Origin: Bombella favorum
GTDB lineage: Bacteria > Pseudomonadota > Alphaproteobacteria > Acetobacterales > Acetobacteraceae
Assembly: GCF_014048475.1 (NCBI RefSeq)
Contig: NZ_NWUS01000001.1
Coordinates: 372,001 to 436,000, forward strand
Reading direction: 5' to 3'
DNA: 64,000 bases
In this document: piece after piece, positions 1 through 64,000 of the stretch
Layout: every line of letters begins with the position of its first letter
Numbering within the stretch: position 1 is the stretch's first letter
Program-made: the position numbers and the translations under genes
The notes under the pieces: model-generated
What the model saw: the letters and a program-made list of their open reading frames with translations, nothing else
What the model was told of the DNA's origin: nothing
Database searches by the model: none

Positions 1-512
1 CGGATATCCGGCTCACTGACAATCTCCATGAGCGCAACGCCAGCACGGTTCAAGTCAATGAAAGACCGTGTCGGGTCCTGATCGTGAATGGACTTGCCCG
101 CATCCTGCTCCATATGCATACGGGTCACACCGATATGGCGGATCTCACCATCAGAAAGCTCAATCTCGACTGTCCCTTTACCGACAATCGGATGCTCGAA
201 CTGGCTGATCTGATAGCCCGTGGGCAGGTCAGCATAAAAATAGTTCTTGCGGTCAAACCGGCTGAACAGATTGATCTGTGCCCGCAAGCCTAGCCCCGTT
301 CGCACGGCTTGTGCCACGCACTCACGATTCAGAACGGGCAGCATCCCTGGAAAGCCCGCATCAACGAGGCTTACATGTGTATTAGGCTCCCCGCCATATT
401 CTGCAGAAGCACCAGAGAAAAGCTTGGACTGACTAACGATCTGGGCATGAACTTCCAGCCCGACAATGACTTCCCATTCGCCAGTTTCACCCGTGATACG
501 ATATGCGCTCAT
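1..512 (-). CDS. gatB: Aspartyl/glutamyl-tRNA amidotransferase subunit B (N-terminal part, runs off the window)
   Basis: Subunit B of the GatCAB amidotransferase, which converts Glu-tRNA(Gln) or Asp-tRNA(Asn) to the amidated form; GatB holds the tRNA and the kinase-like active site. The visible N-terminus reads [12 protein letters not shown], then [19 protein letters not shown], then [15 protein letters not shown], all typical GatB blocks. Only about the first 170 residues lie in the window; the 3' end is beyond base 1. The ATG at 512-510 overlaps the gatA stop in an ATGA arrangement, so the order gatC-gatA-gatB is translationally coupled. The call is secure because all three subunits occur together. 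Confidence 0.95.
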
Positions 513-1996
513 GCTGACACCCCTGCATGAATGGTAGGACGATGGGTAAAGGATGCGGCCTTCTCCAACACGGAGCCAGCCGCCAGCAGCGCTTCTTCAT
601 CAAAGAAACGGCCAATCAGCTGAAGCCCGAGCGGCACGCCACGACTGTCCAGACCTGCCGGAACAGACAATGCCGGAACACCCGCCATGCTAGCCGGTAC
701 CGTAAAGACGTCATTCAGATAGACTTGAACAGGATCAGTTGGCTTTTCATCCCACGCAAAAGCACCGGAAGGTGCTGTCGGTGCTAGAATGATATCAACC
801 GTCTCATAAGCCTTCAGGAAGTCACGCTGAAGCAGCGTGCGGACCTTCTGGGCACGGAGATAATAGGCATCATAATAGCCGGAAGACAGCACATAAGTAC
901 CCAGCAGGATGCGGCGCTTCACCTCATCACCGAAGCCAGCGGCACGGGTGGCTTCATAGAGCGCATCCAGAGACGCACCACTAACACGCTCCCCAAACCG
1001 GACACCGTCATATCGGGCAAGATTGGAGGACGCCTCGGCTAAGGCGGCAATATAATAAGCAGGCAGACCATACTTCGTATGTGGCAGGGAAATGTCCACC
1101 ACCTCAGCACCAGCTTCTTTCAGCCAGTTGATCCCCTGCTGCCAGATAGCTTCAATCTCGGCAGGCAGACCATCAATGCGATATTCCTTGGGAATACCGA
1201 CCTTCAGTCCCTTCACGCCACGACCTAGAGCAGCCTCATAATGCGGAACCGGCTTATTCACACTGGTGGAATCCTTGGGGTCAAACCCGGCCATGGATTC
1301 AAGCAGAATGGCGCAGTCCTGAAGGTTGCGAGCCATCGGACCAGCCTGATCCAGAGAGCTAGCAAAGGCAATCGTCCCAAACCGGGAGCAACGACCATAA
1401 GTCGGCTTGATACCCGTAATCCCGCAGAATGCCGCTGGCTGACGGATGGATCCACCCGTATCCGTTCCAGTTGCTCCCAGCACAAGCCCGGCGGCCACAG
1501 CCGCCGCCGACCCACCGGAAGACCCGCCGGGTACCAATTTTGCATCAGAATCACGACGCTTCCACGGATTTTCCACACCACCAAAGGCTGATGTCAGGTT
1601 GGTGGACCCCATGGCAAATTCATCAAGATTCAGCTTACCCAGCGAAATGGCGCCATCACGCTTCAGATTGGCCGTCACCGTGCTTTCATACGGTGGCACA
1701 AAATTGCCCAGAATTTTACTGGCGGCAGTCGTGCGAACGCCTTCTGTGGCAAACAAATCCTTGATCCCGATAGGCAGACCACACAGGCTTCCACCTTCAC
1801 CCTTGGCCAACAGAGCATCTGCTTCCTTGGCAGCAAGACGGGCCTGCTCGGGCGTGCGTGTAATAAAACTGTTCAGGCCATCATCAAGACGTTCAATGGC
1901 GTCAATATGGGCATCCACCAACTCAACGGCAGAAATCTTACGTGCCCGAAGGGCCTCACGAGCAGAAGCAAGAGTATAATTAAAAACGCTGCTCAT
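509..1996 (-). CDS. gatA: Glutamyl-tRNA(Gln) amidotransferase subunit A
   Basis: Amidase-signature subunit that releases ammonia from glutamine for GatB. At 495 aa it has the usual GatA length. The Ser-Ser-Lys triad is visible: Lys in LPIGIKDLF near residue 78, the glycine/serine-rich loop [16 protein letters not shown] near 155, and the nucleophile Ser in [14 protein letters not shown] near 180. Its ATG shares one base with the gatC stop (TAATG), and its stop overlaps the gatB start. This tight packing supports the chosen start and a single gatCAB transcript. Confidence 0.97.
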
Positions 1997-2283
1997 TATT
2001 CCACCACCTTCGGCACAGTATAGAAGGGGCCTTCACGATCTGGTGCGTTTGAAAGCACCTTTTCCCGGCAATTACCGTCTGTCACCTGATCATCCCGCAG
2101 TCGTGGCTGGGCCAGACCTGTTCCGATCATGGGTGGGACATCCGTCACATCGACCTCATTAAGCTGGTCAACCCAGCCAATGATCCCCTGCATTTCTTTC
2201 TGATAGGTATGGACCTGCTCATCCGAGAGGCCAACCCTCGCCAGTCTGGCCATTTTTGCCACTGTTTTCGCATCAAGCGACAT
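1996..2283 (-). CDS. gatC: Glutamyl-tRNA(Gln) amidotransferase subunit C
   Basis: Small subunit (95 aa) that wraps around and stabilises GatA. The opening [21 protein letters not shown] and the later [16 protein letters not shown] match the GatC pattern. It is the first gene of the gatCAB operon and lies divergent to ruvX, with about 70 bp between the two start codons that must hold both promoters. The start gives normal family length. Confidence 0.95.
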
Positions 2284-2354
2284 GTATAATCCTGCTTTCA
2301 GACATCAATCACATCAGCCTCTTACGGCTATGAAAGCGATCATACCCTTTTGCC

Positions 2355-2819
2355 ATGACACTATTCAATCCACATGATCTGCGTAATCAAATCTCAGCAG
2401 CACATTCCATTCTAGGACTGGACCCCGGCAGCAAACAGGTCGGCGTAGCTTTATCCGATACAGCACTCATGCTTGCTTCCCCTCTAACCGTGCTGAACCG
2501 TGGCAAAATGAAGCAAATGGTCCCGGTATTTCAGGAGCTCTGCCAGAAACATGAGATTGGTGGACTGGTAGTTGGCCTGCCACTTTCACTGGATGGCAGC
2601 TTCGGCCCTGCAGCCCGTGCAGCCAGCGACTGGGCCAATGACCTCAGTGATCGGCTAAGCCTACCCGCCTGTTTATGGGACGAAAGGCTTTCTTCTAGTG
2701 CTGTGAACCGATTTCTTGTGCAAGAAGCGGACATGACCCGCAAAAGGCGCAACGAAGTTGTCGATAAAATGGCGGCGGCCTACATGCTGCAAGGCTGGTT
2801 GGACGCTACAGCCTCCTGA
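2355..2819 (+). CDS. ruvX: Putative pre-16S rRNA nuclease / Holliday junction resolvase-like RuvX (YqgF)
   Basis: RNase H-fold nuclease of the YqgF family (154 aa), linked in the literature to 5' maturation of 16S rRNA. Conserved blocks are visible: LGLDPGSKQVGVALSD with the first catalytic Asp, VVGLPLSLDGSFGP, CLWDERLSS, and the last acidic site in EVVDKMAAAYMLQ. The first ATG gives a slightly extended N-terminus; family members often begin nearer to the LGLDPG strand. It is divergent from gatC and convergent with gfo. Confidence 0.9.
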   Translation: MTLFNPHDLRNQISAAHSILGLDPGSKQVGVALSDTALMLASPLTVLNRGKMKQMVPVFQELCQKHEIGGLVVGLPLSLDGSFGPAARAASDWANDLSDRLSLPACLWDERLSSSAVNRFLVQEADMTRKRRNEVVDKMAAAYMLQGWLDATAS

Positions 2820-2826
2820 ATAATAG

Positions 2827-2860
2827 AAAAGGAGACCGCGCAGAACACGGCCTCCCCTTC
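2827..2860. terminator. Probable bidirectional terminator between ruvX and gfo
   Basis: An imperfect inverted repeat: AAAAGGAGACCG, a nine-base loop, then CGGCCTCCCCTT. It lies between two convergent genes and has A-rich and pyrimidine-rich flanks. Placement favours a shared terminator. The stem has single-base bulges, so confidence is moderate. Confidence 0.5.
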
Positions 2861-2885
2861 TGTCATTTCATCTAATCCGAAAAGA

Positions 2886-4130
2886 TCAGATGGTCTTGCG
2901 CCAGTCGCCCCAGTCCGTAGAGACCGGACGGCTACCGGAATTGGCAGACTGGTACATAGCACGGATCAAACGGACATCCTGCATGCCTTCCTCACCTGTG
3001 GCAGCCAGCGGCGTGTTATTCGCAACACTGATGGCGAGATGGTCCAACTGTGCGGAGAACTGGTTCAGGGCCGGAATGGTGAACATCGGCGTAGACCATG
3101 TATGCGTGTCCCCGCTCGTGCAGTGGCTGACACTGTTGCACCAGTAGCTTGTTGCCGGGTCCATCCGCAGGGATGCTTCTGTCCCCTGCAGGTTAAAGCG
3201 GGACATGGCGTTCACGTTAAAGGAGGCACTACCATGTGCTACCGCACCTGAACGGTACCGCATAATCCAGACAATCGTTTCATCAATCTCACGGAACATC
3301 GGATCCGAAGGCGGCATGATTGTAGCCTGCACTTCGATCGGGTCTTCATTGAGCATATAGCGTGACCCATTGACGCCATAGATACCCAGATCCATTAGCG
3401 CCCCACCACCAGACAGGGCACGTGTTAGACGCCACTGGTAGGTCGGATCGGTCGGATCGGTATTATCCCCGTTATCCGTGCTGATGATCTGCGGTTTGCC
3501 GATGCTGGTACGGGCCAGCTCAATCGCTTTATGCGTGACCGGGTCGAAGTGACAACGATAACCGATCATAAGTTTCTTACCGGCCTTCTTGCCAGCAGCG
3601 ATCATACGTTGACATTCTTCAACGGTGACAGCCATCGGTTTTTCACATAGCACGTGCTTTCCAGCCCGGAAGGAACGCTCTGTAAAATCAGCATGCAGAG
3701 AGTTCGGCAGGATGATGTAAACAGCATCAACCTCCGGGTCCTGCGCAATTTTATCAAAATTATCGTAAGTATAGAGGTGTGATTCCTCAATACCGTAATG
3801 CTTGCCCAGACGGCGAGCCTTACTCATATCTCCACTGACCAGCGCCGTTACCTTGGCATATTCGCACTCTGCAAAAGCTGGCAGAATCTGATTAACTGCA
3901 TATTTACCCAGCCCCACAATGGCATAACCGAACTTGCGGGAACCATCATTCAAAGGACGAAGTAGGTTAGGATATGGGCGCTGCCCCAACCCAGCAGGCG
4001 GTGCGGGAAATCCAAGAGACTGGGCCATAGCCTTACTAGCGCCACCAGCCAACACAGAAGCACCAAGTGCTCCAAGAACATGCCGACGACCTGCATTTAC
4101 CGGTTTATTGGACGGTGAGTGAGAGCTCAT
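2886..4130 (-). CDS. gfo: Glucose-fructose oxidoreductase, Tat-exported (Gfo/Idh/MocA family)
   Basis: Periplasmic enzyme with tightly bound NADP that couples oxidation of glucose to gluconolactone with reduction of fructose to sorbitol. The protein follows the Zymomonas GFOR closely from FGYAIVGLGKYAVNQILP onward: YIILPNSLHA, then HVLCEKPMAV with the catalytic Lys of the EKP motif, KLMIGYRCHFDP, GGGALMDLGIYGVNGSRYML, and the C-terminal STDWGDWRK. The N-terminus carries a twin-arginine signal (GRRHVLGALGASVLAGG). I chose the ATG at 4130 because AAGGAT lies about nine bases upstream; the longer reading from 4169 would put 13 extra residues before the signal. An aldose-aldose or other Gfo/Idh substrate remains possible. 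Confidence 0.87.
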   Translation of the reverse strand: MSSHSPSNKPVNAGRRHVLGALGASVLAGGASKAMAQSLGFPAPPAGLGQRPYPNLLRPLNDGSRKFGYAIVGLGKYAVNQILPAFAECEYAKVTALVSGDMSKARRLGKHYGIEESHLYTYDNFDKIAQDPEVDAVYIILPNSLHADFTERSFRAGKHVLCEKPMAVTVEECQRMIAAGKKAGKKLMIGYRCHFDPVTHKAIELARTSIGKPQIISTDNGDNTDPTDPTYQWRLTRALSGGGALMDLGIYGVNGSRYMLNEDPIEVQATIMPPSDPMFREIDETIVWIMRYRSGAVAHGSASFNVNAMSRFNLQGTEASLRMDPATSYWCNSVSHCTSGDTHTWSTPMFTIPALNQFSAQLDHLAISVANNTPLAATGEEGMQDVRLIRAMYQSANSGSRPVSTDWGDWRKTI

Positions 4131-4721
4131 CTTCAATACATCCTTTTCACTCAATAGGCAGCCCCGCACGATTACAAAGGCTGATGACGAACGGGTGGCT
4201 CTACTGTCCTCCGTGCCGCCGCCTCAACGTTACGACCCTATGAGAGAAAATTGCAATTAACCATGAAAAAGGAATTATTTTCACCGATAAGATACTAAAT
4301 AAGTAAAATCTATTTTATAAAAAAAATCATTATATTACAGTATGTTATAATTAGATTAACTTTAGTCCAGTTTAAATGCGTCAACTGTATGGTTGGGCTG
4401 CGTTTTAATCATGTCACTGCAATATGGCCGTATATCATCCCCATAGAAAAGATACGCCTGCCTTCTCAAAACACCTAACCTACTTCAGGTGTCACATCAC
4501 ATTTTATGGAATGCACAAAGCCTATTTCCATCAAGATCCTGCAAATAGGCTAGATACAACGTCATGCCCATAACGGTACGTTCCCCTAGTGGATTTTCAA
4601 TGCTTTCCCCCTACCTTGATCAGCTTTATGCCAACTACACACCGCTTCTGTTGAAGGCAAAGCAAGCCCATAAGCTTAAATGAGATTGCGTGATGCTTGG
4701 AGCAATGATTTTGATGGAAAG
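4131..4721. other. Non-coding stretch with AT-rich segment and small debris
   Basis: About 590 bp upstream of gfo with no convincing gene. Bases 4230-4370 are very AT-rich and could hold the gfo promoter. A 27-codon reading frame at 4600-4683 (MLSPYLDQLYANYTPL...) has no clear ribosome binding site, and I do not claim it as a gene. This marks the left edge of the scrambled accessory region. Confidence 0.5.
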
Positions 4722-4860
4722 TCATACTTCAGCCATTTTGCTCGCAGAGGATAGGCAGACTGGCATGCAGAGTCAGGAAGCCACTCAAACACCGGGACAG
4801 ACCGAACAACTAGTATACATGCCGGTATGTAGCCTCACACATTCCCGGCCCCAAACCATT
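4722..4860. pseudogene. Decayed duplicate of the muralytic gene 3' end and the antisense immunity-gene 3' end
   Basis: This segment aligns by eye with 6699-6845. Shared blocks are TCATACTTCAG, ATGCAGAGTCAG, GCCACTCA(A/G)ACACCGG, ATACATGCCGGT(A/C)TGTAG and the final AAACCAT. In the intact copy this interval is exactly where the GH19 gene (plus) and the immunity-like gene (minus) overlap tail to tail. Here small indels break both frames. It is therefore a remnant of a second effector/immunity cassette, not a gene. Confidence 0.75.
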
Positions 4861-4877
4861 TGCCTAGAGAGACGCAC

Positions 4878-4967
4878 ATGACCATCTCACGGATCACATA
4901 TTCTCTCCAGAAAGCCGTACACCCCGATATCGAGGCGGTTTTTGGCCGGGAGGTTTCTCCATGTTGA
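4878..4967 (+). CDS. Very small ORF of unknown function (29 aa), first of a coupled trio
   Basis: ATG at 4878 reads MTISRITYSLQKAVHPDIEA and ends SPC. Its stop overlaps the start of the next small frame (ATGTTGA). I recognise no family. Listed because the start/stop overlaps through 5073 look like a translationally coupled string. It could equally be debris of a longer broken gene, since the two peptides together resemble one split domain. Confidence 0.3.
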   Translation: MTISRITYSLQKAVHPDIEAVFGREVSPC

Positions 4968-5071
4968 GCCATACGCAGATCATTGCCATCTGGAGCACCA
5001 TCCGGGTCCTGTCTCCCCATGACGGGCCGACAGAAGAACTGCAATCGAGACTTTTGAGAATGGGAGTTTAG
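4961..5071 (+). CDS. Very small ORF of unknown function (36 aa)
   Basis: ATG at 4961 overlaps the previous stop. It reads MLSHTQIIAIWSTIRVLSPH and ends LLRMGV, and its TAG lies one base before the ATG of the secreted protein at 5073. The tight spacing suggests coupling to that gene. No family recognised. A frameshifted remnant is the alternative. Confidence 0.3.
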   Translation: MLSHTQIIAIWSTIRVLSPHDGPTEELQSRLLRMGV

Positions 5072-5072
5072 C

Positions 5073-5642
5073 ATGAACAGTCGTTTTGTTGATATGCTTC
5101 ACCGTGCCTTGCCCCTGGTGCCGCTGGCTCTCTGCATGTCTGGTCAGGCCAAGGCCGCACCGTCACCCTCCCTGTGTGCTCCAGACGAACAGGTCGCCTT
5201 CAGCTGCCCCATCGCCAGAAGCCACAAGATCGTTTCGCTCTGCCTGGCCCCGGGCAAAACCACCCCTCCCGCTGCACGCTACATTTTCGGAACAGCCTCG
5301 CACCCAGAATTGATCTATCCAGCCGAAGGGCGGGCACGTGCCAATTTTCGGACATCTGTTCTCGGATATGCTGGAGGTACAGGCGGCAACACTTATTCCT
5401 TTGTAAAAGACGGCACTCAATATATCCTATTCTACCTATCTGGTGCCAGTTTAGAAAATGCTGGAGTGATAGTAAAACCTGTCAACCAGATATATGCTTC
5501 TGCTGAATTGGACTGCCGACCCAGCACAGCGTCACATGCATTGGATGATGACCTCTTGGATATCACGAACAGTTGGGGAACTGACCCAGAGCTAGATGGG
5601 AAAGCACTTCCTGTGACAAAAGATATAAGTATACCTTTATAA
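5073..5642 (+). CDS. Secreted periplasmic protein of unknown function, candidate immunity partner of the GH19 gene
   Basis: A 189-aa protein with a signal peptide: basic start, hydrophobic ALPLVPLALCMSG, cleavage after AKA. The mature part has CAPDEQVAFSCPI, HKIVSLCLAPG, a YIFG segment, a GGTGGNTYSFVKDGTQYILFYL core and a late Cys (LDCRPS). It resembles small cysteine-containing periplasmic proteins with a SC...VSLC pattern that I have seen beside peptidoglycan-hydrolase effectors, but I cannot name a curated family. It lies 93 bp upstream of the GH19 gene on the same strand. A role in protecting the cell wall from that enzyme is inference from neighbourhood and location. Confidence 0.6.
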   Translation: MNSRFVDMLHRALPLVPLALCMSGQAKAAPSPSLCAPDEQVAFSCPIARSHKIVSLCLAPGKTTPPAARYIFGTASHPELIYPAEGRARANFRTSVLGYAGGTGGNTYSFVKDGTQYILFYLSGASLENAGVIVKPVNQIYASAELDCRPSTASHALDDDLLDITNSWGTDPELDGKALPVTKDISIPL

Positions 5643-5735
5643 TTACAAGAAGACCTGCGCCTTCCACAGGCTGCCCTGGACCTTAAGCCTTGAGGTTCAG
5701 GGTGGGTCTGTGACCTTGACGGGATTGAGAGAAAA

Positions 5736-6818
5736 ATGTCGAAAGAAAATGCTGACCTAGTCCTGAAAGCGGCCATGGATTCAGGCATCACCAGTCGTAA
5801 AGAACTTGCCAATTTCATGGGTCAGGTGCAGGTCGAATCTGGCAACTTCCAGCATCTTGAAGAGAATTTACATTATTCCCCAGAGAGGCTTCTGAAACTA
5901 TTTTCTAACAGAGGAGTGAAAACCCTGGACCAGGCTCGTTCAATCGTCGCAGCTGGTCCTGAGGCTGTAGGTAATACTGTCTATGGTGGTGAGTGGGGAC
6001 AACGAAGGGGAGGCAACACTGAACCGGGAGACGGTTATGAATATCGTGGGCGTGGGTTCATTCAGTTAACTGGACGTAAAAATTATCGAGAGGTAAGCGA
6101 GCATCTAAATATAGATCTGGTCAATCATCCGGACGATGCCGCCAAACCAGAAATTGCCGCCAAAGCCGCAGTCGATTATTGGAAAATACACGTGGTTCCC
6201 CGAGGAGGTCAGGAAAGCATTACTCTAGCAACGCACATTATTAACGGCGGATACAACGGTCTGTCAGAGCGCATAAAGGCAGTGCAGGAGTGGGAGGCAC
6301 GCCTGGAGCTGGGCTACAAGCCCGGGATGGTGGACCCGCTGGCCCCCACGCCAACATTGCGACAGGGCTCTCATGGCAGTCAGGTCTCGCAGGTCCAGAA
6401 TGAACTCAGGGACCTTGGTTACACGAATAAGGGCAGCCGGCTGCTTGCCACTGACGGGAAAATCGGCCCTTCGACAAAACAAGCGGTTGAAGCGTTCCAA
6501 GCGGACAACGGCCTGAAAGCCGACGGTATCATTGGTCTCGCAACCCGCCACAGGCTCGACGAAGCGCACCAGGCCATCCAGAACACCAAGGCCACTACCC
6601 CTGACAATGCTCCAACCGAAGCCAAAAACCGTACGTTTGCTCCTGAAGCAAAAGCGTCCCAGATGGCCGCATCGTCGAACGGTAAGCTGGACGAAGATTC
6701 ATACTTCAGGAACCTTCTCCGCAGAGAGCAGGAGATCAGGCAGACCACCATGCAGAGTCAGGGAGCCACTCAGACACCGGAAAAGACCAGAACAGTTGGC
6801 ATACATGCCGGTCTGTAG
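5736..6818 (+). CDS. GH19-type peptidoglycan hydrolase with a C-terminal peptidoglycan-binding domain
   Basis: A 360-aa muralytic enzyme. Residues 1-190 form a glycoside hydrolase family 19 (chitinase/lysozyme-like) domain: the acid Glu lies in QVQVESG (Glu34), the second Glu in ENLHYSPERLL (Glu43), and the substrate-groove block is YRGRGFIQLTGRKNY. Residues about 205-275 are a PG_binding_1 repeat (LRQGSHGSQVSQVQNELRDLG, IGPSTKQAVEAFQ, GIIGLATRHRL). The last 80 residues are low-complexity and polar. There is no signal peptide, so the protein is either a phage-type endolysin or an exported effector. The last 120 bp overlap, antisense, the gene ending at 6699. Confidence 0.85.
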   Translation: MSKENADLVLKAAMDSGITSRKELANFMGQVQVESGNFQHLEENLHYSPERLLKLFSNRGVKTLDQARSIVAAGPEAVGNTVYGGEWGQRRGGNTEPGDGYEYRGRGFIQLTGRKNYREVSEHLNIDLVNHPDDAAKPEIAAKAAVDYWKIHVVPRGGQESITLATHIINGGYNGLSERIKAVQEWEARLELGYKPGMVDPLAPTPTLRQGSHGSQVSQVQNELRDLGYTNKGSRLLATDGKIGPSTKQAVEAFQADNGLKADGIIGLATRHRLDEAHQAIQNTKATTPDNAPTEAKNRTFAPEAKASQMAASSNGKLDEDSYFRNLLRREQEIRQTTMQSQGATQTPEKTRTVGIHAGL

Positions 6819-7229
6819 ATCCACAATTCCCTGCCCGAAACCATACTCATCAAAGATACGGCTCAATGCCCCACGGAAACCGGGAGCGGAAGTGTCTCCT
6901 GCATCGCTCTCGTTTGGCAACGTCCAGAAAGAGAGAAGCTTCTTCGCTTTCGGGGTGATGTCAAAATAGTAATGGAACCATGTATCCTTGAGATTATCCC
7001 CCTGCGCCAATGAAAGGTCTGTTAAGGAAGTATGGATGTCCTTACCGCACTCTACCAGCCCGGACAGTCCCAATCTGCTCAAAGCATCCAGTGCATTCTG
7101 ATACCATTGACGATCATCAGGGCCATCAGGCCAGCCTGCCAGAAAGTACATGCAGTCATCATCTTCAACGTTTAAATAAGACAAGACATTTTGATAGAAC
7201 TGAATGGAATATTTATCTGTTACGGACAT
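6699..7229 (-). CDS. Unknown 176-aa protein, immunity-like, antisense-overlapping the GH19 gene
   Basis: A cytoplasmic-looking acidic protein beginning MSVTDKYSIQFYQNVLSYL with a good GGGAG site before the ATG. It has no recognised domain. Its C-terminal 40 codons overlap the GH19 gene tail to tail. Two further degraded copies of this gene exist in the window: 3' end at 4722-4860, and both ends fused by an internal deletion at 10211-10384. Repeated, decaying copies next to toxin-like genes are typical of immunity genes. It lies 47 bp downstream of the fragment at 7277-7588 on the same strand, which may be its cognate toxin end. Function is inference. Confidence 0.6.
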   Translation of the reverse strand: MSVTDKYSIQFYQNVLSYLNVEDDDCMYFLAGWPDGPDDRQWYQNALDALSRLGLSGLVECGKDIHTSLTDLSLAQGDNLKDTWFHYYFDITPKAKKLLSFWTLPNESDAGDTSAPGFRGALSRIFDEYGFGQGIVDLQTGMYANCSGLFRCLSGSLTLHGGLPDLLLSAEKVPEV

Positions 7230-7276
7230 AATTCTCCCGTGAAGTCGTATGATAAATCATTTAGGGAACTGAAAAT

Positions 7277-7588
7277 TTATTTTTTTGACCCGGTAAGGGA
7301 ACGAATATCTTCATTATGGCCAATATCCACTGCTACCCAGCCCGTTGGCGTTACCTTGCTAGCACTGTCCGATGTTCGGATGATCACAACTGTCCCGTCG
7401 AAATAATTAGTCCGCTCGATTGGTTTTCCCTTGGAGTTGTTATCCGGTCCATCTGATAAGGTGCTCACACCTATTTGCCCCATGTAGTGCATAATAACCT
7501 GCCAAAACTCACAGGCGCTAGCTAGCGGATCATCAGAAGCAAACATGAGCCTGATAAGCTCACCTTCCTTTCCGAGTTCTCCTGCCAA
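7277..7588 (-). pseudogene. C-terminal fragment of a possible toxin/effector (no proper start)
   Basis: An open frame of 103 codons whose only start is a weak TTG (7588). In-frame coding continues upstream without ATG (SDARYKPDGPCSSRK...) to a stop near 7650. This is how the 3' end of a longer truncated gene looks. The end reads FDGTVVIIRTSDSASKVTPTG then WVAVDIGHNEDIRSLTG. I recognise no family. Position just upstream of an immunity-like gene on the same strand suggests an orphan toxin C-terminus, but that is inference. Confidence 0.45.
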
Positions 7589-7944
7589 ACTCCCATTCGT
7601 CTTCCGGCTCGAGCAGGGGCCATCGGGCTTGTATCTGGCATCCGACTTTCAGATGTCGGAGACGACATCTACACCTATCAAGAGGCAGGAGAGCGCCACC
7701 ATTCCCTCAGGCGGCGTGCTGGTGAACAGCTATGCCCCCTCCACCACGCCGAGATAGCACTACCACAATTGTGACGAGCACAAAGAAAGGCACGCCAGAA
7801 ATAGCAACTGAGACGGGCTGGTTTTGTGTCACGTTATATGAGGGATCGTGCACAAAAGACACAATCAGCCCCTCCGAGAATAACGGAAAGGGCTATCGTC
7901 CGTAAAAATGCTCTTATTTTTCAAGGAGATAATCACCAGAGGGG
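7589..7944. other. Gene-poor stretch at the 3' side of tRNA-Val(GAC)
   Basis: About 350 bp without a convincing gene. A plus-strand frame ending at 7757 (SGLYLASDFQMSETTS, then SATIPSGGVLVNSY) reads like the end of a structural or phage protein but lacks a credible start. Near 7826 the string GTTTTGTGTCA also occurs near 30710, about 100 bp from the other tRNA-Val 3' end. This fits residues of integration events but proves nothing. Confidence 0.4.
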
Positions 7945-8019
7945 TGGTGGGCGCAACAGGGATTGAACCTGTGACCCCTACCATGTCAAGGTAGTGCTCT
8001 ACCGCTGAGCTATGCGCCC
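7945..8019 (-). tRNA. tRNA-Val(GAC)
   Basis: The minus strand gives a complete cloverleaf: acceptor GGGCGCA pairing with TGCGCCC, D-arm AGCTCAGCGGTAGAGC, anticodon stem CTACC/GGTAG enclosing loop TTGACAT (anticodon GAC), and T-arm with GGTTCAATCCC. Discriminator A and CCA are encoded. Its 3' end points into the accessory stretch at 4.1-7.9 kb. Confidence 0.97.
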
Positions 8020-8033
8020 CCGTCTGGTGTGAA

Positions 8034-8948
8034 ATGGTATTTACCTCAGCCTATGAATTGTGGCAAGCCCTTATTGTGAAAAAAATTCAAAAACATCCAT
8101 GCACTAGCACTGCACGCCCGTCTTCCGCCGTTGGAATACACCTCCCCTCATGCCGGAACCGGACACCCTTCCTCCTGTCATCGCCCCATTCAGGGCGTAA
8201 TTATCCGCAGGACTTCCTTGATATGACAGTGCTGCCTATGGCCGAGCTGGAGCGCATGGAGGATCGTTTTACCGATCAGCTTCTGCAACACGCCCCCGAA
8301 AATGGCTGGAGCCTCGTACAGGCACTTTTTCCCCGCAGCTTCTGTGATGTGAACCGAGACTGGAGAGAGCTGGACGCCACCATGTTTTCTCCTCCCCTGC
8401 TCGAAAAAGACCTCATCCTCAGTACAAAGGTCAGTGCGGGATATGGTGTCATTCCTCGCTGCACATCACCCGGGAAGAGCATTTACCGCTATTGTCTGCC
8501 TTTGGAAGAAGCCGGGCGCCGTCTTTCACAATATTGGGAACCGTATCACGCAGCACTCGAGCAGACGCAAAAAACACTGCACGAACAATTTGGGGCTTCC
8601 ATTCTACTGGATATTCATTCCATGCCACCACTGGCACAGTCACGCCCTTGCGATATCGTTCTAGGGAACAGGCATGGAAAGACCTGCTCCAGTGAACTGA
8701 TCAACACAGTCGAACAACTGTTTACTGAAAGGGGATACCACGTTCAACGCAACACACCTTATTCAGGTGGCTACATAACGGGCAGATATGGACGCATGGA
8801 TCAGAATCAACAGAGTCTACAGGTGGAGATCAACCGTGCCTGCTATCTAAATATGCAAACACTGCAACCCAATCGTCATTTCCCAAAATTACAACAAGAC
8901 ATCACGGACATTTTGTCCAAAATGACACGCTCCCACCCTGCCCTATAA
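8034..8948 (+). CDS. N-formylglutamate amidohydrolase family protein
   Basis: A 304-aa zinc amidohydrolase-like protein. Family blocks: LLSSPHSGRNYP near residue 48, ERMEDRFTDQLL, FPRSFCDVNRDWRELD, LLDIHSMPP with metal-ligand style His, CDIVLGNRHGKTCS, NTPYSGGYITGRYG, and SLQVEINRACYLN. This family includes HutG of histidine breakdown and homologues of unknown substrate. No other hut gene is nearby, so I give no gene symbol. The first ATG lies 14 bp from the divergent tRNA, and the first 40 residues are not conserved-looking, so a later start is possible. Confidence 0.82.
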   Translation: MVFTSAYELWQALIVKKIQKHPCTSTARPSSAVGIHLPSCRNRTPFLLSSPHSGRNYPQDFLDMTVLPMAELERMEDRFTDQLLQHAPENGWSLVQALFPRSFCDVNRDWRELDATMFSPPLLEKDLILSTKVSAGYGVIPRCTSPGKSIYRYCLPLEEAGRRLSQYWEPYHAALEQTQKTLHEQFGASILLDIHSMPPLAQSRPCDIVLGNRHGKTCSSELINTVEQLFTERGYHVQRNTPYSGGYITGRYGRMDQNQQSLQVEINRACYLNMQTLQPNRHFPKLQQDITDILSKMTRSHPAL

Positions 8949-8977
8949 TGGGCAGAGCGGAAGCAGCGCATAGACCC

Positions 8978-9334
8978 TTATTCCCCTAGCAGGAAGGCCA
9001 CTCCAGCAAGGCGGTTACTCTGTGCAACCTGCGCCACAGCCACACCCTTCGCATTGTGGACCACGCCTTTCGCATCAATCGACCCTACGATAGTCCCCGT
9101 ATTGTCATACACAACGCCAGCACGGTCGATTTCCCCGATGATTTTCCCCGTCTTGTTATTCTCTACAGCCCCTGCCGGGCTCACAGAGCCGGAAAACGGC
9201 GTCGTAAGCTGCTTCAGCTCCCCTTTGGAAGCCGCGGCACCATGCGCAGCAGCAAACCCTATAGAAGAACTACAAATCCCAAGGACCACGCCGCTCAGCA
9301 ATAACGCACGTGCCATTGTCGATGTTAAAGACAT
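8978..9334 (-). CDS. Small secreted protein with imperfect repeats
   Basis: A 118-residue exported protein. Signal peptide: MSLTSTMARALLLSGVVLGI with cleavage near GFAAAHG. The mature part is built of short related units: KTGKIIGEIDRAGVVYDNTG, then TIVGSIDAKGVVHNAKGVAV. Each has the pattern G-x-I-x-G-x-I-D-x-x-G-V-V. The ATG at 9334 is preceded by GGGAGG, so I prefer it to the GTG two codons earlier. It is tail to tail with the amidohydrolase gene. Function unknown. Confidence 0.65.
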   Translation of the reverse strand: MSLTSTMARALLLSGVVLGICSSSIGFAAAHGAAASKGELKQLTTPFSGSVSPAGAVENNKTGKIIGEIDRAGVVYDNTGTIVGSIDAKGVVHNAKGVAVAQVAQSNRLAGVAFLLGE

Positions 9335-9476
9335 AACCACCTCCCTCTCCCGGCCACAATCAGAACAAACTGAAAAACCAGAAAAGTACTTTTACACAAA
9401 CAAGACGTAGGGGCACGCAAGCACCTACCTACGAAACAGAGCGAATAGCTCTACCAATCCCGCAATTACCTTACTC

Positions 9477-9854
9477 TCACATATCATACCGAGCACAGAG
9501 TTTATTACCATCTGGATCCCGCAGATAAGCCAAGAAATACTTACTGCCTCCAACGGTCCGCACACCAGGAGCGTCCTCTATGGCTTGCCCGCCATGTTCA
9601 ATCCCAACTTTATGCCACGCCTCCACAGCCTCAGAACTCGGCAACGAAAAGCCCAGAGTAAAACCATTGGCAACGGTGGCAGGATGGCCATCAATAGGGT
9701 GACCGATCATAAACATCTGGCCATCCTTCTCGTAAAGAAGCTTACCCTTTAGCTCACCGAGGGCTTTCCCTCCGATAACCTCAAAAAGGGCATCATAAAA
9801 CGCCTTGGCCCGGGCCAAATCGTTCGTTCCGAGAACAACATGCGTATACAGCAT
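9477..9854 (-). CDS. VOC (glyoxalase/bleomycin-resistance fold) family protein
   Basis: A 125-residue single VOC domain: MLYTHVVLGTNDLARAKAFYDALF at the start, GFTLGFSLPSSEAVEAWHKVGIEHGG in the middle, and YFLAYLRDPDGNKLCA at the end. This is the usual pattern of small dioxygenase/lyase-like metalloproteins. The ATG at 9854 is preceded by GGAG and matches the conserved start; the longer reading from 9887 adds residues foreign to the family. Substrate cannot be inferred. Confidence 0.85.
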   Translation of the reverse strand: MLYTHVVLGTNDLARAKAFYDALFEVIGGKALGELKGKLLYEKDGQMFMIGHPIDGHPATVANGFTLGFSLPSSEAVEAWHKVGIEHGGQAIEDAPGVRTVGGSKYFLAYLRDPDGNKLCARYDM

Positions 9855-10210
9855 ACACACTCTCCGTCCACCTAATAGACACCTCAAGCAGATCTAAACA
9901 TGGGGGGGATGGAAGAAGAGTTCAATGTTCGACGGAAAACTTAAAATTACGTTCCGGCCTCACAATATAAGCCAACCCTCTGTAACAGGACAAAACTAAC
10001 GATATTTTCAGATATAATGCCTGACACAAAAAGCTATTTTCTAGCTTGAAACGCCTTTCTCTATGCGCCATCGTATCTCGATTTTCTGCCCCCATGACAG
10101 AGATCAGCCCCATACCCCGAAACCGGGATTTGAGCAGCATTTAAAGGCCGTTGCCGTGTTCCAATTTTCAAAACTTCTTTCGTAATGGAGCTCCGCATCA
10201 AATCACACGC
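9855..10210. other. Stretch without a supported gene
   Basis: A 72-codon minus-strand frame exists at 9922-10140, but it has biased composition, no good ribosome binding site and no recognisable family. I see no RNA gene or repeat here. It separates the host genes from the remnant-rich accessory region. Confidence 0.4.
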
Positions 10211-10384
10211 TATGCTCATCAAACAGATGGCTCAACGCTTCACGGAATCCGAGGATAGGAACACGGTTTACATCTTCCCCGTTGGGCAACTGCCAAAAAG
10301 TACATGCAGTCATCATCTTTAACGGCTAGGTCCGGCAGGACGTTTTAATAGAAATGGATAAAGTCTTTAATCCGTCACGGACAT
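10211..10384 (-). pseudogene. Internally deleted copy of the immunity-like gene at 6699-7229
   Basis: By eye, 10211-10250 matches 6846-6885 (CTCATCAAA...ATGGCTCAA...CACGGAA), and 10285-10384 matches 7131-7229 (TACATGCAGTCATCATCTT through CCGTCACGGACAT). About 200 bp between them are missing. The join lies at CCAAAAAG, while the intact gene has CCAGAAAG at both edges of the lost segment (near 6924 and 7139), so deletion by short-repeat recombination is likely. The start now reads MSVTD then a stop. It is a dead copy. Confidence 0.8.
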
Positions 10385-10515
10385 GCTGCCCTGTAAAGCA
10401 CAGTTAACGGTCCACACCGCTCACAGCTCTACTATGGGACAGCCCGTAGAAAGAATACATCATGATTGATCAGTGTCCAATTATCCAAATAAATATATAA
10501 GAGAAAAATAAATAA
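10385..10515. other. Short AT-rich spacer
   Basis: Between the dead immunity copy and the bacteriocin locus. Nothing recognisable apart from rising AT content. Confidence 0.4.
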
Positions 10516-10716
10516 TTATTTTTTATTAAAAAAATCAAAATACCTATCAAGAAAATTGATCAAAAATAGAGAAACAACCATTGCGCATGCTTCATTTATT
10601 ATATTTGAATGAGGGAAATTAAAATACCTAACAAGATGCTCTATTAAAAATCCCAACAACAACAATAGCGCGAAAAATATTATTAAACCCATCGACTTTC
10701 TTACCAATCGAGACAT
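10516..10716 (-). CDS. Small two-helix membrane protein, candidate second bacteriocin immunity protein
   Basis: A 66-aa protein: MSRLVRKSMG then a hydrophobic helix (LIIFFALLLLLGFLIEHLV), a short loop, and a second helix (ACAMVVSLFLINFLDRYF). Size, two membrane segments and charged ends are typical of immunity proteins for small bacteriocins. The ATG at 10716 sits in TAATG with a stop of another frame, suggesting coupling to an upstream coding frame. It is downstream of the bacteriocin-like frame at 10628-10936. No named family. Confidence 0.5.
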   Translation of the reverse strand: MSRLVRKSMGLIIFFALLLLLGFLIEHLVRYFNFPHSNIINEACAMVVSLFLINFLDRYFDFFNKK

Positions 10717-10936
10717 TAGAGACCCCCTTGCACAGGAAATGCGGCCCACCAAGGAGCCGCACATAATAGAACACAATGAAAACAACGATGGTGGTGATGA
10801 TGCTAATTATGATAGCTACTCCACCGATAAGTGCACCCACCTTTCCCCCTTCAGGGAAGGCTGCCTCACCGGCCAATTGGCCCATACCAGTAATTACAAA
10901 TTTACATGCTTCTACGGTATTATTGTAATTGACCAC
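10628..10936 (-). CDS. Bacteriocin-like small protein, probably frameshifted
   Basis: A GTG-started frame: VVNYNNTVEACKFVITG, MGQLAGEAAFPEGGKVGALI, then a hydrophobic helix. The Gly/Ala-rich stretch before a membrane helix resembles class II bacteriocins. The frame opens directly after a stop with GGSNVV just before the GTG. One base out of frame immediately upstream is LPDRENNVAAG, which looks like the end of a double-glycine leader: one extra G would join it to GGSNVVNYNN. So this may be a bacteriocin gene broken by a single-base deletion. Its 3' third overlaps the membrane-protein gene by 89 bp. Confidence 0.4.
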   Translation of the reverse strand: MVNYNNTVEACKFVITGMGQLAGEAAFPEGGKVGALIGGVAIIISIITTIVVFIVFYYVRLLGGPHFLCKGVSNVSIGKKVDGFNNIFRAIVVVGIFNRASC

Positions 10937-11226
10937 ATTAGAACCACCCCAGCGGCCACGTTATTTTCGCGATCAGGCAGTAAAAACTGCCACAAAAATC
11001 AGAAAATAAGAAATTATCATGTATAAATCAAAAGAATTTCCCTTGCTTCCAGAGTAATTTATTTACTAAAATTTTAATTAGCGGATGTATATTTAAAAAA
11101 ACATTGAAATTTATCCTGACGACAGGATATAATCGTGTCTCATGCATTCCTAGCGACATGAGCGCACCAGCCTATCGTAATGACCTACGTAACATTGGCA
11201 TCATGTCTCAAAAAAATATAATACAA
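10937..11226. other. AT-rich stretch upstream of the second bacteriocin-like frame
   Basis: About 290 bp. It contains the out-of-frame leader-like codons described for the 10628-10936 entry (10950-10995). Bases 11040-11110 are AT-rich and could hold a promoter. No Fur-box-like sequence comparable to 11997-12015 is seen here. Confidence 0.4.
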
Positions 11227-11460
11227 TTACATTTTCTTACTTTTCTTATTTTTTCTTGCTTTTTCATAAATAAAAGGAACAATTACACTTGGTATTATGA
11301 CAATCGATAATGTAAAAAATATATTTTTATGCTTAATTCCAAAAACATAAAATATTGATAGCGTGAAAACTGCAACAATAATGGTTATTAAAAATGTTAT
11401 GAAGAAATCAATAAAAAGTCCCTTCAGAAAAACACTCGTATATTTAATTATTTTTTTCAT
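11227..11460 (-). CDS. Small membrane protein, probable microcin immunity protein
   Basis: A 77-aa protein starting MKKIIKYTSVFLKGLFIDFF, with two or three hydrophobic segments (ITFLITIIVAVFTLSIFYVF and IFFTLSIVIIPSVIVPFIY) and a very basic C-terminus (KARKNKKSKK). It lies 64 bp downstream of the double-glycine microcin gene on the same strand, the usual place for the immunity gene. I prefer the internal ATG at 11460 over 11481 because it starts the natural MKK membrane-protein N-terminus. Assignment is by size, topology and position. Confidence 0.6.
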   Translation of the reverse strand: MKKIIKYTSVFLKGLFIDFFITFLITIIVAVFTLSIFYVFGIKHKNIFFTLSIVIIPSVIVPFIYEKARKNKKSKKM

Positions 11461-11524
11461 TTTTAATACCCTATTCAACAAAAGTGCGATCCTAAGACAC
11501 TAGGACCGCACCCTGAGAAGACTA

Positions 11525-11896
11525 TCAATGATGGTGATGTTGATGCTGCTGGTGGTGGTGATGATAATAATTTATCACGCCATTGATTGCAGGGGCACAA
11601 TACTTTTTACCCAAATTCCCCCCCATAAAATTACCAGCCATTCGACCAATATTGCCTAAGACAGGCTGTCCAAACGGTATCAGACCGACAATTCTACCTC
11701 CCAAAGCAGCTCCAGCCGAGCTAGCCGCTATTTGGCATAGGGACGTTGCATTCTTTTGACTGAAAATATTACCGTCTTCGTCTTCGAGCAGCGACGCACC
11801 AGGGAAATCATCGCCCCATCCCCCAGCAATAACGGAGATCTCATAGGCATTAAGCTGCCTGATACTATCTTTTCTATTGGACGCAATAGCAGTCAT
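11525..11896 (-). CDS. Class II-type microcin precursor with double-glycine leader and poly-His tail
   Basis: A 123-aa precursor. Residues 1-26 form a leader ending LNAYEISVIAGG, the double-glycine type cleaved by peptidase-containing ABC exporters. The mature peptide (97 aa) begins WGDDFPGASL. It has two cysteines (SLCQIA, KKYCAPA), a Gly/Ala-rich amphipathic core with GxxxG-like spacing (AGAALGGRIVG, MAGNFMGGNLG), and ends in a tail with nine His in the last twelve residues. GGAG lies about ten bases before the ATG. A Fur-box-like site is about 100 bp upstream, as in known iron-regulated microcins. No exporter is encoded here, so secretion would need one elsewhere. The His tail is unusual and could bind metal (inference). 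Confidence 0.75.
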   Translation of the reverse strand: MTAIASNRKDSIRQLNAYEISVIAGGWGDDFPGASLLEDEDGNIFSQKNATSLCQIAASSAGAALGGRIVGLIPFGQPVLGNIGRMAGNFMGGNLGKKYCAPAINGVINYYHHHHQQHQHHHH

Positions 11897-11966
11897 AATC
11901 TCTGACTCCGAAGTTATTTGCCCTCACTTCCAAAGTAATGGAGCGGACAACATTTTTATTACCTCC

Positions 11967-11995
11967 ATTATATTTAAAAAATTATGAAAAATAAT
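11967..11995 (-). promoter_or_regulatory. Putative microcin promoter
   Basis: On the minus strand a perfect TATAAT (-10) at 11972-11967 lies 17 bases from a weak -35-like ATTATT at 11995-11990. The Fur box starts one base further upstream, so repressor binding would cover the -35 region. The start codon is about 70 bp downstream of the -10. Confidence 0.5.
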
Positions 11996-11996
11996 C

Positions 11997-12015
11997 GATA
12001 ATGATAATTATTATT
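11997..12015. promoter_or_regulatory. Fur box upstream of the microcin gene
   Basis: The 19-mer GATAATGATAATTATTATT matches the classical Fur consensus GATAATGATAATCATTATC at 17 of 19 positions. It sits directly upstream of the putative -35 of the microcin promoter. Iron-replete Fur would be expected to repress. AT-rich surroundings raise the chance of a fortuitous match, but the repeated GATAAT units argue against that. Confidence 0.7.
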
Positions 12016-12209
12016 AATAAAAAATAATTTAATATTATCTCACTGAAATTAAATGTTTTTCTTCTCACCGTGCCGTACCAAAGTTAGCCACACGAACATA
12101 TACATAGAATATTCCTATAATTTGGGTGCACAGAAATTACACCCCCGCAAAATGATCATCTTCCTCACCTTTCACTCCAAGGGACACACCTCTAGGGCAG
12201 GCGCTTCAA
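12016..12209. other. Junction between the bacteriocin locus and the truncated prophage
   Basis: Very AT-rich to about 12060, then composition rises toward the phage gene. The prophage reading frame appears to begin abruptly near 12190-12210, consistent with a deletion endpoint that removed the left part of the phage genome. No attachment repeat is recognisable. Confidence 0.45.
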
Positions 12210-13610
12210 TTGCCGCTCAAGGTCAGGCTGTTTCCAACGGGACGCAAGAAAAACCTATATGACTCTCAGACACGGGATGCGAGGGCGTCCCTGCATGGTC
12301 AGATCAATGACCTGTCCTCTGCCTATATGAATGGCAACACGCAAAATCAGGTGCCTGAACAACAGATCAGGTCACTCTACCAGCCGGATGAAGCTGACCG
12401 CATCGTCTCTGGCCTGAATGAGAGGCGGCAGGCTGGCCTTGCCCTCAACGCTCTGAAATGGGCCTCTCCTGCACAGGTCGGGGCCTACATGCAGGCGTCT
12501 CAAGCCGCTCTTGGTGATGCGAATGTGGACGACTACGCCACCCGTGCCCAGATACAGTCCCATCTACAGCTTGCTATGACCAAACGGGCACAAGCTCTTA
12601 GGGATGACCCGGCAGGATATGCCGCCGGGCACCCCACCGTGCAACAGGCATGGCAAGACTACCAACAGAACCAGACACCGGAAGCCTTCAATGCCTATGC
12701 TGGTAAGCTGCGGGCCGTACAGCAGATGATGGGCGTGGCTAACCCCCGCTATCTAACGGACGATCAGGCGCATAACATTATTAGCGGGCTTTCGGGCATC
12801 GACCCGACAAAACAGGCAATCTCCCCCATCATGGACGGCATGAAGCAGCATTACGGCAAGGCATGGAATGGCATTCTGGACGAGCTGGTGCAGAAGGGCC
12901 TGCCAGCCCCCTATGCGGTCATCGCCGACATGGACACGCCCCAGCAGGGAGCCGCACGGGCCGTTCTCCAGCGCAATATCCAGACCGGGACGGATGACCT
13001 CAAGCGTCTGGCGGGGCCTGATGCAGCCCAACTCAATGCCACGGCCAGCAACAACCCTGTGGGCAACAGTCTGGCCGACCTGCGCCAGACCATGCTCCTC
13101 CAGCAGGGCGGACCAGCCAGCTACAGGAACTTCTACGACACGGTGAAGATGCAGGCTCTGGGCTATATGGGCAAAGGCATGAACGTGAATGACGCCCTGG
13201 CTCAGGCCCGCAAGGACATGGTGGACCTGAAGTATGACACGTCCGGCTACCTGCGGACCCCGAAGGGCGAGATGGACACGACGCAGGACGCCCTCGCCAC
13301 CTTCATGTCCCGGCTGACGCCTGATGATGTCTCGGTCAGGCCACTGCCCGGTGTCAGTGAAAAGCTCTCCAACGAGCAGGTGCTGGCCAATGCCAGAGCA
13401 TCCGGCAAGTGGGTCTCAGTTTCGGACAACAGCGGCTACAGCCTGGCCATTCCCAGCAAGACGGTGCCGGGAGAATGGCAGTACCTGCAGGGGAAGGACG
13501 GTAACCAGATTGTTGTCCAGCGTAGCGATATCATGGCTGGACGGTATACCCCCAATCGCCTGACAGATATCAGAATCAAAAATTGGCTACGACCTAAAGG
13601 GGCTCTATAG
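12210..13610 (+). CDS. Phage internal virion protein, probably 5'-truncated
   Basis: A 466-aa polar, helix-rich protein (SQTRDARASLHGQINDLSSA onward) with no catalytic motif that I can see. It ends with a small domain (KWVSVSDNSGYSLAIPSKTV...GEWQYLQGKDGNQIVVQRSD) like the C-terminal end of large podoviral internal virion or transglycosylase-type proteins. The first dozen residues (MPLKVRLFPTGRKK) look unlike the rest, and there is no good ribosome binding site. I take it to be the surviving C-terminal half of a longer gene. Confidence 0.6.
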   Translation: MPLKVRLFPTGRKKNLYDSQTRDARASLHGQINDLSSAYMNGNTQNQVPEQQIRSLYQPDEADRIVSGLNERRQAGLALNALKWASPAQVGAYMQASQAALGDANVDDYATRAQIQSHLQLAMTKRAQALRDDPAGYAAGHPTVQQAWQDYQQNQTPEAFNAYAGKLRAVQQMMGVANPRYLTDDQAHNIISGLSGIDPTKQAISPIMDGMKQHYGKAWNGILDELVQKGLPAPYAVIADMDTPQQGAARAVLQRNIQTGTDDLKRLAGPDAAQLNATASNNPVGNSLADLRQTMLLQQGGPASYRNFYDTVKMQALGYMGKGMNVNDALAQARKDMVDLKYDTSGYLRTPKGEMDTTQDALATFMSRLTPDDVSVRPLPGVSEKLSNEQVLANARASGKWVSVSDNSGYSLAIPSKTVPGEWQYLQGKDGNQIVVQRSDIMAGRYTPNRLTDIRIKNWLRPKGAL

Positions 13611-13681
13611 AGCAGCAACGAAGGAAGACAGCCTTAATTTACTTGTCTACAAACAATAGGATATGAGATGGAAATTTTTAT

Positions 13682-15754
13682 TTACTCTAAATAACTATCT
13701 TGAATAACCTTGAAGGCACCATCAATATCATCACAGTCAATTACATATAATTTTATACCCAAGTCAGAAGAAATTTTTTCAGCTTGGGCACGAGATATAT
13801 CCTGATGCTCCTTTAATATATCAACTGAAAAAATTGGACGATTTCTAGATTCATCTTTCAATCTATTATTAAAAATACGATTTGGGTCAGCTTCTAGATG
13901 GATCATAATATTGACATCAATCTCTTTAAAAACTTCGCTATTTATTTTAGATAAACCATTTCCGTTGTCAATAATTACATGCCCATCCACAATAATTAAC
14001 CTACTATCTTGATCGCGCAAAGCATGAAAACCTTCAATCAAAAAACGTTGATTTTCGTCGATATCCATGTACCTCATTTGATCACGACTATCCGGCGATG
14101 TTTTGCGAGCAGTGGCGATAAGATTACCACCTGTAAGATGTTGAAATATGATCCTTTCGGAAAGTTTTTCTAAAAAAGTTGTTTTACCAACACCCGAAAT
14201 ACCAGTAACGGCAATTATATTTTGGGTCATTGGATCAAAATCCAGCTTGGCTCGCTTAATAAGTTTTTTAACCTTTTCGTGGGGAATTTCATATATCGAC
14301 TGCTGAGGATGCTTCTTGATGATACCAAAAGACACTAGTTCATGTATTGAAATCTCTGGTTCTATATAAGAGACAAGGAGGTAATTAATAACTTTCATAG
14401 GTCTTGTAGGTGACTCATTCCATTTTTTTCGCAACTCATCCTCACTATAAACAGACCTACCTCCCGTAAACCTCATGAGGTCCGCTATAGATTTTGCTGT
14501 TTTGACACTATCCAATACACCTAATACAGTAATACACTGAGAAGGCTCGTTTTTTGATTTCCCTTTATAAAAAAATAATAATGATCCAGGAGGTCCTAGC
14601 TTAGATTGAGCACGACAAAGATAAACTTTTCTGATAGTATTCCCCGGTTTTTTAGATTTACTATCAAACATACTCTTCTGCCTAGGGTCATACAGATCAG
14701 GATAAAGTATATCATGGTAATCTTCTTTAATTGGTATACCAAAACTACGTGTCTCGTCATCAAATAAGAACCTAGGATAACTTTGACACGCCTGATCAAA
14801 TGAATTAGTATCTTTTAATCTACATAATGGTTTGGAGGAGAACTTCCTTTCAAAAATACACTCTTTACCTTTATTTCCAAGATGAACAAACCCATAATAC
14901 TCCAACAATGAAATCAATGAAGTTTGATCTTCATATGTTGTAAGATAGACAAGGTTATATCTGTTACGCTGTGCATACCAAAACACCTGCTTCAATAAAA
15001 GCTCACCCAGCTTTATGCCACGACTTTTTGAGGAAACCTTAAATGTACATATTTTTAATATTTTCTCTAACTTAGTTACAGCATCTGTATTGCTCTTATT
15101 TTCATCTTTCCACACAATTAAACCAGCCAACCCATCATAATCATCATATACCACCCAACAAGAACGATGCTCCCTAATACATTTCTCCTTCCACCACGTA
15201 TTGAACTTAGGATATCCCTCTCGAAGGCTATCGAAAAAAGTATTACTAATATCTATCTCTTGAGCTTCTACTTTCTCAACATGACAAAATCTTACATGCC
15301 TTGGCTCATAAGTTTGAATGAGCAAATCTTTAGCATCATTTATAAAAAGAACACGCCGAGCTAAATCTGAAGAAAATCTCTGAGCACGTTGATGTATCCC
15401 TTTATCTTGGGTAACTAAAAAATCTACTGACCCCTGATCGAGAGAGTGTAAAATCTTCATATCCACGACATCGTTACGTTTCTTCATAGAACCAAAAAGA
15501 TTCTTTAACTTCTCTATATCTACCCCACGCTGCCCCTTAAGAATATTATATTTCCCAATCTTACTCAGTGAAACATCACGGCGTTTTTCATCCCTATCTT
15601 GTAAAAGATCATCTCTGGCTGTTTCATGCACATAAATATTAACCTTATATTTATTTGCTAAAGCCAGAAATGCCAAATAAACCTCTTCAACCGTATGGTC
15701 ATCTTCAAGCTCAATTAAAATATTTGTGTCAATAAGATACGATTGCTGGCTCAT
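13682..15754 (-). CDS. PIN - GNAT - PUA/ASCH-like - P-loop NTPase multidomain protein
   Basis: A 690-aa protein with four regions. Residues 4-150 form a PIN nuclease domain: YLIDTNILIELED with Asp9, VVDMKIL with Asp98, TQDKGI with Asp117. Residues 170-305 look like a GNAT acetyltransferase: CWVVYDDYDGLAGLIVWKDE, then KSRGIKLGELLLKQV as the acetyl-CoA loop, then LEYYGFVHLG. Residues about 340-500 resemble a PUA-like EVE/ASCH fold (IPIKEDYHDILYPDL, then GSLLFFYKGKS). Residues 512-690 are a P-loop NTPase or small-molecule-kinase-like domain with Walker A GISGVGKT (518-525) and VDGHVIID. Its start overlaps the 3' end of the upstream HTH-ASCH gene by 26 bp. The pair is far richer in A+T than the phage genes around it. 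A defence, toxin or RNA-modification role is inference. Confidence 0.7.
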   Translation of the reverse strand: MSQQSYLIDTNILIELEDDHTVEEVYLAFLALANKYKVNIYVHETARDDLLQDRDEKRRDVSLSKIGKYNILKGQRGVDIEKLKNLFGSMKKRNDVVDMKILHSLDQGSVDFLVTQDKGIHQRAQRFSSDLARRVLFINDAKDLLIQTYEPRHVRFCHVEKVEAQEIDISNTFFDSLREGYPKFNTWWKEKCIREHRSCWVVYDDYDGLAGLIVWKDENKSNTDAVTKLEKILKICTFKVSSKSRGIKLGELLLKQVFWYAQRNRYNLVYLTTYEDQTSLISLLEYYGFVHLGNKGKECIFERKFSSKPLCRLKDTNSFDQACQSYPRFLFDDETRSFGIPIKEDYHDILYPDLYDPRQKSMFDSKSKKPGNTIRKVYLCRAQSKLGPPGSLLFFYKGKSKNEPSQCITVLGVLDSVKTAKSIADLMRFTGGRSVYSEDELRKKWNESPTRPMKVINYLLVSYIEPEISIHELVSFGIIKKHPQQSIYEIPHEKVKKLIKRAKLDFDPMTQNIIAVTGISGVGKTTFLEKLSERIIFQHLTGGNLIATARKTSPDSRDQMRYMDIDENQRFLIEGFHALRDQDSRLIIVDGHVIIDNGNGLSKINSEVFKEIDVNIMIHLEADPNRIFNNRLKDESRNRPIFSVDILKEHQDISRAQAEKISSDLGIKLYVIDCDDIDGAFKVIQDSYLE

Positions 15755-16553
15755 CTTGAAGTGCCTTTCTCAAATCATGCTTAGCGTATAAGAAGGACTG
15801 AGGTGGCTCAAAACCAAATCTTTCCCTCAATTCACTCAAAGGCAATGGACGAGTAAATGACTTCACATCACCAAAAAACAAAGCATAACCTTGGTCTACT
15901 CCTTCAAAGTATTTATCAAACATATGACGTTCAATAAAGGCTAGATGTTTGAATTCATCCCATATTTTCTCGACTGGCAATTTCACAACACCACGGATCA
16001 AAACCGTTCCAACAATAGCCTTCACAGGAGCACTTGAATAAATATAAGCGACAATACCATTAGGAACTTCAACAGGGAAACGACGACGCAACTCTACAGT
16101 CTTTCTACCAGAAAGAATTTTTTCAGAATAAATGGGCTTAATCGATAAGACTACATCACGATGTTTCTCGAATTTTTCTTCCTCCATTAAAGAAAAAACC
16201 AACTGACTATTACCACTTTTCTCATAAAAAAAATGTTTATCATGTAGTCTCGCATTAATAGGCGCATCAGCTGAAAAATGAGCATTCAAACGTAAAGAAG
16301 CTCCTAGTGCAGTAACGTATCGTTCGATAGTACTGAGATAAATCTCTCCACCATCTTCAATCTTAGATATCACTACGCACTCTTCGTTCATGGCCTCAGC
16401 AACCTGTGCTTGGCTAAGACCTGATATAATCCGCAACCTTTTAAGTTCATGACCGACACGAGACGCTGCGCCAGCACGTCCAATGGAAACGGCGCACATA
16501 CTAACGATTTTCTCAGTAAGACCAACCAAATTTATATCCCTCCATTTTTTCAT
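15729..16553 (-). CDS. XRE-type HTH regulator fused to an ASCH domain
   Basis: A 274-aa protein. Residues about 35-95 form an XRE-type helix-turn-helix (VGHELKRLRIISGLSQAQVA, then VVISKIEDGGEIYLSTIERYV). Residues about 132-250 match the ASCH fold: VVLSIKPIYSEKILSGRKTVELRRRFP, a strand with IVAYIYSSAPVKAIVG, and a late FFGDVKSFTRPLPLSEL. ASCH domains are thought to bind RNA or modified nucleotides. First gene of the cargo operon, overlapping the PIN-GNAT gene. An inverted repeat about 75 bp upstream may be its operator, suggesting autoregulation as in toxin-antitoxin or defence modules. Role is inference. Confidence 0.75.
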   Translation of the reverse strand: MKKWRDINLVGLTEKIVSMCAVSIGRAGAASRVGHELKRLRIISGLSQAQVAEAMNEECVVISKIEDGGEIYLSTIERYVTALGASLRLNAHFSADAPINARLHDKHFFYEKSGNSQLVFSLMEEEKFEKHRDVVLSIKPIYSEKILSGRKTVELRRRFPVEVPNGIVAYIYSSAPVKAIVGTVLIRGVVKLPVEKIWDEFKHLAFIERHMFDKYFEGVDQGYALFFGDVKSFTRPLPLSELRERFGFEPPQSFLYAKHDLRKALQDEPAIVSY

Positions 16554-16625
16554 TCTTGTACAACAGATTTTTAAACAACATTGCTTAACAAAAATAATAA
16601 TTTTCTATTAATACTAACCTCACAG

Positions 16626-16646
16626 CGCATAATAATATTATATGCG
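16626..16646. promoter_or_regulatory. Inverted repeat, candidate operator of the HTH-ASCH gene
   Basis: CGCATA, nine bases of A/T, then TATGCG: a perfect six-base dyad about 75 bp upstream of the HTH-ASCH start in AT-rich DNA. The spacing fits binding by an XRE dimer. No direct evidence beyond symmetry and position. Confidence 0.4.
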
Positions 16647-16682
16647 TTTTTAAATACCACAATTCTTAAAAAAAATAAAGAT

Positions 16683-16707
16683 ACACCAGAATTACAAACC
16701 CCTGACA
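16683..16707 (+). repeat. 25-bp intergenic repeat, copy 1, with a hairpin over the ribosome binding site
   Basis: 24 of 25 bases are identical to 22089-22113. Immediately downstream CCTCCC (16712-16717) can pair with GGGAGG (16723-16728), so the Shine-Dalgarno of the gene at 16733 lies in the 3' arm of a hairpin. The same layout occurs at copy 2. It could be a phage late promoter or a translational control element. Confidence 0.7.
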
Positions 16708-16732
16708 TGCTCCTCCCCCACCGGGAGGGGTT

Positions 16733-19564
16733 ATGTCATTATTTGCGGGCGGACTGAACACACTCAAAAGCGTTCAGGATGAAGGGCTAGCAGGTCAGCA
16801 GTCATCTTTTGACCAGTCTTTAGGTACTTCCATTGTTGATGGCATCAATGACATGCCCACCATTCGCATTGGGAGCTGGCTACAGCGTAAGAATGAGGGA
16901 ACCGAAGGAGATATTCTAACTCCAGAAGATGCCAATGCCCGCTATGGCATCAAGGATGTTCTCAATTTCGACAAGCCTATTTCTTCCTCGATTGCCCAAA
17001 CCCTCAATGAGGATAAACAACAGCAGCTCATCAGGCAGAATACCATTCGGAACGGTCCTGGTGGTGTCATCAATCGCACATTAACAGCATTTGCCGGTGC
17101 GGCTCCTTCTTTTCTGGACCCCATAAATTATGCTGCGACATTTATTCCCGGCCTAGGTGAAAGCCGCATCGCCATGGTTTTAGGCCGTGCCGCTGCCCGT
17201 GCCGAGGGCTTTGGCCTAGAGAGTGTGGCTGATGGTCTTCTCAGTGCCGAAGGGCTAAATCGCCGTGTCGGGGCAGCTTTATCCAGCAATCTTCCCGGTC
17301 GTGTGGTCCAAGGTGCCAGTCAAGGTGCTGCTGGCATGGCGGCTTTGGAACCGCTTAATTTCTATCTTGATCGTGACGAACATAACGATTGGAGCATGGG
17401 GCAGGCTCTGGGGAACATCGCCTTTGGTGGTTTCATGGGCGGTTCTCTGCATGGTCTTGGCTATGCGCTCGGGAAGCGTCTGGACCGTGCAGGCACCGAT
17501 GCCAAGGGGCAGGTTCTGGCCGATGGCATGTCATCAATGGCTAGCGACAGCCCTAGCAATGCCGAAAGCCTGCTAAATATCCATGAAGTACAGAAAACTA
17601 GAGAAGACCTTGACCGGGCCATGTCAGAGCATGGCGATACGCCCGACATTAGTGCTGGTAGTGATGAAAATTCTTCTGCTTCTGAGGGAAACGAAGACGG
17701 TGCGCCCGAGGCACAACAATACCCTCCCCTACGTGATAGGATATCCTCTGACCTCTCCGACATCAAAAAAAGCCATGCTGAAACGCTTGATGAGTCTGCG
17801 CTTTATGAAAAGCCAAACGATACACAAAATAATGTCGTATCTGCTGACCCAGTAAGGCTCAAAAAAACTAAAAACCCTCCATCACTTTTTACTTTTCTTA
17901 ACCGTTATGGCGGGGTGATTGACCAAGGTGGAGATCTAAGAGGGCAAGACATCCATCGCCAGCGCATCGGGCTTATCAGACGCCGTGGTGGTATGCCGCT
18001 GGATGATGCTCGAAGCCTGGCCATTCAGCATGGCTACTTAAAGCCTGATGCCGACATAAACGACCTGATAAATGCAATGGTCGAAGAAAGCCACGGTCGG
18101 AAGGTGTTCCCCGATGGGCAGATTTTTGAAAAAGAACGTGACTTCGCTGCATTAGATGACCACTACCGTGAGATTGCCGCTGATGATGCCGATGAAGCCT
18201 CTTACAACGCTGGCATATCACTGACGCCAGAAGAACATAGACACGCTATTGAAGCCATCCTTTCGGGTATTCATCCAGATGCCGCCGTAGAAGAAGCGAT
18301 GATGTCCTATCGTCATTCCACATGGGACCGCTATGCCGACATGATGGACGAAGGCAGGGCATTCCATATGGAGCGCATCGGCACAAAGCAGATGCTCCTT
18401 CATTCTATCGCCCGCCAGCGTCTGGGTCTTTATGCCAAACATCTTGATTCTGACATTGATAATCTCAGCCTATACGATCTAGCAGAATCAATTCTGAAAC
18501 ATGATAGTTCAGATGACGCCGTAGAACACGCCCTACGTCTCATCGAGAATGGCAAAGGCAAAGGCCATGATGCTTCTGCCTGGCAGGAAACTGTGCAGGA
18601 AGCCTATCAGGCAGCGCACCAGCGTCTCGATGAGCTGCAACAGGGTGCAGCCGAAGCCATCATGCGGAACCTGCATGGGTATGAGGACCATGAAGTAACG
18701 CAGAGCCGTGCAGGCCTATCTGCCCAAAGAGAAGCTGCTCCCAGACCGGAAACAGGGCAATACACGTCTCCACTTCCCTCTGGCGGCATTGAGCATCTGG
18801 ACCTTTCAGCGGCAGGGAGCAACCCGGTTATGGTCGGACGGATGCCTTCCGGCATTGAGGGCGTTCCAGACTGGCCTGTCATTCTGGGTGATGGGGAACA
18901 TGCTCCCAAACTGACAAAAAGCGGACGTGACATAGGTGGAGGTCATGGAAGGCTGCACATCTCCGCCCGTCATGGTGACGAAATCAGAGGTCGTGGTTTT
19001 GCTGACATTGATTCCTACATCCGTCACATCTTCCGGAACATGAACCAGATCAGGCAGGATGAAGCGAAAGGCGGCCATGACACTGGTTCCTACTTCTCCG
19101 TCCATATGGGCGATGCCAGAGGCAGGAAAGATAAGCATGATACGGCTGTCCTCCATCTCATGAAAGAAGGTGGCTATTACCGTGTCGGTACATCCAGTGC
19201 TTTTGAAACGAAATATCTGGAGAAACGAAAGCTGCTATGGGATGGAAGCCGCCTCAACCTATCGCACCCTGCCGAAAAGAATGCCGACCTTCCCCCGTCA
19301 TCACCTAATAAATCCGGCAGTGATGCCGTGTATACCAGTAGCCGCCACAACAGCACCTCCGACAATGGAAATCTTGCCAGCAAAAGTCAAGCCATTATCG
19401 AAGCACAAACCTACTCTGACCAGATAGACCGTCAGCTTGCCACCCTAGGCGATCAGATAAGCCCCGAAGAACTGGCAGAGATCCAACGTGAGAAAACCCT
19501 CTCCGATGGCAATGTAGATGCCCTTACCTCCGCTGCTGCCTGCCTGACAAGGAAAGCCCCATGA
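16733..19564 (+). CDS. Large phage virion protein with a C-terminal PBECR-like nuclease domain
   Basis: A 943-aa internal-virion-type protein. The N-terminus (MSLFAGGLNTLKSVQDEGLA) and the Gly/Ala-rich hydrophobic stretch at residues 105-250 fit podoviral ejection proteins that cross membranes. Residues about 735-850 read LHISARHGDEIRGRGFADID, then SYIRHIFRNMNQI, later GGYYRVGTSSAF and ETKYLEKRKLLW. This order of strands and His/Arg/Tyr positions resembles the BECR-fold nucleases of phage polyvalent proteins (PBECR). If so, a ribonuclease would enter the host with the DNA. The virion role is fairly safe by context; the nuclease call is from pattern recognition only. Its last bases overlap the next gene (ATGA). 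Confidence 0.65.
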   Translation: MSLFAGGLNTLKSVQDEGLAGQQSSFDQSLGTSIVDGINDMPTIRIGSWLQRKNEGTEGDILTPEDANARYGIKDVLNFDKPISSSIAQTLNEDKQQQLIRQNTIRNGPGGVINRTLTAFAGAAPSFLDPINYAATFIPGLGESRIAMVLGRAAARAEGFGLESVADGLLSAEGLNRRVGAALSSNLPGRVVQGASQGAAGMAALEPLNFYLDRDEHNDWSMGQALGNIAFGGFMGGSLHGLGYALGKRLDRAGTDAKGQVLADGMSSMASDSPSNAESLLNIHEVQKTREDLDRAMSEHGDTPDISAGSDENSSASEGNEDGAPEAQQYPPLRDRISSDLSDIKKSHAETLDESALYEKPNDTQNNVVSADPVRLKKTKNPPSLFTFLNRYGGVIDQGGDLRGQDIHRQRIGLIRRRGGMPLDDARSLAIQHGYLKPDADINDLINAMVEESHGRKVFPDGQIFEKERDFAALDDHYREIAADDADEASYNAGISLTPEEHRHAIEAILSGIHPDAAVEEAMMSYRHSTWDRYADMMDEGRAFHMERIGTKQMLLHSIARQRLGLYAKHLDSDIDNLSLYDLAESILKHDSSDDAVEHALRLIENGKGKGHDASAWQETVQEAYQAAHQRLDELQQGAAEAIMRNLHGYEDHEVTQSRAGLSAQREAAPRPETGQYTSPLPSGGIEHLDLSAAGSNPVMVGRMPSGIEGVPDWPVILGDGEHAPKLTKSGRDIGGGHGRLHISARHGDEIRGRGFADIDSYIRHIFRNMNQIRQDEAKGGHDTGSYFSVHMGDARGRKDKHDTAVLHLMKEGGYYRVGTSSAFETKYLEKRKLLWDGSRLNLSHPAEKNADLPPSSPNKSGSDAVYTSSRHNSTSDNGNLASKSQAIIEAQTYSDQIDRQLATLGDQISPEELAEIQREKTLSDGNVDALTSAAACLTRKAP

Positions 19565-22077
19565 CCCATGATAACCCCTGCTACAACGAGGCAGAGAAAG
19601 CCGCTGGCCGTGAAATGTCCAAGGCAGAACTTGATGAGATGTTCGGGCGGCTGGAGAAAGAAGCCGGACGCTACATGAAACAAGGCCTGTCCCCACGGGA
19701 AGCACTGGAGAAAGCCGGTGCCCGCATGGCCGATGAGGAACGTCTGGCCGGTATCATCGAGGCTAATGCCCGCAAGAAGAACCTCATCGTCCGGGCCGAA
19801 CTGCGCCGCCGCATCGTAGCTGGTGATGAAGCAGCCTCTCTGGAAGGTATTCTCGCTGGGAAGCAAAATGGGGAGCGTGATGCCGCCCTCTCTGTGGATG
19901 CTAACAGCCATGCCCGCATTGCCCAGCTTCTCGGGCCTCTCATGCACGATCTGGACAAAGCAGGAGTCTTCAAAGCCCTACTGAAGCGTGATGAACAATT
20001 TGATGCCGATGTGGCCCGTGAAATGTGGCGTCTGGATGACCCTAAATCTGGAGACGCAACAGGCAATAAGCTGGCTGCCGAAGCCGCTCGCATTCTGTCT
20101 GAATATCAGGACACAGTGCGACTTATGCAGAACAAGCAAGGCGCATGGATTGGCAAGGCCGACCATTACGTCACCCGCCAGAGCCATGACATGTGGAAGA
20201 TACGGGGCGATGGGTCGGAACGCTCTTACCAGAACTGGCGGGACACCATCTTCCCACTGCTGGATGACCGTACTTTTGAGATGATGCCCGCAAAGCAGTC
20301 GAGGGAAGACTTTCTCCGTAATGTCTGGCTAAACCTCTCCACGGGTGAGCATGACAATGCCAACGGGCGGGATTGGCTTTCTGGCTTCAAAGGCACATCC
20401 AACAAAGCCAAGAAGGTCAGTCAGAACCGTGTGCTGCACTTCAAAGATGCCGATGGTTGGCTGGCCTATAACAAGAAGTTCGGTCAGGGCCATGTAGTGG
20501 ACAGCATCTTCAAGGGACTCATAAACGGAGCACGCAATGCTGCTGTAATGGGCGATCTGGGCACCAACCCTGAGAACATGTTCCGCAGCATGATCGAAGA
20601 AAGCGTGCAGGCCGCTCGTGAGAGGGCTGATGCCAAAATGGTTGATAAGCTCCGCCGGTTGGAAAGAGGTGCCTTGATGGACATCGTGACAGGTAGAGCC
20701 AGACAGCCGGCCAACAAGACGGTTGAAACCATCGGGGCCTATGTTCATGCGTGGAACCAAGTGACAAAACTGGGCGGTGTGATGATCTCCTCCCTGCCCG
20801 ATCTAGCCGTGAATGCCTCTGTTTTGCGGCATAATGGTGTTCCTCTACTGGAAAGCTACTGGAACAGCCTGAAATCCCTTGCACCCGGACTTGCCAGCGA
20901 AAACCCAGAAGAACGTAAAGAGATTGCCCGGATACTCGGCGTGGGTTTGCAAGGACATCTTGGGTCCGTCATGAGCCGCTTTTCCGCCAATGATGCCCCT
21001 CTGGGAAAGATGAGCGATCTCATCAACAAGTTTTACCGCATCAACGGCCTGCAATACTGGACAGACAGCCTATCAGAAGGCATCGGCATGATGCTTTCCC
21101 ACAATCTGGGACGTAATGCAGGTCTGGCCTATGAAGCTCTTGATGGAAAGCTAAGATTCAGCCTGAAACGCTTTGGCATCACGCAGCCAGAATGGGACGT
21201 AATACGGCAGGCCGTGCGAACAGCGGCAGGAGAAGACCATATCCTACCCAGCGAGATGGGTCGCCTGTCTGATGAGGCTGTGGCTCCCCTCATCGAAAAA
21301 GGACAGACAGCCGAGGACGTACGAGACAGCCTGACCCGCAAGCTCTATGCCTACATCACCGACCAGACACGGGAGGGCATGACGGAACCTGATGCCCGCA
21401 CTCAGGCAACCTTCCGGGGCATCAGCAACCGGCTGGATGACGTGAACCCACTGCTCGGGCAGGCCGCACGGCTGATGCTCCAGTTCAAGAGCTTTCCTCT
21501 CTCACATGTCCGCCGTTTCTATCAACGTGAAGTAAAGCGCAACGGGCTGGACCTGCCCGGTATCGTCCATATGATCGCCGCCACGACCGTGCTGGGATAT
21601 GTTGCCATGCAGACAAAGGCCATACTGGCCGGAAAAGAGCCACGAGATGCAGGCGATGTCCGCACATGGATGTCCGCTATGGCTCAGGGCGGAGGGGCCG
21701 GCATTTATGGCGATTTCCTCTTTGGCCAGCAAAGCCGTATGGGGAACGCAGTACTGGAAACAGCGGCGGGTCCAACCCTTTCAGACATGACAAAACTGGC
21801 AAGAATTTTCTTCTCAACCCGTGATGAACTAATAGGCAGCCCCGATGCTGGAAAGGCCCGCACCTATCTGTCCGACCTTGTGCGCTTCGCTTCAGGGCAA
21901 ATACCGGGTGGTAATCTCCCATTTATTAACATCGCACTGAAATATAGCATCATTTACAGCCTGCAAGACATGATAAACCCTGGCTACACGGCCCGCTATG
22001 AAAAGCTAGTCAAGCGCAATCAGGGACAGGGCTTCTTGGTGTCTCCTACGCATAATCTCTACAATGCGATCAAATAA
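19561..22077 (+). CDS. Large phage internal virion protein (polyvalent-protein-like)
   Basis: An 838-aa protein with an early helical region rich in Arg/Glu (AELDEMFGRLEKEAGRYMKQ), a middle block KADHYVTRQSHDMWKIRG, and a late region LGQAARLMLQFKSFPLSHVR followed by hydrophobic segments. This resembles the large ejection/internal proteins found next to capsid genes in podovirus prophages. No catalytic motif is seen. It overlaps the upstream gene by 4 bp and ends 72 bp before the scaffold gene. Confidence 0.65.
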   Translation: MTHDNPCYNEAEKAAGREMSKAELDEMFGRLEKEAGRYMKQGLSPREALEKAGARMADEERLAGIIEANARKKNLIVRAELRRRIVAGDEAASLEGILAGKQNGERDAALSVDANSHARIAQLLGPLMHDLDKAGVFKALLKRDEQFDADVAREMWRLDDPKSGDATGNKLAAEAARILSEYQDTVRLMQNKQGAWIGKADHYVTRQSHDMWKIRGDGSERSYQNWRDTIFPLLDDRTFEMMPAKQSREDFLRNVWLNLSTGEHDNANGRDWLSGFKGTSNKAKKVSQNRVLHFKDADGWLAYNKKFGQGHVVDSIFKGLINGARNAAVMGDLGTNPENMFRSMIEESVQAARERADAKMVDKLRRLERGALMDIVTGRARQPANKTVETIGAYVHAWNQVTKLGGVMISSLPDLAVNASVLRHNGVPLLESYWNSLKSLAPGLASENPEERKEIARILGVGLQGHLGSVMSRFSANDAPLGKMSDLINKFYRINGLQYWTDSLSEGIGMMLSHNLGRNAGLAYEALDGKLRFSLKRFGITQPEWDVIRQAVRTAAGEDHILPSEMGRLSDEAVAPLIEKGQTAEDVRDSLTRKLYAYITDQTREGMTEPDARTQATFRGISNRLDDVNPLLGQAARLMLQFKSFPLSHVRRFYQREVKRNGLDLPGIVHMIAATTVLGYVAMQTKAILAGKEPRDAGDVRTWMSAMAQGGGAGIYGDFLFGQQSRMGNAVLETAAGPTLSDMTKLARIFFSTRDELIGSPDAGKARTYLSDLVRFASGQIPGGNLPFINIALKYSIIYSLQDMINPGYTARYEKLVKRNQGQGFLVSPTHNLYNAIK

Positions 22078-22088
22078 TATGAAAAGGC

Positions 22089-22113
22089 ACACTAGAATTA
22101 CAAACCCCTGACA
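22089..22113 (+). repeat. 25-bp intergenic repeat, copy 2, with a hairpin over the ribosome binding site
   Basis: Matches 16683-16707 at 24 of 25 bases. Downstream CCTCCA (22120-22125) can pair with TGGAGG (22136-22141), placing the Shine-Dalgarno of the scaffold gene (ATG 22150) in a stem. Two copies with different stem sequences but the same structure argue for function. Confidence 0.7.
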
Positions 22114-22149
22114 CCCTCTCCTCCACCATAAATGATGGAGGTTCTGGGG

Positions 22150-22848
22150 ATGGCTGAAATCCCGACATCTGATGCCCCGGCTACTGATACCGGGACCAGT
22201 CAAACCACGACAGAAGCGGCAGACAACACCAGCCTGATGGGCAAAGATTCCTCTACCGGGAATAGTGAGGGGGAAACATCCCCCTCATCTGGCGAACACA
22301 CTGCTGAAAAGACCGCAGAAGGCGAAGCCAACGGGGAAAAAGAGGCAGAAGATAAGCCCAAGGCACCCGAAAAATACGAGTTTACCCCACCGGATGGCAT
22401 GGAGATCGACAAGGAAGCCCTGTCTTCCTACGAGGCTCTGACCCGTGAGCATGGGCTGTCTCAAGAGCAGTTCGATGCCATCACGAAACACGGGCTGGAG
22501 TTCTTCCAGAACCGCCTGACAGGCCTAGCAGAGCAACATGCCTCCATCCAACAGGGCTGGCGGGACACGGCCCTAAAGGACAAGACGCTCTCCGATGGGG
22601 AGAGTCTGAAACCAGAGGTCATGCAGAACGTGGCCCACGTCTTCAGCCAGTTCGGGGGCGAGAAAGACGCCCTCCGCAAGGCTCTGGTCGAGACCGGGGC
22701 GGGCAATCACCCTGCCGTCATCCATGCCTTCAATGCCATCGGGAAAGCCCTTGGGGCTGCCCAGACACCCGATCGGGGAAAACCGGCCAGCGAGCTGAAA
22801 GACAACAGCTATGAGGCCATTGCCCGCCGCCGTTATGGCTCCAACTGA
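22150..22848 (+). CDS. Phage scaffolding protein
   Basis: A 232-aa acidic, Glu/Lys/Ala-rich protein directly upstream of the capsid gene. The first 85 residues are low-complexity (TDTGTSQTTTEAADNTSLMG). The rest contains EKYEFTPPDGMEIDKEALSS and LSQEQFDAITKHGLEFFQNR, the usual capsid scaffold pattern, followed by a charged C-terminus. I start at the ATG at 22150 because GGAGG is nine bases upstream; the ATG at 22132 would place that site inside the gene. Confidence 0.8.
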   Translation: MAEIPTSDAPATDTGTSQTTTEAADNTSLMGKDSSTGNSEGETSPSSGEHTAEKTAEGEANGEKEAEDKPKAPEKYEFTPPDGMEIDKEALSSYEALTREHGLSQEQFDAITKHGLEFFQNRLTGLAEQHASIQQGWRDTALKDKTLSDGESLKPEVMQNVAHVFSQFGGEKDALRKALVETGAGNHPAVIHAFNAIGKALGAAQTPDRGKPASELKDNSYEAIARRRYGSN

Positions 22849-22864
22849 CAAGGACAACTGAACC

Positions 22865-23929
22865 ATGTCGCTCAATAGCAGCACATTTCTGACACTGGCT
22901 GACTGGGCTGCCCGCCGTGACCCCAATGGCGGCATTGCCGATACCGTCAACCTGCTCTCTCAGACTAATGAGATTCTGGATGACCTGATCTTCAAGGAAG
23001 GAAACCTTGCGACCGGCAACAAGACGACCGTCCGCACAGGCCTGCCATCAGCCACATGGCGTATGCTCAATTATGGTGTGCCTCGTGGCAAATCCACCAC
23101 CGCACAGGTAACAGATACCTGCGGGATGCTGGAAACCTATTCCACCATCGACAAGGACCTCGCCAACCTTGAAGGCGATGTCGCCGCCTTCCGTCTGTCT
23201 GAAGACCTCGCCTTCCTTGAGGGCATGAACCAGCAGATGGCCCGCACCCTGTTTTATGGCAATGAACAGAAGGACGTTGCCGCATTCACAGGTCTTTCTC
23301 CCCGCTTCAACACGCTGGATACTAGCAAGGCACCGTCTGCTGCCAACGTGATGGATGCGGGAGGTCGTGGCAGCACGAACACCTCCATCTGGCTCTGCTG
23401 CTGGGGGCCGACATCCGGCTTTGGTATCTTCCCCAAAGGGTCCGTTGCTGGTCTTCAGCAGAAGGATGTCACGACTGATGCGCCAATTCTTGATGAGAAT
23501 GGAAACCCGTATCAGGCCTACCAGATGCATTACAAATGGGATTGTGGCCTAACCATCCGTGACTGGCGGTATTTTGTCCGTATCGGCAATATTGACGTCT
23601 CCAAGCTGACTGGCCCGGATGCAGCCAACCTAATTGCCCTGATGGCTGCTGCCTGCTTCAAGCCGCCGACCATGCCCAGCTCTGCCTCCAACGTGCAGGC
23701 TGCAACACGAGCTACAGGCGGTTCTCCGCTCTCCTTTGGTCGTCCTGCTTTCTATGTAAACCGCACGATTGCCTCTGCCCTGTCCATTCAGGCCATGAAC
23801 AAGACGAACGTGCTGCTCACGCAGGACCAGTTCGATGGCAAGCCGGTGCTTCGCTTCCGTGGCATCCCCATCCGTGTGGTGGACGCCATCATGAACACAG
23901 AAGACACCATCACAGGATTTGCATCATGA
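22865..23929 (+). CDS. Major capsid protein (Bordetella phage BPP-1-like group)
   Basis: A 354-aa protein beginning MSLNSSTFLTLADWAARRDP, then IADTVNLLSQTNEILDDLIF and TTVRTGLPSATWRMLNYGVP. This is the N-terminal pattern of HK97-fold major capsid proteins in BPP-1-like podoviruses. It sits between scaffold and cement-protein genes, which supports the call. Its stop overlaps the following ATG (ATGA). Confidence 0.85.
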   Translation: MSLNSSTFLTLADWAARRDPNGGIADTVNLLSQTNEILDDLIFKEGNLATGNKTTVRTGLPSATWRMLNYGVPRGKSTTAQVTDTCGMLETYSTIDKDLANLEGDVAAFRLSEDLAFLEGMNQQMARTLFYGNEQKDVAAFTGLSPRFNTLDTSKAPSAANVMDAGGRGSTNTSIWLCCWGPTSGFGIFPKGSVAGLQQKDVTTDAPILDENGNPYQAYQMHYKWDCGLTIRDWRYFVRIGNIDVSKLTGPDAANLIALMAAACFKPPTMPSSASNVQAATRATGGSPLSFGRPAFYVNRTIASALSIQAMNKTNVLLTQDQFDGKPVLRFRGIPIRVVDAIMNTEDTITGFAS

Positions 23930-24363
23930 TTACCGACAGACTGCTCAATTTCTCCAATGCTCAGGACCTGACACAGGCCCCCGCTGGACAGGATACGCCT
24001 TCTACCAACGTCATTGACTTCTCCCAGCCCCGTGACTTCGGGCCGACCGAGGGCTTCAAGGTCTGGGTAGAGTTTCCCAATACACCATCTCCGAACAGTG
24101 GCAGGCTGGACGTGAAGATTCAGGTCTCCACTGACAACCAGAACTGGAACACGCTGGAAGAGCTGCCGGGCATCGACCTCTCCCTCATCGGGCCGGGCAG
24201 CCCGTTTGCTGTCCGGGCAAAACCGGCTTTTGCAAACACGCCTTACCGCTACATGCGCCTTACCTATAACCCGGCACAGGCCATGTCCAACTGCACGGTG
24301 ACGGCTGGCATCAATCTCGATGTTCCTGCCCAGATTGCTTATCCTAAGAACTACGTAGCGTGA
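23926..24363 (+). CDS. Capsid cement protein, Bbp16-like
   Basis: A 145-aa beta-rich protein. MITDRLLNFSNAQDLTQ, then TNVIDFSQPRDFG, LDVKIQVSTDNQNWNTLEEL and YRYMRLTYNPA match the jelly-roll cement protein (Bbp16 type) that decorates BPP-1-like capsids. Position immediately after the capsid gene, with 4-bp overlap, is the family norm. Confidence 0.8.
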   Translation: MITDRLLNFSNAQDLTQAPAGQDTPSTNVIDFSQPRDFGPTEGFKVWVEFPNTPSPNSGRLDVKIQVSTDNQNWNTLEELPGIDLSLIGPGSPFAVRAKPAFANTPYRYMRLTYNPAQAMSNCTVTAGINLDVPAQIAYPKNYVA

Positions 24364-24370
24364 GGCGATC

Positions 24371-24667
24371 ATGGCAAGATACCGCATCACACAGAATAGC
24401 TTCATCAACGGTCACTTTGTGGCCGCTGGTGAGGACGTTGATTATGCAGGAATCCCCGGCTTCAATCTTGATCCGCTGGATGATGAAGCTCGTGCCGCCA
24501 AGGAAAAGGCTGGCTTGCTGGCCCAGAGGGATGTGAACAGTCGGGAGTTTCAGGAAGACTTGACACGACCCGATGGTGCGGCTCCCCAGCAGGAAGACCT
24601 GCTTGCTCCCAAAGCTGATGAACCGGCCGTAGATGAGAAGGCTGGCAAGAAGTCTTCTAAAGGGTAA
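24371..24667 (+). CDS. Small phage structural-module protein
   Basis: 98 aa: MARYRITQNSFINGHFVAAG and EDVDYAGIPGFNLDPLDDEA, then a charged Lys/Glu/Ala-rich tail. Short proteins with a 'R-Y-x-I...I-N-G...-G-x-x-V-x-Y' opening often sit between cement and adaptor genes. Exact role unknown. Confidence 0.6.
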   Translation: MARYRITQNSFINGHFVAAGEDVDYAGIPGFNLDPLDDEARAAKEKAGLLAQRDVNSREFQEDLTRPDGAAPQQEDLLAPKADEPAVDEKAGKKSSKG

Positions 24668-24673
24668 GGCATC

Positions 24674-25642
24674 ATGACGACAGCCATTGACCTCTGCAAC
24701 AGGGCCATGATGCGTCTTGGAACACAGAGCAACATCACAGCGTTTGATGATGGCTCTGTGGAGGCCAGTGTCTGCGCTGCCTATTATGACGATGTACTAC
24801 TGAGCCTGCTGGCCCATCCGGCCAGCTTCGGCGGACCTTCCTACACATGGCAGTGGCCCCGCTGTGTGGGCACGGGCACGGCTGTCTCCAGTGATAGTCC
24901 GCTCTGGCGGTATGAAATCCTTCTTCCGGAAGACAGCGTGCGGGTTCTGAGGGTCGATGATGGGAAGACCGTCAAACCCGTGGACCAGCGCATGAAGATG
25001 TTCGACCAAAGGAATAGTTTTGGCGAGGGCATGGGCAAAGCTGGCGGGCCTGTTTTACGCCCTGTCATCCTAACGAACAGCCAGACCGTCAGTGTGACCT
25101 ATATCACCAAAAGCGTGGATATCGACTACTGGCCGCCTGCCTTCCGCCGTGCCTTCTGGCTCTGTCTGGCCTCATCAGTTGCTACCACACTCGGCATTGA
25201 CGGCAACACGATTGCAGCCGTGGAGCAGGAGGCCAGCCGTGAGGTAGAGCGGGCCTGTCTGGCTGACCAGCGTGTGGATGTTGTCAGCACTGAGACCATG
25301 CCTGACTGGCTGGGTGTGCGCTTCTCTGGCCTCGGCTATGGGCACCATATCCATCAGACAAGCAATACGCTGGATGCTGGTTATATAGCGGGTGGCAGCC
25401 AACCCCCCGCACCTGCTGCAGCTCCTTATGCGCCGCCCATGGGAAAAAATGGCGTCATCCCTACAGGGCTAGAGACCAGAGACATTGCAGAGGGAACTTA
25501 TAATTACATTCCGTCTGATGTTCCTGATGGCCGCATAGGGATTTTGACTATCGGCAGAAGCCCCGTTGGTTGGCGTAGGCCATATCACACAGTCACTATC
25601 AACCCTACTGCTAGCGATAAGACGGGAGAATATGACCGATGA
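24674..25642 (+). CDS. Phage tail tubular/adaptor-like protein
   Basis: 322 aa. The N-terminal two thirds (TAIDLCNRAMMRLGTQSNIT, then AAYYDDVLLSLLAHPASFG, and IDYWPPAFRRAFWLCLASSV) follow the pattern of gp11/tail-tube-A-like head-tail adaptors. The last 100 residues are Pro-rich, then a basic tail, and are atypical, perhaps added to dock the spike encoded downstream. The stop overlaps the next gene. Confidence 0.65.
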   Translation: MTTAIDLCNRAMMRLGTQSNITAFDDGSVEASVCAAYYDDVLLSLLAHPASFGGPSYTWQWPRCVGTGTAVSSDSPLWRYEILLPEDSVRVLRVDDGKTVKPVDQRMKMFDQRNSFGEGMGKAGGPVLRPVILTNSQTVSVTYITKSVDIDYWPPAFRRAFWLCLASSVATTLGIDGNTIAAVEQEASREVERACLADQRVDVVSTETMPDWLGVRFSGLGYGHHIHQTSNTLDAGYIAGGSQPPAPAAAPYAPPMGKNGVIPTGLETRDIAEGTYNYIPSDVPDGRIGILTIGRSPVGWRRPYHTVTINPTASDKTGEYDR

Positions 25643-26088
25643 AGGATATTAGTTCATATCGTGGCAGTGCATCATTCCCACCATGGCGTGATGATTATAT
25701 TCCAACGGCAGATGAGTGGCTAAATTGCTTCTCAAACAAAGCAGACTCATCAAGCATTGAAGATCTGAAAAAATCATTATTCCCAGATAAAAATGGAAGC
25801 AACGATAATAGTGAACAAAATAGTATTCTTAACAGCATTTTAAGCAGGGTAACTTCATTAGAAAATGAAGATAAATATTTATCTTCATTATGTTACCTAA
25901 TTAAAAGGCCATACCATTACATCACAGGAACATATGATGATGTTGATGAAACATTCTTTTCCCGTGAGCAGGCCAGTATCGCCGTGAAACTCTCCTCTCA
26001 ACTGGCATGGGCCGCCAACCAGCAGCAACAGGCACGGTTCACACAACGCCTGATTGTCGAAGCTAAGAAGGCAGGATTATACAAATGA
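25639..26088 (+). CDS. Unknown phage protein preceding the tailspike
   Basis: 149 aa, no recognised family. Residues 30-75 are Ser/Asn-rich, and the underlying DNA (25700-25900) is AT-richer than its neighbours, suggesting a recently acquired segment. The C-terminus (FFSREQASIAVKLSSQLAWA) is helical. Tight overlap with the adaptor and the spike suggests a tail-attachment role; inference only. Confidence 0.55.
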   Translation: MKDISSYRGSASFPPWRDDYIPTADEWLNCFSNKADSSSIEDLKKSLFPDKNGSNDNSEQNSILNSILSRVTSLENEDKYLSSLCYLIKRPYHYITGTYDDVDETFFSREQASIAVKLSSQLAWAANQQQQARFTQRLIVEAKKAGLYK

Positions 26089-27716
26089 GCGCTGTACTGA
26101 CATCATCTTCTGTCCTGACAGATATTGTCCAGACAGCACAGGGGCGATCTTTCTCTAAATATGCTCCGCTAGCGCATTTCTCTGCCGCCCCCTTCCGCAA
26201 CGAGATTTACAATAACCCCTATAGGGAAGGCTCTAATAAAAACGGCGTTGCTCTGTCGGCTAATGAATTCGCCATGATCAACGCTGGCCAGTATCGCCCA
26301 TGGATTAACGACCCGTGCCGGGCCATCTGGGACGCAGACAACAAACTCTGGCGGGCCTTCGTATTGACCAACAATAACCCAGAGGATGACCAGCAGACCT
26401 GGGTTGAAGTTGTGTCTCCCGATCTTGAGAACTGGGTGGCCAACCGTATCCCCTTCTATCTCGGCAGCCTTGATCAGCCTGTTCTTTGGGGCGGTTCATT
26501 CATCGTGGATGAGAAAAACACCTCTGGCTACGGGGCCGGGTCTGTTCATTATCTGGTCTCTATCCCCGGCGGAGGTGGCTATAGCCAGCAGAGTGTGGCC
26601 AGATTTATCGCCCCCAAACTGGGACTATCTCCTCTTTACGATGGGGTGGTTCTGGGCAACCCGGGGGTAGGCAACATCGTCCACGCTCCCGGCATGGATT
26701 TCCGTGATCCGCGCGTAGATTGGGATGATGCCGCCGGACACTGGCTAATGAAGATCACCGTGGGTTATGGCATTGCCTTCTATTCATCCCCCGATCTGAA
26801 AACATGGTCATTCCTGAGCATCATCGATCTATCTGCCTGGCAGCAGATCGAAACCCCCGATCTGGTCCCCATGACGGCACCAGACGGCTCCCGGAAATGG
26901 GTGCTGTTCTTCTCCCTGAAAACATGGGATGGCCAGCCATATTCCACCGTGGGTTATCTGGTCGGAAACTGGGACGGAACCACGTTCACGCCCGATTTCT
27001 CCACTCCCAAGCTCCTAAACTGGGGCAGCGATTATTATGCCCAGGCTATCTGGCAGCATGGCGGGACAACCTATTGCTGGGCATGGATGGGCAACTGGAA
27101 TTACAGCCAGATGCTCCCGACACAGGGATTTGCCGGGAACCAAAGTGTCGTCACAAAACTGGGACTAAGGAAAGATACTGATGGAAAGCTGGCTTTACAC
27201 ATCAGTCTGCTCGAAACTCAGCGACGGCACTATCCAGAGTTTACACAATACTGGCAGATCAACCTCTCCACATCTGGCACAAGCAGTTGGTCTCCAGATG
27301 TGGCTAATCCGGGCATTTCATGGCGGGCAGATTTTTCCCTATTGCGGCCCAGCCCGACAGCATGGGCTGATGTCACTTTTGAGTTTTGCTCAGACGGCAC
27401 AAACTACACCCGCCTGATCATCCAGCCCAGTGCAGGGACTATCACGCTCCAACGCTCCCAGTCTGGGGCCGGACCATTGCAGACAAACGCTCCAACAGCA
27501 CATGCGCTCTGGCAGAAAGACCGTGTTGCCCCTCTGCCTGCGCAGCTGGAATACAAGGTCACAGTCATCTTTGACGGCAGCGTAGTGGAAGTTCTCATCA
27601 ATGAGCGAACTTACCTTTCCAGCCTGATTTTCCCACCGGAAACAGCGTTCGGCATGAGCCTGTCTGCTTCTGGAACAGGTGGGGCAATCATCCGTTCATT
27701 CAAACTCTCTTGCTGA
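26085..27716 (+). CDS. GH32-family tailspike, candidate fructan (levan-type) depolymerase
   Basis: A 543-aa glycoside hydrolase family 32 protein in tailspike position. All three catalytic acidic positions are present: nucleophile Asp76 in PWINDPCRAIWD (the WxNDP motif), Asp208 in FRDPRV (RDP motif), and acid/base Glu256 in ETPDLVPM (the EC/P-type motif). Residues about 70-360 give the five-bladed propeller and 375-543 a beta-sandwich ending FGMSLSASGTGGAIIRSFKL. The first 65 residues are not GH32 and may attach to the tail. GH32 enzymes cleave beta-fructans such as levan, inulin or sucrose. Acetic acid bacteria often make levan, so a role in stripping levan during infection is plausible but inferred. 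Confidence 0.8.
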   Translation: MSAVLTSSSVLTDIVQTAQGRSFSKYAPLAHFSAAPFRNEIYNNPYREGSNKNGVALSANEFAMINAGQYRPWINDPCRAIWDADNKLWRAFVLTNNNPEDDQQTWVEVVSPDLENWVANRIPFYLGSLDQPVLWGGSFIVDEKNTSGYGAGSVHYLVSIPGGGGYSQQSVARFIAPKLGLSPLYDGVVLGNPGVGNIVHAPGMDFRDPRVDWDDAAGHWLMKITVGYGIAFYSSPDLKTWSFLSIIDLSAWQQIETPDLVPMTAPDGSRKWVLFFSLKTWDGQPYSTVGYLVGNWDGTTFTPDFSTPKLLNWGSDYYAQAIWQHGGTTYCWAWMGNWNYSQMLPTQGFAGNQSVVTKLGLRKDTDGKLALHISLLETQRRHYPEFTQYWQINLSTSGTSSWSPDVANPGISWRADFSLLRPSPTAWADVTFEFCSDGTNYTRLIIQPSAGTITLQRSQSGAGPLQTNAPTAHALWQKDRVAPLPAQLEYKVTVIFDGSVVEVLINERTYLSSLIFPPETAFGMSLSASGTGGAIIRSFKLSC

Positions 27717-27724
27717 GGTAACTT

Positions 27725-28351
27725 ATGGCTTTTCTTCAACAAACAGACCCTGTAGCGGGGCAGCCCGTCACTGTCACTCTTCCGTATCTGGATCAGAACG
27801 GAACATTGCAAATGGGGCAGATTAAGGTCGCACCGGGCAAAGATGCCGTGCTGCCAGATAATATCCTGACATCTGACGAAATACAGAATTACGTTCTGGG
27901 TAACCTCGGCAGTGGTGATACGGACCAGAAAGCCGTTGGTGTTCACTGGAATGGCTACGCCGACACGCCAATGATGGTTGTGGGCAGCCTACCGGACCAG
28001 AAATATTCCTCACTCTTGGGAACAAACCAGAATGGCCTGTACCTGACAAATTTCGGGAACATTATTCCCGAGATGCCTGCACAAAGCCGCATGATGTTGC
28101 AGACATTCACAGCCACGGGTGTTCAGGACGGTAATACAATCACGTTCCCACAGGCGTTCACTAGCGATGATGTCAAGGTGTTCATCACACCGAAAACACC
28201 GTCTGCAACGGGGTCCTGGTCTCCACCTATATGTGGCTGCAACAACATCAATCGCTATGGTTTTGGTCTGACACGCTTCTTTACAGATGGCACACCGAAA
28301 ACATCGGTTGGTGACATTTCAATTCTAGCAATCGGGAAAATCGGCGCATGA
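27725..28351 (+). CDS. Phage tail fibre-like protein
   Basis: 208 aa. N-terminus MAFLQQTDPVAGQPVTVTLP; the C-terminal part NTITFPQAFTSDDVKVFITP then NRYGFGLTRFF and the final SILAIGKIGA follow the compact C-terminal head domain seen in many phage fibres. Between the GH32 spike and a tail-assembly-like gene. Ligand unknown. Confidence 0.65.
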   Translation: MAFLQQTDPVAGQPVTVTLPYLDQNGTLQMGQIKVAPGKDAVLPDNILTSDEIQNYVLGNLGSGDTDQKAVGVHWNGYADTPMMVVGSLPDQKYSSLLGTNQNGLYLTNFGNIIPEMPAQSRMMLQTFTATGVQDGNTITFPQAFTSDDVKVFITPKTPSATGSWSPPICGCNNINRYGFGLTRFFTDGTPKTSVGDISILAIGKIGA

Positions 28352-28782
28352 GCAACAAGTATTATGCTATCGTTAAAGCAGGTTCAGACCTGACAAAGCC
28401 CTGCCTGGTCGTTGGGTGGGTTGCCCAGCCTATTCTACAGGATGGCACGAGCACTCCTTACCAGGCAGCCCCCGGTTTTGAGGAGGTTCCCCTTGAAATT
28501 AGTGATGAAGACTGGGCAGAACGGATGGCTAGCCCGCAGAACCCCACGCAGCTAAATCAGGGCAAGCTGGAGCCATATGTTGCCCCTGTTCCGAGCCTAA
28601 AAGAACAGGCCACCAATGCCCTCCAGCAGGCGCGGCTAGACGTCTACAACAACTACGGAATACTCGGCGAACCGACACCAGCGGCGTGGGTCACCTATCT
28701 CCGTGCGCTAATGACGATCTCAAACGGCACAGACACCACCAGCACGTCCCTGCCAGAAGAGCCCAGCGGGTCTGAGACCTGA
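28348..28782 (+). CDS. Phage tail assembly chaperone-like protein
   Basis: 144 aa. Starts MSNKYYAIVKAGSDLTKPCL, with a later helical LKEQATNALQQARLDVYNNY and a YLRALMTISNGTD segment. This matches the general plan of fibre-assembly proteins that follow fibre genes. It overlaps the fibre gene by 4 bp and is followed by a terminator. Family not named with certainty. Confidence 0.55.
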   Translation: MSNKYYAIVKAGSDLTKPCLVVGWVAQPILQDGTSTPYQAAPGFEEVPLEISDEDWAERMASPQNPTQLNQGKLEPYVAPVPSLKEQATNALQQARLDVYNNYGILGEPTPAAWVTYLRALMTISNGTDTTSTSLPEEPSGSET

Positions 28783-28810
28783 TACCGCCTGCCAAACGAG
28801 ACAATGAACA

Positions 28811-28833
28811 GCCGCCCATGAGGCGGTTTTTTT
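28811..28833 (+). terminator. Rho-independent terminator between structural and lysis modules
   Basis: CCGCC, loop CATGA, GGCGG followed by seven T. It is a clean intrinsic terminator just after the tail-assembly gene, so the lysis cassette may be read through or have its own promoter. Confidence 0.8.
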
Positions 28834-28849
28834 ATACCCAGAGGATACA

Positions 28850-29188
28850 ATGACTGAGATCACCCGTGAGGAGTTCGAGCTGTTAAGGAGTGGCCATGCG
28901 CAACTTACCGAACAGCATAACCAGACCCGTGAAAGGGTAGCCGCTGGCGAAGCGATGCAGGCCCGTCACGACGATGACCTTGCAAAATTGAGCAACAAAA
29001 TCGACAGTCTCGCTGAAAAAATGACGGGGTGTATTTCCGCACTGAGCAATCAGCTGCGCGAAAGCAATTCATTACGATCCAGAATTGTGACAGCTGCCAT
29101 ATCAGGTGGCGCAGCTGTCGGTGGTGGCGTTGCGGTGGGGCTGTATCAGCTGATCCACACTCTCTATCCCCATTTTTTCGGAGGCTGA
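28850..29188 (+). CDS. Coiled-coil plus single-helix membrane protein, holin-like
   Basis: 112 aa. Residues 1-75 are charged and helical (EEFELLRSGHAQLTEQHNQT, then LAKLSNKIDSLAEKM). Residues 80-105 form one membrane helix (VTAAISGGAAVGGGVAVGLY). This layout resembles XhlA-type holin helpers. First gene of the lysis cassette, one base before the lysozyme-like gene. Confidence 0.5.
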   Translation: MTEITREEFELLRSGHAQLTEQHNQTRERVAAGEAMQARHDDDLAKLSNKIDSLAEKMTGCISALSNQLRESNSLRSRIVTAAISGGAAVGGGVAVGLYQLIHTLYPHFFGG

Positions 29189-29189
29189 C

Positions 29190-29597
29190 ATGACACCTCG
29201 TGGCATCCGTAACAACAATCCGGGCAATCTCAATTTCGCTCATCAGGCCGGGGCCGTTCTGGAACCCGGACCCAATGCCAGATTTGCCCGCTTCCCCACC
29301 GCCGAGGCGGGACTTGAGGCCCTTCGTGACCAGCTCATACGCTATATCGTGCGGGACAAGCTCAATACCGTAAATGCCATTATTGCGAAATGGGCCCCTC
29401 CCAACGAAAACAACACATCTGCCTACGCACAGTTTGTCGCTCGTAAAATTGGTGTGGAGGCCTCTGCCAATCTAGGGCCTGTTACCCCAACCCTAATAGG
29501 GGAAATGATGACGGCCATCATTGAATATGAGAATGGCCAGAACCCTTATGGGGACCTAGTCGCACAGGTGGCCGGTGTGCAGGAGGCCGCAGCATGA
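29190..29597 (+). CDS. Phage lysozyme-like protein (RGIRNNNPGNL family)
   Basis: 135 aa. Begins MTPRGIRNNNPGNLNF, the signature of a small muramidase-like family found as virion-associated or endolysin proteins. FARFPTAEAGLEALRDQLIR and IIAKWAPPNENNTSAYAQFV complete the fold pattern. Placed between two small membrane proteins, so it is the likely endolysin of this prophage. Confidence 0.7.
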   Translation: MTPRGIRNNNPGNLNFAHQAGAVLEPGPNARFARFPTAEAGLEALRDQLIRYIVRDKLNTVNAIIAKWAPPNENNTSAYAQFVARKIGVEASANLGPVTPTLIGEMMTAIIEYENGQNPYGDLVAQVAGVQEAAA

Positions 29598-29845
29598 AGC
29601 CCCTGCACTGGCTGCGCCAGCCGACAACCCTTCAGGGCCTGTCCCTCATCATTGCCGGTCTGGCCGGAGCAAGAACAGGAGCACTGAGCAGCGGCCTGGC
29701 CACAACCCTCATCGGGGCTGCCATCCCGCTGCTGCTGCCAGACAACAGCACGGCACGGGCCATCGCCTCCGCTGCCATCCCTCCGGTTGTCGAAGTTCTG
29801 GAAAAGAACGCCATAGCCGGGAAGGAACCCCGCAGGCCGGGTTGA
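29594..29845 (+). CDS. Small hydrophobic protein, possible holin
   Basis: 83 aa with two hydrophobic segments (GLSLIIAGLAGARTGALSSG and TLIGAAIPLLLP, then ASAAIPPVVEVLE). It overlaps the lysozyme-like gene by 4 bp. Size and position fit a holin. Confidence 0.5.
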   Translation: MKPLHWLRQPTTLQGLSLIIAGLAGARTGALSSGLATTLIGAAIPLLLPDNSTARAIASAAIPPVVEVLEKNAIAGKEPRRPG

Positions 29846-29887
29846 CTGAACCCGGCTCTTTCATCCCTCCTAGAAAAGGAAATCACC

Positions 29888-30196
29888 ATGTCTGACACCA
29901 ATACTGCCTCTTCCGTCATTGACGGTCTGTTCTCCCTCATCGAGAGCGCAATGGGCGACAGCGAGAGCGTGAAAACCAAAACACGCCTGCATCTGGCGTC
30001 CACTATCCTCGGCGGCATCTCCGATGAAGCGGCCTCTCTTCTGGCTGATCGCTTTGATACCTCGGCCCTCTTTGCTGGCATTAGCCGTGTTGAGAGTGGG
30101 CTATCCGAAGTGGAAGGGGGCATCCATGATGTGCTGGCCGCCATGAAAGAGAAGAAGCCTGCGCCGAATGCGGCACAGGTCAGTTCCGCAGCATGA
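29888..30196 (+). CDS. Unknown lysis-module protein
   Basis: 102 aa, soluble and helical (SSVIDGLFSLIESAMGD; LFAGISRVESGLSEVEGG). A strong AGGA site precedes the ATG. No family recognised. It overlaps the Rz-like gene by 4 bp. Confidence 0.5.
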   Translation: MSDTNTASSVIDGLFSLIESAMGDSESVKTKTRLHLASTILGGISDEAASLLADRFDTSALFAGISRVESGLSEVEGGIHDVLAAMKEKKPAPNAAQVSSAA

Positions 30197-30429
30197 TGTA
30201 TGTTTATGCTGGTTTGGGGGTGGCGACAATCGCCGCCCTCACCCTATTCGGCTGGGTGCTGTACCGGGCCGGACGAAACGCCGCCCGTGTTCTATCTGAA
30301 CAGCAGAACGTAACTGAGGCCAATGCCCAGAACGCCACCATGGCCCGCATGAATCGGGCAGCCTCTACAGCTCCCCAGACAGATGATGAAGTGCTGGCGA
30401 AGCTGCGAGATGGAAAGGAGGGCCAGTGA
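30193..30429 (+). CDS. Inner-membrane spanin, Rz-like
   Basis: 78 aa: an N-terminal membrane anchor (YAGLGVATIAALTLFGWVLY) and a helical periplasmic region (QNVTEANAQNATMARMNRAA). Followed with overlap by a small lipoprotein, the classic two-gene spanin order that fuses inner and outer membranes in lysis. Confidence 0.75.
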   Translation: MMYVYAGLGVATIAALTLFGWVLYRAGRNAARVLSEQQNVTEANAQNATMARMNRAASTAPQTDDEVLAKLRDGKEGQ

Positions 30430-30686
30430 TACAGAAGGAAAGCCCGCTCTGGTTATACGTCCCCTGCGCTCTGGTTCTGGCCTGTGGCATCGCCCTACTA
30501 GGTGGGTGCAGTGAGGTCCGCATCCGCCAGCAATGCCTCAACCTGCGGACGCCTACAGTAGAGCAGCAACAGGGTGCCTATGCAGAGATGGTGGCTCACC
30601 CAGAACTGAAGAACGTCCGTATTCAGGCGGCTGATCTGGACTATGCCCTGCGGGAAAATGCGGCCTGCTGGGGGAAGAAGCCCTGA
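30426..30686 (+). CDS. Outer-membrane spanin lipoprotein, Rz1-like
   Basis: 86 aa with a signal sequence ending in a lipobox, IALLGGC (Cys near residue 28). The mature part is short and polar (SEVRIRQQCLNLRTPTVEQQ). The start overlaps the Rz-like stop by 4 bp. Last recognisable prophage gene. Confidence 0.75.
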   Translation: MIQKESPLWLYVPCALVLACGIALLGGCSEVRIRQQCLNLRTPTVEQQQGAYAEMVAHPELKNVRIQAADLDYALRENAACWGKKP

Positions 30687-30815
30687 AAACGCTGTGTCAG
30701 TTTTGTGTCAATTTCTATGACGACTCGCACGTTTCTACGATCATTCATGAACGATGGCGGATGGCGAGGCAGCCGCTAAAGACAGTCAAAAACGGCAGTT
30801 TTCTAGGGAAATCCA

Positions 30816-30890
30816 TGGTGGATGCGACAGGGATTGAACCTGTGACCCCTGCCGTGTGAAGGCAGTGCTCTACCGCTGAGCTACGCATCC
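30816..30890 (-). tRNA. tRNA-Val(CAC)
   Basis: The minus strand gives acceptor GGATGCG/CGCATCC, D-arm AGCTCAGCGGTAGAGC, anticodon stem CTGCC/GGCAG with loop TTCACAC (anticodon CAC), T-arm with GGTTCAATCCC, and discriminator A plus encoded CCA. The 3' end faces the prophage, so it is the probable integration target. Confidence 0.97.
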
Positions 30891-30980
30891 ATCTCTTTGG
30901 ATGGCCGTCTTATACCCCTACCCTTTACCTCTGGCAAGAGGAGATACAGGATAACATACAGATTATTTTAACATTATCCT

Positions 30981-32870
30981 TCAAAAACCAAACATATGGT
31001 CCAGAGAAAAGCCCCCTGCTCCATTCTCCAGCCCATGATAACCAAAGAGACGACAGGTCAAATCCCGTATCAGAACGTAACCACCCTCTCCGGCCTGATG
31101 TAACAATTCCGAATCAAACAGATCATCAGGCTTCACCAGATAAGAGCCGGAAGGCTGAATGATAATGGTCTTCTGTGCCAACTCATGACCATCGACACCA
31201 TAAAGGTACAAACATGTCTGTGACGGTTGACGCCCCTCACGTAAAGACGTGGGATAAATCAAATAACAGAAACTCCGCAGCATCTCACCATCAAGCCGCT
31301 GACCCAGCTTCAGAAACAGCCTGGTCGTCAAACCGGGTGGTGGCCCAGCGTAAGATTGCGGCTCATTTCGCCATGTCATCATGGTGTTGAAAATATGCCC
31401 GCCAAAACTTGTCTCTGCGGCATGATCTGTCTGGATATGCCGGTACCGCATCAAGGCATGGGGCCAACCATCTCCATCTCCACCATCTCGAAAATCATAC
31501 ACTAGTTCCGCATGCCCCGGTTGATCCAGCAATTCATGTAATGCAATGGCCTCCCGATGATTACGCGGCAGATTCCCTAGAAAATGACTACCGCACCCCC
31601 GTCCTGATTCATCAAACAGATCAAGCCTCATCGGCATACTCGTAAGTGCCTCAGACATAGGATTAGGTTGTACAAAACTAGTGTAGGATGCCGGATCAGG
31701 TACCGGGAAAGGCAGTACAAAACCACGCCCTAGCAACGGCGACATGCTACGAATAGCCGGGTCAGGCAGTAGATTGGCACGTTCTACATTCATATGTGCA
31801 ATGCGGGTCCGCCCCCTCTGCACAACCTCATAACGTGGCCGCACCAGATGCTGCCCTGAACGAAGCTCCAGCTGCGCCGGCCACTGTAGGGTCGGAAATA
31901 ACGCTCCAACATCAATCGCAACGGTCTCATACGGTCCGACAACCCGTTCCACCGCCCGATGATGGTCTTCCCCCATTGGGTTCAGCGTGATTGCCCCATC
32001 AGGAATGGCCGTACCGTGGCTATTCTGCACCCAGAGAAGCACCGTCTCCCCCTTATCTGGTGCAGGCAATGTCGCAAACCGCATGGAAGGCCACGCATTA
32101 GCATCATGCGTAACAGAGAGGCTGGGGTCTCCATTCCGGCCAAAACTGTCCAGAGCATATTTTACGACATCATGCCCCTTCGCCCCGATCACATGGATGA
32201 AAAGCTGTCCCGTAAAGTGCGGCAGACCGAAATCTTCCTTCACCTTACGGCTATCAATGATCACACCCCCATTGGGGTCTTCCACCTCCTGATACCATTC
32301 CGCCATGATGTGACCAGAGCCATCAAACAATCGAAGCCAATAGCGAATCTCTGTTGCGCCATAACTCGACCAATAATTCGCCGTAACCAATCTTGTGCTG
32401 AAATGCTCCGTCTCCCGGAAGAACGCAAAATTAATCGCAAAATTGCATTTATCCAGATAAGGCCGCCGATATGGCAAAAAATCATCTGGCAGCTTTGCTT
32501 CGCCCAGCGTGTGAAGAAGCTTCTCCCCCAGAACACCCTCAAGACGGGTTCTCATTCTGGCATCATCAAATGAAAGAGCCAGTACGGCATCCGCCTTGAT
32601 CTCGGCTAGATGCACGATGGCTCTTTTCTGACCACCCAATCCATCGGGCTGCCCGACCTGCTCGCTATCATGAGTCAGAATAACTGACGGCTGGATGGCT
32701 GGATATAATCCTTGGACCGTTGGCAGATAATCATCCGGGTCATAAACAGCAAGCGTCTTACCCGTAAGCCTCTGCTCAAGTGCCTTCATCGCATCAACAA
32801 CCAGAGGATGGGACAGGGCCTTGTAAAGGACATTCCCCCCCTGCGGGCCAAATGTTTTTATATTCAGCAT
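30981..32870 (-). CDS. Conserved protein of unknown function
   Basis: A 629-aa soluble protein without a signal or recognised domain. Blocks such as KTLAVYDPDDYLPTVQGLYP, LDKCNFAINFAFFRETEHFS and TRLFLKLGQRLDGEMLRSFC suggest a beta-rich, possibly carbohydrate-related fold. I start at the ATG at 32870, which follows AAGGATAACCTT and lies 4 bp after the stop of the ELM1-like gene. The earlier ATGs run back into that gene. The tight pairing implies shared function, perhaps in envelope glycan handling; unproven. Confidence 0.6.
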   Translation of the reverse strand: MLNIKTFGPQGGNVLYKALSHPLVVDAMKALEQRLTGKTLAVYDPDDYLPTVQGLYPAIQPSVILTHDSEQVGQPDGLGGQKRAIVHLAEIKADAVLALSFDDARMRTRLEGVLGEKLLHTLGEAKLPDDFLPYRRPYLDKCNFAINFAFFRETEHFSTRLVTANYWSSYGATEIRYWLRLFDGSGHIMAEWYQEVEDPNGGVIIDSRKVKEDFGLPHFTGQLFIHVIGAKGHDVVKYALDSFGRNGDPSLSVTHDANAWPSMRFATLPAPDKGETVLLWVQNSHGTAIPDGAITLNPMGEDHHRAVERVVGPYETVAIDVGALFPTLQWPAQLELRSGQHLVRPRYEVVQRGRTRIAHMNVERANLLPDPAIRSMSPLLGRGFVLPFPVPDPASYTSFVQPNPMSEALTSMPMRLDLFDESGRGCGSHFLGNLPRNHREAIALHELLDQPGHAELVYDFRDGGDGDGWPHALMRYRHIQTDHAAETSFGGHIFNTMMTWRNEPQSYAGPPPGLTTRLFLKLGQRLDGEMLRSFCYLIYPTSLREGRQPSQTCLYLYGVDGHELAQKTIIIQPSGSYLVKPDDLFDSELLHQAGEGGYVLIRDLTCRLFGYHGLENGAGGFSLDHMFGF

Positions 32871-32874
32871 AAGG

Positions 32875-33825
32875 TTATCCTTCCTGACTGAATTGGATAC
32901 GATGATGTATTTCATCAGCCGCCAATGTAGTATCGTCAAGTCTTTCGCAGGGCATAAATGATATGTTCCTTAAAGAAGACTGAACACGTCCCGCTTTTTC
33001 AAGTATGGTTAAGAAGCGTTCTATCCGGGATGACCGCCCCTTTAGAGGGAAAATACATACAGGTCTTTCCGTCGCCACCGCCTCTGACATCATGGAAACA
33101 CTATCCTGCGTGACTGCCAACGCATCAGAACAAGCCAATACCCCCATATAGGGGTTTTCTCCTCCGTCCCCTTCCATCACGACAGCACCCAGAGGAGCCA
33201 GACGCTCTTGAAGAACAGCTAGAGCCCGACGGGACGTACGTCGGGAAGGTGTCAACACACACCGGGCATTCGTCAGTCTCATGAAAGCAGCCAGTTCATC
33301 CGATAAAGCAACCGCTTCGGCTTCTTCCAACCTATAACGGCCATTCGAACCGCCGAGAAGCACACCCAGAACCTGCTGCGCCCCTGCACGGATGCGCTCC
33401 TTCCATTGCCCGACAGCTTGGTCCAAACGAGCCGGTGTGACGTCATGCATGGCCGTACGGACCGACAACACATTCGGCCCCACAAGGCGGTCATGCTGAC
33501 TAGCCACAACGAGGGCAAAAGGAGAAAGTTGTGCCCGTGGATGCTGTATCTGCACTACAGGCAATCCATAATGTTTACCCAAAGCCGCCCCAGCGACAGC
33601 ACCTTTCCCCCCCACACTAATGATGAGACGGGTTGAAGGGGTAAGGCTGAATGGGGCAAATAGACCCAGAGCATGCGGCCAAAAGCGGACGGGCAAACGT
33701 GAGACCAGTTTTTCCTTGTTGATAACAACAGGGTGAAACGTCCACGAAAACCCCGCTCGCTCTGCCAAACCTCGCCCCTGCGACCTCATCCCGGCGAAAT
33801 CTTCGGCTATGATGGCTGCGTGCAT
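32875..33825 (-). CDS. Mitochondrial fission ELM1-like family protein (glycosyltransferase-like fold)
   Basis: 316 aa. Family blocks: LIISVGGKGAVAGAALGKHY, VVQIQHPRAQLSPFALVVAS, HDRLVGPNVL, VLLGGSNGRYRL, LTPSRRTSRRALAVLQ, and AVTQDSVSMMSEAVATERPV with the GT-B-like C-terminal site. Bacterial members are often annotated as nucleoside-diphosphate-sugar epimerase-like, but substrate is unknown. I use the ATG at 33825 because GGAGGAG lies eight bases upstream and the protein then opens MHAAIIAEDFAGMRSQGRGL. Confidence 0.75.
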   Translation of the reverse strand: MHAAIIAEDFAGMRSQGRGLAERAGFSWTFHPVVINKEKLVSRLPVRFWPHALGLFAPFSLTPSTRLIISVGGKGAVAGAALGKHYGLPVVQIQHPRAQLSPFALVVASQHDRLVGPNVLSVRTAMHDVTPARLDQAVGQWKERIRAGAQQVLGVLLGGSNGRYRLEEAEAVALSDELAAFMRLTNARCVLTPSRRTSRRALAVLQERLAPLGAVVMEGDGGENPYMGVLACSDALAVTQDSVSMMSEAVATERPVCIFPLKGRSSRIERFLTILEKAGRVQSSLRNISFMPCERLDDTTLAADEIHHRIQFSQEG

Positions 33826-33893
33826 TCCTAATCTCCTCCGGGTATGGTCCCGTCCATCACACCAACATCCTTCTTCTGGCAAGACTGATCTTC

Positions 33894-35051
33894 ATGACAC
33901 AAACAGATTTCACGGACCTTGGCCTTTCCGGCCTACTTATTCAGGCGGCTCATAAAGCAGGCATGACAAAGCCAACGCCTATCCAGCAGCAAGGTATCCC
34001 TCCCCTTCTGGCAGGCCGTGACGTTCTTCTACCCGGCCAGACCGGCACAGGAAAAACTGCCGCCTTTGTCCTCCCTGCCCTCCAGAAGCTGGCCAGCATC
34101 AAGCAGGAAGAAACAGCCGATTCCATTCCGCGAGTTCTAATACTAGAACCTACCCGAGACCTCGCCATGCAGACAGCTAGCGTCTGCCGCCAACTTGGCC
34201 GCCAGCTTCCCCTCCGCACACGAGTGATCTGCGGTGGCGTGCCTCGTGAGCAGCAAGCTCTTTCTCTGGCACAGGGAGCCGACATCATCGTTGCCACGCA
34301 TGGGCGGCTTCTGGATTTTGTAGAAAAAGGCGAGCTGTCGCTAGAACATATCGTCTATCTAGTACTGGATGAAGCAGACCGTCTTCTTGATGAAGAATTT
34401 TCGGCCAGCATGACAGCTCTTGTGCCCTATATTGCTGACCGTCCCCAGACTATCTTCTGTTCGGCCACCTTGCCGGAACCTGTCATGGCGTTAGCAAAAC
34501 GGGTTACGAAAGACCCCGTCCGTGTCGAACCCGGTGAGGAAGAGGTCACGCCACGGCGCATCCGCCAGCAAGCCCTATTCATCACAGAAGCACAGAAAGA
34601 ACCGCTCCTTCTAACAGTGCTAGAACGGTCAAAGATACAGACTGGCTCCAAAACGGGCCGGGTCATCATTTTTACGAAAACGAAGCAAAAAGCCGATTCT
34701 GTTGCAAAGCTGCTAAGAAAAGCCGGTTATAAAGCCATTGCTCTTCACGGTGGCCAGACACAGGGCGACCGGAAGAAAACGCTTGAGCGTTATCAGACGC
34801 AGGCTAATTCCATTCTCGTAACAACGGACATTGCCGCCCGTGGCTTGGATATTGATGATATCCAGTTGGTCGTGAATATGGACCTACCACAGACGCCAGA
34901 ACTCTACATCCACCGCATCGGCCGGACAGCCCGTGCAGGGAAACAGGGCCGGGCCGTTACCTTCGCTACGCTAGATGAACGGACCCGCCTACGCGATATT
35001 GAAAAGCACATCCAGTACCGCATCCGCATCATTACAGCGGAAACACTGTAG
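33894..35051 (+). CDS. DEAD-box ATP-dependent RNA helicase (RhlE-like)
   Basis: 385 aa with the complete motif set: Q motif KPTPIQQQGIPPLLAG, Walker A GQTGTGKTAAF, PTRDLA, DEAD in YLVLDEADRLLDEEF, SAT in IFCSATLPE, and HRIGRTARAG. It ends just after the helicase core, so it lacks the basic tail of many RhlE proteins. Likely roles are ribosome assembly or mRNA turnover. Convergent with glyA. Confidence 0.88.
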   Translation: MTQTDFTDLGLSGLLIQAAHKAGMTKPTPIQQQGIPPLLAGRDVLLPGQTGTGKTAAFVLPALQKLASIKQEETADSIPRVLILEPTRDLAMQTASVCRQLGRQLPLRTRVICGGVPREQQALSLAQGADIIVATHGRLLDFVEKGELSLEHIVYLVLDEADRLLDEEFSASMTALVPYIADRPQTIFCSATLPEPVMALAKRVTKDPVRVEPGEEEVTPRRIRQQALFITEAQKEPLLLTVLERSKIQTGSKTGRVIIFTKTKQKADSVAKLLRKAGYKAIALHGGQTQGDRKKTLERYQTQANSILVTTDIAARGLDIDDIQLVVNMDLPQTPELYIHRIGRTARAGKQGRAVTFATLDERTRLRDIEKHIQYRIRIITAETL

Positions 35052-35062
35052 GGATAGCTCTT

Positions 35063-35098
35063 CCGAGGTGGCATGACTGTTACGTCATGCCACCTCGG
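35063..35098. terminator. Long perfect hairpin between the helicase gene and glyA
   Basis: Fifteen perfectly paired bases (CCGAGGTGGCATGAC and its complement) around a six-base loop. It lies between two convergent genes and so probably stops transcription in both directions. No strong T-run follows, so an mRNA-stabilising role is possible. Confidence 0.65.
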
Positions 35099-35110
35099 CT
35101 TCAGCCTTAA

Positions 35111-36406
35111 TCAGGCAGAGGCACGATCATAGATCGGGAAGCGAGCGCACAGCTCCTTCACATCCTTACGGATACGCTCAAAGGTAGCGTCATCATTCTC
35201 ATCAGCACTCAGCACGGCATCAATCATGCGGGCCACCTGACGGAACTCTGCCTCACCGAAGCCACGGGCCGTAGCAGCCGGGCTACCCAGACGCACGCCA
35301 GAAGTCACGAACGGCTTTTCAGGATCGAACGGCACGGCATTCTTATTGGCGGTAATGCCAGCACGCTCCATCAGGGCTTCAGCCTTCTTGCCGGTCACCT
35401 TCTTGGGGCGCAGGTCCACCAGCACGAGGTGAGTATCCGTACCACCCGTCACGATGTCGAACCCGCATTTCAGAAGTTCATCAGCCAGCGCACGAGCATT
35501 AGCCTGCACACGCTGCTGATACTCCTTGAACTCACCCTGCAGGGCCTCACCAAAGGCTACAGCCTTACCGGCGATGACGTGCATCAATGGCCCACCCTGA
35601 AGACCAGGGAACACCGCAGAGTTGATCTTCTTGGCAATATCCGCATCGTTGGTCATGATGATACCACCACGAGGACCACGCAGCGTCTTATGTGTCGTGG
35701 AGGTCGTGATATCTGCATAAGGAACCGGACTCGGATAAATACCAGCAGCCACCAGCCCAGCAAAATGGGCCATATCCACCATCAGAGAGGCACCGACCTC
35801 ATCAGCAATCTTGCGGAAACGGGGGAAATCAATCACGCGGGGATAGGCAGAACTACCAGCCACAATGATGCGGGGCTTATGCTCACGAGCCAGACGCTCC
35901 ATCTCCTCATAGTCGAGCAGACCGTCTTCACCACGCACGCCGTACTGCACGGCATTGAACCACTTACCGGAATAGTTCGGGGCTGCACCGTGGGTCAGAT
36001 GACCACCAGCGGCAAGGCTCATACCGAGGATGGTGTCACCCGGCTTTGCCAGTGCCATGAAGGCCGCCTGGTTGGCGTTGGCACCTGAATGCGGCTGGAC
36101 ATTGACGTACTCAGCGCCGAAAAGCTTCTTCAAACGGTCGATGGCAAGGTTCTCGACCTTGTCCACATCAACGCAACCACCATAATAGCGGCGGCCCGGC
36201 AGACCCTCGGCGTATTTGTTAGTCAGGACAGAACCCTGAGCCTCCATTACGGCGAAGGACGCCATGTTCTCAGAAGCGATCAGCTCGATGCCATCCTGCT
36301 GACGTTCGAGCTCGGCATTCAGGATTGCACTGACCTCATGATCACGCTCTTTGAGAGCGGCATGGAAAAAAGAGTGCAGACCGGCCTGATTGGTGCTTTT
36401 GGACAT
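35111..36406 (-). CDS. glyA: Serine hydroxymethyltransferase
   Basis: A 431-aa PLP enzyme interconverting serine and glycine with tetrahydrofolate. Blocks: [56 protein letters not shown], and [17 protein letters not shown] holding the PLP lysine. I use the ATG at 36406 ([10 protein letters not shown]); the longer reading adds seven residues without support. Confidence 0.96.
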
Positions 36407-36516
36407 TATCATCCATACTCCCCGCAAAAAAACTCTTTTCTTTCTATAGGCGCGAGAGCCAAGCGCGTCTATCGTTGCACGTTAATTACGTTTAAAAAAT
36501 GCGAGAGTGTCCTTCA

Positions 36517-37965
36517 ATGACCTTGCCCTTCTGGCAAACCAAACAAGTTCCCCCTCCAGAGAGCCAAAATAACGGGCTGAAACGTGTGTTCGGCCCGTGG
36601 CGTCTCATCGCCATGGGCGTTGGTGTTACCGTTGGGACAGGTCTTTTCTCCCTTACCGGTGTTGCCGCTGGCCAAAATGCAGGGCCAGCAGTGGTTATCT
36701 CCTTCCTCATCGCTGCCATTGCAGCCAGTTTTGCCGGGCTTTGCTATGCCGAGCTAGCCGGAATGCTGCCTGCCGGTGGCTCGGCCTATGCCTACGCTTA
36801 TGCTGGACTGGGCGAGATTGTCGCGTGGATCATCGGCTGGGACCTGATCCTTGAATATACAGTCGGGGCCGCTGCCGTAGCCTCCAGCGCTTCGGGTTAT
36901 ATTGCCTCCCTACTCAAGGGATGGAACATCATTATTGATCCACGATTACTCAACCCACCAGGGACCACCGTCACTATGCCGGATGGCCATACAGCGCAGG
37001 CATGGTGCAATGCTCCGGGGATGCTGCTCCTCTTCATCATCACCCTGATGCTGATGCGGGGGACCAACTTTTCCGTCCGTCTTAACTCACTGGTTGTGCT
37101 GATCAAGATTCTCGTCATTGTCGGCCTGATCATCGTCTGCACGCCTTTTGTTGATACCAGCCACTTCCATCCCTTCATCCCTGCCAATACGGGAGAATTC
37201 GGGCAGTTTGGCATCAGCGGGATCATGCGTGCTGCTGGAATGGCCTTCTTTGCCTATGTCGGTATTGATATTGTCTCCACAGCAGCGCAGGATACAAAAA
37301 ATCCCCAACGCAACATGCCGATCGGCATTCTGGGCAGCCTACTGACCTGTGCCGTCATCTATGTCGTCTTTTCCACCATCCTTGTTGGTGTGGTGGACTA
37401 TCACACCCTCGCCCATGACCCCAGCCCCGTCGCCACAGCCATGGACAAGATCAATATGCCCTGGATGGCGGTCTTGGTGAAAATCGGCATTACATTTGGC
37501 TTTATCTCCGTCTTGTTTGGCCTGCTCATCGGGCAAAGCCGCATTGCCATGAACATGGCCGAAGATGGGTTGCTTCCCACCTTCATTGCCCGCCTTCACG
37601 AGGGTACCCGCACCCCGTGGACGGCGCACATCGTCACCGCCGTAGCGGCTGCTTTGCTGGCCGGTTGCGTCCCCATCGCCACTTTGGGAGAAATGACCTC
37701 CATTGGAACACTGCTGGCCTTCGTCATCGTCTCCGCTGGCGTTACGGCTCTGCGCCTCCGGGCTCCGGATGCACCACGCAGTTTCCGTGTACCGGGTGGG
37801 CCGTTTGTGATTCCCCTGCTAGGCATCATCTCCTGCGGCATCGTTATGGGGTCCATGAGCGGTCTAACATGGGTCCGTCTGCTGGTCTGGTTGGTTCTAG
37901 GGTTCTGTGTCTATTTCGCTTATGGCATCAGAAAAAGCCGCTTACGCAATAACTCTATCAATTAG
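36517..37965 (+). CDS. APC-family amino acid permease, paralogue 1
   Basis: A 482-aa polytopic membrane protein (about 12 helices) of the cationic amino acid transporter branch. Typical: LIAMGVGVTVGTGLFSLTG in helix 1, SFAGLCYAELAGMLPAGGSA, GWDLILEYTVGAAAVASS, MAFFAYVGIDIVSTAAQDTK in helix 6, and GQSRIAMNMAEDGLLP. I start at ATG 36517 (MTLPFWQTK). Two close paralogues follow in tandem. Substrate not deducible from sequence alone. Confidence 0.88.
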   Translation: MTLPFWQTKQVPPPESQNNGLKRVFGPWRLIAMGVGVTVGTGLFSLTGVAAGQNAGPAVVISFLIAAIAASFAGLCYAELAGMLPAGGSAYAYAYAGLGEIVAWIIGWDLILEYTVGAAAVASSASGYIASLLKGWNIIIDPRLLNPPGTTVTMPDGHTAQAWCNAPGMLLLFIITLMLMRGTNFSVRLNSLVVLIKILVIVGLIIVCTPFVDTSHFHPFIPANTGEFGQFGISGIMRAAGMAFFAYVGIDIVSTAAQDTKNPQRNMPIGILGSLLTCAVIYVVFSTILVGVVDYHTLAHDPSPVATAMDKINMPWMAVLVKIGITFGFISVLFGLLIGQSRIAMNMAEDGLLPTFIARLHEGTRTPWTAHIVTAVAAALLAGCVPIATLGEMTSIGTLLAFVIVSAGVTALRLRAPDAPRSFRVPGGPFVIPLLGIISCGIVMGSMSGLTWVRLLVWLVLGFCVYFAYGIRKSRLRNNSIN

Positions 37966-38096
37966 GGTAGAAATTTATAATATTATTCCATAGAAGAGGG
38001 CTCACTATAGATGTGGTGCCCTCTTTGGGCACCGCCTCTGTCTGAAATAACAACCAGAACAGATCAGAACCGACCTGACATGGAATCTTCTTCACC

Positions 38097-39539
38097 ATGA
38101 TGTCATCCCTCTGGCGCAAGAAAGCCATCACCTCCTCAGCCTCTACCCAAACGGGGCTGAAACGCATTTTCGGCACATGGCAGCTTATTGCTATCGGTGT
38201 AGGCGTGACCATTGGGGCCGGTCTCTTCTCCCTTACAGGTGTGGCCTCCGGCCTCTATGCCGGTCCGGCCATTCCTCTTGCTTTCCTCATTGCTGCCATA
38301 GCCGCCAGCTTTGCTGGTCTCTGCTATGCTGAACTGGCTGGGATGATCCCTTCTGGAGGGTCGGCCTATTCCTACGCCTATGCTGCTTTAGGTGAGTTTG
38401 TAGCATGGGTCATCGGCTGGGATCTGATCCTTGAGTATACTGTCAGCACAGCTGCCGTGGCCTCCAGTTGGTCCGGTTATATGACCTCTTTCCTCAAGGA
38501 TTGGGGCATCGTCATAGACCCGAGGCTGTTACACCCACCCATGACACTGGTGGAGCTACCTGATGGGCATATGGCCCATGCATGGTTTAATGCACCCTGC
38601 CTGTTTATTCTTTGGCTTGTCACCACCATGCTGACACGGGGCACAAAAGAATCTTCCCGGATGAACGGCCTCATTGTGGGTATCAAGGTCTGTGTGCTGG
38701 TCGGTCTGGTCGTGGCCTGTCTTCCACATATCCAGATGGCCCATTTCCACCCTTTCATCCCCCCCAATGAAGGTCATTACGGGGAGTTCGGTTTTAGTGG
38801 CGTCATGCGGGCGGCGGGGATGGCCTTTCTGGCCTATATCGGCTTCGATATCGTCTCTACAGCTGCGCACGATACAAAAAATCCTCAGCGGTCGATGCCT
38901 ATTGCCATTCTGGGCAGTCAGATCATCTGTGCGATCGTCTATGTTGTCGTGTCTGCCGTATTGGTTGGCGTGGTGGATTATCACCATTTTGCGCATGATC
39001 CGAGCCCGGTCGCCACCGTCATGGATGTCGTCAATCTGCCGTGGCTCAGCTTGCTCATCAAAGGGGGTATCTGTCTGGGGTATGTCTCGGTCGTTTACGG
39101 CCTACTGATGGGCCAGAGCCGTATTCTGATGAGCATGTCTCAAGATGGCCTGTTGCCTGCTTTTTTCCGCCGGATGCACCCCAAGAGCCATACGCCGGTC
39201 CCTAGCCATATGCTCAGCTTCCTCGCAAGCGGCCTACTAGCCTGCTGCCTGCCCATTGATATTCTGGCCAATATGGCCTCCATTGGCACACTAACGGCAT
39301 TCGTAATCGTCTGTGCAGGCGTCATTGCCCTGCGCTTCACGGCACCTGATGCTCCCCGTACCTTCCGTCTGCCGGGCGGCCCTCTGCTTATTCCGTCCTT
39401 AGGCATTATTTCTTGCGGCAGCGTCATGCTCTCCATGAGCCTAATCACATGGGGGCGCCTAATTCTCTGGTTAGCCATTGGTGCCATCATTTATTTCACT
39501 TATAGCATACGGCACAGTCATCTCAGGGCGGACGACTGA
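38097..39539 (+). CDS. APC-family amino acid permease, paralogue 2
   Basis: 480 aa, aligning throughout with its two neighbours: GVGVTIGAGLFSLTGVASGL, AELAGMIPSGGSAYSYAYAA, MAFLAYIGFDIVSTAAHDTK, GQSRILMSMSQDGLLPAFFR. The ATG at 38097 has a weak upstream site, and the next codon is also ATG. Differences in helix 1 (Ala instead of Thr after GAG) and in the external loop after helix 3 could alter substrate choice. Confidence 0.86.
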   Translation: MMSSLWRKKAITSSASTQTGLKRIFGTWQLIAIGVGVTIGAGLFSLTGVASGLYAGPAIPLAFLIAAIAASFAGLCYAELAGMIPSGGSAYSYAYAALGEFVAWVIGWDLILEYTVSTAAVASSWSGYMTSFLKDWGIVIDPRLLHPPMTLVELPDGHMAHAWFNAPCLFILWLVTTMLTRGTKESSRMNGLIVGIKVCVLVGLVVACLPHIQMAHFHPFIPPNEGHYGEFGFSGVMRAAGMAFLAYIGFDIVSTAAHDTKNPQRSMPIAILGSQIICAIVYVVVSAVLVGVVDYHHFAHDPSPVATVMDVVNLPWLSLLIKGGICLGYVSVVYGLLMGQSRILMSMSQDGLLPAFFRRMHPKSHTPVPSHMLSFLASGLLACCLPIDILANMASIGTLTAFVIVCAGVIALRFTAPDAPRTFRLPGGPLLIPSLGIISCGSVMLSMSLITWGRLILWLAIGAIIYFTYSIRHSHLRADD

Positions 39540-39589
39540 ACGGCGGCCCCCTTTTCCAGACGACACTGAAACATCGTGGAGCAAAGTGC

Positions 39590-41032
39590 ATGAGACGGCC
39601 TTTCTGGCGTACCAAACCGATACAGACAGCAGCCCCTAATATGGGGTTGCACCGTGTACTGGGCCCTTGGCAACTAGTTGCCCTTGGGGTTGGTGTCACC
39701 GTTGGGGCGGGCTTATTCTCCATGACAGGCGTTGCTGCTGGTCAGTATGCTGGTCCGGCCGTGACGCTCTCCTTCATAATCGCTGCCATTGCCTGCGCCT
39801 TTGCCGGTCTCTGCTATGCTGAGCTGGCAGGCATGATTCCCGAAGCAGGCTCTGCCTATACCTATGCTTATACCTCCATGGGGGAAGGCATTGCGTGGAT
39901 CATCGGCTGGGATCTTATTCTGGAATATACTGTTAATGCTTCCACGGTAGCCTCCAGCTGGTCCGGTTATTTTGGAACCCTGCTGCACCAGATCGGTATC
40001 CCGGTTGATCCCCGCCTACTAGCCCCCACCGGGGCCTCTATCATGATGCCTGACGGACAATTTGTCCGCGCCTGGTTCAACGCCCCTGCCGTCTTCATCA
40101 TCTTCGCTGTGACTGGGCTGCTAATGTATGGCACCAGAGGGTCTAGCAAGATCAACATGGCAATCGTTGCGCTTAAGCTGCTGATCATTGGCAGTGTGAC
40201 AGTCATCTGCCTACCTCACATTAAGTCTGCCAACCTTCATCCCTTCATCCCCACCAATACGGGACAATTCGGAGCCTTTGGGCCAAGTGGTGTCATGCGG
40301 GCCGCTGGTCTTATCTTCTTTGCCTATATCGGTTTTGATATCGTCTCCACCGCAGCACAGGACAGCCATAATCCTCAACGGAATATCCCGCTGAGTATTC
40401 TGGGAAGTCTGGTCCTTGCCGCCCTCATTTACGCAATCTTCTCATTCGTGATTGTTGGTGTAGTCAATTATCGGACGATGCTGCATGACCCGAACCCTGT
40501 AGCAACTGTCCTGCACAGCCTTCATATCCCGTGGTTCTCTGCCCTAATCACATTCGGTATTGCTCTGGGCTATATTTCCGTCATCTACGGGCTGCTCATG
40601 GGCCAGAGCCGTATCTGCCTTTCCATGGCCAAGGACGGCCTGCTGCCATCACTCTTTGAGAAACTGAATGAGCGCAGCAAGACCCCTTGGAGTTCACACA
40701 TTCTCACCGCCGTGATTGCCAGCCTTCTGGCTGCGTGCCTACCTATCGATATTCTCGGCAAGATGACATCCATCGGAACATTGCTAGCCTTCATCATCGT
40801 CTGCTTCGGTGTGATGTTCCTACGTTTACGTCAACCCAATGCTGTACGCCGCTTCCGGACTCCCGGCGGTCCGTTCCTCGTGCCAATCCTTGGTATTCTT
40901 TCCTGCGGCACTGTCATGCTCGCCATGGACCTTATGACATGGGTCAGGCTAGCCCTGTGGCTGCTCATTGGTCTAGGGGTCTATGCCTGCTATGGCCTGC
41001 ACCATAGCCGCCTGAAGCATAAACAGCACTAA
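39590..41032 (+). CDS. APC-family amino acid permease, paralogue 3
   Basis: 480 aa; GVGVTVGAGLFSMTGVAAGQ, AELAGMIPEAGSAYTYAYTS, LIFFAYIGFDIVSTAAQDSH, GQSRICLSMAKDGLLP. It lies 50 bp after paralogue 2 and ends before a strong terminator, so the three permeases may share a transcript. Serial duplication is the simplest origin. Confidence 0.86.
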   Translation: MRRPFWRTKPIQTAAPNMGLHRVLGPWQLVALGVGVTVGAGLFSMTGVAAGQYAGPAVTLSFIIAAIACAFAGLCYAELAGMIPEAGSAYTYAYTSMGEGIAWIIGWDLILEYTVNASTVASSWSGYFGTLLHQIGIPVDPRLLAPTGASIMMPDGQFVRAWFNAPAVFIIFAVTGLLMYGTRGSSKINMAIVALKLLIIGSVTVICLPHIKSANLHPFIPTNTGQFGAFGPSGVMRAAGLIFFAYIGFDIVSTAAQDSHNPQRNIPLSILGSLVLAALIYAIFSFVIVGVVNYRTMLHDPNPVATVLHSLHIPWFSALITFGIALGYISVIYGLLMGQSRICLSMAKDGLLPSLFEKLNERSKTPWSSHILTAVIASLLAACLPIDILGKMTSIGTLLAFIIVCFGVMFLRLRQPNAVRRFRTPGGPFLVPILGILSCGTVMLAMDLMTWVRLALWLLIGLGVYACYGLHHSRLKHKQH

Positions 41033-41053
41033 GAAGCAGAGCCTGTCTCGGAT

Positions 41054-42514
<1,461 letters not shown>

Positions 42515-42534
42515 GCTCAGGAAAATACAGGCAC

Positions 42535-42576
42535 AAAAAAACCCCACGAGCCAGATACAGACCCATGGGGTTTTCT
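42535..42576. terminator. Bidirectional terminator
   Basis: AAAAAACCCCA, a 20-base loop, then TGGGGTTTTCT. A/T tracts on both sides fit termination of the plus-strand hemB operon and of the minus-strand gene ending at 42602. Confidence 0.75.
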
Positions 42577-42601
42577 ATTTCCTTCTCACAGGAAGGCGAG
42601 C

Positions 42602-42919
42602 TCACCCGCGGCGATGGTGTGTATTCCGCCGGTGCTTGCTAACCACATGCCCACGGAAAGCCACAGTCCGAACGGCAACACCCCGGTGGTAATGCGAAGC
42701 AGCAAAGCGCATCGCTGCACCAGAATGTGCATGAGAAGCCGATCGATGAGCCAGCGTTACATGATGAAATGCTGACGGCGGAGCAATAAGAGCACTGAAG
42801 GTCAGCTTACTTGCTTCATGTTCCGTCAGAATACGATCCGCATGGGCTGCGGGAGCGGATACCAACCCTGCAAACCCCAGAAGCCCAAAAAGAACCCCTC
42901 CCTTAAGGGATTTCACCAT
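42602..42919 (-). CDS. Small secreted His/Arg-rich protein
   Basis: 105 aa. Signal peptide MVKSLKGGVLFGLLGFAGLV with cleavage after PAAHA. The mature part is rich in His, Arg, Ser and Ala (AHRSASHAHSGAAMRFAASH; KHRRNTHHRRG). No family recognised. The histidines could bind metal or give charge at low pH; inference. Confidence 0.6.
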   Translation of the reverse strand: MVKSLKGGVLFGLLGFAGLVSAPAAHADRILTEHEASKLTFSALIAPPSAFHHVTLAHRSASHAHSGAAMRFAASHYHRGVAVRTVAFRGHVVSKHRRNTHHRRG

Positions 42920-43072
42920 GTCCTCAACCCTCCACCTTTTCCCATCGCCTCGTCACAACGGGAATAGCCCTCACCTTACAAATAGTCGCTAAGTCTAACC
43001 ATAGAAGGACGAAGAAAGCAACGCCCGAACCCTAGGCCAACTTTTATTTAATGAGGACTAATTCCCTCCGAA

Positions 43073-43408
43073 TTAGCCTTCGTTCTTCAACAGGCCTTTT
43101 TCGGACAGCAGGCTCTCAAGCTCGCCACTCTGATACATATCAGTGACGATATCACACCCGCCAATGAACTCACCCTTCACATAAAGCTGCGGGATTGTCG
43201 GCCACTGGGAGAAATCCTTGATACCCTGACGCATTTCCGGGCTCTCGAGCACGTTCTCTGTCTCAAAATCCACACCTACATGGGTAAGAATCTGCACGAC
43301 ACGAGCAGAGAACCCACATTGCGGGAACTGCTTGTCACCCTTCATGAAGAGCATCACAGGGTTTTTGTCCACCAAGGACTGGATGGTCTGAAAAACAGCC
43401 TCACTCAT
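43073..43408 (-). CDS. grxD: Monothiol glutaredoxin (Grx4/GrxD type)
   Basis: 111 aa with the CGFS active site in MKGDKQFPQCGFSARVVQIL and the glutathione-binding WPTIPQLYVKGEFIGGCDIV. Such proteins carry [2Fe-2S] clusters and work with BolA in iron-sulfur handling; bolA is the adjacent upstream gene. Confidence 0.95.
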   Translation of the reverse strand: MSEAVFQTIQSLVDKNPVMLFMKGDKQFPQCGFSARVVQILTHVGVDFETENVLESPEMRQGIKDFSQWPTIPQLYVKGEFIGGCDIVTDMYQSGELESLLSEKGLLKNEG

Positions 43409-43426
43409 TTGATCATGTCCTCTCGA

Positions 43427-43657
43427 TCAACCAGGAATGCGTGTCTTCACGGCCAGAGCATGTAGCTCTGTCCCGACACGATCCCCGAAAGCCTCATAAA
43501 CCAGCTTATGCTGTTTTACCCGTGGCACACCACGAAATGTCTCGCTGACAACCTCACAGGCAAAATGATCGCCATCACCTGCGAGGTCTTCAACCACAAT
43601 CTCTGCATCAGGAAAAGCCGCCCGAAGGGTCTTTTCGATCTCTTCTGCTGTCATCAT
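43427..43657 (-). CDS. BolA family protein
   Basis: 76 aa. Pattern: LRAAFPDAEIVVEDLAGDGD, HFACEVVSETFRGVPRVKQH with the conserved His, and VYEAFGDRVGTELHALAVKT. Partner of the monothiol glutaredoxin 18 bp downstream. The second ATG (43654) is equally plausible as start. Confidence 0.92.
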   Translation of the reverse strand: MMTAEEIEKTLRAAFPDAEIVVEDLAGDGDHFACEVVSETFRGVPRVKQHKLVYEAFGDRVGTELHALAVKTRIPG

Positions 43658-43684
43658 GGTCGAAACCTCCCTATCTGCGTTTCC

Positions 43685-45928
43685 TCAGGATATTTCATCC
43701 AGATGCACAACTGGAGCATCGTCTTCCTCTTGCCCAATAAAGCGAGGGAAGAAAGAGCCATGCTGCTGACGAAGATGCTGAACTGATACATTCATGACAC
43801 CATCAAGTGCCAGCACATCCCCACCGATACGCCCCAGACGAGACACCGGCACGCCAGCTGCTTTCGCAGCCTTCATCACCGCATCAGCCTGGTTTGTGGC
43901 CAGCACATACCGAGCCTGGTCTTCAGCAAACCAGTAAACATGTTCCGGCAGCCCAGCTGGGCCCTTTTCTAGAACACATCCTGTATTACCAGCCATGGCC
44001 ATCTCGGCTACGGCAACAATCAGGCCGCCATCTGCCACATCGTGACAGGCCTCAACAGCACCATGCTGAATCTGCTCACGCACGAAATCACCATTCCGGC
44101 GTTCTGCAGCAAAATCAACTGAAGGCGGAGCGCCTTCCTCACGACCGAGGATCTCCTTCAGCCACATGGACTGACCGAGCTCTCCCTTCGTCTCACCAAC
44201 AAGGAGCAACTCACCATCCTGCGGCATCGCCAGACCAACGGCTTTCCGGACATCATCCAGAACACCCACACCACCAATCACAGGGGCCGGCTGGATGGCC
44301 GTTACTGAGCCATCATCGCCACGGGTCTCGTTATACAAAGAAACGTTACCACTGACGACCGGGAAGTCCAGCGCACGACCTGCATCGCCAATGCCTTTCA
44401 CGGCTTCAACGAACTGGGCCATGATGCGTGGATTTTCCGGGCTGGCGAAGTTGAGGTTATCTGTCATAGCCAGAGGCTTGGCGCCTGTGGCTGTCAGATT
44501 ACGCCATACTTCCAATACCGCCTGTGCACCACCGATGTAAGGGTCAGCCTGACCATAACGTGGCGTACAATCCGTTGTCATGGCAAGACCACGATTTGTC
44601 CCCTCTACCCGGACAATGGCTGAATCAGCACCACCGGGGCGTTGTACGGTCTGCCCACCAACACCGCTGTCGTACTGATTCCATATCCATGCACGGGAGG
44701 CCCCATTGGCACCCGCCAGAAGGCGGCTCAGCCCCTTTTCGATACCACACGGATCAGCCGGAGGAACCAGAGCAGGTTGACGCTCATACGGCACGGTCGG
44801 ACGGTCATAAATGGGGGCTTCATCAGCCAGCGGACCAAGCGGAATGTCTGCCTCAACCGTCCCGTTATGCCGTACTGTGATCCGCCCGCTATCTGTCAGC
44901 TTACCGACAATAGCGAAATCCAGTTCCCACTTCTCGAAGATCTTGCGAGCCTCTTCTGTCCGGTCCGGACGAAGCACCATGAGCATACGCTCCTGGCTCT
45001 CCGAGAGCATCATCTCATAGGCGTGCATGTTGGCTTCACGCTGCGGGACGTGATCAAGGTCCAGATCAATCCCGACGCCACCCTTGCTAGCCATTTCTAC
45101 AGCGGATGAAGTCAGCCCGGCGGCCCCCATATCCTGAATAGAAATCACCGCATCGGTTGCCATCAGCTCAAGGCAGGCTTCCAGCAACAGCTTTTCGGTG
45201 AAGGGGTCTCCCACCTGCACAGTTGGCCGCTTGGAGCTAGATTCGGAATCGAACTCAGCCGAAGACATTGTGGCCCCGTGAATACCATCACGACCTGTCT
45301 TAGAACCGACATAAACAACAGGGTTACCCACACCAGCCGCAGCCGAGAGGAAAATACGGTCTTGCCGGGCAATCCCGACCGTCATCGCATTAACCAGCGG
45401 ATTGCAGTTGTAAGAAGAGTGGAAGTTCACCTCTCCACCAACGGTTGGCACACCCATACAGTTGCCATATCCGCCAATCCCACGGACGACTCCATCCACA
45501 ACACGCTTTGTGTCTTTATGGGTAGGGTCACCAAAACGCAGAGCGTTCAGATTGGCGATAGGCCGGGCCCCCATCGTAAATACATCGCGCAGGATGCCGC
45601 CCACACCCGTGGCTGCCCCCTGATACGGTTCGATGAATGACGGGTGGTTGTGGCTCTCCATCTTAAAGACGGCTGCCAGCCCTTCCCCAATATCAATCAC
45701 GCCAGCATTTTCACCCGGACCATGAATGACCCACGGTGCCTTGGTCGGCAGTGTCTTCAAATGAAGGCGAGATGACTTATAGGAACAATGCTCCGACCAC
45801 ATAACGGAGAAAATACCAAGCTCTGTCAGGCTTGGTGTCCGCCCCATGATGTTCAGCACGGTCTCGTATTCATCATCTTTCAGACCGAAAGAGCGTGCAA
45901 GCTCAATATCAACAGGTGCTGTTGTCAT
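43685..45928 (-). CDS. purL: Phosphoribosylformylglycinamidine synthase, large subunit PurL
   Basis: 747 aa: the short PurL type that works with separate PurS and PurQ, both encoded upstream. Blocks: [90 protein letters not shown]. It makes FGAM from FGAR, ATP and glutamine-derived ammonia. The ATG overlaps the purQ stop by one base. Confidence 0.97.
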
Positions 45929-46626
45929 CAGCCCAGTGCCTCCATGATCCCAGTAAAGAGCGGTAGACCGTCCGTACCGCCGAGGATCTCTTCCGTCAGA
46001 TTTTCAGGATGCGGCATCAGACCACAGACACGGCGATTCTCACTCAAGACACCGGCAATAGAACGGGCACTGCCGTTCATGTTCACATGCTCGTCACTGT
46101 CTTTTACATGCCCCTCTGCCGTGCAGTAACGGAACGCAACACGCCCCTCACCTTCCAGACGATCCAGCATGTCAGGAGCGGCCGTATAGTTGCCATCCCC
46201 ATGAGCCATAGGTGCACGGAAAACATCACCGTGCTTCCAACCGGACGTGAAAATACTATCACGGCCTTCGACCTTCAGATGACAATCCTGCGACAGAAAA
46301 CGCATACCCGCATTACGCAGAAGGGCTCCTGGCAACATCTGAGCTTCCGTCAAAATCTGAAACCCGTTGCACACACCAAGGACATAACCACCCTTTTCCG
46401 CAAAGCGACGCACGGCCTGCATAATGGGTGAGTGAGCCGCCATGGCCCCACTCCGCAGATAGTCACCAAAGCTGAAGCCACCCGGAAGAACGATCAGATC
46501 AAGCCCATCGACATTGTCCTGTTGATGCCAAAGCATCTGCGGGGCCTTGCCGGATACCACCCGGAAGGCCTGAGCCATGTCACGCTCCCGATTAGTACCC
46601 GGAAAAACGACGATACCTGTTTTCAT
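45928..46626 (-). CDS. purQ: Phosphoribosylformylglycinamidine synthase, glutaminase subunit PurQ
   Basis: 232 aa class I glutamine amidotransferase. [18 protein letters not shown] at the start, [18 protein letters not shown], the nucleophile Cys in [15 protein letters not shown], and the His-Glu of [11 protein letters not shown]. Supplies ammonia to PurL. The ATG at 46626 follows directly on the stop of the secreted Rap1a-like gene. Confidence 0.96.
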
Positions 46627-47397
46627 TTACTGTTTACCGTCCCCTGACTGACCCACTGGTGCCGATACGATAGGCCGTATCGTGGAAGAACACGGATAAT
46701 TGTCATGCAGAGCCCGGTAAATACCACGCCCAGCGGGCTCGCTCATGGCATCATCATGACCTGCATACCAACCAACGACCAGAGCCCGGAGCTGTGCTCC
46801 CCGGATCTCCTTCGGCACACAGAAAGCCACCGGTGCATGAACACCCTCAACCGTGGAGTAATTGCGGGCCCAGACTTCACTGTCCATCGTTCCAGCCAGA
46901 TAACCGTCACAGGCTAGCAGGCCACTATCATGCGTACACATGGAGACGAGACCACGCCCCGGCAGAGAAGAAATATTCTGGGCTTCAGCACGCTGCTCAA
47001 CATACATGCCAGCCATCCCTGTAGGGCAGGTATAGTTGTCATGAAGAGCCTGATAGACAGCACGACCAGCAGGCTGGTTAGCTGAACTATCATGTCCGGC
47101 CAGCCAACCGACCACGACAGACCGCACCTGGATTCCCTTGATCCCCGTTGGGAGGCAGAAAGCCGTTGCAGGGCGGGAGCCAACCAGAGCTCCGAAGCTC
47201 TGGGACCAAGCAGCACCATCCACCACACCGGCAAGATAGGCACCACAAGCCGCACGTTTAGACTCTTTGTGGCAAAGGCTGCTCAGATCATCGCCTGAAA
47301 GGGCAGAAATACGCTGCGCATGGGCCGCTGTCCCTAAAAACACGCAGGCCACACTAAAAAGCAGGGCAAACCCTGTTTGTCGAATAGGTTTCTTCAT
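46627..47397 (-). CDS. Secreted protein with two Rap1a/Tai-like domains inside the purine operon
   Basis: 256 aa. A signal peptide (KKPIRQTGFALLFSVACVFL, cleavage after AAHA) is followed by two homologous units, about residues 33-124 and 145-234. Each has four Cys in the same order: LCHKESKRAACGAYLAG...FCLP...NYTC, and MCTHDSGLLACDGYLAG...FCVP...NYPC. Each also has a VVVGWLAGHD-type helix. This is the pattern of Rap1a/Tai proteins, some of which are periplasmic immunity proteins against T6SS amidases. It is coupled on both sides: 4-bp overlap with purS and abutting purQ. No link to purine synthesis is evident; why it sits here is unclear. Confidence 0.7.
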   Translation of the reverse strand: MKKPIRQTGFALLFSVACVFLGTAAHAQRISALSGDDLSSLCHKESKRAACGAYLAGVVDGAAWSQSFGALVGSRPATAFCLPTGIKGIQVRSVVVGWLAGHDSSANQPAGRAVYQALHDNYTCPTGMAGMYVEQRAEAQNISSLPGRGLVSMCTHDSGLLACDGYLAGTMDSEVWARNYSTVEGVHAPVAFCVPKEIRGAQLRALVVGWYAGHDDAMSEPAGRGIYRALHDNYPCSSTIRPIVSAPVGQSGDGKQ

Positions 47398-47636
47398 CCG
47401 GCTACCTCTACGTGGAAATCCTCGATCACCTCGTTCGCCAGAAGGGCACGGGCCATTTCAGCCCCCTTCGCCTTGGCTTCTTCGGCATTATCAGCTTTCA
47501 CGTGCAGATCCACAACACGGCTGATCCGCACATCAGAAGCTCCCTTAAAACCGAGAGAATGCAGTGCGTGCTCCACTGCCTTGCCCTGTGGGTCCAGCAC
47601 ACCATCCTTCAGAGAGACAAAAACCCTAATCTTCAT
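47394..47636 (-). CDS. purS: Phosphoribosylformylglycinamidine synthase subunit PurS
   Basis: 80 aa: KIRVFVSLKDGVLDPQGKAV, HSLGFKGASDVRISRVVDLH, and DFHVEV at the end. Bridges PurL and PurQ. The start overlaps the purC stop by one base, and the end overlaps the Rap1a-like gene by 4 bp. Confidence 0.96.
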   Translation of the reverse strand: MKIRVFVSLKDGVLDPQGKAVEHALHSLGFKGASDVRISRVVDLHVKADNAEEAKAKGAEMARALLANEVIEDFHVEVAG

Positions 47637-48397
47637 TACACACCCTCCGCAGCTACGCTCTCACCTTGTCCATGTTCCGGAAGAATACCAAGGCGGCGAG
47701 CTACTTCCTGATAAGCTTCGCCTACCCCCCCCATATCCCGACGGAACCGGTCCTTGTCCATTTTCTCCTGTGTTCGGCTATCCCACAGGCGGCAATTGTC
47801 TGGCGAAATTTCATCAGCCAATACGATGCGCATTTCATCACCCTGCCAGAGACGGCCGAACTCCAGCTTAAAATCGACCAGCGTGATGCCAACACCCGTA
47901 AACAGACCACACAGAAAATCATTCACCCGTAGTGCGAGGCTCTGAATCTCCTCCAACTCCTGCGGATGCGCCCAACCGAATGTGGCGATGTGTTCTTCAG
48001 AAATCAGCGGGTCGTTCAGCTCATCATTCTTGTAGTAATATTCGACAAGAGTGCGGGGCAGACGCTCGCCTTCTGGCAGACCAAACCGTTTGGAGAGAGA
48101 GCCTGCCACGACATTACGGACCACGACCTCTAGCGGAATAATCTCCACTTCCCGCACCAGCTGCTCACGCATGTTCAGGCTACGAATGAAGTGCGTGGGG
48201 ATACCCATCTCCCCCAAACGCTGCATCAGATATTCACTGATCCGGTTGTTGAGGACACCCTTACCGGTAATAATGCCGCTCTTGGCCCCATTACCGGCCG
48301 TTGCATCATCCTTGAAGTACTGGACAACCGTTCCCGGTTCCGGCCCTTCAAAAATGATCTTGGCTTTTCCCTCATAAATCTGACGACGGCGAGCCAT
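47636..48397 (-). CDS. purC: Phosphoribosylaminoimidazole-succinocarboxamide synthase
   Basis: 253 aa SAICAR synthetase. Blocks: [92 protein letters not shown]. First gene of the purC-purS-Rap1a-like-purQ-purL-bolA-grxD series, with purB 107 bp upstream on the same strand. Confidence 0.97.
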
Positions 48398-48504
48398 GTC
48401 ATTTAATCCTTACTCGATGCACCTACAGGCTGTCCGGGTATCCTAGCACAGCTCAATACCCTTAGACGAGCCTGTGATCAGACCGGAGGCCCCGGCCATA
48501 CTAT

Positions 48505-49836
48505 TCAGCCGAAAACGCGGGTAAATATCTGGTCTACGGCACGAAGATGCCGTGCTGGGTCCAGTGCATCATCAAGCACGGCCTTTTCAACCCGCTGAGC
48601 CACTTCCGGGTCTGCTTCCAGATTTTCACGGAAGGTCCGGCCTTCTGGTGTGCCGAGTTTCATCCATGTTGCCATGGCAGCACGCTGAACAATACGGTAG
48701 GCATCCTCACGAGAAATACCTGCACGGGCCAATACCAGAAGAACCTCGCCAGAATGGACCACGCCACCCAGGCTTTCCACATTGGCGATCATCTGATCCG
48801 GATAAACTACCAGTTTCTCCATCATCCCTGAGAGACGAGCCAGAGCGAAGTCCAGCGTAATTGTACCATCCGGGCAGATGTTCCGCTCCACAGAAGAGTG
48901 GCTGATGTCACGCTCATGCCAAAGGGCCACATTCTCCAATGCTGGTGTGACATAAGAGCGGATCAGACGGGCCAAACCGGTCAGATTTTCGGAAAGCACC
49001 GGATTCCGCTTATGCGGCATGGCCGAGCTACCCTTCTGCCCAGCATGGAAGAACTCTTCAGCCTCACGCACTTCAGACCGCTGAAGATGACGAACTTCTG
49101 TTGCCAGCCGTTCAATCCCGCTAGCAATGACACCCAGAGCACAGAAGAATGCGGCGTGACGGTCCCGAGGAATCACCTGCGTAGAAACGGATTCTGCCTT
49201 CAGCCCCAGACGCTCGGCCACATATTCCTCAACCTCTGGTGCAATGTGGGCATATGTCCCCACGGCGCCGGAAATTGCACAAACGGCAATTTCTTCACGT
49301 GCCACCTCAAGACGGCGGCGGTTACGGGCGAACTCGGCATAATGCCCAGCCAGCTTCTGGCCGAAGCTCATCGGCTCGGCGTGAATCCCGTGGCTACGAC
49401 CGATGGTAACAGTCTGCTTATGCTCATAGGCACGCTTTTTCAGCGCAGCGAGGAGGATGTCCATATCCTCCAGTAGCAGATCGGTCGCCTGTGTCAGCTG
49501 TACGGCAAGGCACGTATCCAGAACATCAGAAGACGTCATGCCCATATGGACAAAACGGCTTTCCGGCCCGACTTTTTCTGCCAGCCATGTCAGGAAGGCG
49601 ATGACATCGTGACGGGTCTCGGCTTCGATCTCGTCAATTCGTGCCACATCGGCATCAGAAAATGCCGCCATGGCCTCATCACCCTTTGTACGGATAATTT
49701 TGGCGGCTTCCTCCGGTATCTCCCCTCTGCGGGCAAGGGCCTCACAAGCCAGAGCCTCAATCTCGAACCAGATGCGGTAACGATTGACCGGGGACCAGAT
49801 GGCCGTCATCCGAGGACGGGAATAGCGGGGAACCAT
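48505..49836 (-). CDS. purB: Adenylosuccinate lyase
   Basis: 443 aa; cleaves SAICAR and adenylosuccinate, releasing fumarate. The signature GSSAMPHKRNPVLSENL is present with the mobile catalytic loop. Also HMGMTSSDVLDTCLAVQLTQ and TVTIGRSHGIHAEPMSFGQK. The start MVPRYSRPRMTAIWS matches the family. It stands apart by about 100 bp from purC and may have its own promoter. Confidence 0.97.
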   Translation of the reverse strand: MVPRYSRPRMTAIWSPVNRYRIWFEIEALACEALARRGEIPEEAAKIIRTKGDEAMAAFSDADVARIDEIEAETRHDVIAFLTWLAEKVGPESRFVHMGMTSSDVLDTCLAVQLTQATDLLLEDMDILLAALKKRAYEHKQTVTIGRSHGIHAEPMSFGQKLAGHYAEFARNRRRLEVAREEIAVCAISGAVGTYAHIAPEVEEYVAERLGLKAESVSTQVIPRDRHAAFFCALGVIASGIERLATEVRHLQRSEVREAEEFFHAGQKGSSAMPHKRNPVLSENLTGLARLIRSYVTPALENVALWHERDISHSSVERNICPDGTITLDFALARLSGMMEKLVVYPDQMIANVESLGGVVHSGEVLLVLARAGISREDAYRIVQRAAMATWMKLGTPEGRTFRENLEADPEVAQRVEKAVLDDALDPARHLRAVDQIFTRVFG

Positions 49837-50060
49837 GACGTAACTCCTGCAGGAAAAGCAATCCTGCCTTGATTACCCCAAATACCCCCTCTTTGCCCAG
49901 AGCCAACGGGGAAAAGAGGCAGCTTTTGCAGGAGTGAGACACACGATAGCTTTCCCAATCCTCTACAGAAATGATCATTTTTCTACATCAGGAACCATTT
50001 CTGTCTATAATAGCGGATCGAACGATACAGGCCGGACACTGCAACACGATAAGTGCGATC

Positions 50061-50699
50061 ATGTCTTTTTCCTATTTCATCCTGATGGTCTGTCTGACCA
50101 TTCTCCTGAATCTGGCCCTCAGCGGCTACAATGTGGTCATTCTCAAAAAGATCATCAATAGCATCAGGCCAGCCGGCACTGATGAGACACTCCATTCTCA
50201 AGAAACGCAAACGGAGATACAGCGCTACAGGCGACAAGCCCTGCTGTTTGGCACGGCTCTGGCTGCGTTCCTTAGGATAGGACTGACACTGATCCTGAGC
50301 GATCTGCTCGTCTTTTCCTATACCAAGGTTGTGGCTGGCATCCTTCTGCTCTGGACGAGCTGGACCCTATACCGTGCTCTCACCTCCTCCGGCCCGGAGG
50401 AGGCAAGCAGCCACTTAACCAGCCTAGCCGAGGCCATACCCAAGATTATCATTGCCGATCTAGCCCTCGGGTTAGACAATATTCTTGCCGTTGCGTGCGT
50501 CTCGATCCACCATCACGCCATCCTCATTATCGGGCTGGCCATCTCCATCCTGTTCATTACTATTGGTGTCATACACACGCCGACTCTCCTGCTTCGTATG
50601 CGTTGGCTTGGGTGGGTGGGGCTTGTGATCATGATCGGCCTCAGCCTGCATCTTCTCTATCAGGGCTACCATGATATCCGCTTCCCAATTGCCAATTAA
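50061..50699 (+). CDS. TerC/YjbE-like integral membrane protein
   Basis: 212 aa from ATG 50061 (MSFSYFILMVCLTILLNLAL), with about seven helices. The family motif is seen in IADLALGLDNILAVACV, equivalent to the DxxxGxDN motif of TerC proteins linked to metal (Mn) export. The longer frame from 49971 has an unlikely N-terminus. Overlaps the following transglycosylase gene by 29 bp. Substrate unknown. Confidence 0.72.
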   Translation: MSFSYFILMVCLTILLNLALSGYNVVILKKIINSIRPAGTDETLHSQETQTEIQRYRRQALLFGTALAAFLRIGLTLILSDLLVFSYTKVVAGILLLWTSWTLYRALTSSGPEEASSHLTSLAEAIPKIIIADLALGLDNILAVACVSIHHHAILIIGLAISILFITIGVIHTPTLLLRMRWLGWVGLVIMIGLSLHLLYQGYHDIRFPIAN

Positions 50700-52641
50700 C
50701 CCTCCAGAGAGATCCCACCGGATTGCCGCCACCGTCCTGATGGCGGCTCTCCTATTCTGCTCAACCACAAGCGCATGGGGAGACACTGCCAGATCGCTGG
50801 AAGATGAGCTTGGGGTAAGCACTACCAGTCATCCATCATCATCTTTGTCTCGACTCACTGAATGGAAAGCTTTGACAGCCCCAAACGGGGCTGCCTATCC
50901 GGCACAGCGTTATGCGGAGTTTCTCCGCCAACAGCCCGCTTGGCCTTTACAAAAACGCATCGAAAGTCGGTATGAACACGCCCTGCTGGCCGATAATTCA
51001 GTACAAACCCGGCAGAATCTATGTTCTGCTTTTCCCATAGCACGCAGCGATCTCCTTACCGCCTGCGCTTCCTATCTTTCAGACGTCCCCTCACAGGCTA
51101 GACGGCTCTGGCGAGAAACAGACATGCCTTCCGGGGAGACAGCCCTCTTTCTCTCCCGCTTTTCATCCTATCTCACTCCTGCTGATGATCTGAAACGCTA
51201 TGAACGGCTGGAGCGTACAGGGCCGGTCTCGCTGGCCCGACAGCAGCTACAACGGACAGCCCCCGCCTTACGGCCTGTTCTAACGGCACGGCTGGCCAAT
51301 CGCTTCGCTACAGCAGAGGCGGATGCTGCCTTCCAGAATAGTGCATCCAGCAACGATGCCATGTTGCTTTATTACAGAGTAAAATATCTCCGCATCCATA
51401 ACCGTCTGGATGAGGCTACTCGGCTCTGGCAGCAGACACCTCCCAAAACATCCACTGGCAACCTCTCCGTTCCTACAACAGCAGAATGGCAGGATGAACG
51501 GACAAGTTTTGTCCGTGCCCTACTTCGTACAGACAGAGGCGATGCTGCACAGACAGGATTTGCCCTACTGAACAGTCTTCCTACGGCAGAACAAACGCCA
51601 GATAGCCACCTAATGGCCGGGTACATTGCCCTCACTCTGCTACACGCCCCGAATCAGGCCATTCCACATTTCCGAGCTTTGGCAGAAGAAACAGACTTAA
51701 GCCACCGTGCCACCGGCCTCTATTGGCTTGCCCGCAGCATGGAAAGCCAGCACCCCGATCAAGCTACGTCTTTTTACAAAAAAGCAGCAGCACTCCCGAC
51801 AACCTTTTATGGGCAAATGGCTCTTGCACGGCGAACACACACGGCGTTGCTATCGACCACAACCCGGGACGGGCGTTTTCTTGCACCATTCAAACAACAA
51901 TTAGCGGCCCTTCCCCCCATACCAACCGGCAACAAACGCCTGCCGCGCCCTGATCTAGTGGACGCAGCAACACAGCTCCAACAAGCCGGTGATCGCAAGA
52001 ATGCCACCCTGTTCCTGAGCTATCTTCTGGGAAGAACGCAAAACGATAAAACGGTGCAACCTACCATTGCCCGACTGGCCGTTACACTTAGCCTACCCAA
52101 ACCTTCTATTCTGGCGGCCCGGCAACTCGCACGACAGGGTATCGCCTTTTATCCGGGCGGCTATCCCTCACCCAGTGTCATATTCCCCACATCTTTACCC
52201 CGGAGTCTCATACCTGCTCTGATCCGTCAGGAAAGCAGCATGGACGAACAAGCCATCAGCCCCCGCCACGCATTTGGGCTTACCCAGCTTCTCCTCCCTA
52301 CAGCCATACAGACAGTAAAGCGTCACTCCCTCCCGTACCATCTGACATCACCTGCCGACCTGCTAGACCCAAACATCAATACGATACTTGGCAGCCTCTT
52401 TATGGAGGACCTCCATAATCGTTTTGGGCAGGTTCTCCCTTATACACTCGCCGCCTATAATGCCGGGCCAGGCCGTTCCAAACAGTGGCAGGAGCAAATG
52501 AACAGCCCCACTTCTCCTACCCTAGCTGACGAAGACAATCTATTACGCTGGATTCTGCTCATCCCCTACAAAGAGACAAGGCTCTACATCGAGCATATTG
52601 TGACGGATATGTCCCTTTATACCGTTCTTTTGGAGCACTAA
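50671..52641 (+). CDS. Soluble lytic murein transglycosylase (Slt-type)
   Basis: 656 aa. Signal peptide in RIAATVLMAALLFCSTTSAW. A long helical superhelix of TPR-like repeats spans residues 60-480. The C-terminal lysozyme-like domain has the catalytic Glu in LIRQESSMDEQAISPRHAFG near residue 521, LTQLLLPTA, and YTLAAYNAGPGRSKQW. Cleaves glycan strands to 1,6-anhydro products in the periplasm. Confidence 0.88.
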   Translation: MISASQLPINPPERSHRIAATVLMAALLFCSTTSAWGDTARSLEDELGVSTTSHPSSSLSRLTEWKALTAPNGAAYPAQRYAEFLRQQPAWPLQKRIESRYEHALLADNSVQTRQNLCSAFPIARSDLLTACASYLSDVPSQARRLWRETDMPSGETALFLSRFSSYLTPADDLKRYERLERTGPVSLARQQLQRTAPALRPVLTARLANRFATAEADAAFQNSASSNDAMLLYYRVKYLRIHNRLDEATRLWQQTPPKTSTGNLSVPTTAEWQDERTSFVRALLRTDRGDAAQTGFALLNSLPTAEQTPDSHLMAGYIALTLLHAPNQAIPHFRALAEETDLSHRATGLYWLARSMESQHPDQATSFYKKAAALPTTFYGQMALARRTHTALLSTTTRDGRFLAPFKQQLAALPPIPTGNKRLPRPDLVDAATQLQQAGDRKNATLFLSYLLGRTQNDKTVQPTIARLAVTLSLPKPSILAARQLARQGIAFYPGGYPSPSVIFPTSLPRSLIPALIRQESSMDEQAISPRHAFGLTQLLLPTAIQTVKRHSLPYHLTSPADLLDPNINTILGSLFMEDLHNRFGQVLPYTLAAYNAGPGRSKQWQEQMNSPTSPTLADEDNLLRWILLIPYKETRLYIEHIVTDMSLYTVLLEH

Positions 52642-52657
52642 TCTCCAAAACGGCACA

Positions 52658-52690
52658 TAAAAAAAGCGGCCCCATAAGGGACCGCTTTTT
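52658..52690. terminator. Bidirectional terminator
   Basis: AAAAAAAGCGGCCCC, short loop, GGACCGCTTTTT. Lies between the convergent transglycosylase gene and the His-rich protein gene. Confidence 0.85.
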
Positions 52691-52712
52691 CACTGCCAGA
52701 AATAGGTCTGGA

Positions 52713-53000
52713 TCAGTTAGCCGGAGCTGCTTCCGGTGCCGGAGCAGCAGGCTGAGCCGGAGCTGCCGGGGCCGGGGTAGCCGGCTGGGACTTCTGCAGG
52801 GAAGATGCGTTCAGATCATCAGCAGCCTGCGGAGCCTTGCCGTCTTCCTTCTTCTGGCCGTGCTTCATGTTGCACTTCTTACCATGATGATGGTGGCCGT
52901 GATGATGAGCTGCACCTGTGTGAGCATCAGCAGCGAAAGCCGGAGCAGCAGCAGCCGTCAGGCCGATCAGAGCAATAGCAGAAAGGGAAAGCTTCTTCAT
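52713..53000 (-). CDS. Small secreted His-rich protein with Pro/Ala tail
   Basis: 95 aa from the ATG at 53000. Signal peptide MKKLSLSAIALIGLTAAAAP, cleavage after AFA. The mature part has a His cluster (HTGAAHHHGHHHHGKKCNMK) with one Cys and Met, then a Pro/Ala-rich tail (PAPAAPAQPAAPAPEAAPAN). The His/Cys/Met cluster suggests Cu, Ni or Zn binding in the periplasm; inference. Confidence 0.65.
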   Translation of the reverse strand: MKKLSLSAIALIGLTAAAAPAFAADAHTGAAHHHGHHHHGKKCNMKHGQKKEDGKAPQAADDLNASSLQKSQPATPAPAAPAQPAAPAPEAAPAN

Positions 53001-53156
53001 AAAATCCTCCTCAATCATCCTTCCATGTGATGACGTGGACAGTGTAGGACGAATAATTCTTCAAGACAATCACACATCCATAAAAGAAATATTACATAAA
53101 AAACAGCTTCGTACGCATCCATCCAATCGTCAGGCGATCAGAGCGTTTTATGAGGG

Positions 53157-53609
53157 CTACCTCCCTATTTCTCCCTTGGGAGGACCATAAATTTTCCCGG
53201 CACGTGTGATGAAGGCCTTCACCATCAGCCGAACACCCTCATTAAAAACCATGCCGATCGCATTCCTCAACAGACGGGACCGAAACTCAAAATCCACGAA
53301 GAAATCGACACGGCATCCCTGCCCTTCCGGCGTGAAGGTCCAAACATTCTTAAGATGTTTAAAAGGTCCACGCTCATAGCCCACAATAATACGATGAGGA
53401 CGCTCCAACCGAACACGGCTAGTATAGCTCTCCCGGAAGGGACCAAACCCGATGGTCAGGTCCGCCAGTAGCTCATCTTCTGTCCGAGAGCGAACAACAG
53501 ACCGTACACACCACGGCAGAAACTCGGGATATTTACCCACATCCGCAACGAGATCGAACAGCTGTTCGGCAGAATAAGGAATGACTCGCTGTTCAGCATG
53601 TGTCGGCAT
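53157..53609 (-). CDS. COQ10-type START-domain protein (ubiquinone-binding)
   Basis: 150 aa: VIPYSAEQLFDLVADVGKYP, EFLPWCVRSVVRSRTEDELL, ADLTIGFGPFRESYTSRVRL, and VDFFVDFEFRSRLLRNAIGM. Polyketide-cyclase/COQ10 family thought to bind ubiquinone. Coupled to lipA (TGATG overlap). Confidence 0.88.
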   Translation of the reverse strand: MPTHAEQRVIPYSAEQLFDLVADVGKYPEFLPWCVRSVVRSRTEDELLADLTIGFGPFRESYTSRVRLERPHRIIVGYERGPFKHLKNVWTFTPEGQGCRVDFFVDFEFRSRLLRNAIGMVFNEGVRLMVKAFITRAGKIYGPPKGEIGR

Positions 53610-54589
53610 CAGTTCTGACCTTTTTCCAGACGGTGCGCCCGTGCCTCACGCAGTTCGGCAAAGTCCCTATCTGCATGGTAGGATGATCGAGTCAGAGGGG
53701 AAGAACTGACCTGAAGAAAACCCTTTGCACGAGCCATCGCCCCATATTCGGCAAATTCATCCGGCGTGACAAAGGACTTCACAGCCGCATGTTTAACCGT
53801 TGGCTGTAAATACTGACCCAATGTCAGAAAATCGACATCCGCAATCCGGAAATCATCCATCACCTGTGCAACCTCCATCTTTTCTTCTCCCAGCCCCAGC
53901 ATCATGCCAGACTTTGTGAAAATGGAAGGATCAAGTTTTTTGGCGTCATCAAGAAGACGGACAGACTGATAATAACGGGCTCCCGGGCGGATACCCGGAT
54001 ATAACCGTGGCACAGTCTCGATATTATGGTTGAAGACATCCGGCCGGGCTTCCACCACTACCTCCAGAGCTCCCGGCTTCCGTAAGAAGTCAGGAGTCAG
54101 GATTTCAATAGTCGTCCCGGGAGAAGCGGCACGAACAGCCGCAATCACATCAGCAAAATGCTGTGCTCCACCATCGGGCAGGTCATCACGATCTACTGAC
54201 GTGATGACCACATGTTTTAGCCCCAGTTTGGCAACAGCTTCGGCTACATGGGCAGGTTCATCTGGGTCCAGTTTGTTGGGTAGACCCGTCGTAACATTAC
54301 AGAAGGCACAGGCCCTCGTGCATATCTCGCCCATGATCATCATGGTCGCATGGCGCTGGGACCAGCACTCCCCGATATTCGGGCAGGCTGCTTCCTCGCA
54401 GACGGTCGCCAGACCATGCTTGCGCATCAGCTCTCTTGTTTCATCATAGGCAGGATTATTGCCCGGTGCCTTCACCCGTATCCATGAAGGTTTCTTCTGA
54501 ATCGGGTTATCCGGCCGATGGGCTTTTTCTGGATGCCGTATGGCCGCCATACGTTCCCGCTGATGATTGATAACAATACGCTGAACCAT
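53609..54589 (-). CDS. lipA: Lipoyl synthase
   Basis: 326 aa radical-SAM enzyme that inserts two sulfurs into octanoyl groups, here serving the lipoyl domains of the adjacent PDH genes. Both cluster motifs are seen: [13 protein letters not shown] (auxiliary cluster) and [10 protein letters not shown] (radical-SAM CxxxCxxC). C-terminal [15 protein letters not shown] matches the RSSYHA signature. Starts 3 bp after lpd. Confidence 0.96.
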
Positions 54590-54592
54590 GAA

Positions 54593-55999
54593 TCAGATGT
54601 GCAGAGCACCCTCATAAGCTGCGAGGACAGCCTCATGCATCGTCTCGGAGATGGTCGGATGCGGGAAGACTGTTTCCATCAGCTCGGCATCGGTCAGTTC
54701 ACCCGTACGAGCGATGACATAACCCTGAATCATCTCCGTGACTTCGGAGCCGATCATATGAGCACCAAGCAATTCACCTGTTTCAGCATCGAAGACCGTC
54801 TTCGTCATGCCTTCAGGCTCACCCATGGCAACAGCCTTACCATTGGCCAGGAAGGGGAAACGCCCGACACGGACCTTATAGCCCTCTGCCTTGGCCTTCT
54901 CTTCACTCAGCCCCACAGATGCCACCTGCGGCCGGGCATAGATGCAGCCCGGAATATTACGGGCATGGAGAGGCTCCGGAGAACGACCACTGATCTTCTC
55001 GACACAGATCACGCCCTCATGGCTTGCCTTATGGGCCAGCCACGGCGGAGCCGCCACATCACCAATGGCGTAAATGCCCGGCTCACCGGTCCGACAGAAC
55101 TCGTCCGTCTTGATGTGGGAGCGGTCAACCTGAACCTTTGTCCCCTCAAGGCCAAGGTCTTCCACATTACCAACAATACCAACGGCACAGATCACACGAT
55201 CCACCGTCAGCTCAACCTTGCCCTTAGCCGTCTCGATGGTGGTGGAGACCTCGTTAGCACCTTTCTTCAGCGGGCCGACTTTCGCACCTGTGTGGATGGT
55301 CATGCCACGCTTCTCAAAGGCTTTATGAGCCTGTGCGCTGATCTCGGCATCTTCTGTCATGAGGATACGATCAGCCACTTCGGCGACCGTGACCTCACAA
55401 CCCAGATCACGGTAGAATGAAGCAAACTCGATACCGATGGCCCCGGAGCCGATCACCAGCAAACGCTTAGGCAACGTATCCGGCGTCATGGCTTCACGGG
55501 CACCCCAGATGAGCTTGCCATCTGTCTCCAGGCCAGGGAGCTGACGCCCCCGTGCACCTGTTGCCAGAATGACATGCGGCGCACGAATCTGACCCGTTTC
55601 CTTACCATCCTTCGTGATGGAGACCTTATGAGCCTCACCAACACGACCGGCCAGCTTACCACGGCCATCAAACGTCTTGACCTTGGCCTTTTTCAGCAGA
55701 TGAGCAACACCCTTGCCCATTCTCTCCGCCACGCCACGAGAACGCTTCACGATGGCGCCAAGATCAAAGGAAGGCTGACTGGCAGACAAGCCATAATCCT
55801 GAAGGTGACCCAGCGTATGATACACCTCTGCAGAACGCAGTAGGGCCTTTGTGGGGATACATCCCCAGTTAAGGCACACGCCGCCCATGTGAGTGCTCTC
55901 TACCAGAGCCACATTCATACCAAGCTGGCTGGCCCGCAGGGCAGCCACATAGCCCCCCGGACCGCCACCGATCACAATAAGATCAAAAAGGTCAGACAT
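54593..55999 (-). CDS. lpd: Dihydrolipoyl dehydrogenase (E3)
   Basis: 468 aa FAD enzyme. FAD-binding VIGGGPGGYVAALRASQLGM, redox disulfide in GGVCLNWGCIPTKALL, NAD-binding LLVIGSGAIGIEFASFYRDL, and catalytic His in VFPHPTISE. I use the ATG at 55999 (MSDLFDL), just past the pdhC stop. Confidence 0.96.
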   Translation of the reverse strand: MSDLFDLIVIGGGPGGYVAALRASQLGMNVALVESTHMGGVCLNWGCIPTKALLRSAEVYHTLGHLQDYGLSASQPSFDLGAIVKRSRGVAERMGKGVAHLLKKAKVKTFDGRGKLAGRVGEAHKVSITKDGKETGQIRAPHVILATGARGRQLPGLETDGKLIWGAREAMTPDTLPKRLLVIGSGAIGIEFASFYRDLGCEVTVAEVADRILMTEDAEISAQAHKAFEKRGMTIHTGAKVGPLKKGANEVSTTIETAKGKVELTVDRVICAVGIVGNVEDLGLEGTKVQVDRSHIKTDEFCRTGEPGIYAIGDVAAPPWLAHKASHEGVICVEKISGRSPEPLHARNIPGCIYARPQVASVGLSEEKAKAEGYKVRVGRFPFLANGKAVAMGEPEGMTKTVFDAETGELLGAHMIGSEVTEMIQGYVIARTGELTDAELMETVFPHPTISETMHEAVLAAYEGALHI

Positions 56000-56001
56000 G
56001 A

Positions 56002-57249
56002 TCACAGCACCAGAGAGTAAGGGTTCTGAATGAGGTCACGCAGCACATTGAGCCACTGCGCACCGAGAGCACCATCCACGGCACGATGATCCACCGAGAG
56101 CGTGGCCGTCATGACGGTTGCCACAGCCAGCTCTCCATCCCGCACCACCGGGCGTTTCTCGCCCGAAGCAACTGCCAGAATGGCAGCCTGCGGCGGATTG
56201 ATGATGGCGGCAAAGTCCTTCACGCCGAACATGCCCATGTTGGAGATGGAGAATGTCCCGCCCTGATAATCCTCTGGGGAGAGCTTACCGTCACGAGCAC
56301 GGGTCGCAAGGCTGCGCGCCTCCTGACTAATCTCCTTGAGGCTCTTGCGGTCGGCCTGACGGATAACCGGCGTCACCAGCCCATCCGGTACGGAGACAGC
56401 CATGGAAATGTCCACATCCTCAAAATGCAGCATTTCGCTCTCGGTGAACTGGACATTGAGACCCGGCAGTTTCTTCAGAGCCACAGCCACAGCTTTGATC
56501 ATCATGTCATTGACAGAGATCTTGCAGCCTTCAGCCTCCAGAGCCTTATTCAGCTTGCTGCGCAGAGCCAACAGAGCATCAAGCTCGATATCAACCGACA
56601 CATAGAAATGCGGAACCTGCGTTTTGGACTCCGTCAGGCGGCGGGCAATGACCTTCCGCATACCGGAATGCTTCACATGCTCGACATGACCCGCTGCCGG
56701 TACTGCAGCAGGAGCGGCAGAAGCAGCGGGCTTCTGGCCCTTTGCCTTGTCCACATCACGCCGTAGGATGCGGCCATTAGGACCTGTCCCAGTCAGGCTG
56801 GTAATATCGACCCCATGCTCCTTGGCAATACGGCGAGCCAGCGGAGAAATGAAGATACGCTCACCTTTGCCTGCGTCAGCCGCAGCAGGCTTTTTGTCAG
56901 GATCGAAAGAAGAAATTTCGATCGGGGCCGGTTTCTCATCCTTGGCCTCGGCCTTTTTCTGCGGCTCTGGCTTTGCTTCAGCGGCCGGAGCGGATGGAAC
57001 ATCCTCGCCCTCTTCCACCAAAATGGCGATCGGGGTCTTCACGGCCACATGGTCCGTCCCTTCCGGGATGAGGATTTTCCCAAGGATTCCCTCGTCCGCA
57101 GCCTCCACTTCCATGGTGGCCTTGTCGGTCTCGATCTCAGCGATCACATCGCCAGACTGGACCATGTCGCCCTCTTTTTTAAGCCAGCGGGCGACCGTGC
57201 CTTCTGTCATGGTCGGAGACAGAGCCGGCATTAAGATATTGATTGCCAT
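56002..57249 (-). CDS. pdhC: Pyruvate dehydrogenase E2, dihydrolipoamide acetyltransferase
   Basis: 415 aa: lipoyl domain 1-80 with lipoyl Lys43 in ETDKATMEV, peripheral-subunit-binding domain near 132-168 ([20 protein letters not shown]), and catalytic domain from about 190 with the active His in [16 protein letters not shown]. Two Pro/Ala-rich linkers join them. Operon order pdhA-pdhB-pdhC-lpd-lipA. Confidence 0.96.
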
Positions 57250-57254
57250 TGGTT

Positions 57255-58625
57255 TCAGTCTCCAAACTGCTTACGCACAGCTTCAACAATCCACTCCGGC
57301 TTGGGCAGAGCCAGCTTCTCCAGATTTGCTGCATAAGGGAGAGGAATATCCAGCCCACAGACACGAGCTGGCGGAGCATCCAGCCAGTCAAACGCCTGCT
57401 CGACTGCCACAGTGCAGATTTCGGACCCGATACCTGCAACCGGCCAGCCTTCTTCCACAGAAACGATGCGGCTTGTCTTCTTCACGCTCTTGATGATCGT
57501 TTCCGTATCCAACGGCCGCAGAGTCCGCAGGTTGATCACCTCAGCCTCAATACCCTGCTCGGCCAGCAGCTCGGCAGCCTCCAGAGCCACACCAACCATG
57601 ATGGAGAAAGCGACCAGCGTCACATCCTTACCTTCACGTTCGATCTTGGCCTTGCCAATCGGCAGGATGAAGTCCTCATCCACCGGGCATGGGAACTTCT
57701 TGCCGTACAGAATTTCGTTTTCCAGCACCACAACCGGGTTCGGGTCACGGATGGCTGCACGCAGCAAGCCCTTGGCATCTGCCGCGGACCACGGAGCTAC
57801 AACCTTCAACCCCGGAATATGAGCATACCAGCTACCGAAGCACTGGGAATGCTGCGCACCGACACGAGCCGCCGCCCCATTGGGACCACGGAAAACGATC
57901 GGACAGGACATCTGACCACCGGACATATAGCGTGTCTTAGCAGCCGAATTAATGATGTGATCCACAGCCTGAAGGGAGAAGTTCATGGTCATGAACTCGA
58001 CGATCGGCTTCACTCCAGAGAGAGCCGCACCAACGGCCATACCTGTAAAGCCATGCTCCGTGATCGGCATGTCCATGACACGCTTATCACCGAACTCATC
58101 CAGCAGACCCTGACTGACCTTGTAGGCACCCTGATACTGGGCGACTTCCTCGCCAAGCAGGAACACGTCCTCATCACGGCGCATCTCGGCTGCCATCGCA
58201 TCACGCAAAGCTTCACGCACCGTGATCTCTGCCGTTTCACCCCATTCAGGTTCCACGATGTCGGTGGTGGTGCTGGTAGGAGCCTGCGGTGCAGATGCTG
58301 GAGCCGGAATATTCTTTTCCACCTTAGCGGTCGGCTCAGTCTTAGGACCGAGGTCCAGCGCATCCGCAGCGGAAGCGTCTTCACCTTCCTCCAGCAGAAC
58401 AGCGATGGGTGTATTCACCGCAACATGGTCTGTACCTTCGGTGATCAGAATGCGCCCTAGAACGCCTTCCTCAACGGCTTCCATCTCCATGGTTGCCTTA
58501 TCGGTCTCAATCTCGGCAATGACCTCGCCGGGCTTGACCACATCACCTTCTTTCTTGACCCAACGGGCCAGTGTGCCCTCCTCCATAGTCGGAGAAAGAG
58601 CGGGCATGAGAATAGGAGAGGCCAT
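57255..58625 (-). CDS. pdhB: Pyruvate dehydrogenase E1 beta subunit with N-terminal lipoyl domain
   Basis: 456 aa. Residues 1-80 are a lipoyl domain (Lys43 in ETDKATMEM), then a linker, then the E1-beta domain from about 130 ([55 protein letters not shown]). A lipoyl domain on E1-beta is a known feature of alphaproteobacterial PDH. Follows pdhA by 3 bp. Confidence 0.95.
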
Positions 58626-58628
58626 GAG

Positions 58629-59633
58629 TTATTCCCCCACCAGAACGTCGGTCCAGAGCTCGGATGCATCGGGCTCGGGGCTGGTTTCTGCAAATTCGGC
58701 AGCATCCTTCACAGTGGCCTTCACATCCTGCTCCACTGTTTTGAAAAAGGATTCATCAATGCCGTGCTTGATCATTTCGGCTTTCAGCGTTTCAATCGGG
58801 TCACGTGTCCGGCGCATCTCGTCCACTTCTGAACGCTGACGGTATTTTGCCGGGTCGGACATGGAGTGGCCACGGTAACGGTAGGTTTCCATCTCCAACA
58901 GGAACGGCCCCTTACCAGAGCGGCAATGCTCCATTGCTTCCTTAGCGGCCTGATAGACGGCGGCTACATCCATACCATCAACCTTGCGGGATGGAATCCC
59001 CCACGGAGCGGCGTTTTTGGAAAGGTCCTTGGAGGCAGAGGAGCGCTCAATGGAGGTTCCCATGCCGTACCGGTTATTCTCAATCACATAAAGGCAGGGC
59101 AGTTTATGCAGAGCAGCAAGATTAAAGCTCTCATAAACCTGCCCCTGATTGGAGGCACCTTCACCAAAATAGACGATGGAAACGGCGCCATCATTCTTAT
59201 AGGCACTCGTCAGGGCCAGACCCGTGCCGATGGCTACCTGTGCGCCAACAATACCATGGCCGCCATAGAATTCCTGTTCTTTAGAGAACATATGCATGGA
59301 ACCGCCCTTACCGTGGGAATAACCACCGGAACGGCCCGTCAGCTCAGCCATAACGCCACGAGCAGTCATGCCAGCAACGAGCATCTGCCCATGATCACGA
59401 TATGACGTGATGGAGCGATCACCCTTCTTCATAGCAAGACCGATACCGGCCACAACGGCTTCCTGACCAATATACAAGTGGCAGAAGCCACCGATCAGCC
59501 CCATGCCGTACAGCTGGCCGGCTTTTTCTTCAAAGCGGCGCACCAGCAGCATTTCCCTGTAGGCGCGTTCCATTTCTTCCCGTGATAGCGCCGGGCCATT
59601 CTGCCGGTTCGGCGCATCCGTCATAGAACCCAT
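58629..59633 (-). CDS. pdhA: Pyruvate dehydrogenase E1 alpha subunit
   Basis: 334 aa thiamine-diphosphate subunit. Blocks: FCHLYIGQEAVVAGIGLAMK, SYRDHGQMLVAGM, GGSMHMFSKEQEFYGGHGIV, the ThDP motif GEGASNQGQVYESFNLAALH, and TYRYRGHSMSDPAKYR with phosphorylation-loop-like region. I use ATG 59633 because GGGAG lies just upstream; the longer frame from 59681 adds 16 non-conserved residues. Confidence 0.95.
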   Translation of the reverse strand: MGSMTDAPNRQNGPALSREEMERAYREMLLVRRFEEKAGQLYGMGLIGGFCHLYIGQEAVVAGIGLAMKKGDRSITSYRDHGQMLVAGMTARGVMAELTGRSGGYSHGKGGSMHMFSKEQEFYGGHGIVGAQVAIGTGLALTSAYKNDGAVSIVYFGEGASNQGQVYESFNLAALHKLPCLYVIENNRYGMGTSIERSSASKDLSKNAAPWGIPSRKVDGMDVAAVYQAAKEAMEHCRSGKGPFLLEMETYRYRGHSMSDPAKYRQRSEVDEMRRTRDPIETLKAEMIKHGIDESFFKTVEQDVKATVKDAAEFAETSPEPDASELWTDVLVGE

Positions 59634-59749
59634 GACACTCTCCCGCGGTTCACAACTTTGCATAGGGCGGCCTTGTAACAACAGTCTTTGGTGAAAGCTA
59701 GCTGTCTAAAGGCCCGCCGCCCATTTTTTATACTAAATTAGTACTCTTT

Positions 59750-60697
59750 TTAGAAACCGAGTAGACGCCGGGCCGCCAGACCAGGATCTTCTTCCCGCAG
59801 CAGAGATTCCCCAACCAGAACAGCACTGCATCCAGCTTCGCCAACCTTGGTCAGGTCCTCTGTCGTGGCAATACCACTTTCCGACACCACGAGACGATCC
59901 GGCGGAACCTGCGGTGCAAGGTCTAGCGTTGTCTGAATGTCAGTTTTCAGTGTCTTCAGATTGCGGTTGTTAATGCCGATCAGGAAGCTGTCATAAGCAA
60001 GGGCTCGAGTTAGCTCCTCCTCGTTATGCACTTCAATCAGCACGTCCATATCCAGCCCACGGGCAAGAGCGATCAGTTCGGCTGCCTCATCATCCTTCAG
60101 GGCTGCCATAATGAGCAGGATACAGTCTGCTCCAATCAGGCGGCTCTCATGCACCTGCCACGGATCAAGGATAAAGTCCTTCCGCAGAATCGGAAGACTA
60201 CACGCAGCCCGCACGGCCTGAAGGTCTTCCACACTTCCATGGAAGCAGGACCCTTCTGTCAAAACGGAGATACAGCTTGCTCCAGCATTCTGATAAGAAC
60301 GGGCAATCTGAGCCGGATCATAATCAGGACGCAGAATACCTGCAGAGGGGGAGGCCTTCTTCACCTCTGCGATAAGGCCCACACGCCTATCAGCCGTAAT
60401 ATGCTGCAACGCCTGACCAAATCCACGGGTCGGCATGGAGACTTCTTTTGCCTTGGCGGCAATCTCCTTCAGCGGCATGACCTGCATGCGCTGTTCGACA
60501 TCAAGGCGGGTCCTCGTGCAGATGCGCTCCAGCACATCACTACCGCTTTCCCCCCCTCCTGCTGCGGCAGGCGGAGTGGCCTCCGGTTGGGCTGTCTGCT
60601 GTGCATCATTATTTGCAGAGACATCAGAAGCCGGAACCTGTCCACCATCCTCTGCAGGGGCAAAAGCAGCCATCGACCGCTGTGGCGAAAAAATCAT
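59750..60697 (-). CDS. trpC: Indole-3-glycerol phosphate synthase with unusual N-terminal extension
   Basis: 315 aa. The catalytic barrel begins at SDVLERICTRTRLDVEQR and shows VGLIAEVKKASPSAGILRPD, SVLTEGSCFHGSVEDLQAVR, PILRKDFILDPWQVHE, LIGINNRNLKTLKTD, VVSESGIATTEDL. The first 53 residues are Ala/Pro/Gln/Gly-rich and absent from usual TrpC. The ATG at 60697 has AGGA upstream, so the extension may be real. A GTG at 60535 behind a G-rich Shine-Dalgarno would give a normal length protein. Confidence 0.93.
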   Translation of the reverse strand: MIFSPQRSMAAFAPAEDGGQVPASDVSANNDAQQTAQPEATPPAAAGGGESGSDVLERICTRTRLDVEQRMQVMPLKEIAAKAKEVSMPTRGFGQALQHITADRRVGLIAEVKKASPSAGILRPDYDPAQIARSYQNAGASCISVLTEGSCFHGSVEDLQAVRAACSLPILRKDFILDPWQVHESRLIGADCILLIMAALKDDEAAELIALARGLDMDVLIEVHNEEELTRALAYDSFLIGINNRNLKTLKTDIQTTLDLAPQVPPDRLVVSESGIATTEDLTKVGEAGCSAVLVGESLLREEDPGLAARRLLGF

Positions 60698-60745
60698 GAT
60701 CGTCCTGAATCTTTACCTTGGAACATTAAGGAACGGTTCTAGCGT

Positions 60746-61819
60746 TCAGTTCTGAGCACTTACACCCGTTTGAGCCCGGATTAAAGCCTTCTGGGCCAAC
60801 CCCTCATCGAGGGACCGGGCCGCTTCGGCAATATTACGCCGCAAAGCCGGGACGGAAAGGCAGCCATTCTCCAGCAGTTTCCCCCGCCCAGCAACATGCA
60901 GACCAACAGCAGTATTCAGCAGGACCGTATCACGGTAACAGCCTGTTTCTCCTGCAAAAAGAGCCTCCATACGTCGCGCATTACTGGCGGGGTCTGCCCC
61001 CCTAAGAGCGGCGATCTCGTAATGGGGCAGACCTGCCATGTCCGGCGTCAAGTCAAATGAAACAACCTGTCCATTTTCCCACACCTCATTGTGTGTAGGC
61101 CCGGAAAGGGTCAATTCATCAATGCCCCCCTCATCGGTGTGGCCATGCACAACCCATGCAGAAACCGCTCCAAGCTCCCCGAGCACCTGTGCTACGGGGC
61201 GGCACCATGCTTCGGCAAACACACCAACAAGCTGACGTCGGACCCGTGCCGGGTTACAGAGTGGCCCCAGCAGGTTGAACAATGTCCGAAAACCAAGCTG
61301 TTTCCGGACCGGAGCGGCAATCCGCATGGCTGGATGATGAAAGGGCGCCGCTAAGAAAGCGAGATGATCCTGCCTCAGGCGTTCTTCCTGTCGGGCGTGG
61401 TCAGCTTCGGCAGGAATACCCAGTGCTTCCAGAACATCGGTCGCCCCGGCCCGAGAAGACCAGGCCCGCCCTCCGTGCTTGGCAACAGGAACTCCCAAGC
61501 CAGCCAACACAAAGGCCGTAGCTGTGGACACATTCAGCGTCCCCAAACCATCGCCGCCCGTCCCGCAGACATCCACTGTATCTTCCGGCACGTTACGGAG
61601 AGCCTGCATATTCTGACGAACAGCCCGTACAGCCCCTGAAAGCTCTTCTGCCGTCTCCCCTCGCATCTGAAGGGCGGTTAGAAAGGCAGAGAGTTCTATC
61701 TCCGAGACATCCCCCTGCATGATGAGCATGAAGGCGGCCTCAGCCTCGGAAACACTCAACTCCTGCCCGGCAGCAACCTTCCTAAGGAACGGAACAAACG
61801 ACGTCTTCTGCACGCCCAT
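60746..61819 (-). CDS. trpD: Anthranilate phosphoribosyltransferase
   Basis: 357 aa. VCGTGGDGLGTLNVSTATAF binds phosphoribosyl pyrophosphate; VAKHGGRAWSSRAGATDVLE and LGFRTLFNLLGPLCNPARVR follow. The family usually has NxSS in the second block. Start overlaps the trpG stop by one base. It lies 48 bp before trpC. Confidence 0.95.
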   Translation of the reverse strand: MGVQKTSFVPFLRKVAAGQELSVSEAEAAFMLIMQGDVSEIELSAFLTALQMRGETAEELSGAVRAVRQNMQALRNVPEDTVDVCGTGGDGLGTLNVSTATAFVLAGLGVPVAKHGGRAWSSRAGATDVLEALGIPAEADHARQEERLRQDHLAFLAAPFHHPAMRIAAPVRKQLGFRTLFNLLGPLCNPARVRRQLVGVFAEAWCRPVAQVLGELGAVSAWVVHGHTDEGGIDELTLSGPTHNEVWENGQVVSFDLTPDMAGLPHYEIAALRGADPASNARRMEALFAGETGCYRDTVLLNTAVGLHVAGRGKLLENGCLSVPALRRNIAEAARSLDEGLAQKALIRAQTGVSAQN

Positions 61820-62418
61820 CAGCTAGCAGCACCCTCTTTCTGCGGAAACACATTGGCCAGTCGCAGGAAGTTGGCCAGCAACTCACGCCCGGAGTTGGAT
61901 GCAATGCTCTCCGGATGGAACTGCACACCATGAATCGGGTATTCTCGATGCCGAACACCCATAATGACGCCATCTTCCGTTTTCGCATTAACGATAAGTG
62001 AATCCGGGATACTGGCTGGGTCCAGCGTCAAGCTATGATAACGCACCATGTCCACCGGGTCTGGCAGGCCAGCAAAAACACCACTCCCATCATGATGAAT
62101 AGCATTAATCTTGCCATGCATGGGCACAGAGGCACGAACAACACGAGCACCAAAGACCTGCCCGATGGACTGATGCCCCAGACAAACCCCAAGAACGGGC
62201 ACTTTCCCCGCTGCTTTTTCAATCAGCTCACAGCAAATGCCCGCCTCATCAGGGGAACACGGGCCTGGAGACAGAACGATGGCAGAGGGGTTCATTTCCA
62301 ATGCACGGTCAGCGGTCAGCGCATCATTTCGCTTAACAGCGCATTCCACACCCAACGCACCGAAGTGGTGCACTAGGTTGAAAGTGAAACTGTCATAATT
62401 ATCAATCAGCAGAATCAT
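61819..62418 (-). CDS. trpG: Anthranilate synthase glutaminase component (also possibly PabA)
   Basis: 199 aa class I glutaminase. LLIDNYDSFTFNLVHHFGAL, SPGPCSPDEAGIC, nucleophile Cys in VLGVCLGHQSIGQVFG, and VQFHPESIAS. The start overlaps the trpE stop by 4 bp. In many bacteria such a protein serves both tryptophan and folate synthesis. Confidence 0.95.
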   Translation of the reverse strand: MILLIDNYDSFTFNLVHHFGALGVECAVKRNDALTADRALEMNPSAIVLSPGPCSPDEAGICCELIEKAAGKVPVLGVCLGHQSIGQVFGARVVRASVPMHGKINAIHHDGSGVFAGLPDPVDMVRYHSLTLDPASIPDSLIVNAKTEDGVIMGVRHREYPIHGVQFHPESIASNSGRELLANFLRLANVFPQKEGAAS

Positions 62419-63929
62419 CTGATGGTCTCCTCACATTCAGAGGTCATAGCTGTTCTTTCAGATGATGCGCCGGATGGAGATTTACACCCCCTCCCCGTAG
62501 AAACCCTTTGCTGACCGTTATGGATGGCCTGCTTGATAGCCGCTTCTGCCGCCGTAAAAAGCGCACGGGCCTTGGCTCTCGTCTCCTGATATTCGGCTTC
62601 AGGATCAGATTCAGCCACGACACCACAACCAGCCTGCACATACATTTGGCCGTCCTTCAACAGGGCCATGCGCAGTCCGATGCAGGTATCCATCTCGCCA
62701 TTGGCACCAAAATAACCAACACACCCAGCATAGGGACCACGCCGGGTTGGCTCCAACTCGTCAATGATCTCCATGGTGCGTATCTTTGGTGCCCCCGTCA
62801 GCGTGCCAGCCGGGAAGGCTGCAGACAGGGCATCAAGAGCGCTGCACTCAGGCTTTACGTTCCCCGTTACAGTAGATGAGATGTGCATGACGTGGCTATA
62901 GCGCTCCACCACGAAACGATCCGGCACGTCTACCGTTCCCAGCTGAGACACACGCCCAACATCATTCCGTCCAAGGTCGATCAGCATGAGATGTTCGGCA
63001 AGCTCCTTGCCATCAGCCAGGAGTTCCTTCTCCAACGCCAGATCATGCTCACGATCCCGCCCACGGGGCCGGGTGCCTGCCAGTGGGCGGACTGTTACGA
63101 TACCATCCCGCACGCGCACCAGAATTTCCGGTGATGAACCTACAAGCGTGAATTCACCAAGTTCCATCAGGAACAGGAACGGTGCTGGATTAATACGCCG
63201 CAGACTACGATAGAGAGAAAGCGAGGATAGCGGGAACGCTGTCGTGAAACGCTGGCTCGGCACAATCTGGAAGGCATCACCGGCGGCGATATAATCCTGC
63301 GCCGTTTTCACCTTCTGAAGGAAATCCTCATGCGTGATGTTGGAAACAGGCACTTCCAGCTGCGTGCCTACCGGCAATGCTTCTGCCGGGTCTTCCACGG
63401 GCTGCCGCAGAGCCGCCACAGCCTTATCCAGAAGGGCCTCACCCTCTTCTACAGACGTACCATCACGCAATGGCGTGGCAAGAATCAGCTCATCCCGCAC
63501 GATGTCGAACACAGCAAAAAGCCGGGGACGAATCATCACCCCTTCAGGGAGGTCCAGATCGTTCGGTGGCGGGTTGGGAAGGTCTTCCATCTGCCGGACC
63601 ATGTCATAGCCCAGCACGCCAAAGACCCCACCAATCATCGGAGGCATGCCCTCTGGCAGCTCCATCCGACTCTCATCCAGAAGTGTTTTTAGCGAGGCCA
63701 GCGGGGCTACGTCCTCCTTTTGGCCATCACGAAAGGCCTGACCATCCTTACACCGCCATACCGTATCCGGCAGCAGGGCAATAATGGAATACCGCCCTCG
63801 GGCTTCCCCTCCTTCCACACTCTCGAAAAAGAGACGGTACGGATCATCAGCCAGACGAGACAAACGAAGAAAAACGGAAAGCGGGGTCAGCAGGTCACCT
63901 GCTTCTACCCTGTGTAAAATACTGCTCAC
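62415..63929 (-). CDS. trpE: Anthranilate synthase component I
   Basis: 504 aa chorismate-using enzyme. VGSSPEILVRVRDGIVTVRP, LAGTRPRGRDREHDLALEKE, LLIDLGRNDVGRVSQLGTV (here LIDLGRNDVGR), SAAFPAGTLTGAPKIRTMEI, and GCGVVAESDPEAEYQET are typical. The last 30 residues are a non-conserved polar tail. It starts with GTG (63929) overlapping the stop of the upstream gene, so there is no room for a trp attenuator at this point; the promoter must lie further upstream. Confidence 0.95.
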   Translation of the reverse strand: MSSILHRVEAGDLLTPLSVFLRLSRLADDPYRLFFESVEGGEARGRYSIIALLPDTVWRCKDGQAFRDGQKEDVAPLASLKTLLDESRMELPEGMPPMIGGVFGVLGYDMVRQMEDLPNPPPNDLDLPEGVMIRPRLFAVFDIVRDELILATPLRDGTSVEEGEALLDKAVAALRQPVEDPAEALPVGTQLEVPVSNITHEDFLQKVKTAQDYIAAGDAFQIVPSQRFTTAFPLSSLSLYRSLRRINPAPFLFLMELGEFTLVGSSPEILVRVRDGIVTVRPLAGTRPRGRDREHDLALEKELLADGKELAEHLMLIDLGRNDVGRVSQLGTVDVPDRFVVERYSHVMHISSTVTGNVKPECSALDALSAAFPAGTLTGAPKIRTMEIIDELEPTRRGPYAGCVGYFGANGEMDTCIGLRMALLKDGQMYVQAGCGVVAESDPEAEYQETRAKARALFTAAEAAIKQAIHNGQQRVSTGRGCKSPSGASSERTAMTSECEETIR

Positions 63930-64000
63930 TGCTGGCCTAGCCTTCCTGAAATCATGCTGAGTACCCTCTCATTGACATCATTGAACAGGGTAGCGTTGAA
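63926..64000 (-). CDS. C-terminus of an unidentified gene upstream of trpE, possibly a PpiD/SurA-type isomerase
   Basis: Twenty-four codons before a TGA at 63926: FNATLFNDVNERVLSMISGR then LGQQ. It is coupled to trpE (GTGA overlap). In related bacteria a peptidyl-prolyl isomerase gene often precedes trpE, and the FND...R ending would fit, but the fragment is too short to be sure. Confidence 0.4.
   Translation of the reverse strand, partial: FNATLFNDVNERVLSMISGRLGQQ

What the first reader, a model, noticed from the sequence alone, without database searches (positions are those of the whole stretch)
11525..12015. Iron-regulated class II-type microcin with a poly-histidine tail
Seen: a 26-residue double-glycine leader, a Gly/Ala-rich mature peptide with two Cys, a C-terminus with nine His in twelve residues, a small basic membrane protein just downstream, and a 17/19 Fur-box match beside a TATAAT promoter. 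Known: enterobacterial class II microcins are often Fur-regulated, and class IIb ones carry a siderophore at the C-terminus. Inference: the His tail may substitute as a metal-binding uptake handle. I know of no characterised acetic-acid-bacterium microcin of this kind.
Basis: partly seen in the sequence, partly recalled or inferred. Interest (0 to 1): 0.82.

Follow-up and report, generated by a model that had tools for sequence, protein, structure and literature searches.

The report
Bee-symbiont microcin with histidine-rich tail
A bee-associated acetic acid bacterium carries a probably iron-controlled gene pair that looks like a small secreted antibacterial peptide plus its immunity protein, and the peptide ends in an unusual run of histidines that a relative in another species also has, in a genus reported to have no bacteriocins.

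Summary
Window 11525-11896(-) encodes a 123-aa precursor: 26-residue double-glycine leader, Gly/Ala-rich mature part with two Cys, 9 His in the last 12 residues. A 77-aa basic protein with two TM segments follows, and a 17/19 Fur box lies about 100 bp upstream; the "TATAAT promoter" is weak.

Tools add: (1) Bombella intestini has a 112-aa relative at the same place with similar leader, the same AGG|WG cut, two Cys, CAPAIN...NYYH motif, a tail with 14 His, an adjacent TM protein and a 17/19 Fur box. (2) The window also holds a decayed copy of that relative, still followed by an open immunity-like gene. (3) The genome encodes a C39-peptidase ABC exporter with HlyD and TolC partners, beside two tail-less peptides with similar leaders. 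(4) The Fur consensus (at most 3 mismatches) finds three sites in the genome; the other two stand at the start of TonB-receptor genes. (5) The cassette sits in a phage-gene-bearing insertion absent from a relative.

Best reading: Fur-controlled class II-type microcin-immunity pair with a gene-encoded His-rich C-terminal module, in a genus reported to lack bacteriocins (PMC9147383). Antibacterial activity and the tail's role (metal-bound uptake handle, or acid-switched charge) are untested.

The parts
11525..11896 (-). M1, microcin precursor, 123 aa; leader 1-26, mature 27-123, His tail 112-123
11525..11563 (-). His-rich C-terminal tail (9 His of 12) and stop
11819..11896 (-). 26-residue double-glycine leader; same pattern as the peptides beside the exporter
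11997..12015 (.). Fur box, 17/19; best of three sites with at most 3 mismatches in the whole genome
11481..11514 (-). 15-bp hairpin between M1 and I1, followed by a short U run; possible attenuator or partial terminator
   Evidence: -20.7 kcal/mol, z -4.8, stretch chosen by eye; the consensus terminator scan did not list it
11227..11460 (-). I1, putative immunity protein, 77 aa, two TM segments, basic
10782..11020 (-). Decayed second microcin, relative of the intact B. intestini gene; reading frame broken in the leader and before the tail; remains of the tail include a His-codon run
10739..10762 (-). Hairpin between the decayed microcin and I2
   Evidence: -18.9 kcal/mol, z -1.8
10516..10716 (-). 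I2, open orphan immunity-like gene, 66 aa, 68% identical to the protein beside the B. intestini microcin
9950..30612 (.). Stretch of 20.7 kb with phage head and tail genes and the microcin cassette; relative G004 has 252 unmatched bases between the same flanks

Best explanation
M1-I1 is a class II-type microcin and its immunity protein in a Bombella species. Shown by sequence: precursor with double-glycine leader; adjacent two-TM basic protein; Fur box upstream; complete C39-ABC/HlyD/TolC exporter elsewhere in the genome; a relative with the same architecture in B. intestini. Inferred: when iron is scarce Fur releases the promoter; the precursor goes to the shared exporter on another contig; the C39 domain cuts after AGG; the 97-aa peptide leaves through TolC and kills close relatives by inserting its Gly-rich helices in their inner membrane; I1 protects the producer. 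Inferred with less confidence: the His-rich tail is a gene-encoded docking module at the place where class IIb microcins carry a siderophore. It either binds metal and is taken up through a metal or iron receptor, or becomes strongly cationic in acid and holds the peptide to the target surface. The next-door decayed microcin with a still open immunity-like gene fits turnover of toxin types under competition between strains.
For: Architecture. B. intestini relative with the same cut site, Cys pair, CAPAIN...NYYH motif and a 14-His tail although the cores differ (32% identity over 100 aa, E 9e-14 for the single comparison). Exporter: C39 3.3e-35 with ABC domains, HlyD_3 5.3e-16, OEP 1.7e-51, with two double-glycine peptides beside it; the C39 exporter is present in both microcin carriers. 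Fur box: three sites with at most 3 mismatches in 1.97 Mb, reversed-pattern control 0, the other two at the start of frames with a TonB Plug domain. B. intestini has a 17/19 box in the matching place, the promoter stretches 78% identical over 173 bp. GC-rich hairpin between toxin and immunity gene in both intact pairs.
Against: No Pfam or NCBIfam model recognises M1 (MccV E 0.34, 11.9 bits against a cut-off of 27), so membership rests on architecture. No activity, transcript or peptide data. The exporter locus has no good Fur box (best 13/19 in 18 kb) and lies on another contig, so co-regulation is not shown. Among 21 loci fetched around Fur-type sites in the genus, 12 were not scanned and several of these show no long ORF or no iron gene by eye near the site, so the consensus alone is not specific. 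Mature mass is 10.3 kDa, just over the 5-10 kDa quoted for class II. The family is narrow: 2 of 11 genus genomes. I1 has no relative in the other 396 family genomes searched. I2 and a fragment of its decayed partner show similar dN/dS (0.39 and 0.32, few sites), so continued selection on I2 is not proven. The AlphaFold model of M1 was useless (pLDDT 41).
Confidence: 0.78

Rival explanations
1. Acid-switch reading of the tail: the peptide is a microcin, but the His run serves as a pH-dependent positive charge that binds the target surface in acidic nectar, royal jelly or larval gut, and not as a metal handle.
For: Computed charge of mature M1 is about +10.9 at pH 4 with the tail and +2.0 without; at pH 7 it is about -0.3 and -1.1. 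B. intestini: +15.4 and +1.1 at pH 4. The acid habitat of Bombella and the poor metal binding of protonated His are background knowledge.
Against: Does not explain Fur control. His-tail spacing (HHHH, HxH) also suits metal binding.
Confidence: 0.35
2. Secreted metallophore: a double-glycine peptide exported under iron starvation to gather metal for the producer, without killing anything.
For: Fur box shared with TonB receptors; His-rich tail.
Against: Small TM genes paired with the peptides, different for the two peptide types, and a decayed peptide whose partner gene is still open fit toxin-immunity pairs better.
Confidence: 0.1
3. Signal or autolysis peptide: a double-glycine peptide acting on the producer's own population, like the bacteriocin-like peptides reported for gonococcal autolysis (PMC11798529, seen only in the listing).
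For: Same leader and exporter type.
Against: An immunity-like gene is next to each copy.
Confidence: 0.07
4. Chance ORF or remnant: the leader match is accidental and the His run is a CAN microsatellite.
For: The double-glycine pattern alone also matches the end of another ORF in the window.
Against: Relative in another species with leader pattern, cut, Cys, tail and Fur box; 0 of 100 shuffles give a His-rich frame end; the tail mixes CAT and CAC codons.
Confidence: 0.04

Closest known systems
Class IIa microcins (MccV type)
   Same: Double-glycine leader, unmodified core with possible disulfide, C39-ABC/HlyD/TolC export, adjacent small TM immunity protein, frequent Fur control (features from passages of PMC10233263, PMC9746304 and PMC10333792)
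   Different: No significant sequence match (MccV model E 0.34); His-rich tail; acetic acid bacterium; exporter genes not linked to M1
Class IIb microcins (MccE492, MccH47, MccM type)
   Same: Conserved C-terminal module behind a variable core; iron control in some
   Different: No Gly/Ser-rich siderophore-attachment motif; the conserved C-terminal module is CAPAIN...NYYH plus a His run encoded in the gene
Mcc17978 of Acinetobacter baumannii (PMC10333792, abstract and passages read)
   Same: Microcin system outside Enterobacterales with a putative Fur site, iron-starvation induction and an iron-transporter receptor
   Different: Histidine is not mentioned in its main text; its immunity candidate is a cupin-like protein, here a small TM protein
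Double-glycine peptides beside the Bombella C39 exporter (L004 6144-6560 and 6823-7233)
   Same: Leader pattern L...E[LI]..[VI].G[GA], Gly-rich core
   Different: No His tail, no Fur box of 14/19 or better in the locus; peptides of this type in five of the seven exporter loci of the genus

Membership tests
Class II microcin | N-terminal leader ending in GG or GA | tested here: met
Class II microcin | Mature peptide of about 5-10 kDa | tested here: inconclusive
   10.3 kDa for M1, 9.7 kDa for the B. intestini relative
Class II microcin | C39-peptidase ABC transporter, membrane fusion protein and TolC in the genome | tested here: met
Class II microcin | That exporter cuts and exports M1 | not testable with these tools
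   Only leader similarity to the exporter-adjacent peptides
Class II microcin | Small TM protein encoded next to the precursor (51-216 aa) | tested here: met
   I1 77 aa, two TM; I2 66 aa, two TM; a homologue of I2 beside the B. intestini peptide
Class II microcin | The adjacent protein gives immunity | not testable with these tools
   Needs a bench test
Class II microcin | Antibacterial activity | not testable with these tools
   Needs a bench test
Class II microcin | Iron control through Fur (common, not universal) | tested here: inconclusive
   Box present and supported by context; binding and expression not tested
Pfam MccV family (PF17508) | Score above the curated cut-off | tested here: not met
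   11.9 bits against a cut-off of 27
Class IIb microcin | Gly/Ser-rich C-terminal siderophore-attachment motif | tested here: not met
   C-terminus is CAPAIN...NYY plus a His run

The most novel reading that the evidence does not exclude
A third subclass of class II microcins in which the C-terminal uptake module is a gene-encoded His-rich tail in place of an attached siderophore: the toxic core changes between species while the leader pattern, the CAPAIN...NYY motif and the His tail stay, so that the tail carries the peptide into competitors through a metal-related receptor or an acid-triggered surface contact, in a genus reported to have no bacteriocins.
Probability: 0.35. Interest if true: 0.85.

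Novelty: new variant of a known kind. Interest (0 to 1): 0.62.

Why it matters
Characterised class II microcins come mostly from enteric bacteria (abstracts and passages of PMC10233263, PMC9746304), and a BAGEL4 screen of 22 Bombella genomes reported no bacteriocins (PMC9147383, abstract and passages read). A Fur-controlled, exportable, immunity-paired peptide family in a bee symbiont genus associated with larval protection would give a concrete candidate for competition in the hive. A C-terminal His tail would be, to my knowledge, the first gene-encoded substitute for a siderophore handle, testable by truncation, and the peptide could be purified on nickel resin without an added tag.

Tried and rejected
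Searches for relatives outside Bombella gave nothing convincing: genome contigs (two scans; only B. intestini), viral contigs (two scans), plasmids and phages by tblastn with M1 and with the B. intestini peptide. In 397 family genomes, 6 matched at E <= 0.01: own, B. intestini and four marginal ones (E 0.003-0.009). A first look at three of the four covered one strand only and missed the matched frames of two; one search read the matched frames of 121 and 162 aa whole and parts of the long frames around the other two matches: no double-glycine leader with a His tail. In 385 class genomes, 3 matched at E <= 0.001: own and two others, read: a permease-like protein with a His-rich loop and a small Gly/His-rich protein with a signal-peptide-like start; both rejected as compositional.

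The structure prediction of M1 failed (pLDDT 41) and no fold search was run. The solved-structure search gave only weak matches (best E 0.1) to unrelated proteins, most of them at chain ends; that these are purification tags is my guess. A Fur-type hit in G006 lies inside that genome's own Fur-family coding match and is not counted as a promoter site. dN/dS could not show that I2 is under stronger constraint than its decayed partner. A first regex for double-glycine leaders was wrong and found nothing, not even M1; the corrected one is. Class IIb membership was rejected for lack of the Gly/Ser-rich motif.

Full report
Observation. On the minus strand the window holds a 123-aa ORF (11525-11896) with a 26-residue leader ending IAGG, a 97-aa Gly/Ala-rich mature part with two Cys, and HHHHQQHQHHHH at the end. 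A Shine-Dalgarno-like GGAG lies a few bases before the ATG (my reading). A 77-aa basic protein with two TM segments follows. A 17/19 Fur-box match lies at 11997-12015. The leader pattern alone is weak evidence: 2 qualifying frames in the window against a mean of 0.31 (largest 2) in 100 shuffles; a His-rich frame end is seen once against 0 of 100.

Relatives. Of 195 genomes searched with M1, own included, two matched: own and G001. The genome-contig scan finds the same place on a contig of the same length, named Bombella intestini R-52487. Its 112-aa precursor keeps the leader pattern (L...EI..VAGG), WGD after the cut, two Cys, CAPAIN...NYYH and 14 His in its last 23 residues, with a different core. 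Its own 17/19 Fur box is in the matching place, and the two upstream stretches are 78% identical over 173 bp. Only 2 of 11 genus genomes have the peptide. No convincing relative was found in the rest of 397 family genomes, in 385 class genomes, plasmids, phages or viral contigs.

A second, decayed unit. Downstream of I1 lies a copy related to the B. intestini gene, 75% identical in DNA over 304 bp and then 81% over 365 bp that include the immunity-like gene. Its reading frame is broken in the leader and before the tail, but His codons of the tail remain. The immunity-like gene after it (I2, 66 aa, 68% identical) is open. So the locus reads promoter/Fur - M1 - I1 - decayed M2 - I2, against promoter/Fur - M - I in B. 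intestini. GC-rich hairpins, in stretches that I chose by eye, stand between toxin and immunity gene in all three pairs: -20.7 (M1-I1), -19.3 (B. intestini) and -18.9 kcal/mol (decayed pair), z -4.8, -3.7 and -1.8. The consensus terminator scan did not list them, so they may be weak terminators or processing sites.

Exporter. The genome has one C39 peptidase match. It is part of a 732-aa ABC exporter (C39, ABC_membrane, ABC_tran) next to HlyD-type and OEP/TolC-type genes. Two peptides beside it, of 138 and 136 aa, start MRELSxxELxxVSGAG, the same pattern as the end of the M1 leader. Seven of 11 genus genomes have a C39 match, both microcin carriers among them. Six of the seven exporter loci (18 kb each) show at least one double-glycine peptide by regex, one (L049) none. 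The exporter locus has no Fur box better than 13/19.

Fur. The E. coli-type consensus (recalled) with at most 3 mismatches finds three places in 1.97 Mb and 0 for the reversed control; the M1 site is the best. The other two lie at the 5' end of open frames with a TonB Plug domain (E 5.7e-19 and 2.5e-19). In the genus search every genome had sites; reversed-pattern control hits were 0 in 10 of 11 genomes, and G002 had one on each strand. Of 21 further loci fetched there and looked over, one is the B. intestini microcin, eight were chosen for Pfam because an ORF starts by the site (seven Plug, one ferritin), and 12 were not scanned: by eye one of these (L075) has the same ORF start as a Plug protein, several have no ORF of 100 aa near the site or none that looks iron-related, and one site lies inside a Fur-family gene. 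All 11 genomes have Fur-family genes. The box is credible, above all for being the best site and conserved in B. intestini, but binding and expression are untested.

Setting. In relative G004, tRNA-Val(CAC) and the glyoxalase gene stand about 0.55 kb apart; in the window the same two stand about 21 kb apart, and the stretch 9950-30612 has 252 unmatched bases in its place in G004. The extra DNA holds phage head and tail genes and, at the glyoxalase end, the microcin cassette. B. intestini has a shorter version (about 6.8 kb unmatched) with part of the phage genes and the microcin. G003 has a phage gene next to the glyoxalase gene but no microcin. This suggests phage-borne cargo, but no second copy of the tRNA 3' end of 11 bases or more was found in the window, and integrase genes were not searched for.

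Mechanism. Shown: anatomy, relatives, exporter, Fur site. Inferred: low iron releases the promoter; C39 cuts after AGG; TolC release; insertion in the inner membrane of related competitors; protection by I1. The tail is the open point. Without it the mature peptide is near neutral (+2.0 at pH 4, -1.1 at pH 7), with it +10.9 and -0.3. So it can work as an acid-switched positive charge, or as a metal binder near neutral pH. Fur control favours a metal or receptor route; the acid habitat (background knowledge) favours the charge route.

Literature. [quoted passage not shown] Searches Bombella + microcin (2 papers, listing only), Acetobacteraceae + microcin (3 papers, listing only), Bombella + bacteriocin (29 papers, 15 listed), and searches combining microcin or bacteriocin with histidine terms (10 listed; 20 of 1,121 listed; 15 of 25 listed) showed, in titles and abstract openings, no description of this peptide or of a His-tailed microcin. 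This covers open-licence PMC papers only, and capped listings. PMC10149009 (one passage) notes a bacteriocin exporter gene in all Commensalibacter genomes studied. Passages of PMC10259446 mention Bombella prophages but bacteriocin genes only for Paenibacillus larvae prophages. In PMC13174018 none of six terms asked for occurred. Class features are taken from passages of PMC10233263, PMC9746304 and PMC10333792.

Noticed in passing
L004 6144-6560 and 6823-7233 (own contig C3): Two Gly-rich double-glycine peptides beside the C39 exporter, nearly identical in B. intestini and varied in other Bombella; one matches DUF5862 just below its cut-off (28.7 against 33.3 bits).
   Followed up: partly
L051 11518-12295: In genome G006 the C39 exporter locus carries three short double-glycine peptides; two share a repeated FFPPEV-like motif.
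   Followed up: no
window 13682-16553: A minus-strand gene pair (690 aa with an acetyltransferase-like part and a kinase-like end; 274 aa with a regulator-like start) between phage structural genes; matches phrog_10674 and phrog_11553, function unknown.
   Followed up: partly
window 11113-11221: Stretch between I1 and the decayed microcin that the B. intestini alignment does not cover, with a small inverted repeat by eye; possibly a small mobile element.
   Followed up: no
window 26085-27716: Glycoside-hydrolase-like ORF (levanase/fructosidase type by eye) among phage tail-region genes.
   Followed up: no
window 4753-4803 and 6738-6788; 7136-7215 and 10290-10369: Two diverged direct repeats (86% over 51 nt, 78% over 80 nt) near the island's edge, suggesting repeated insertions or duplications there.
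   Followed up: no
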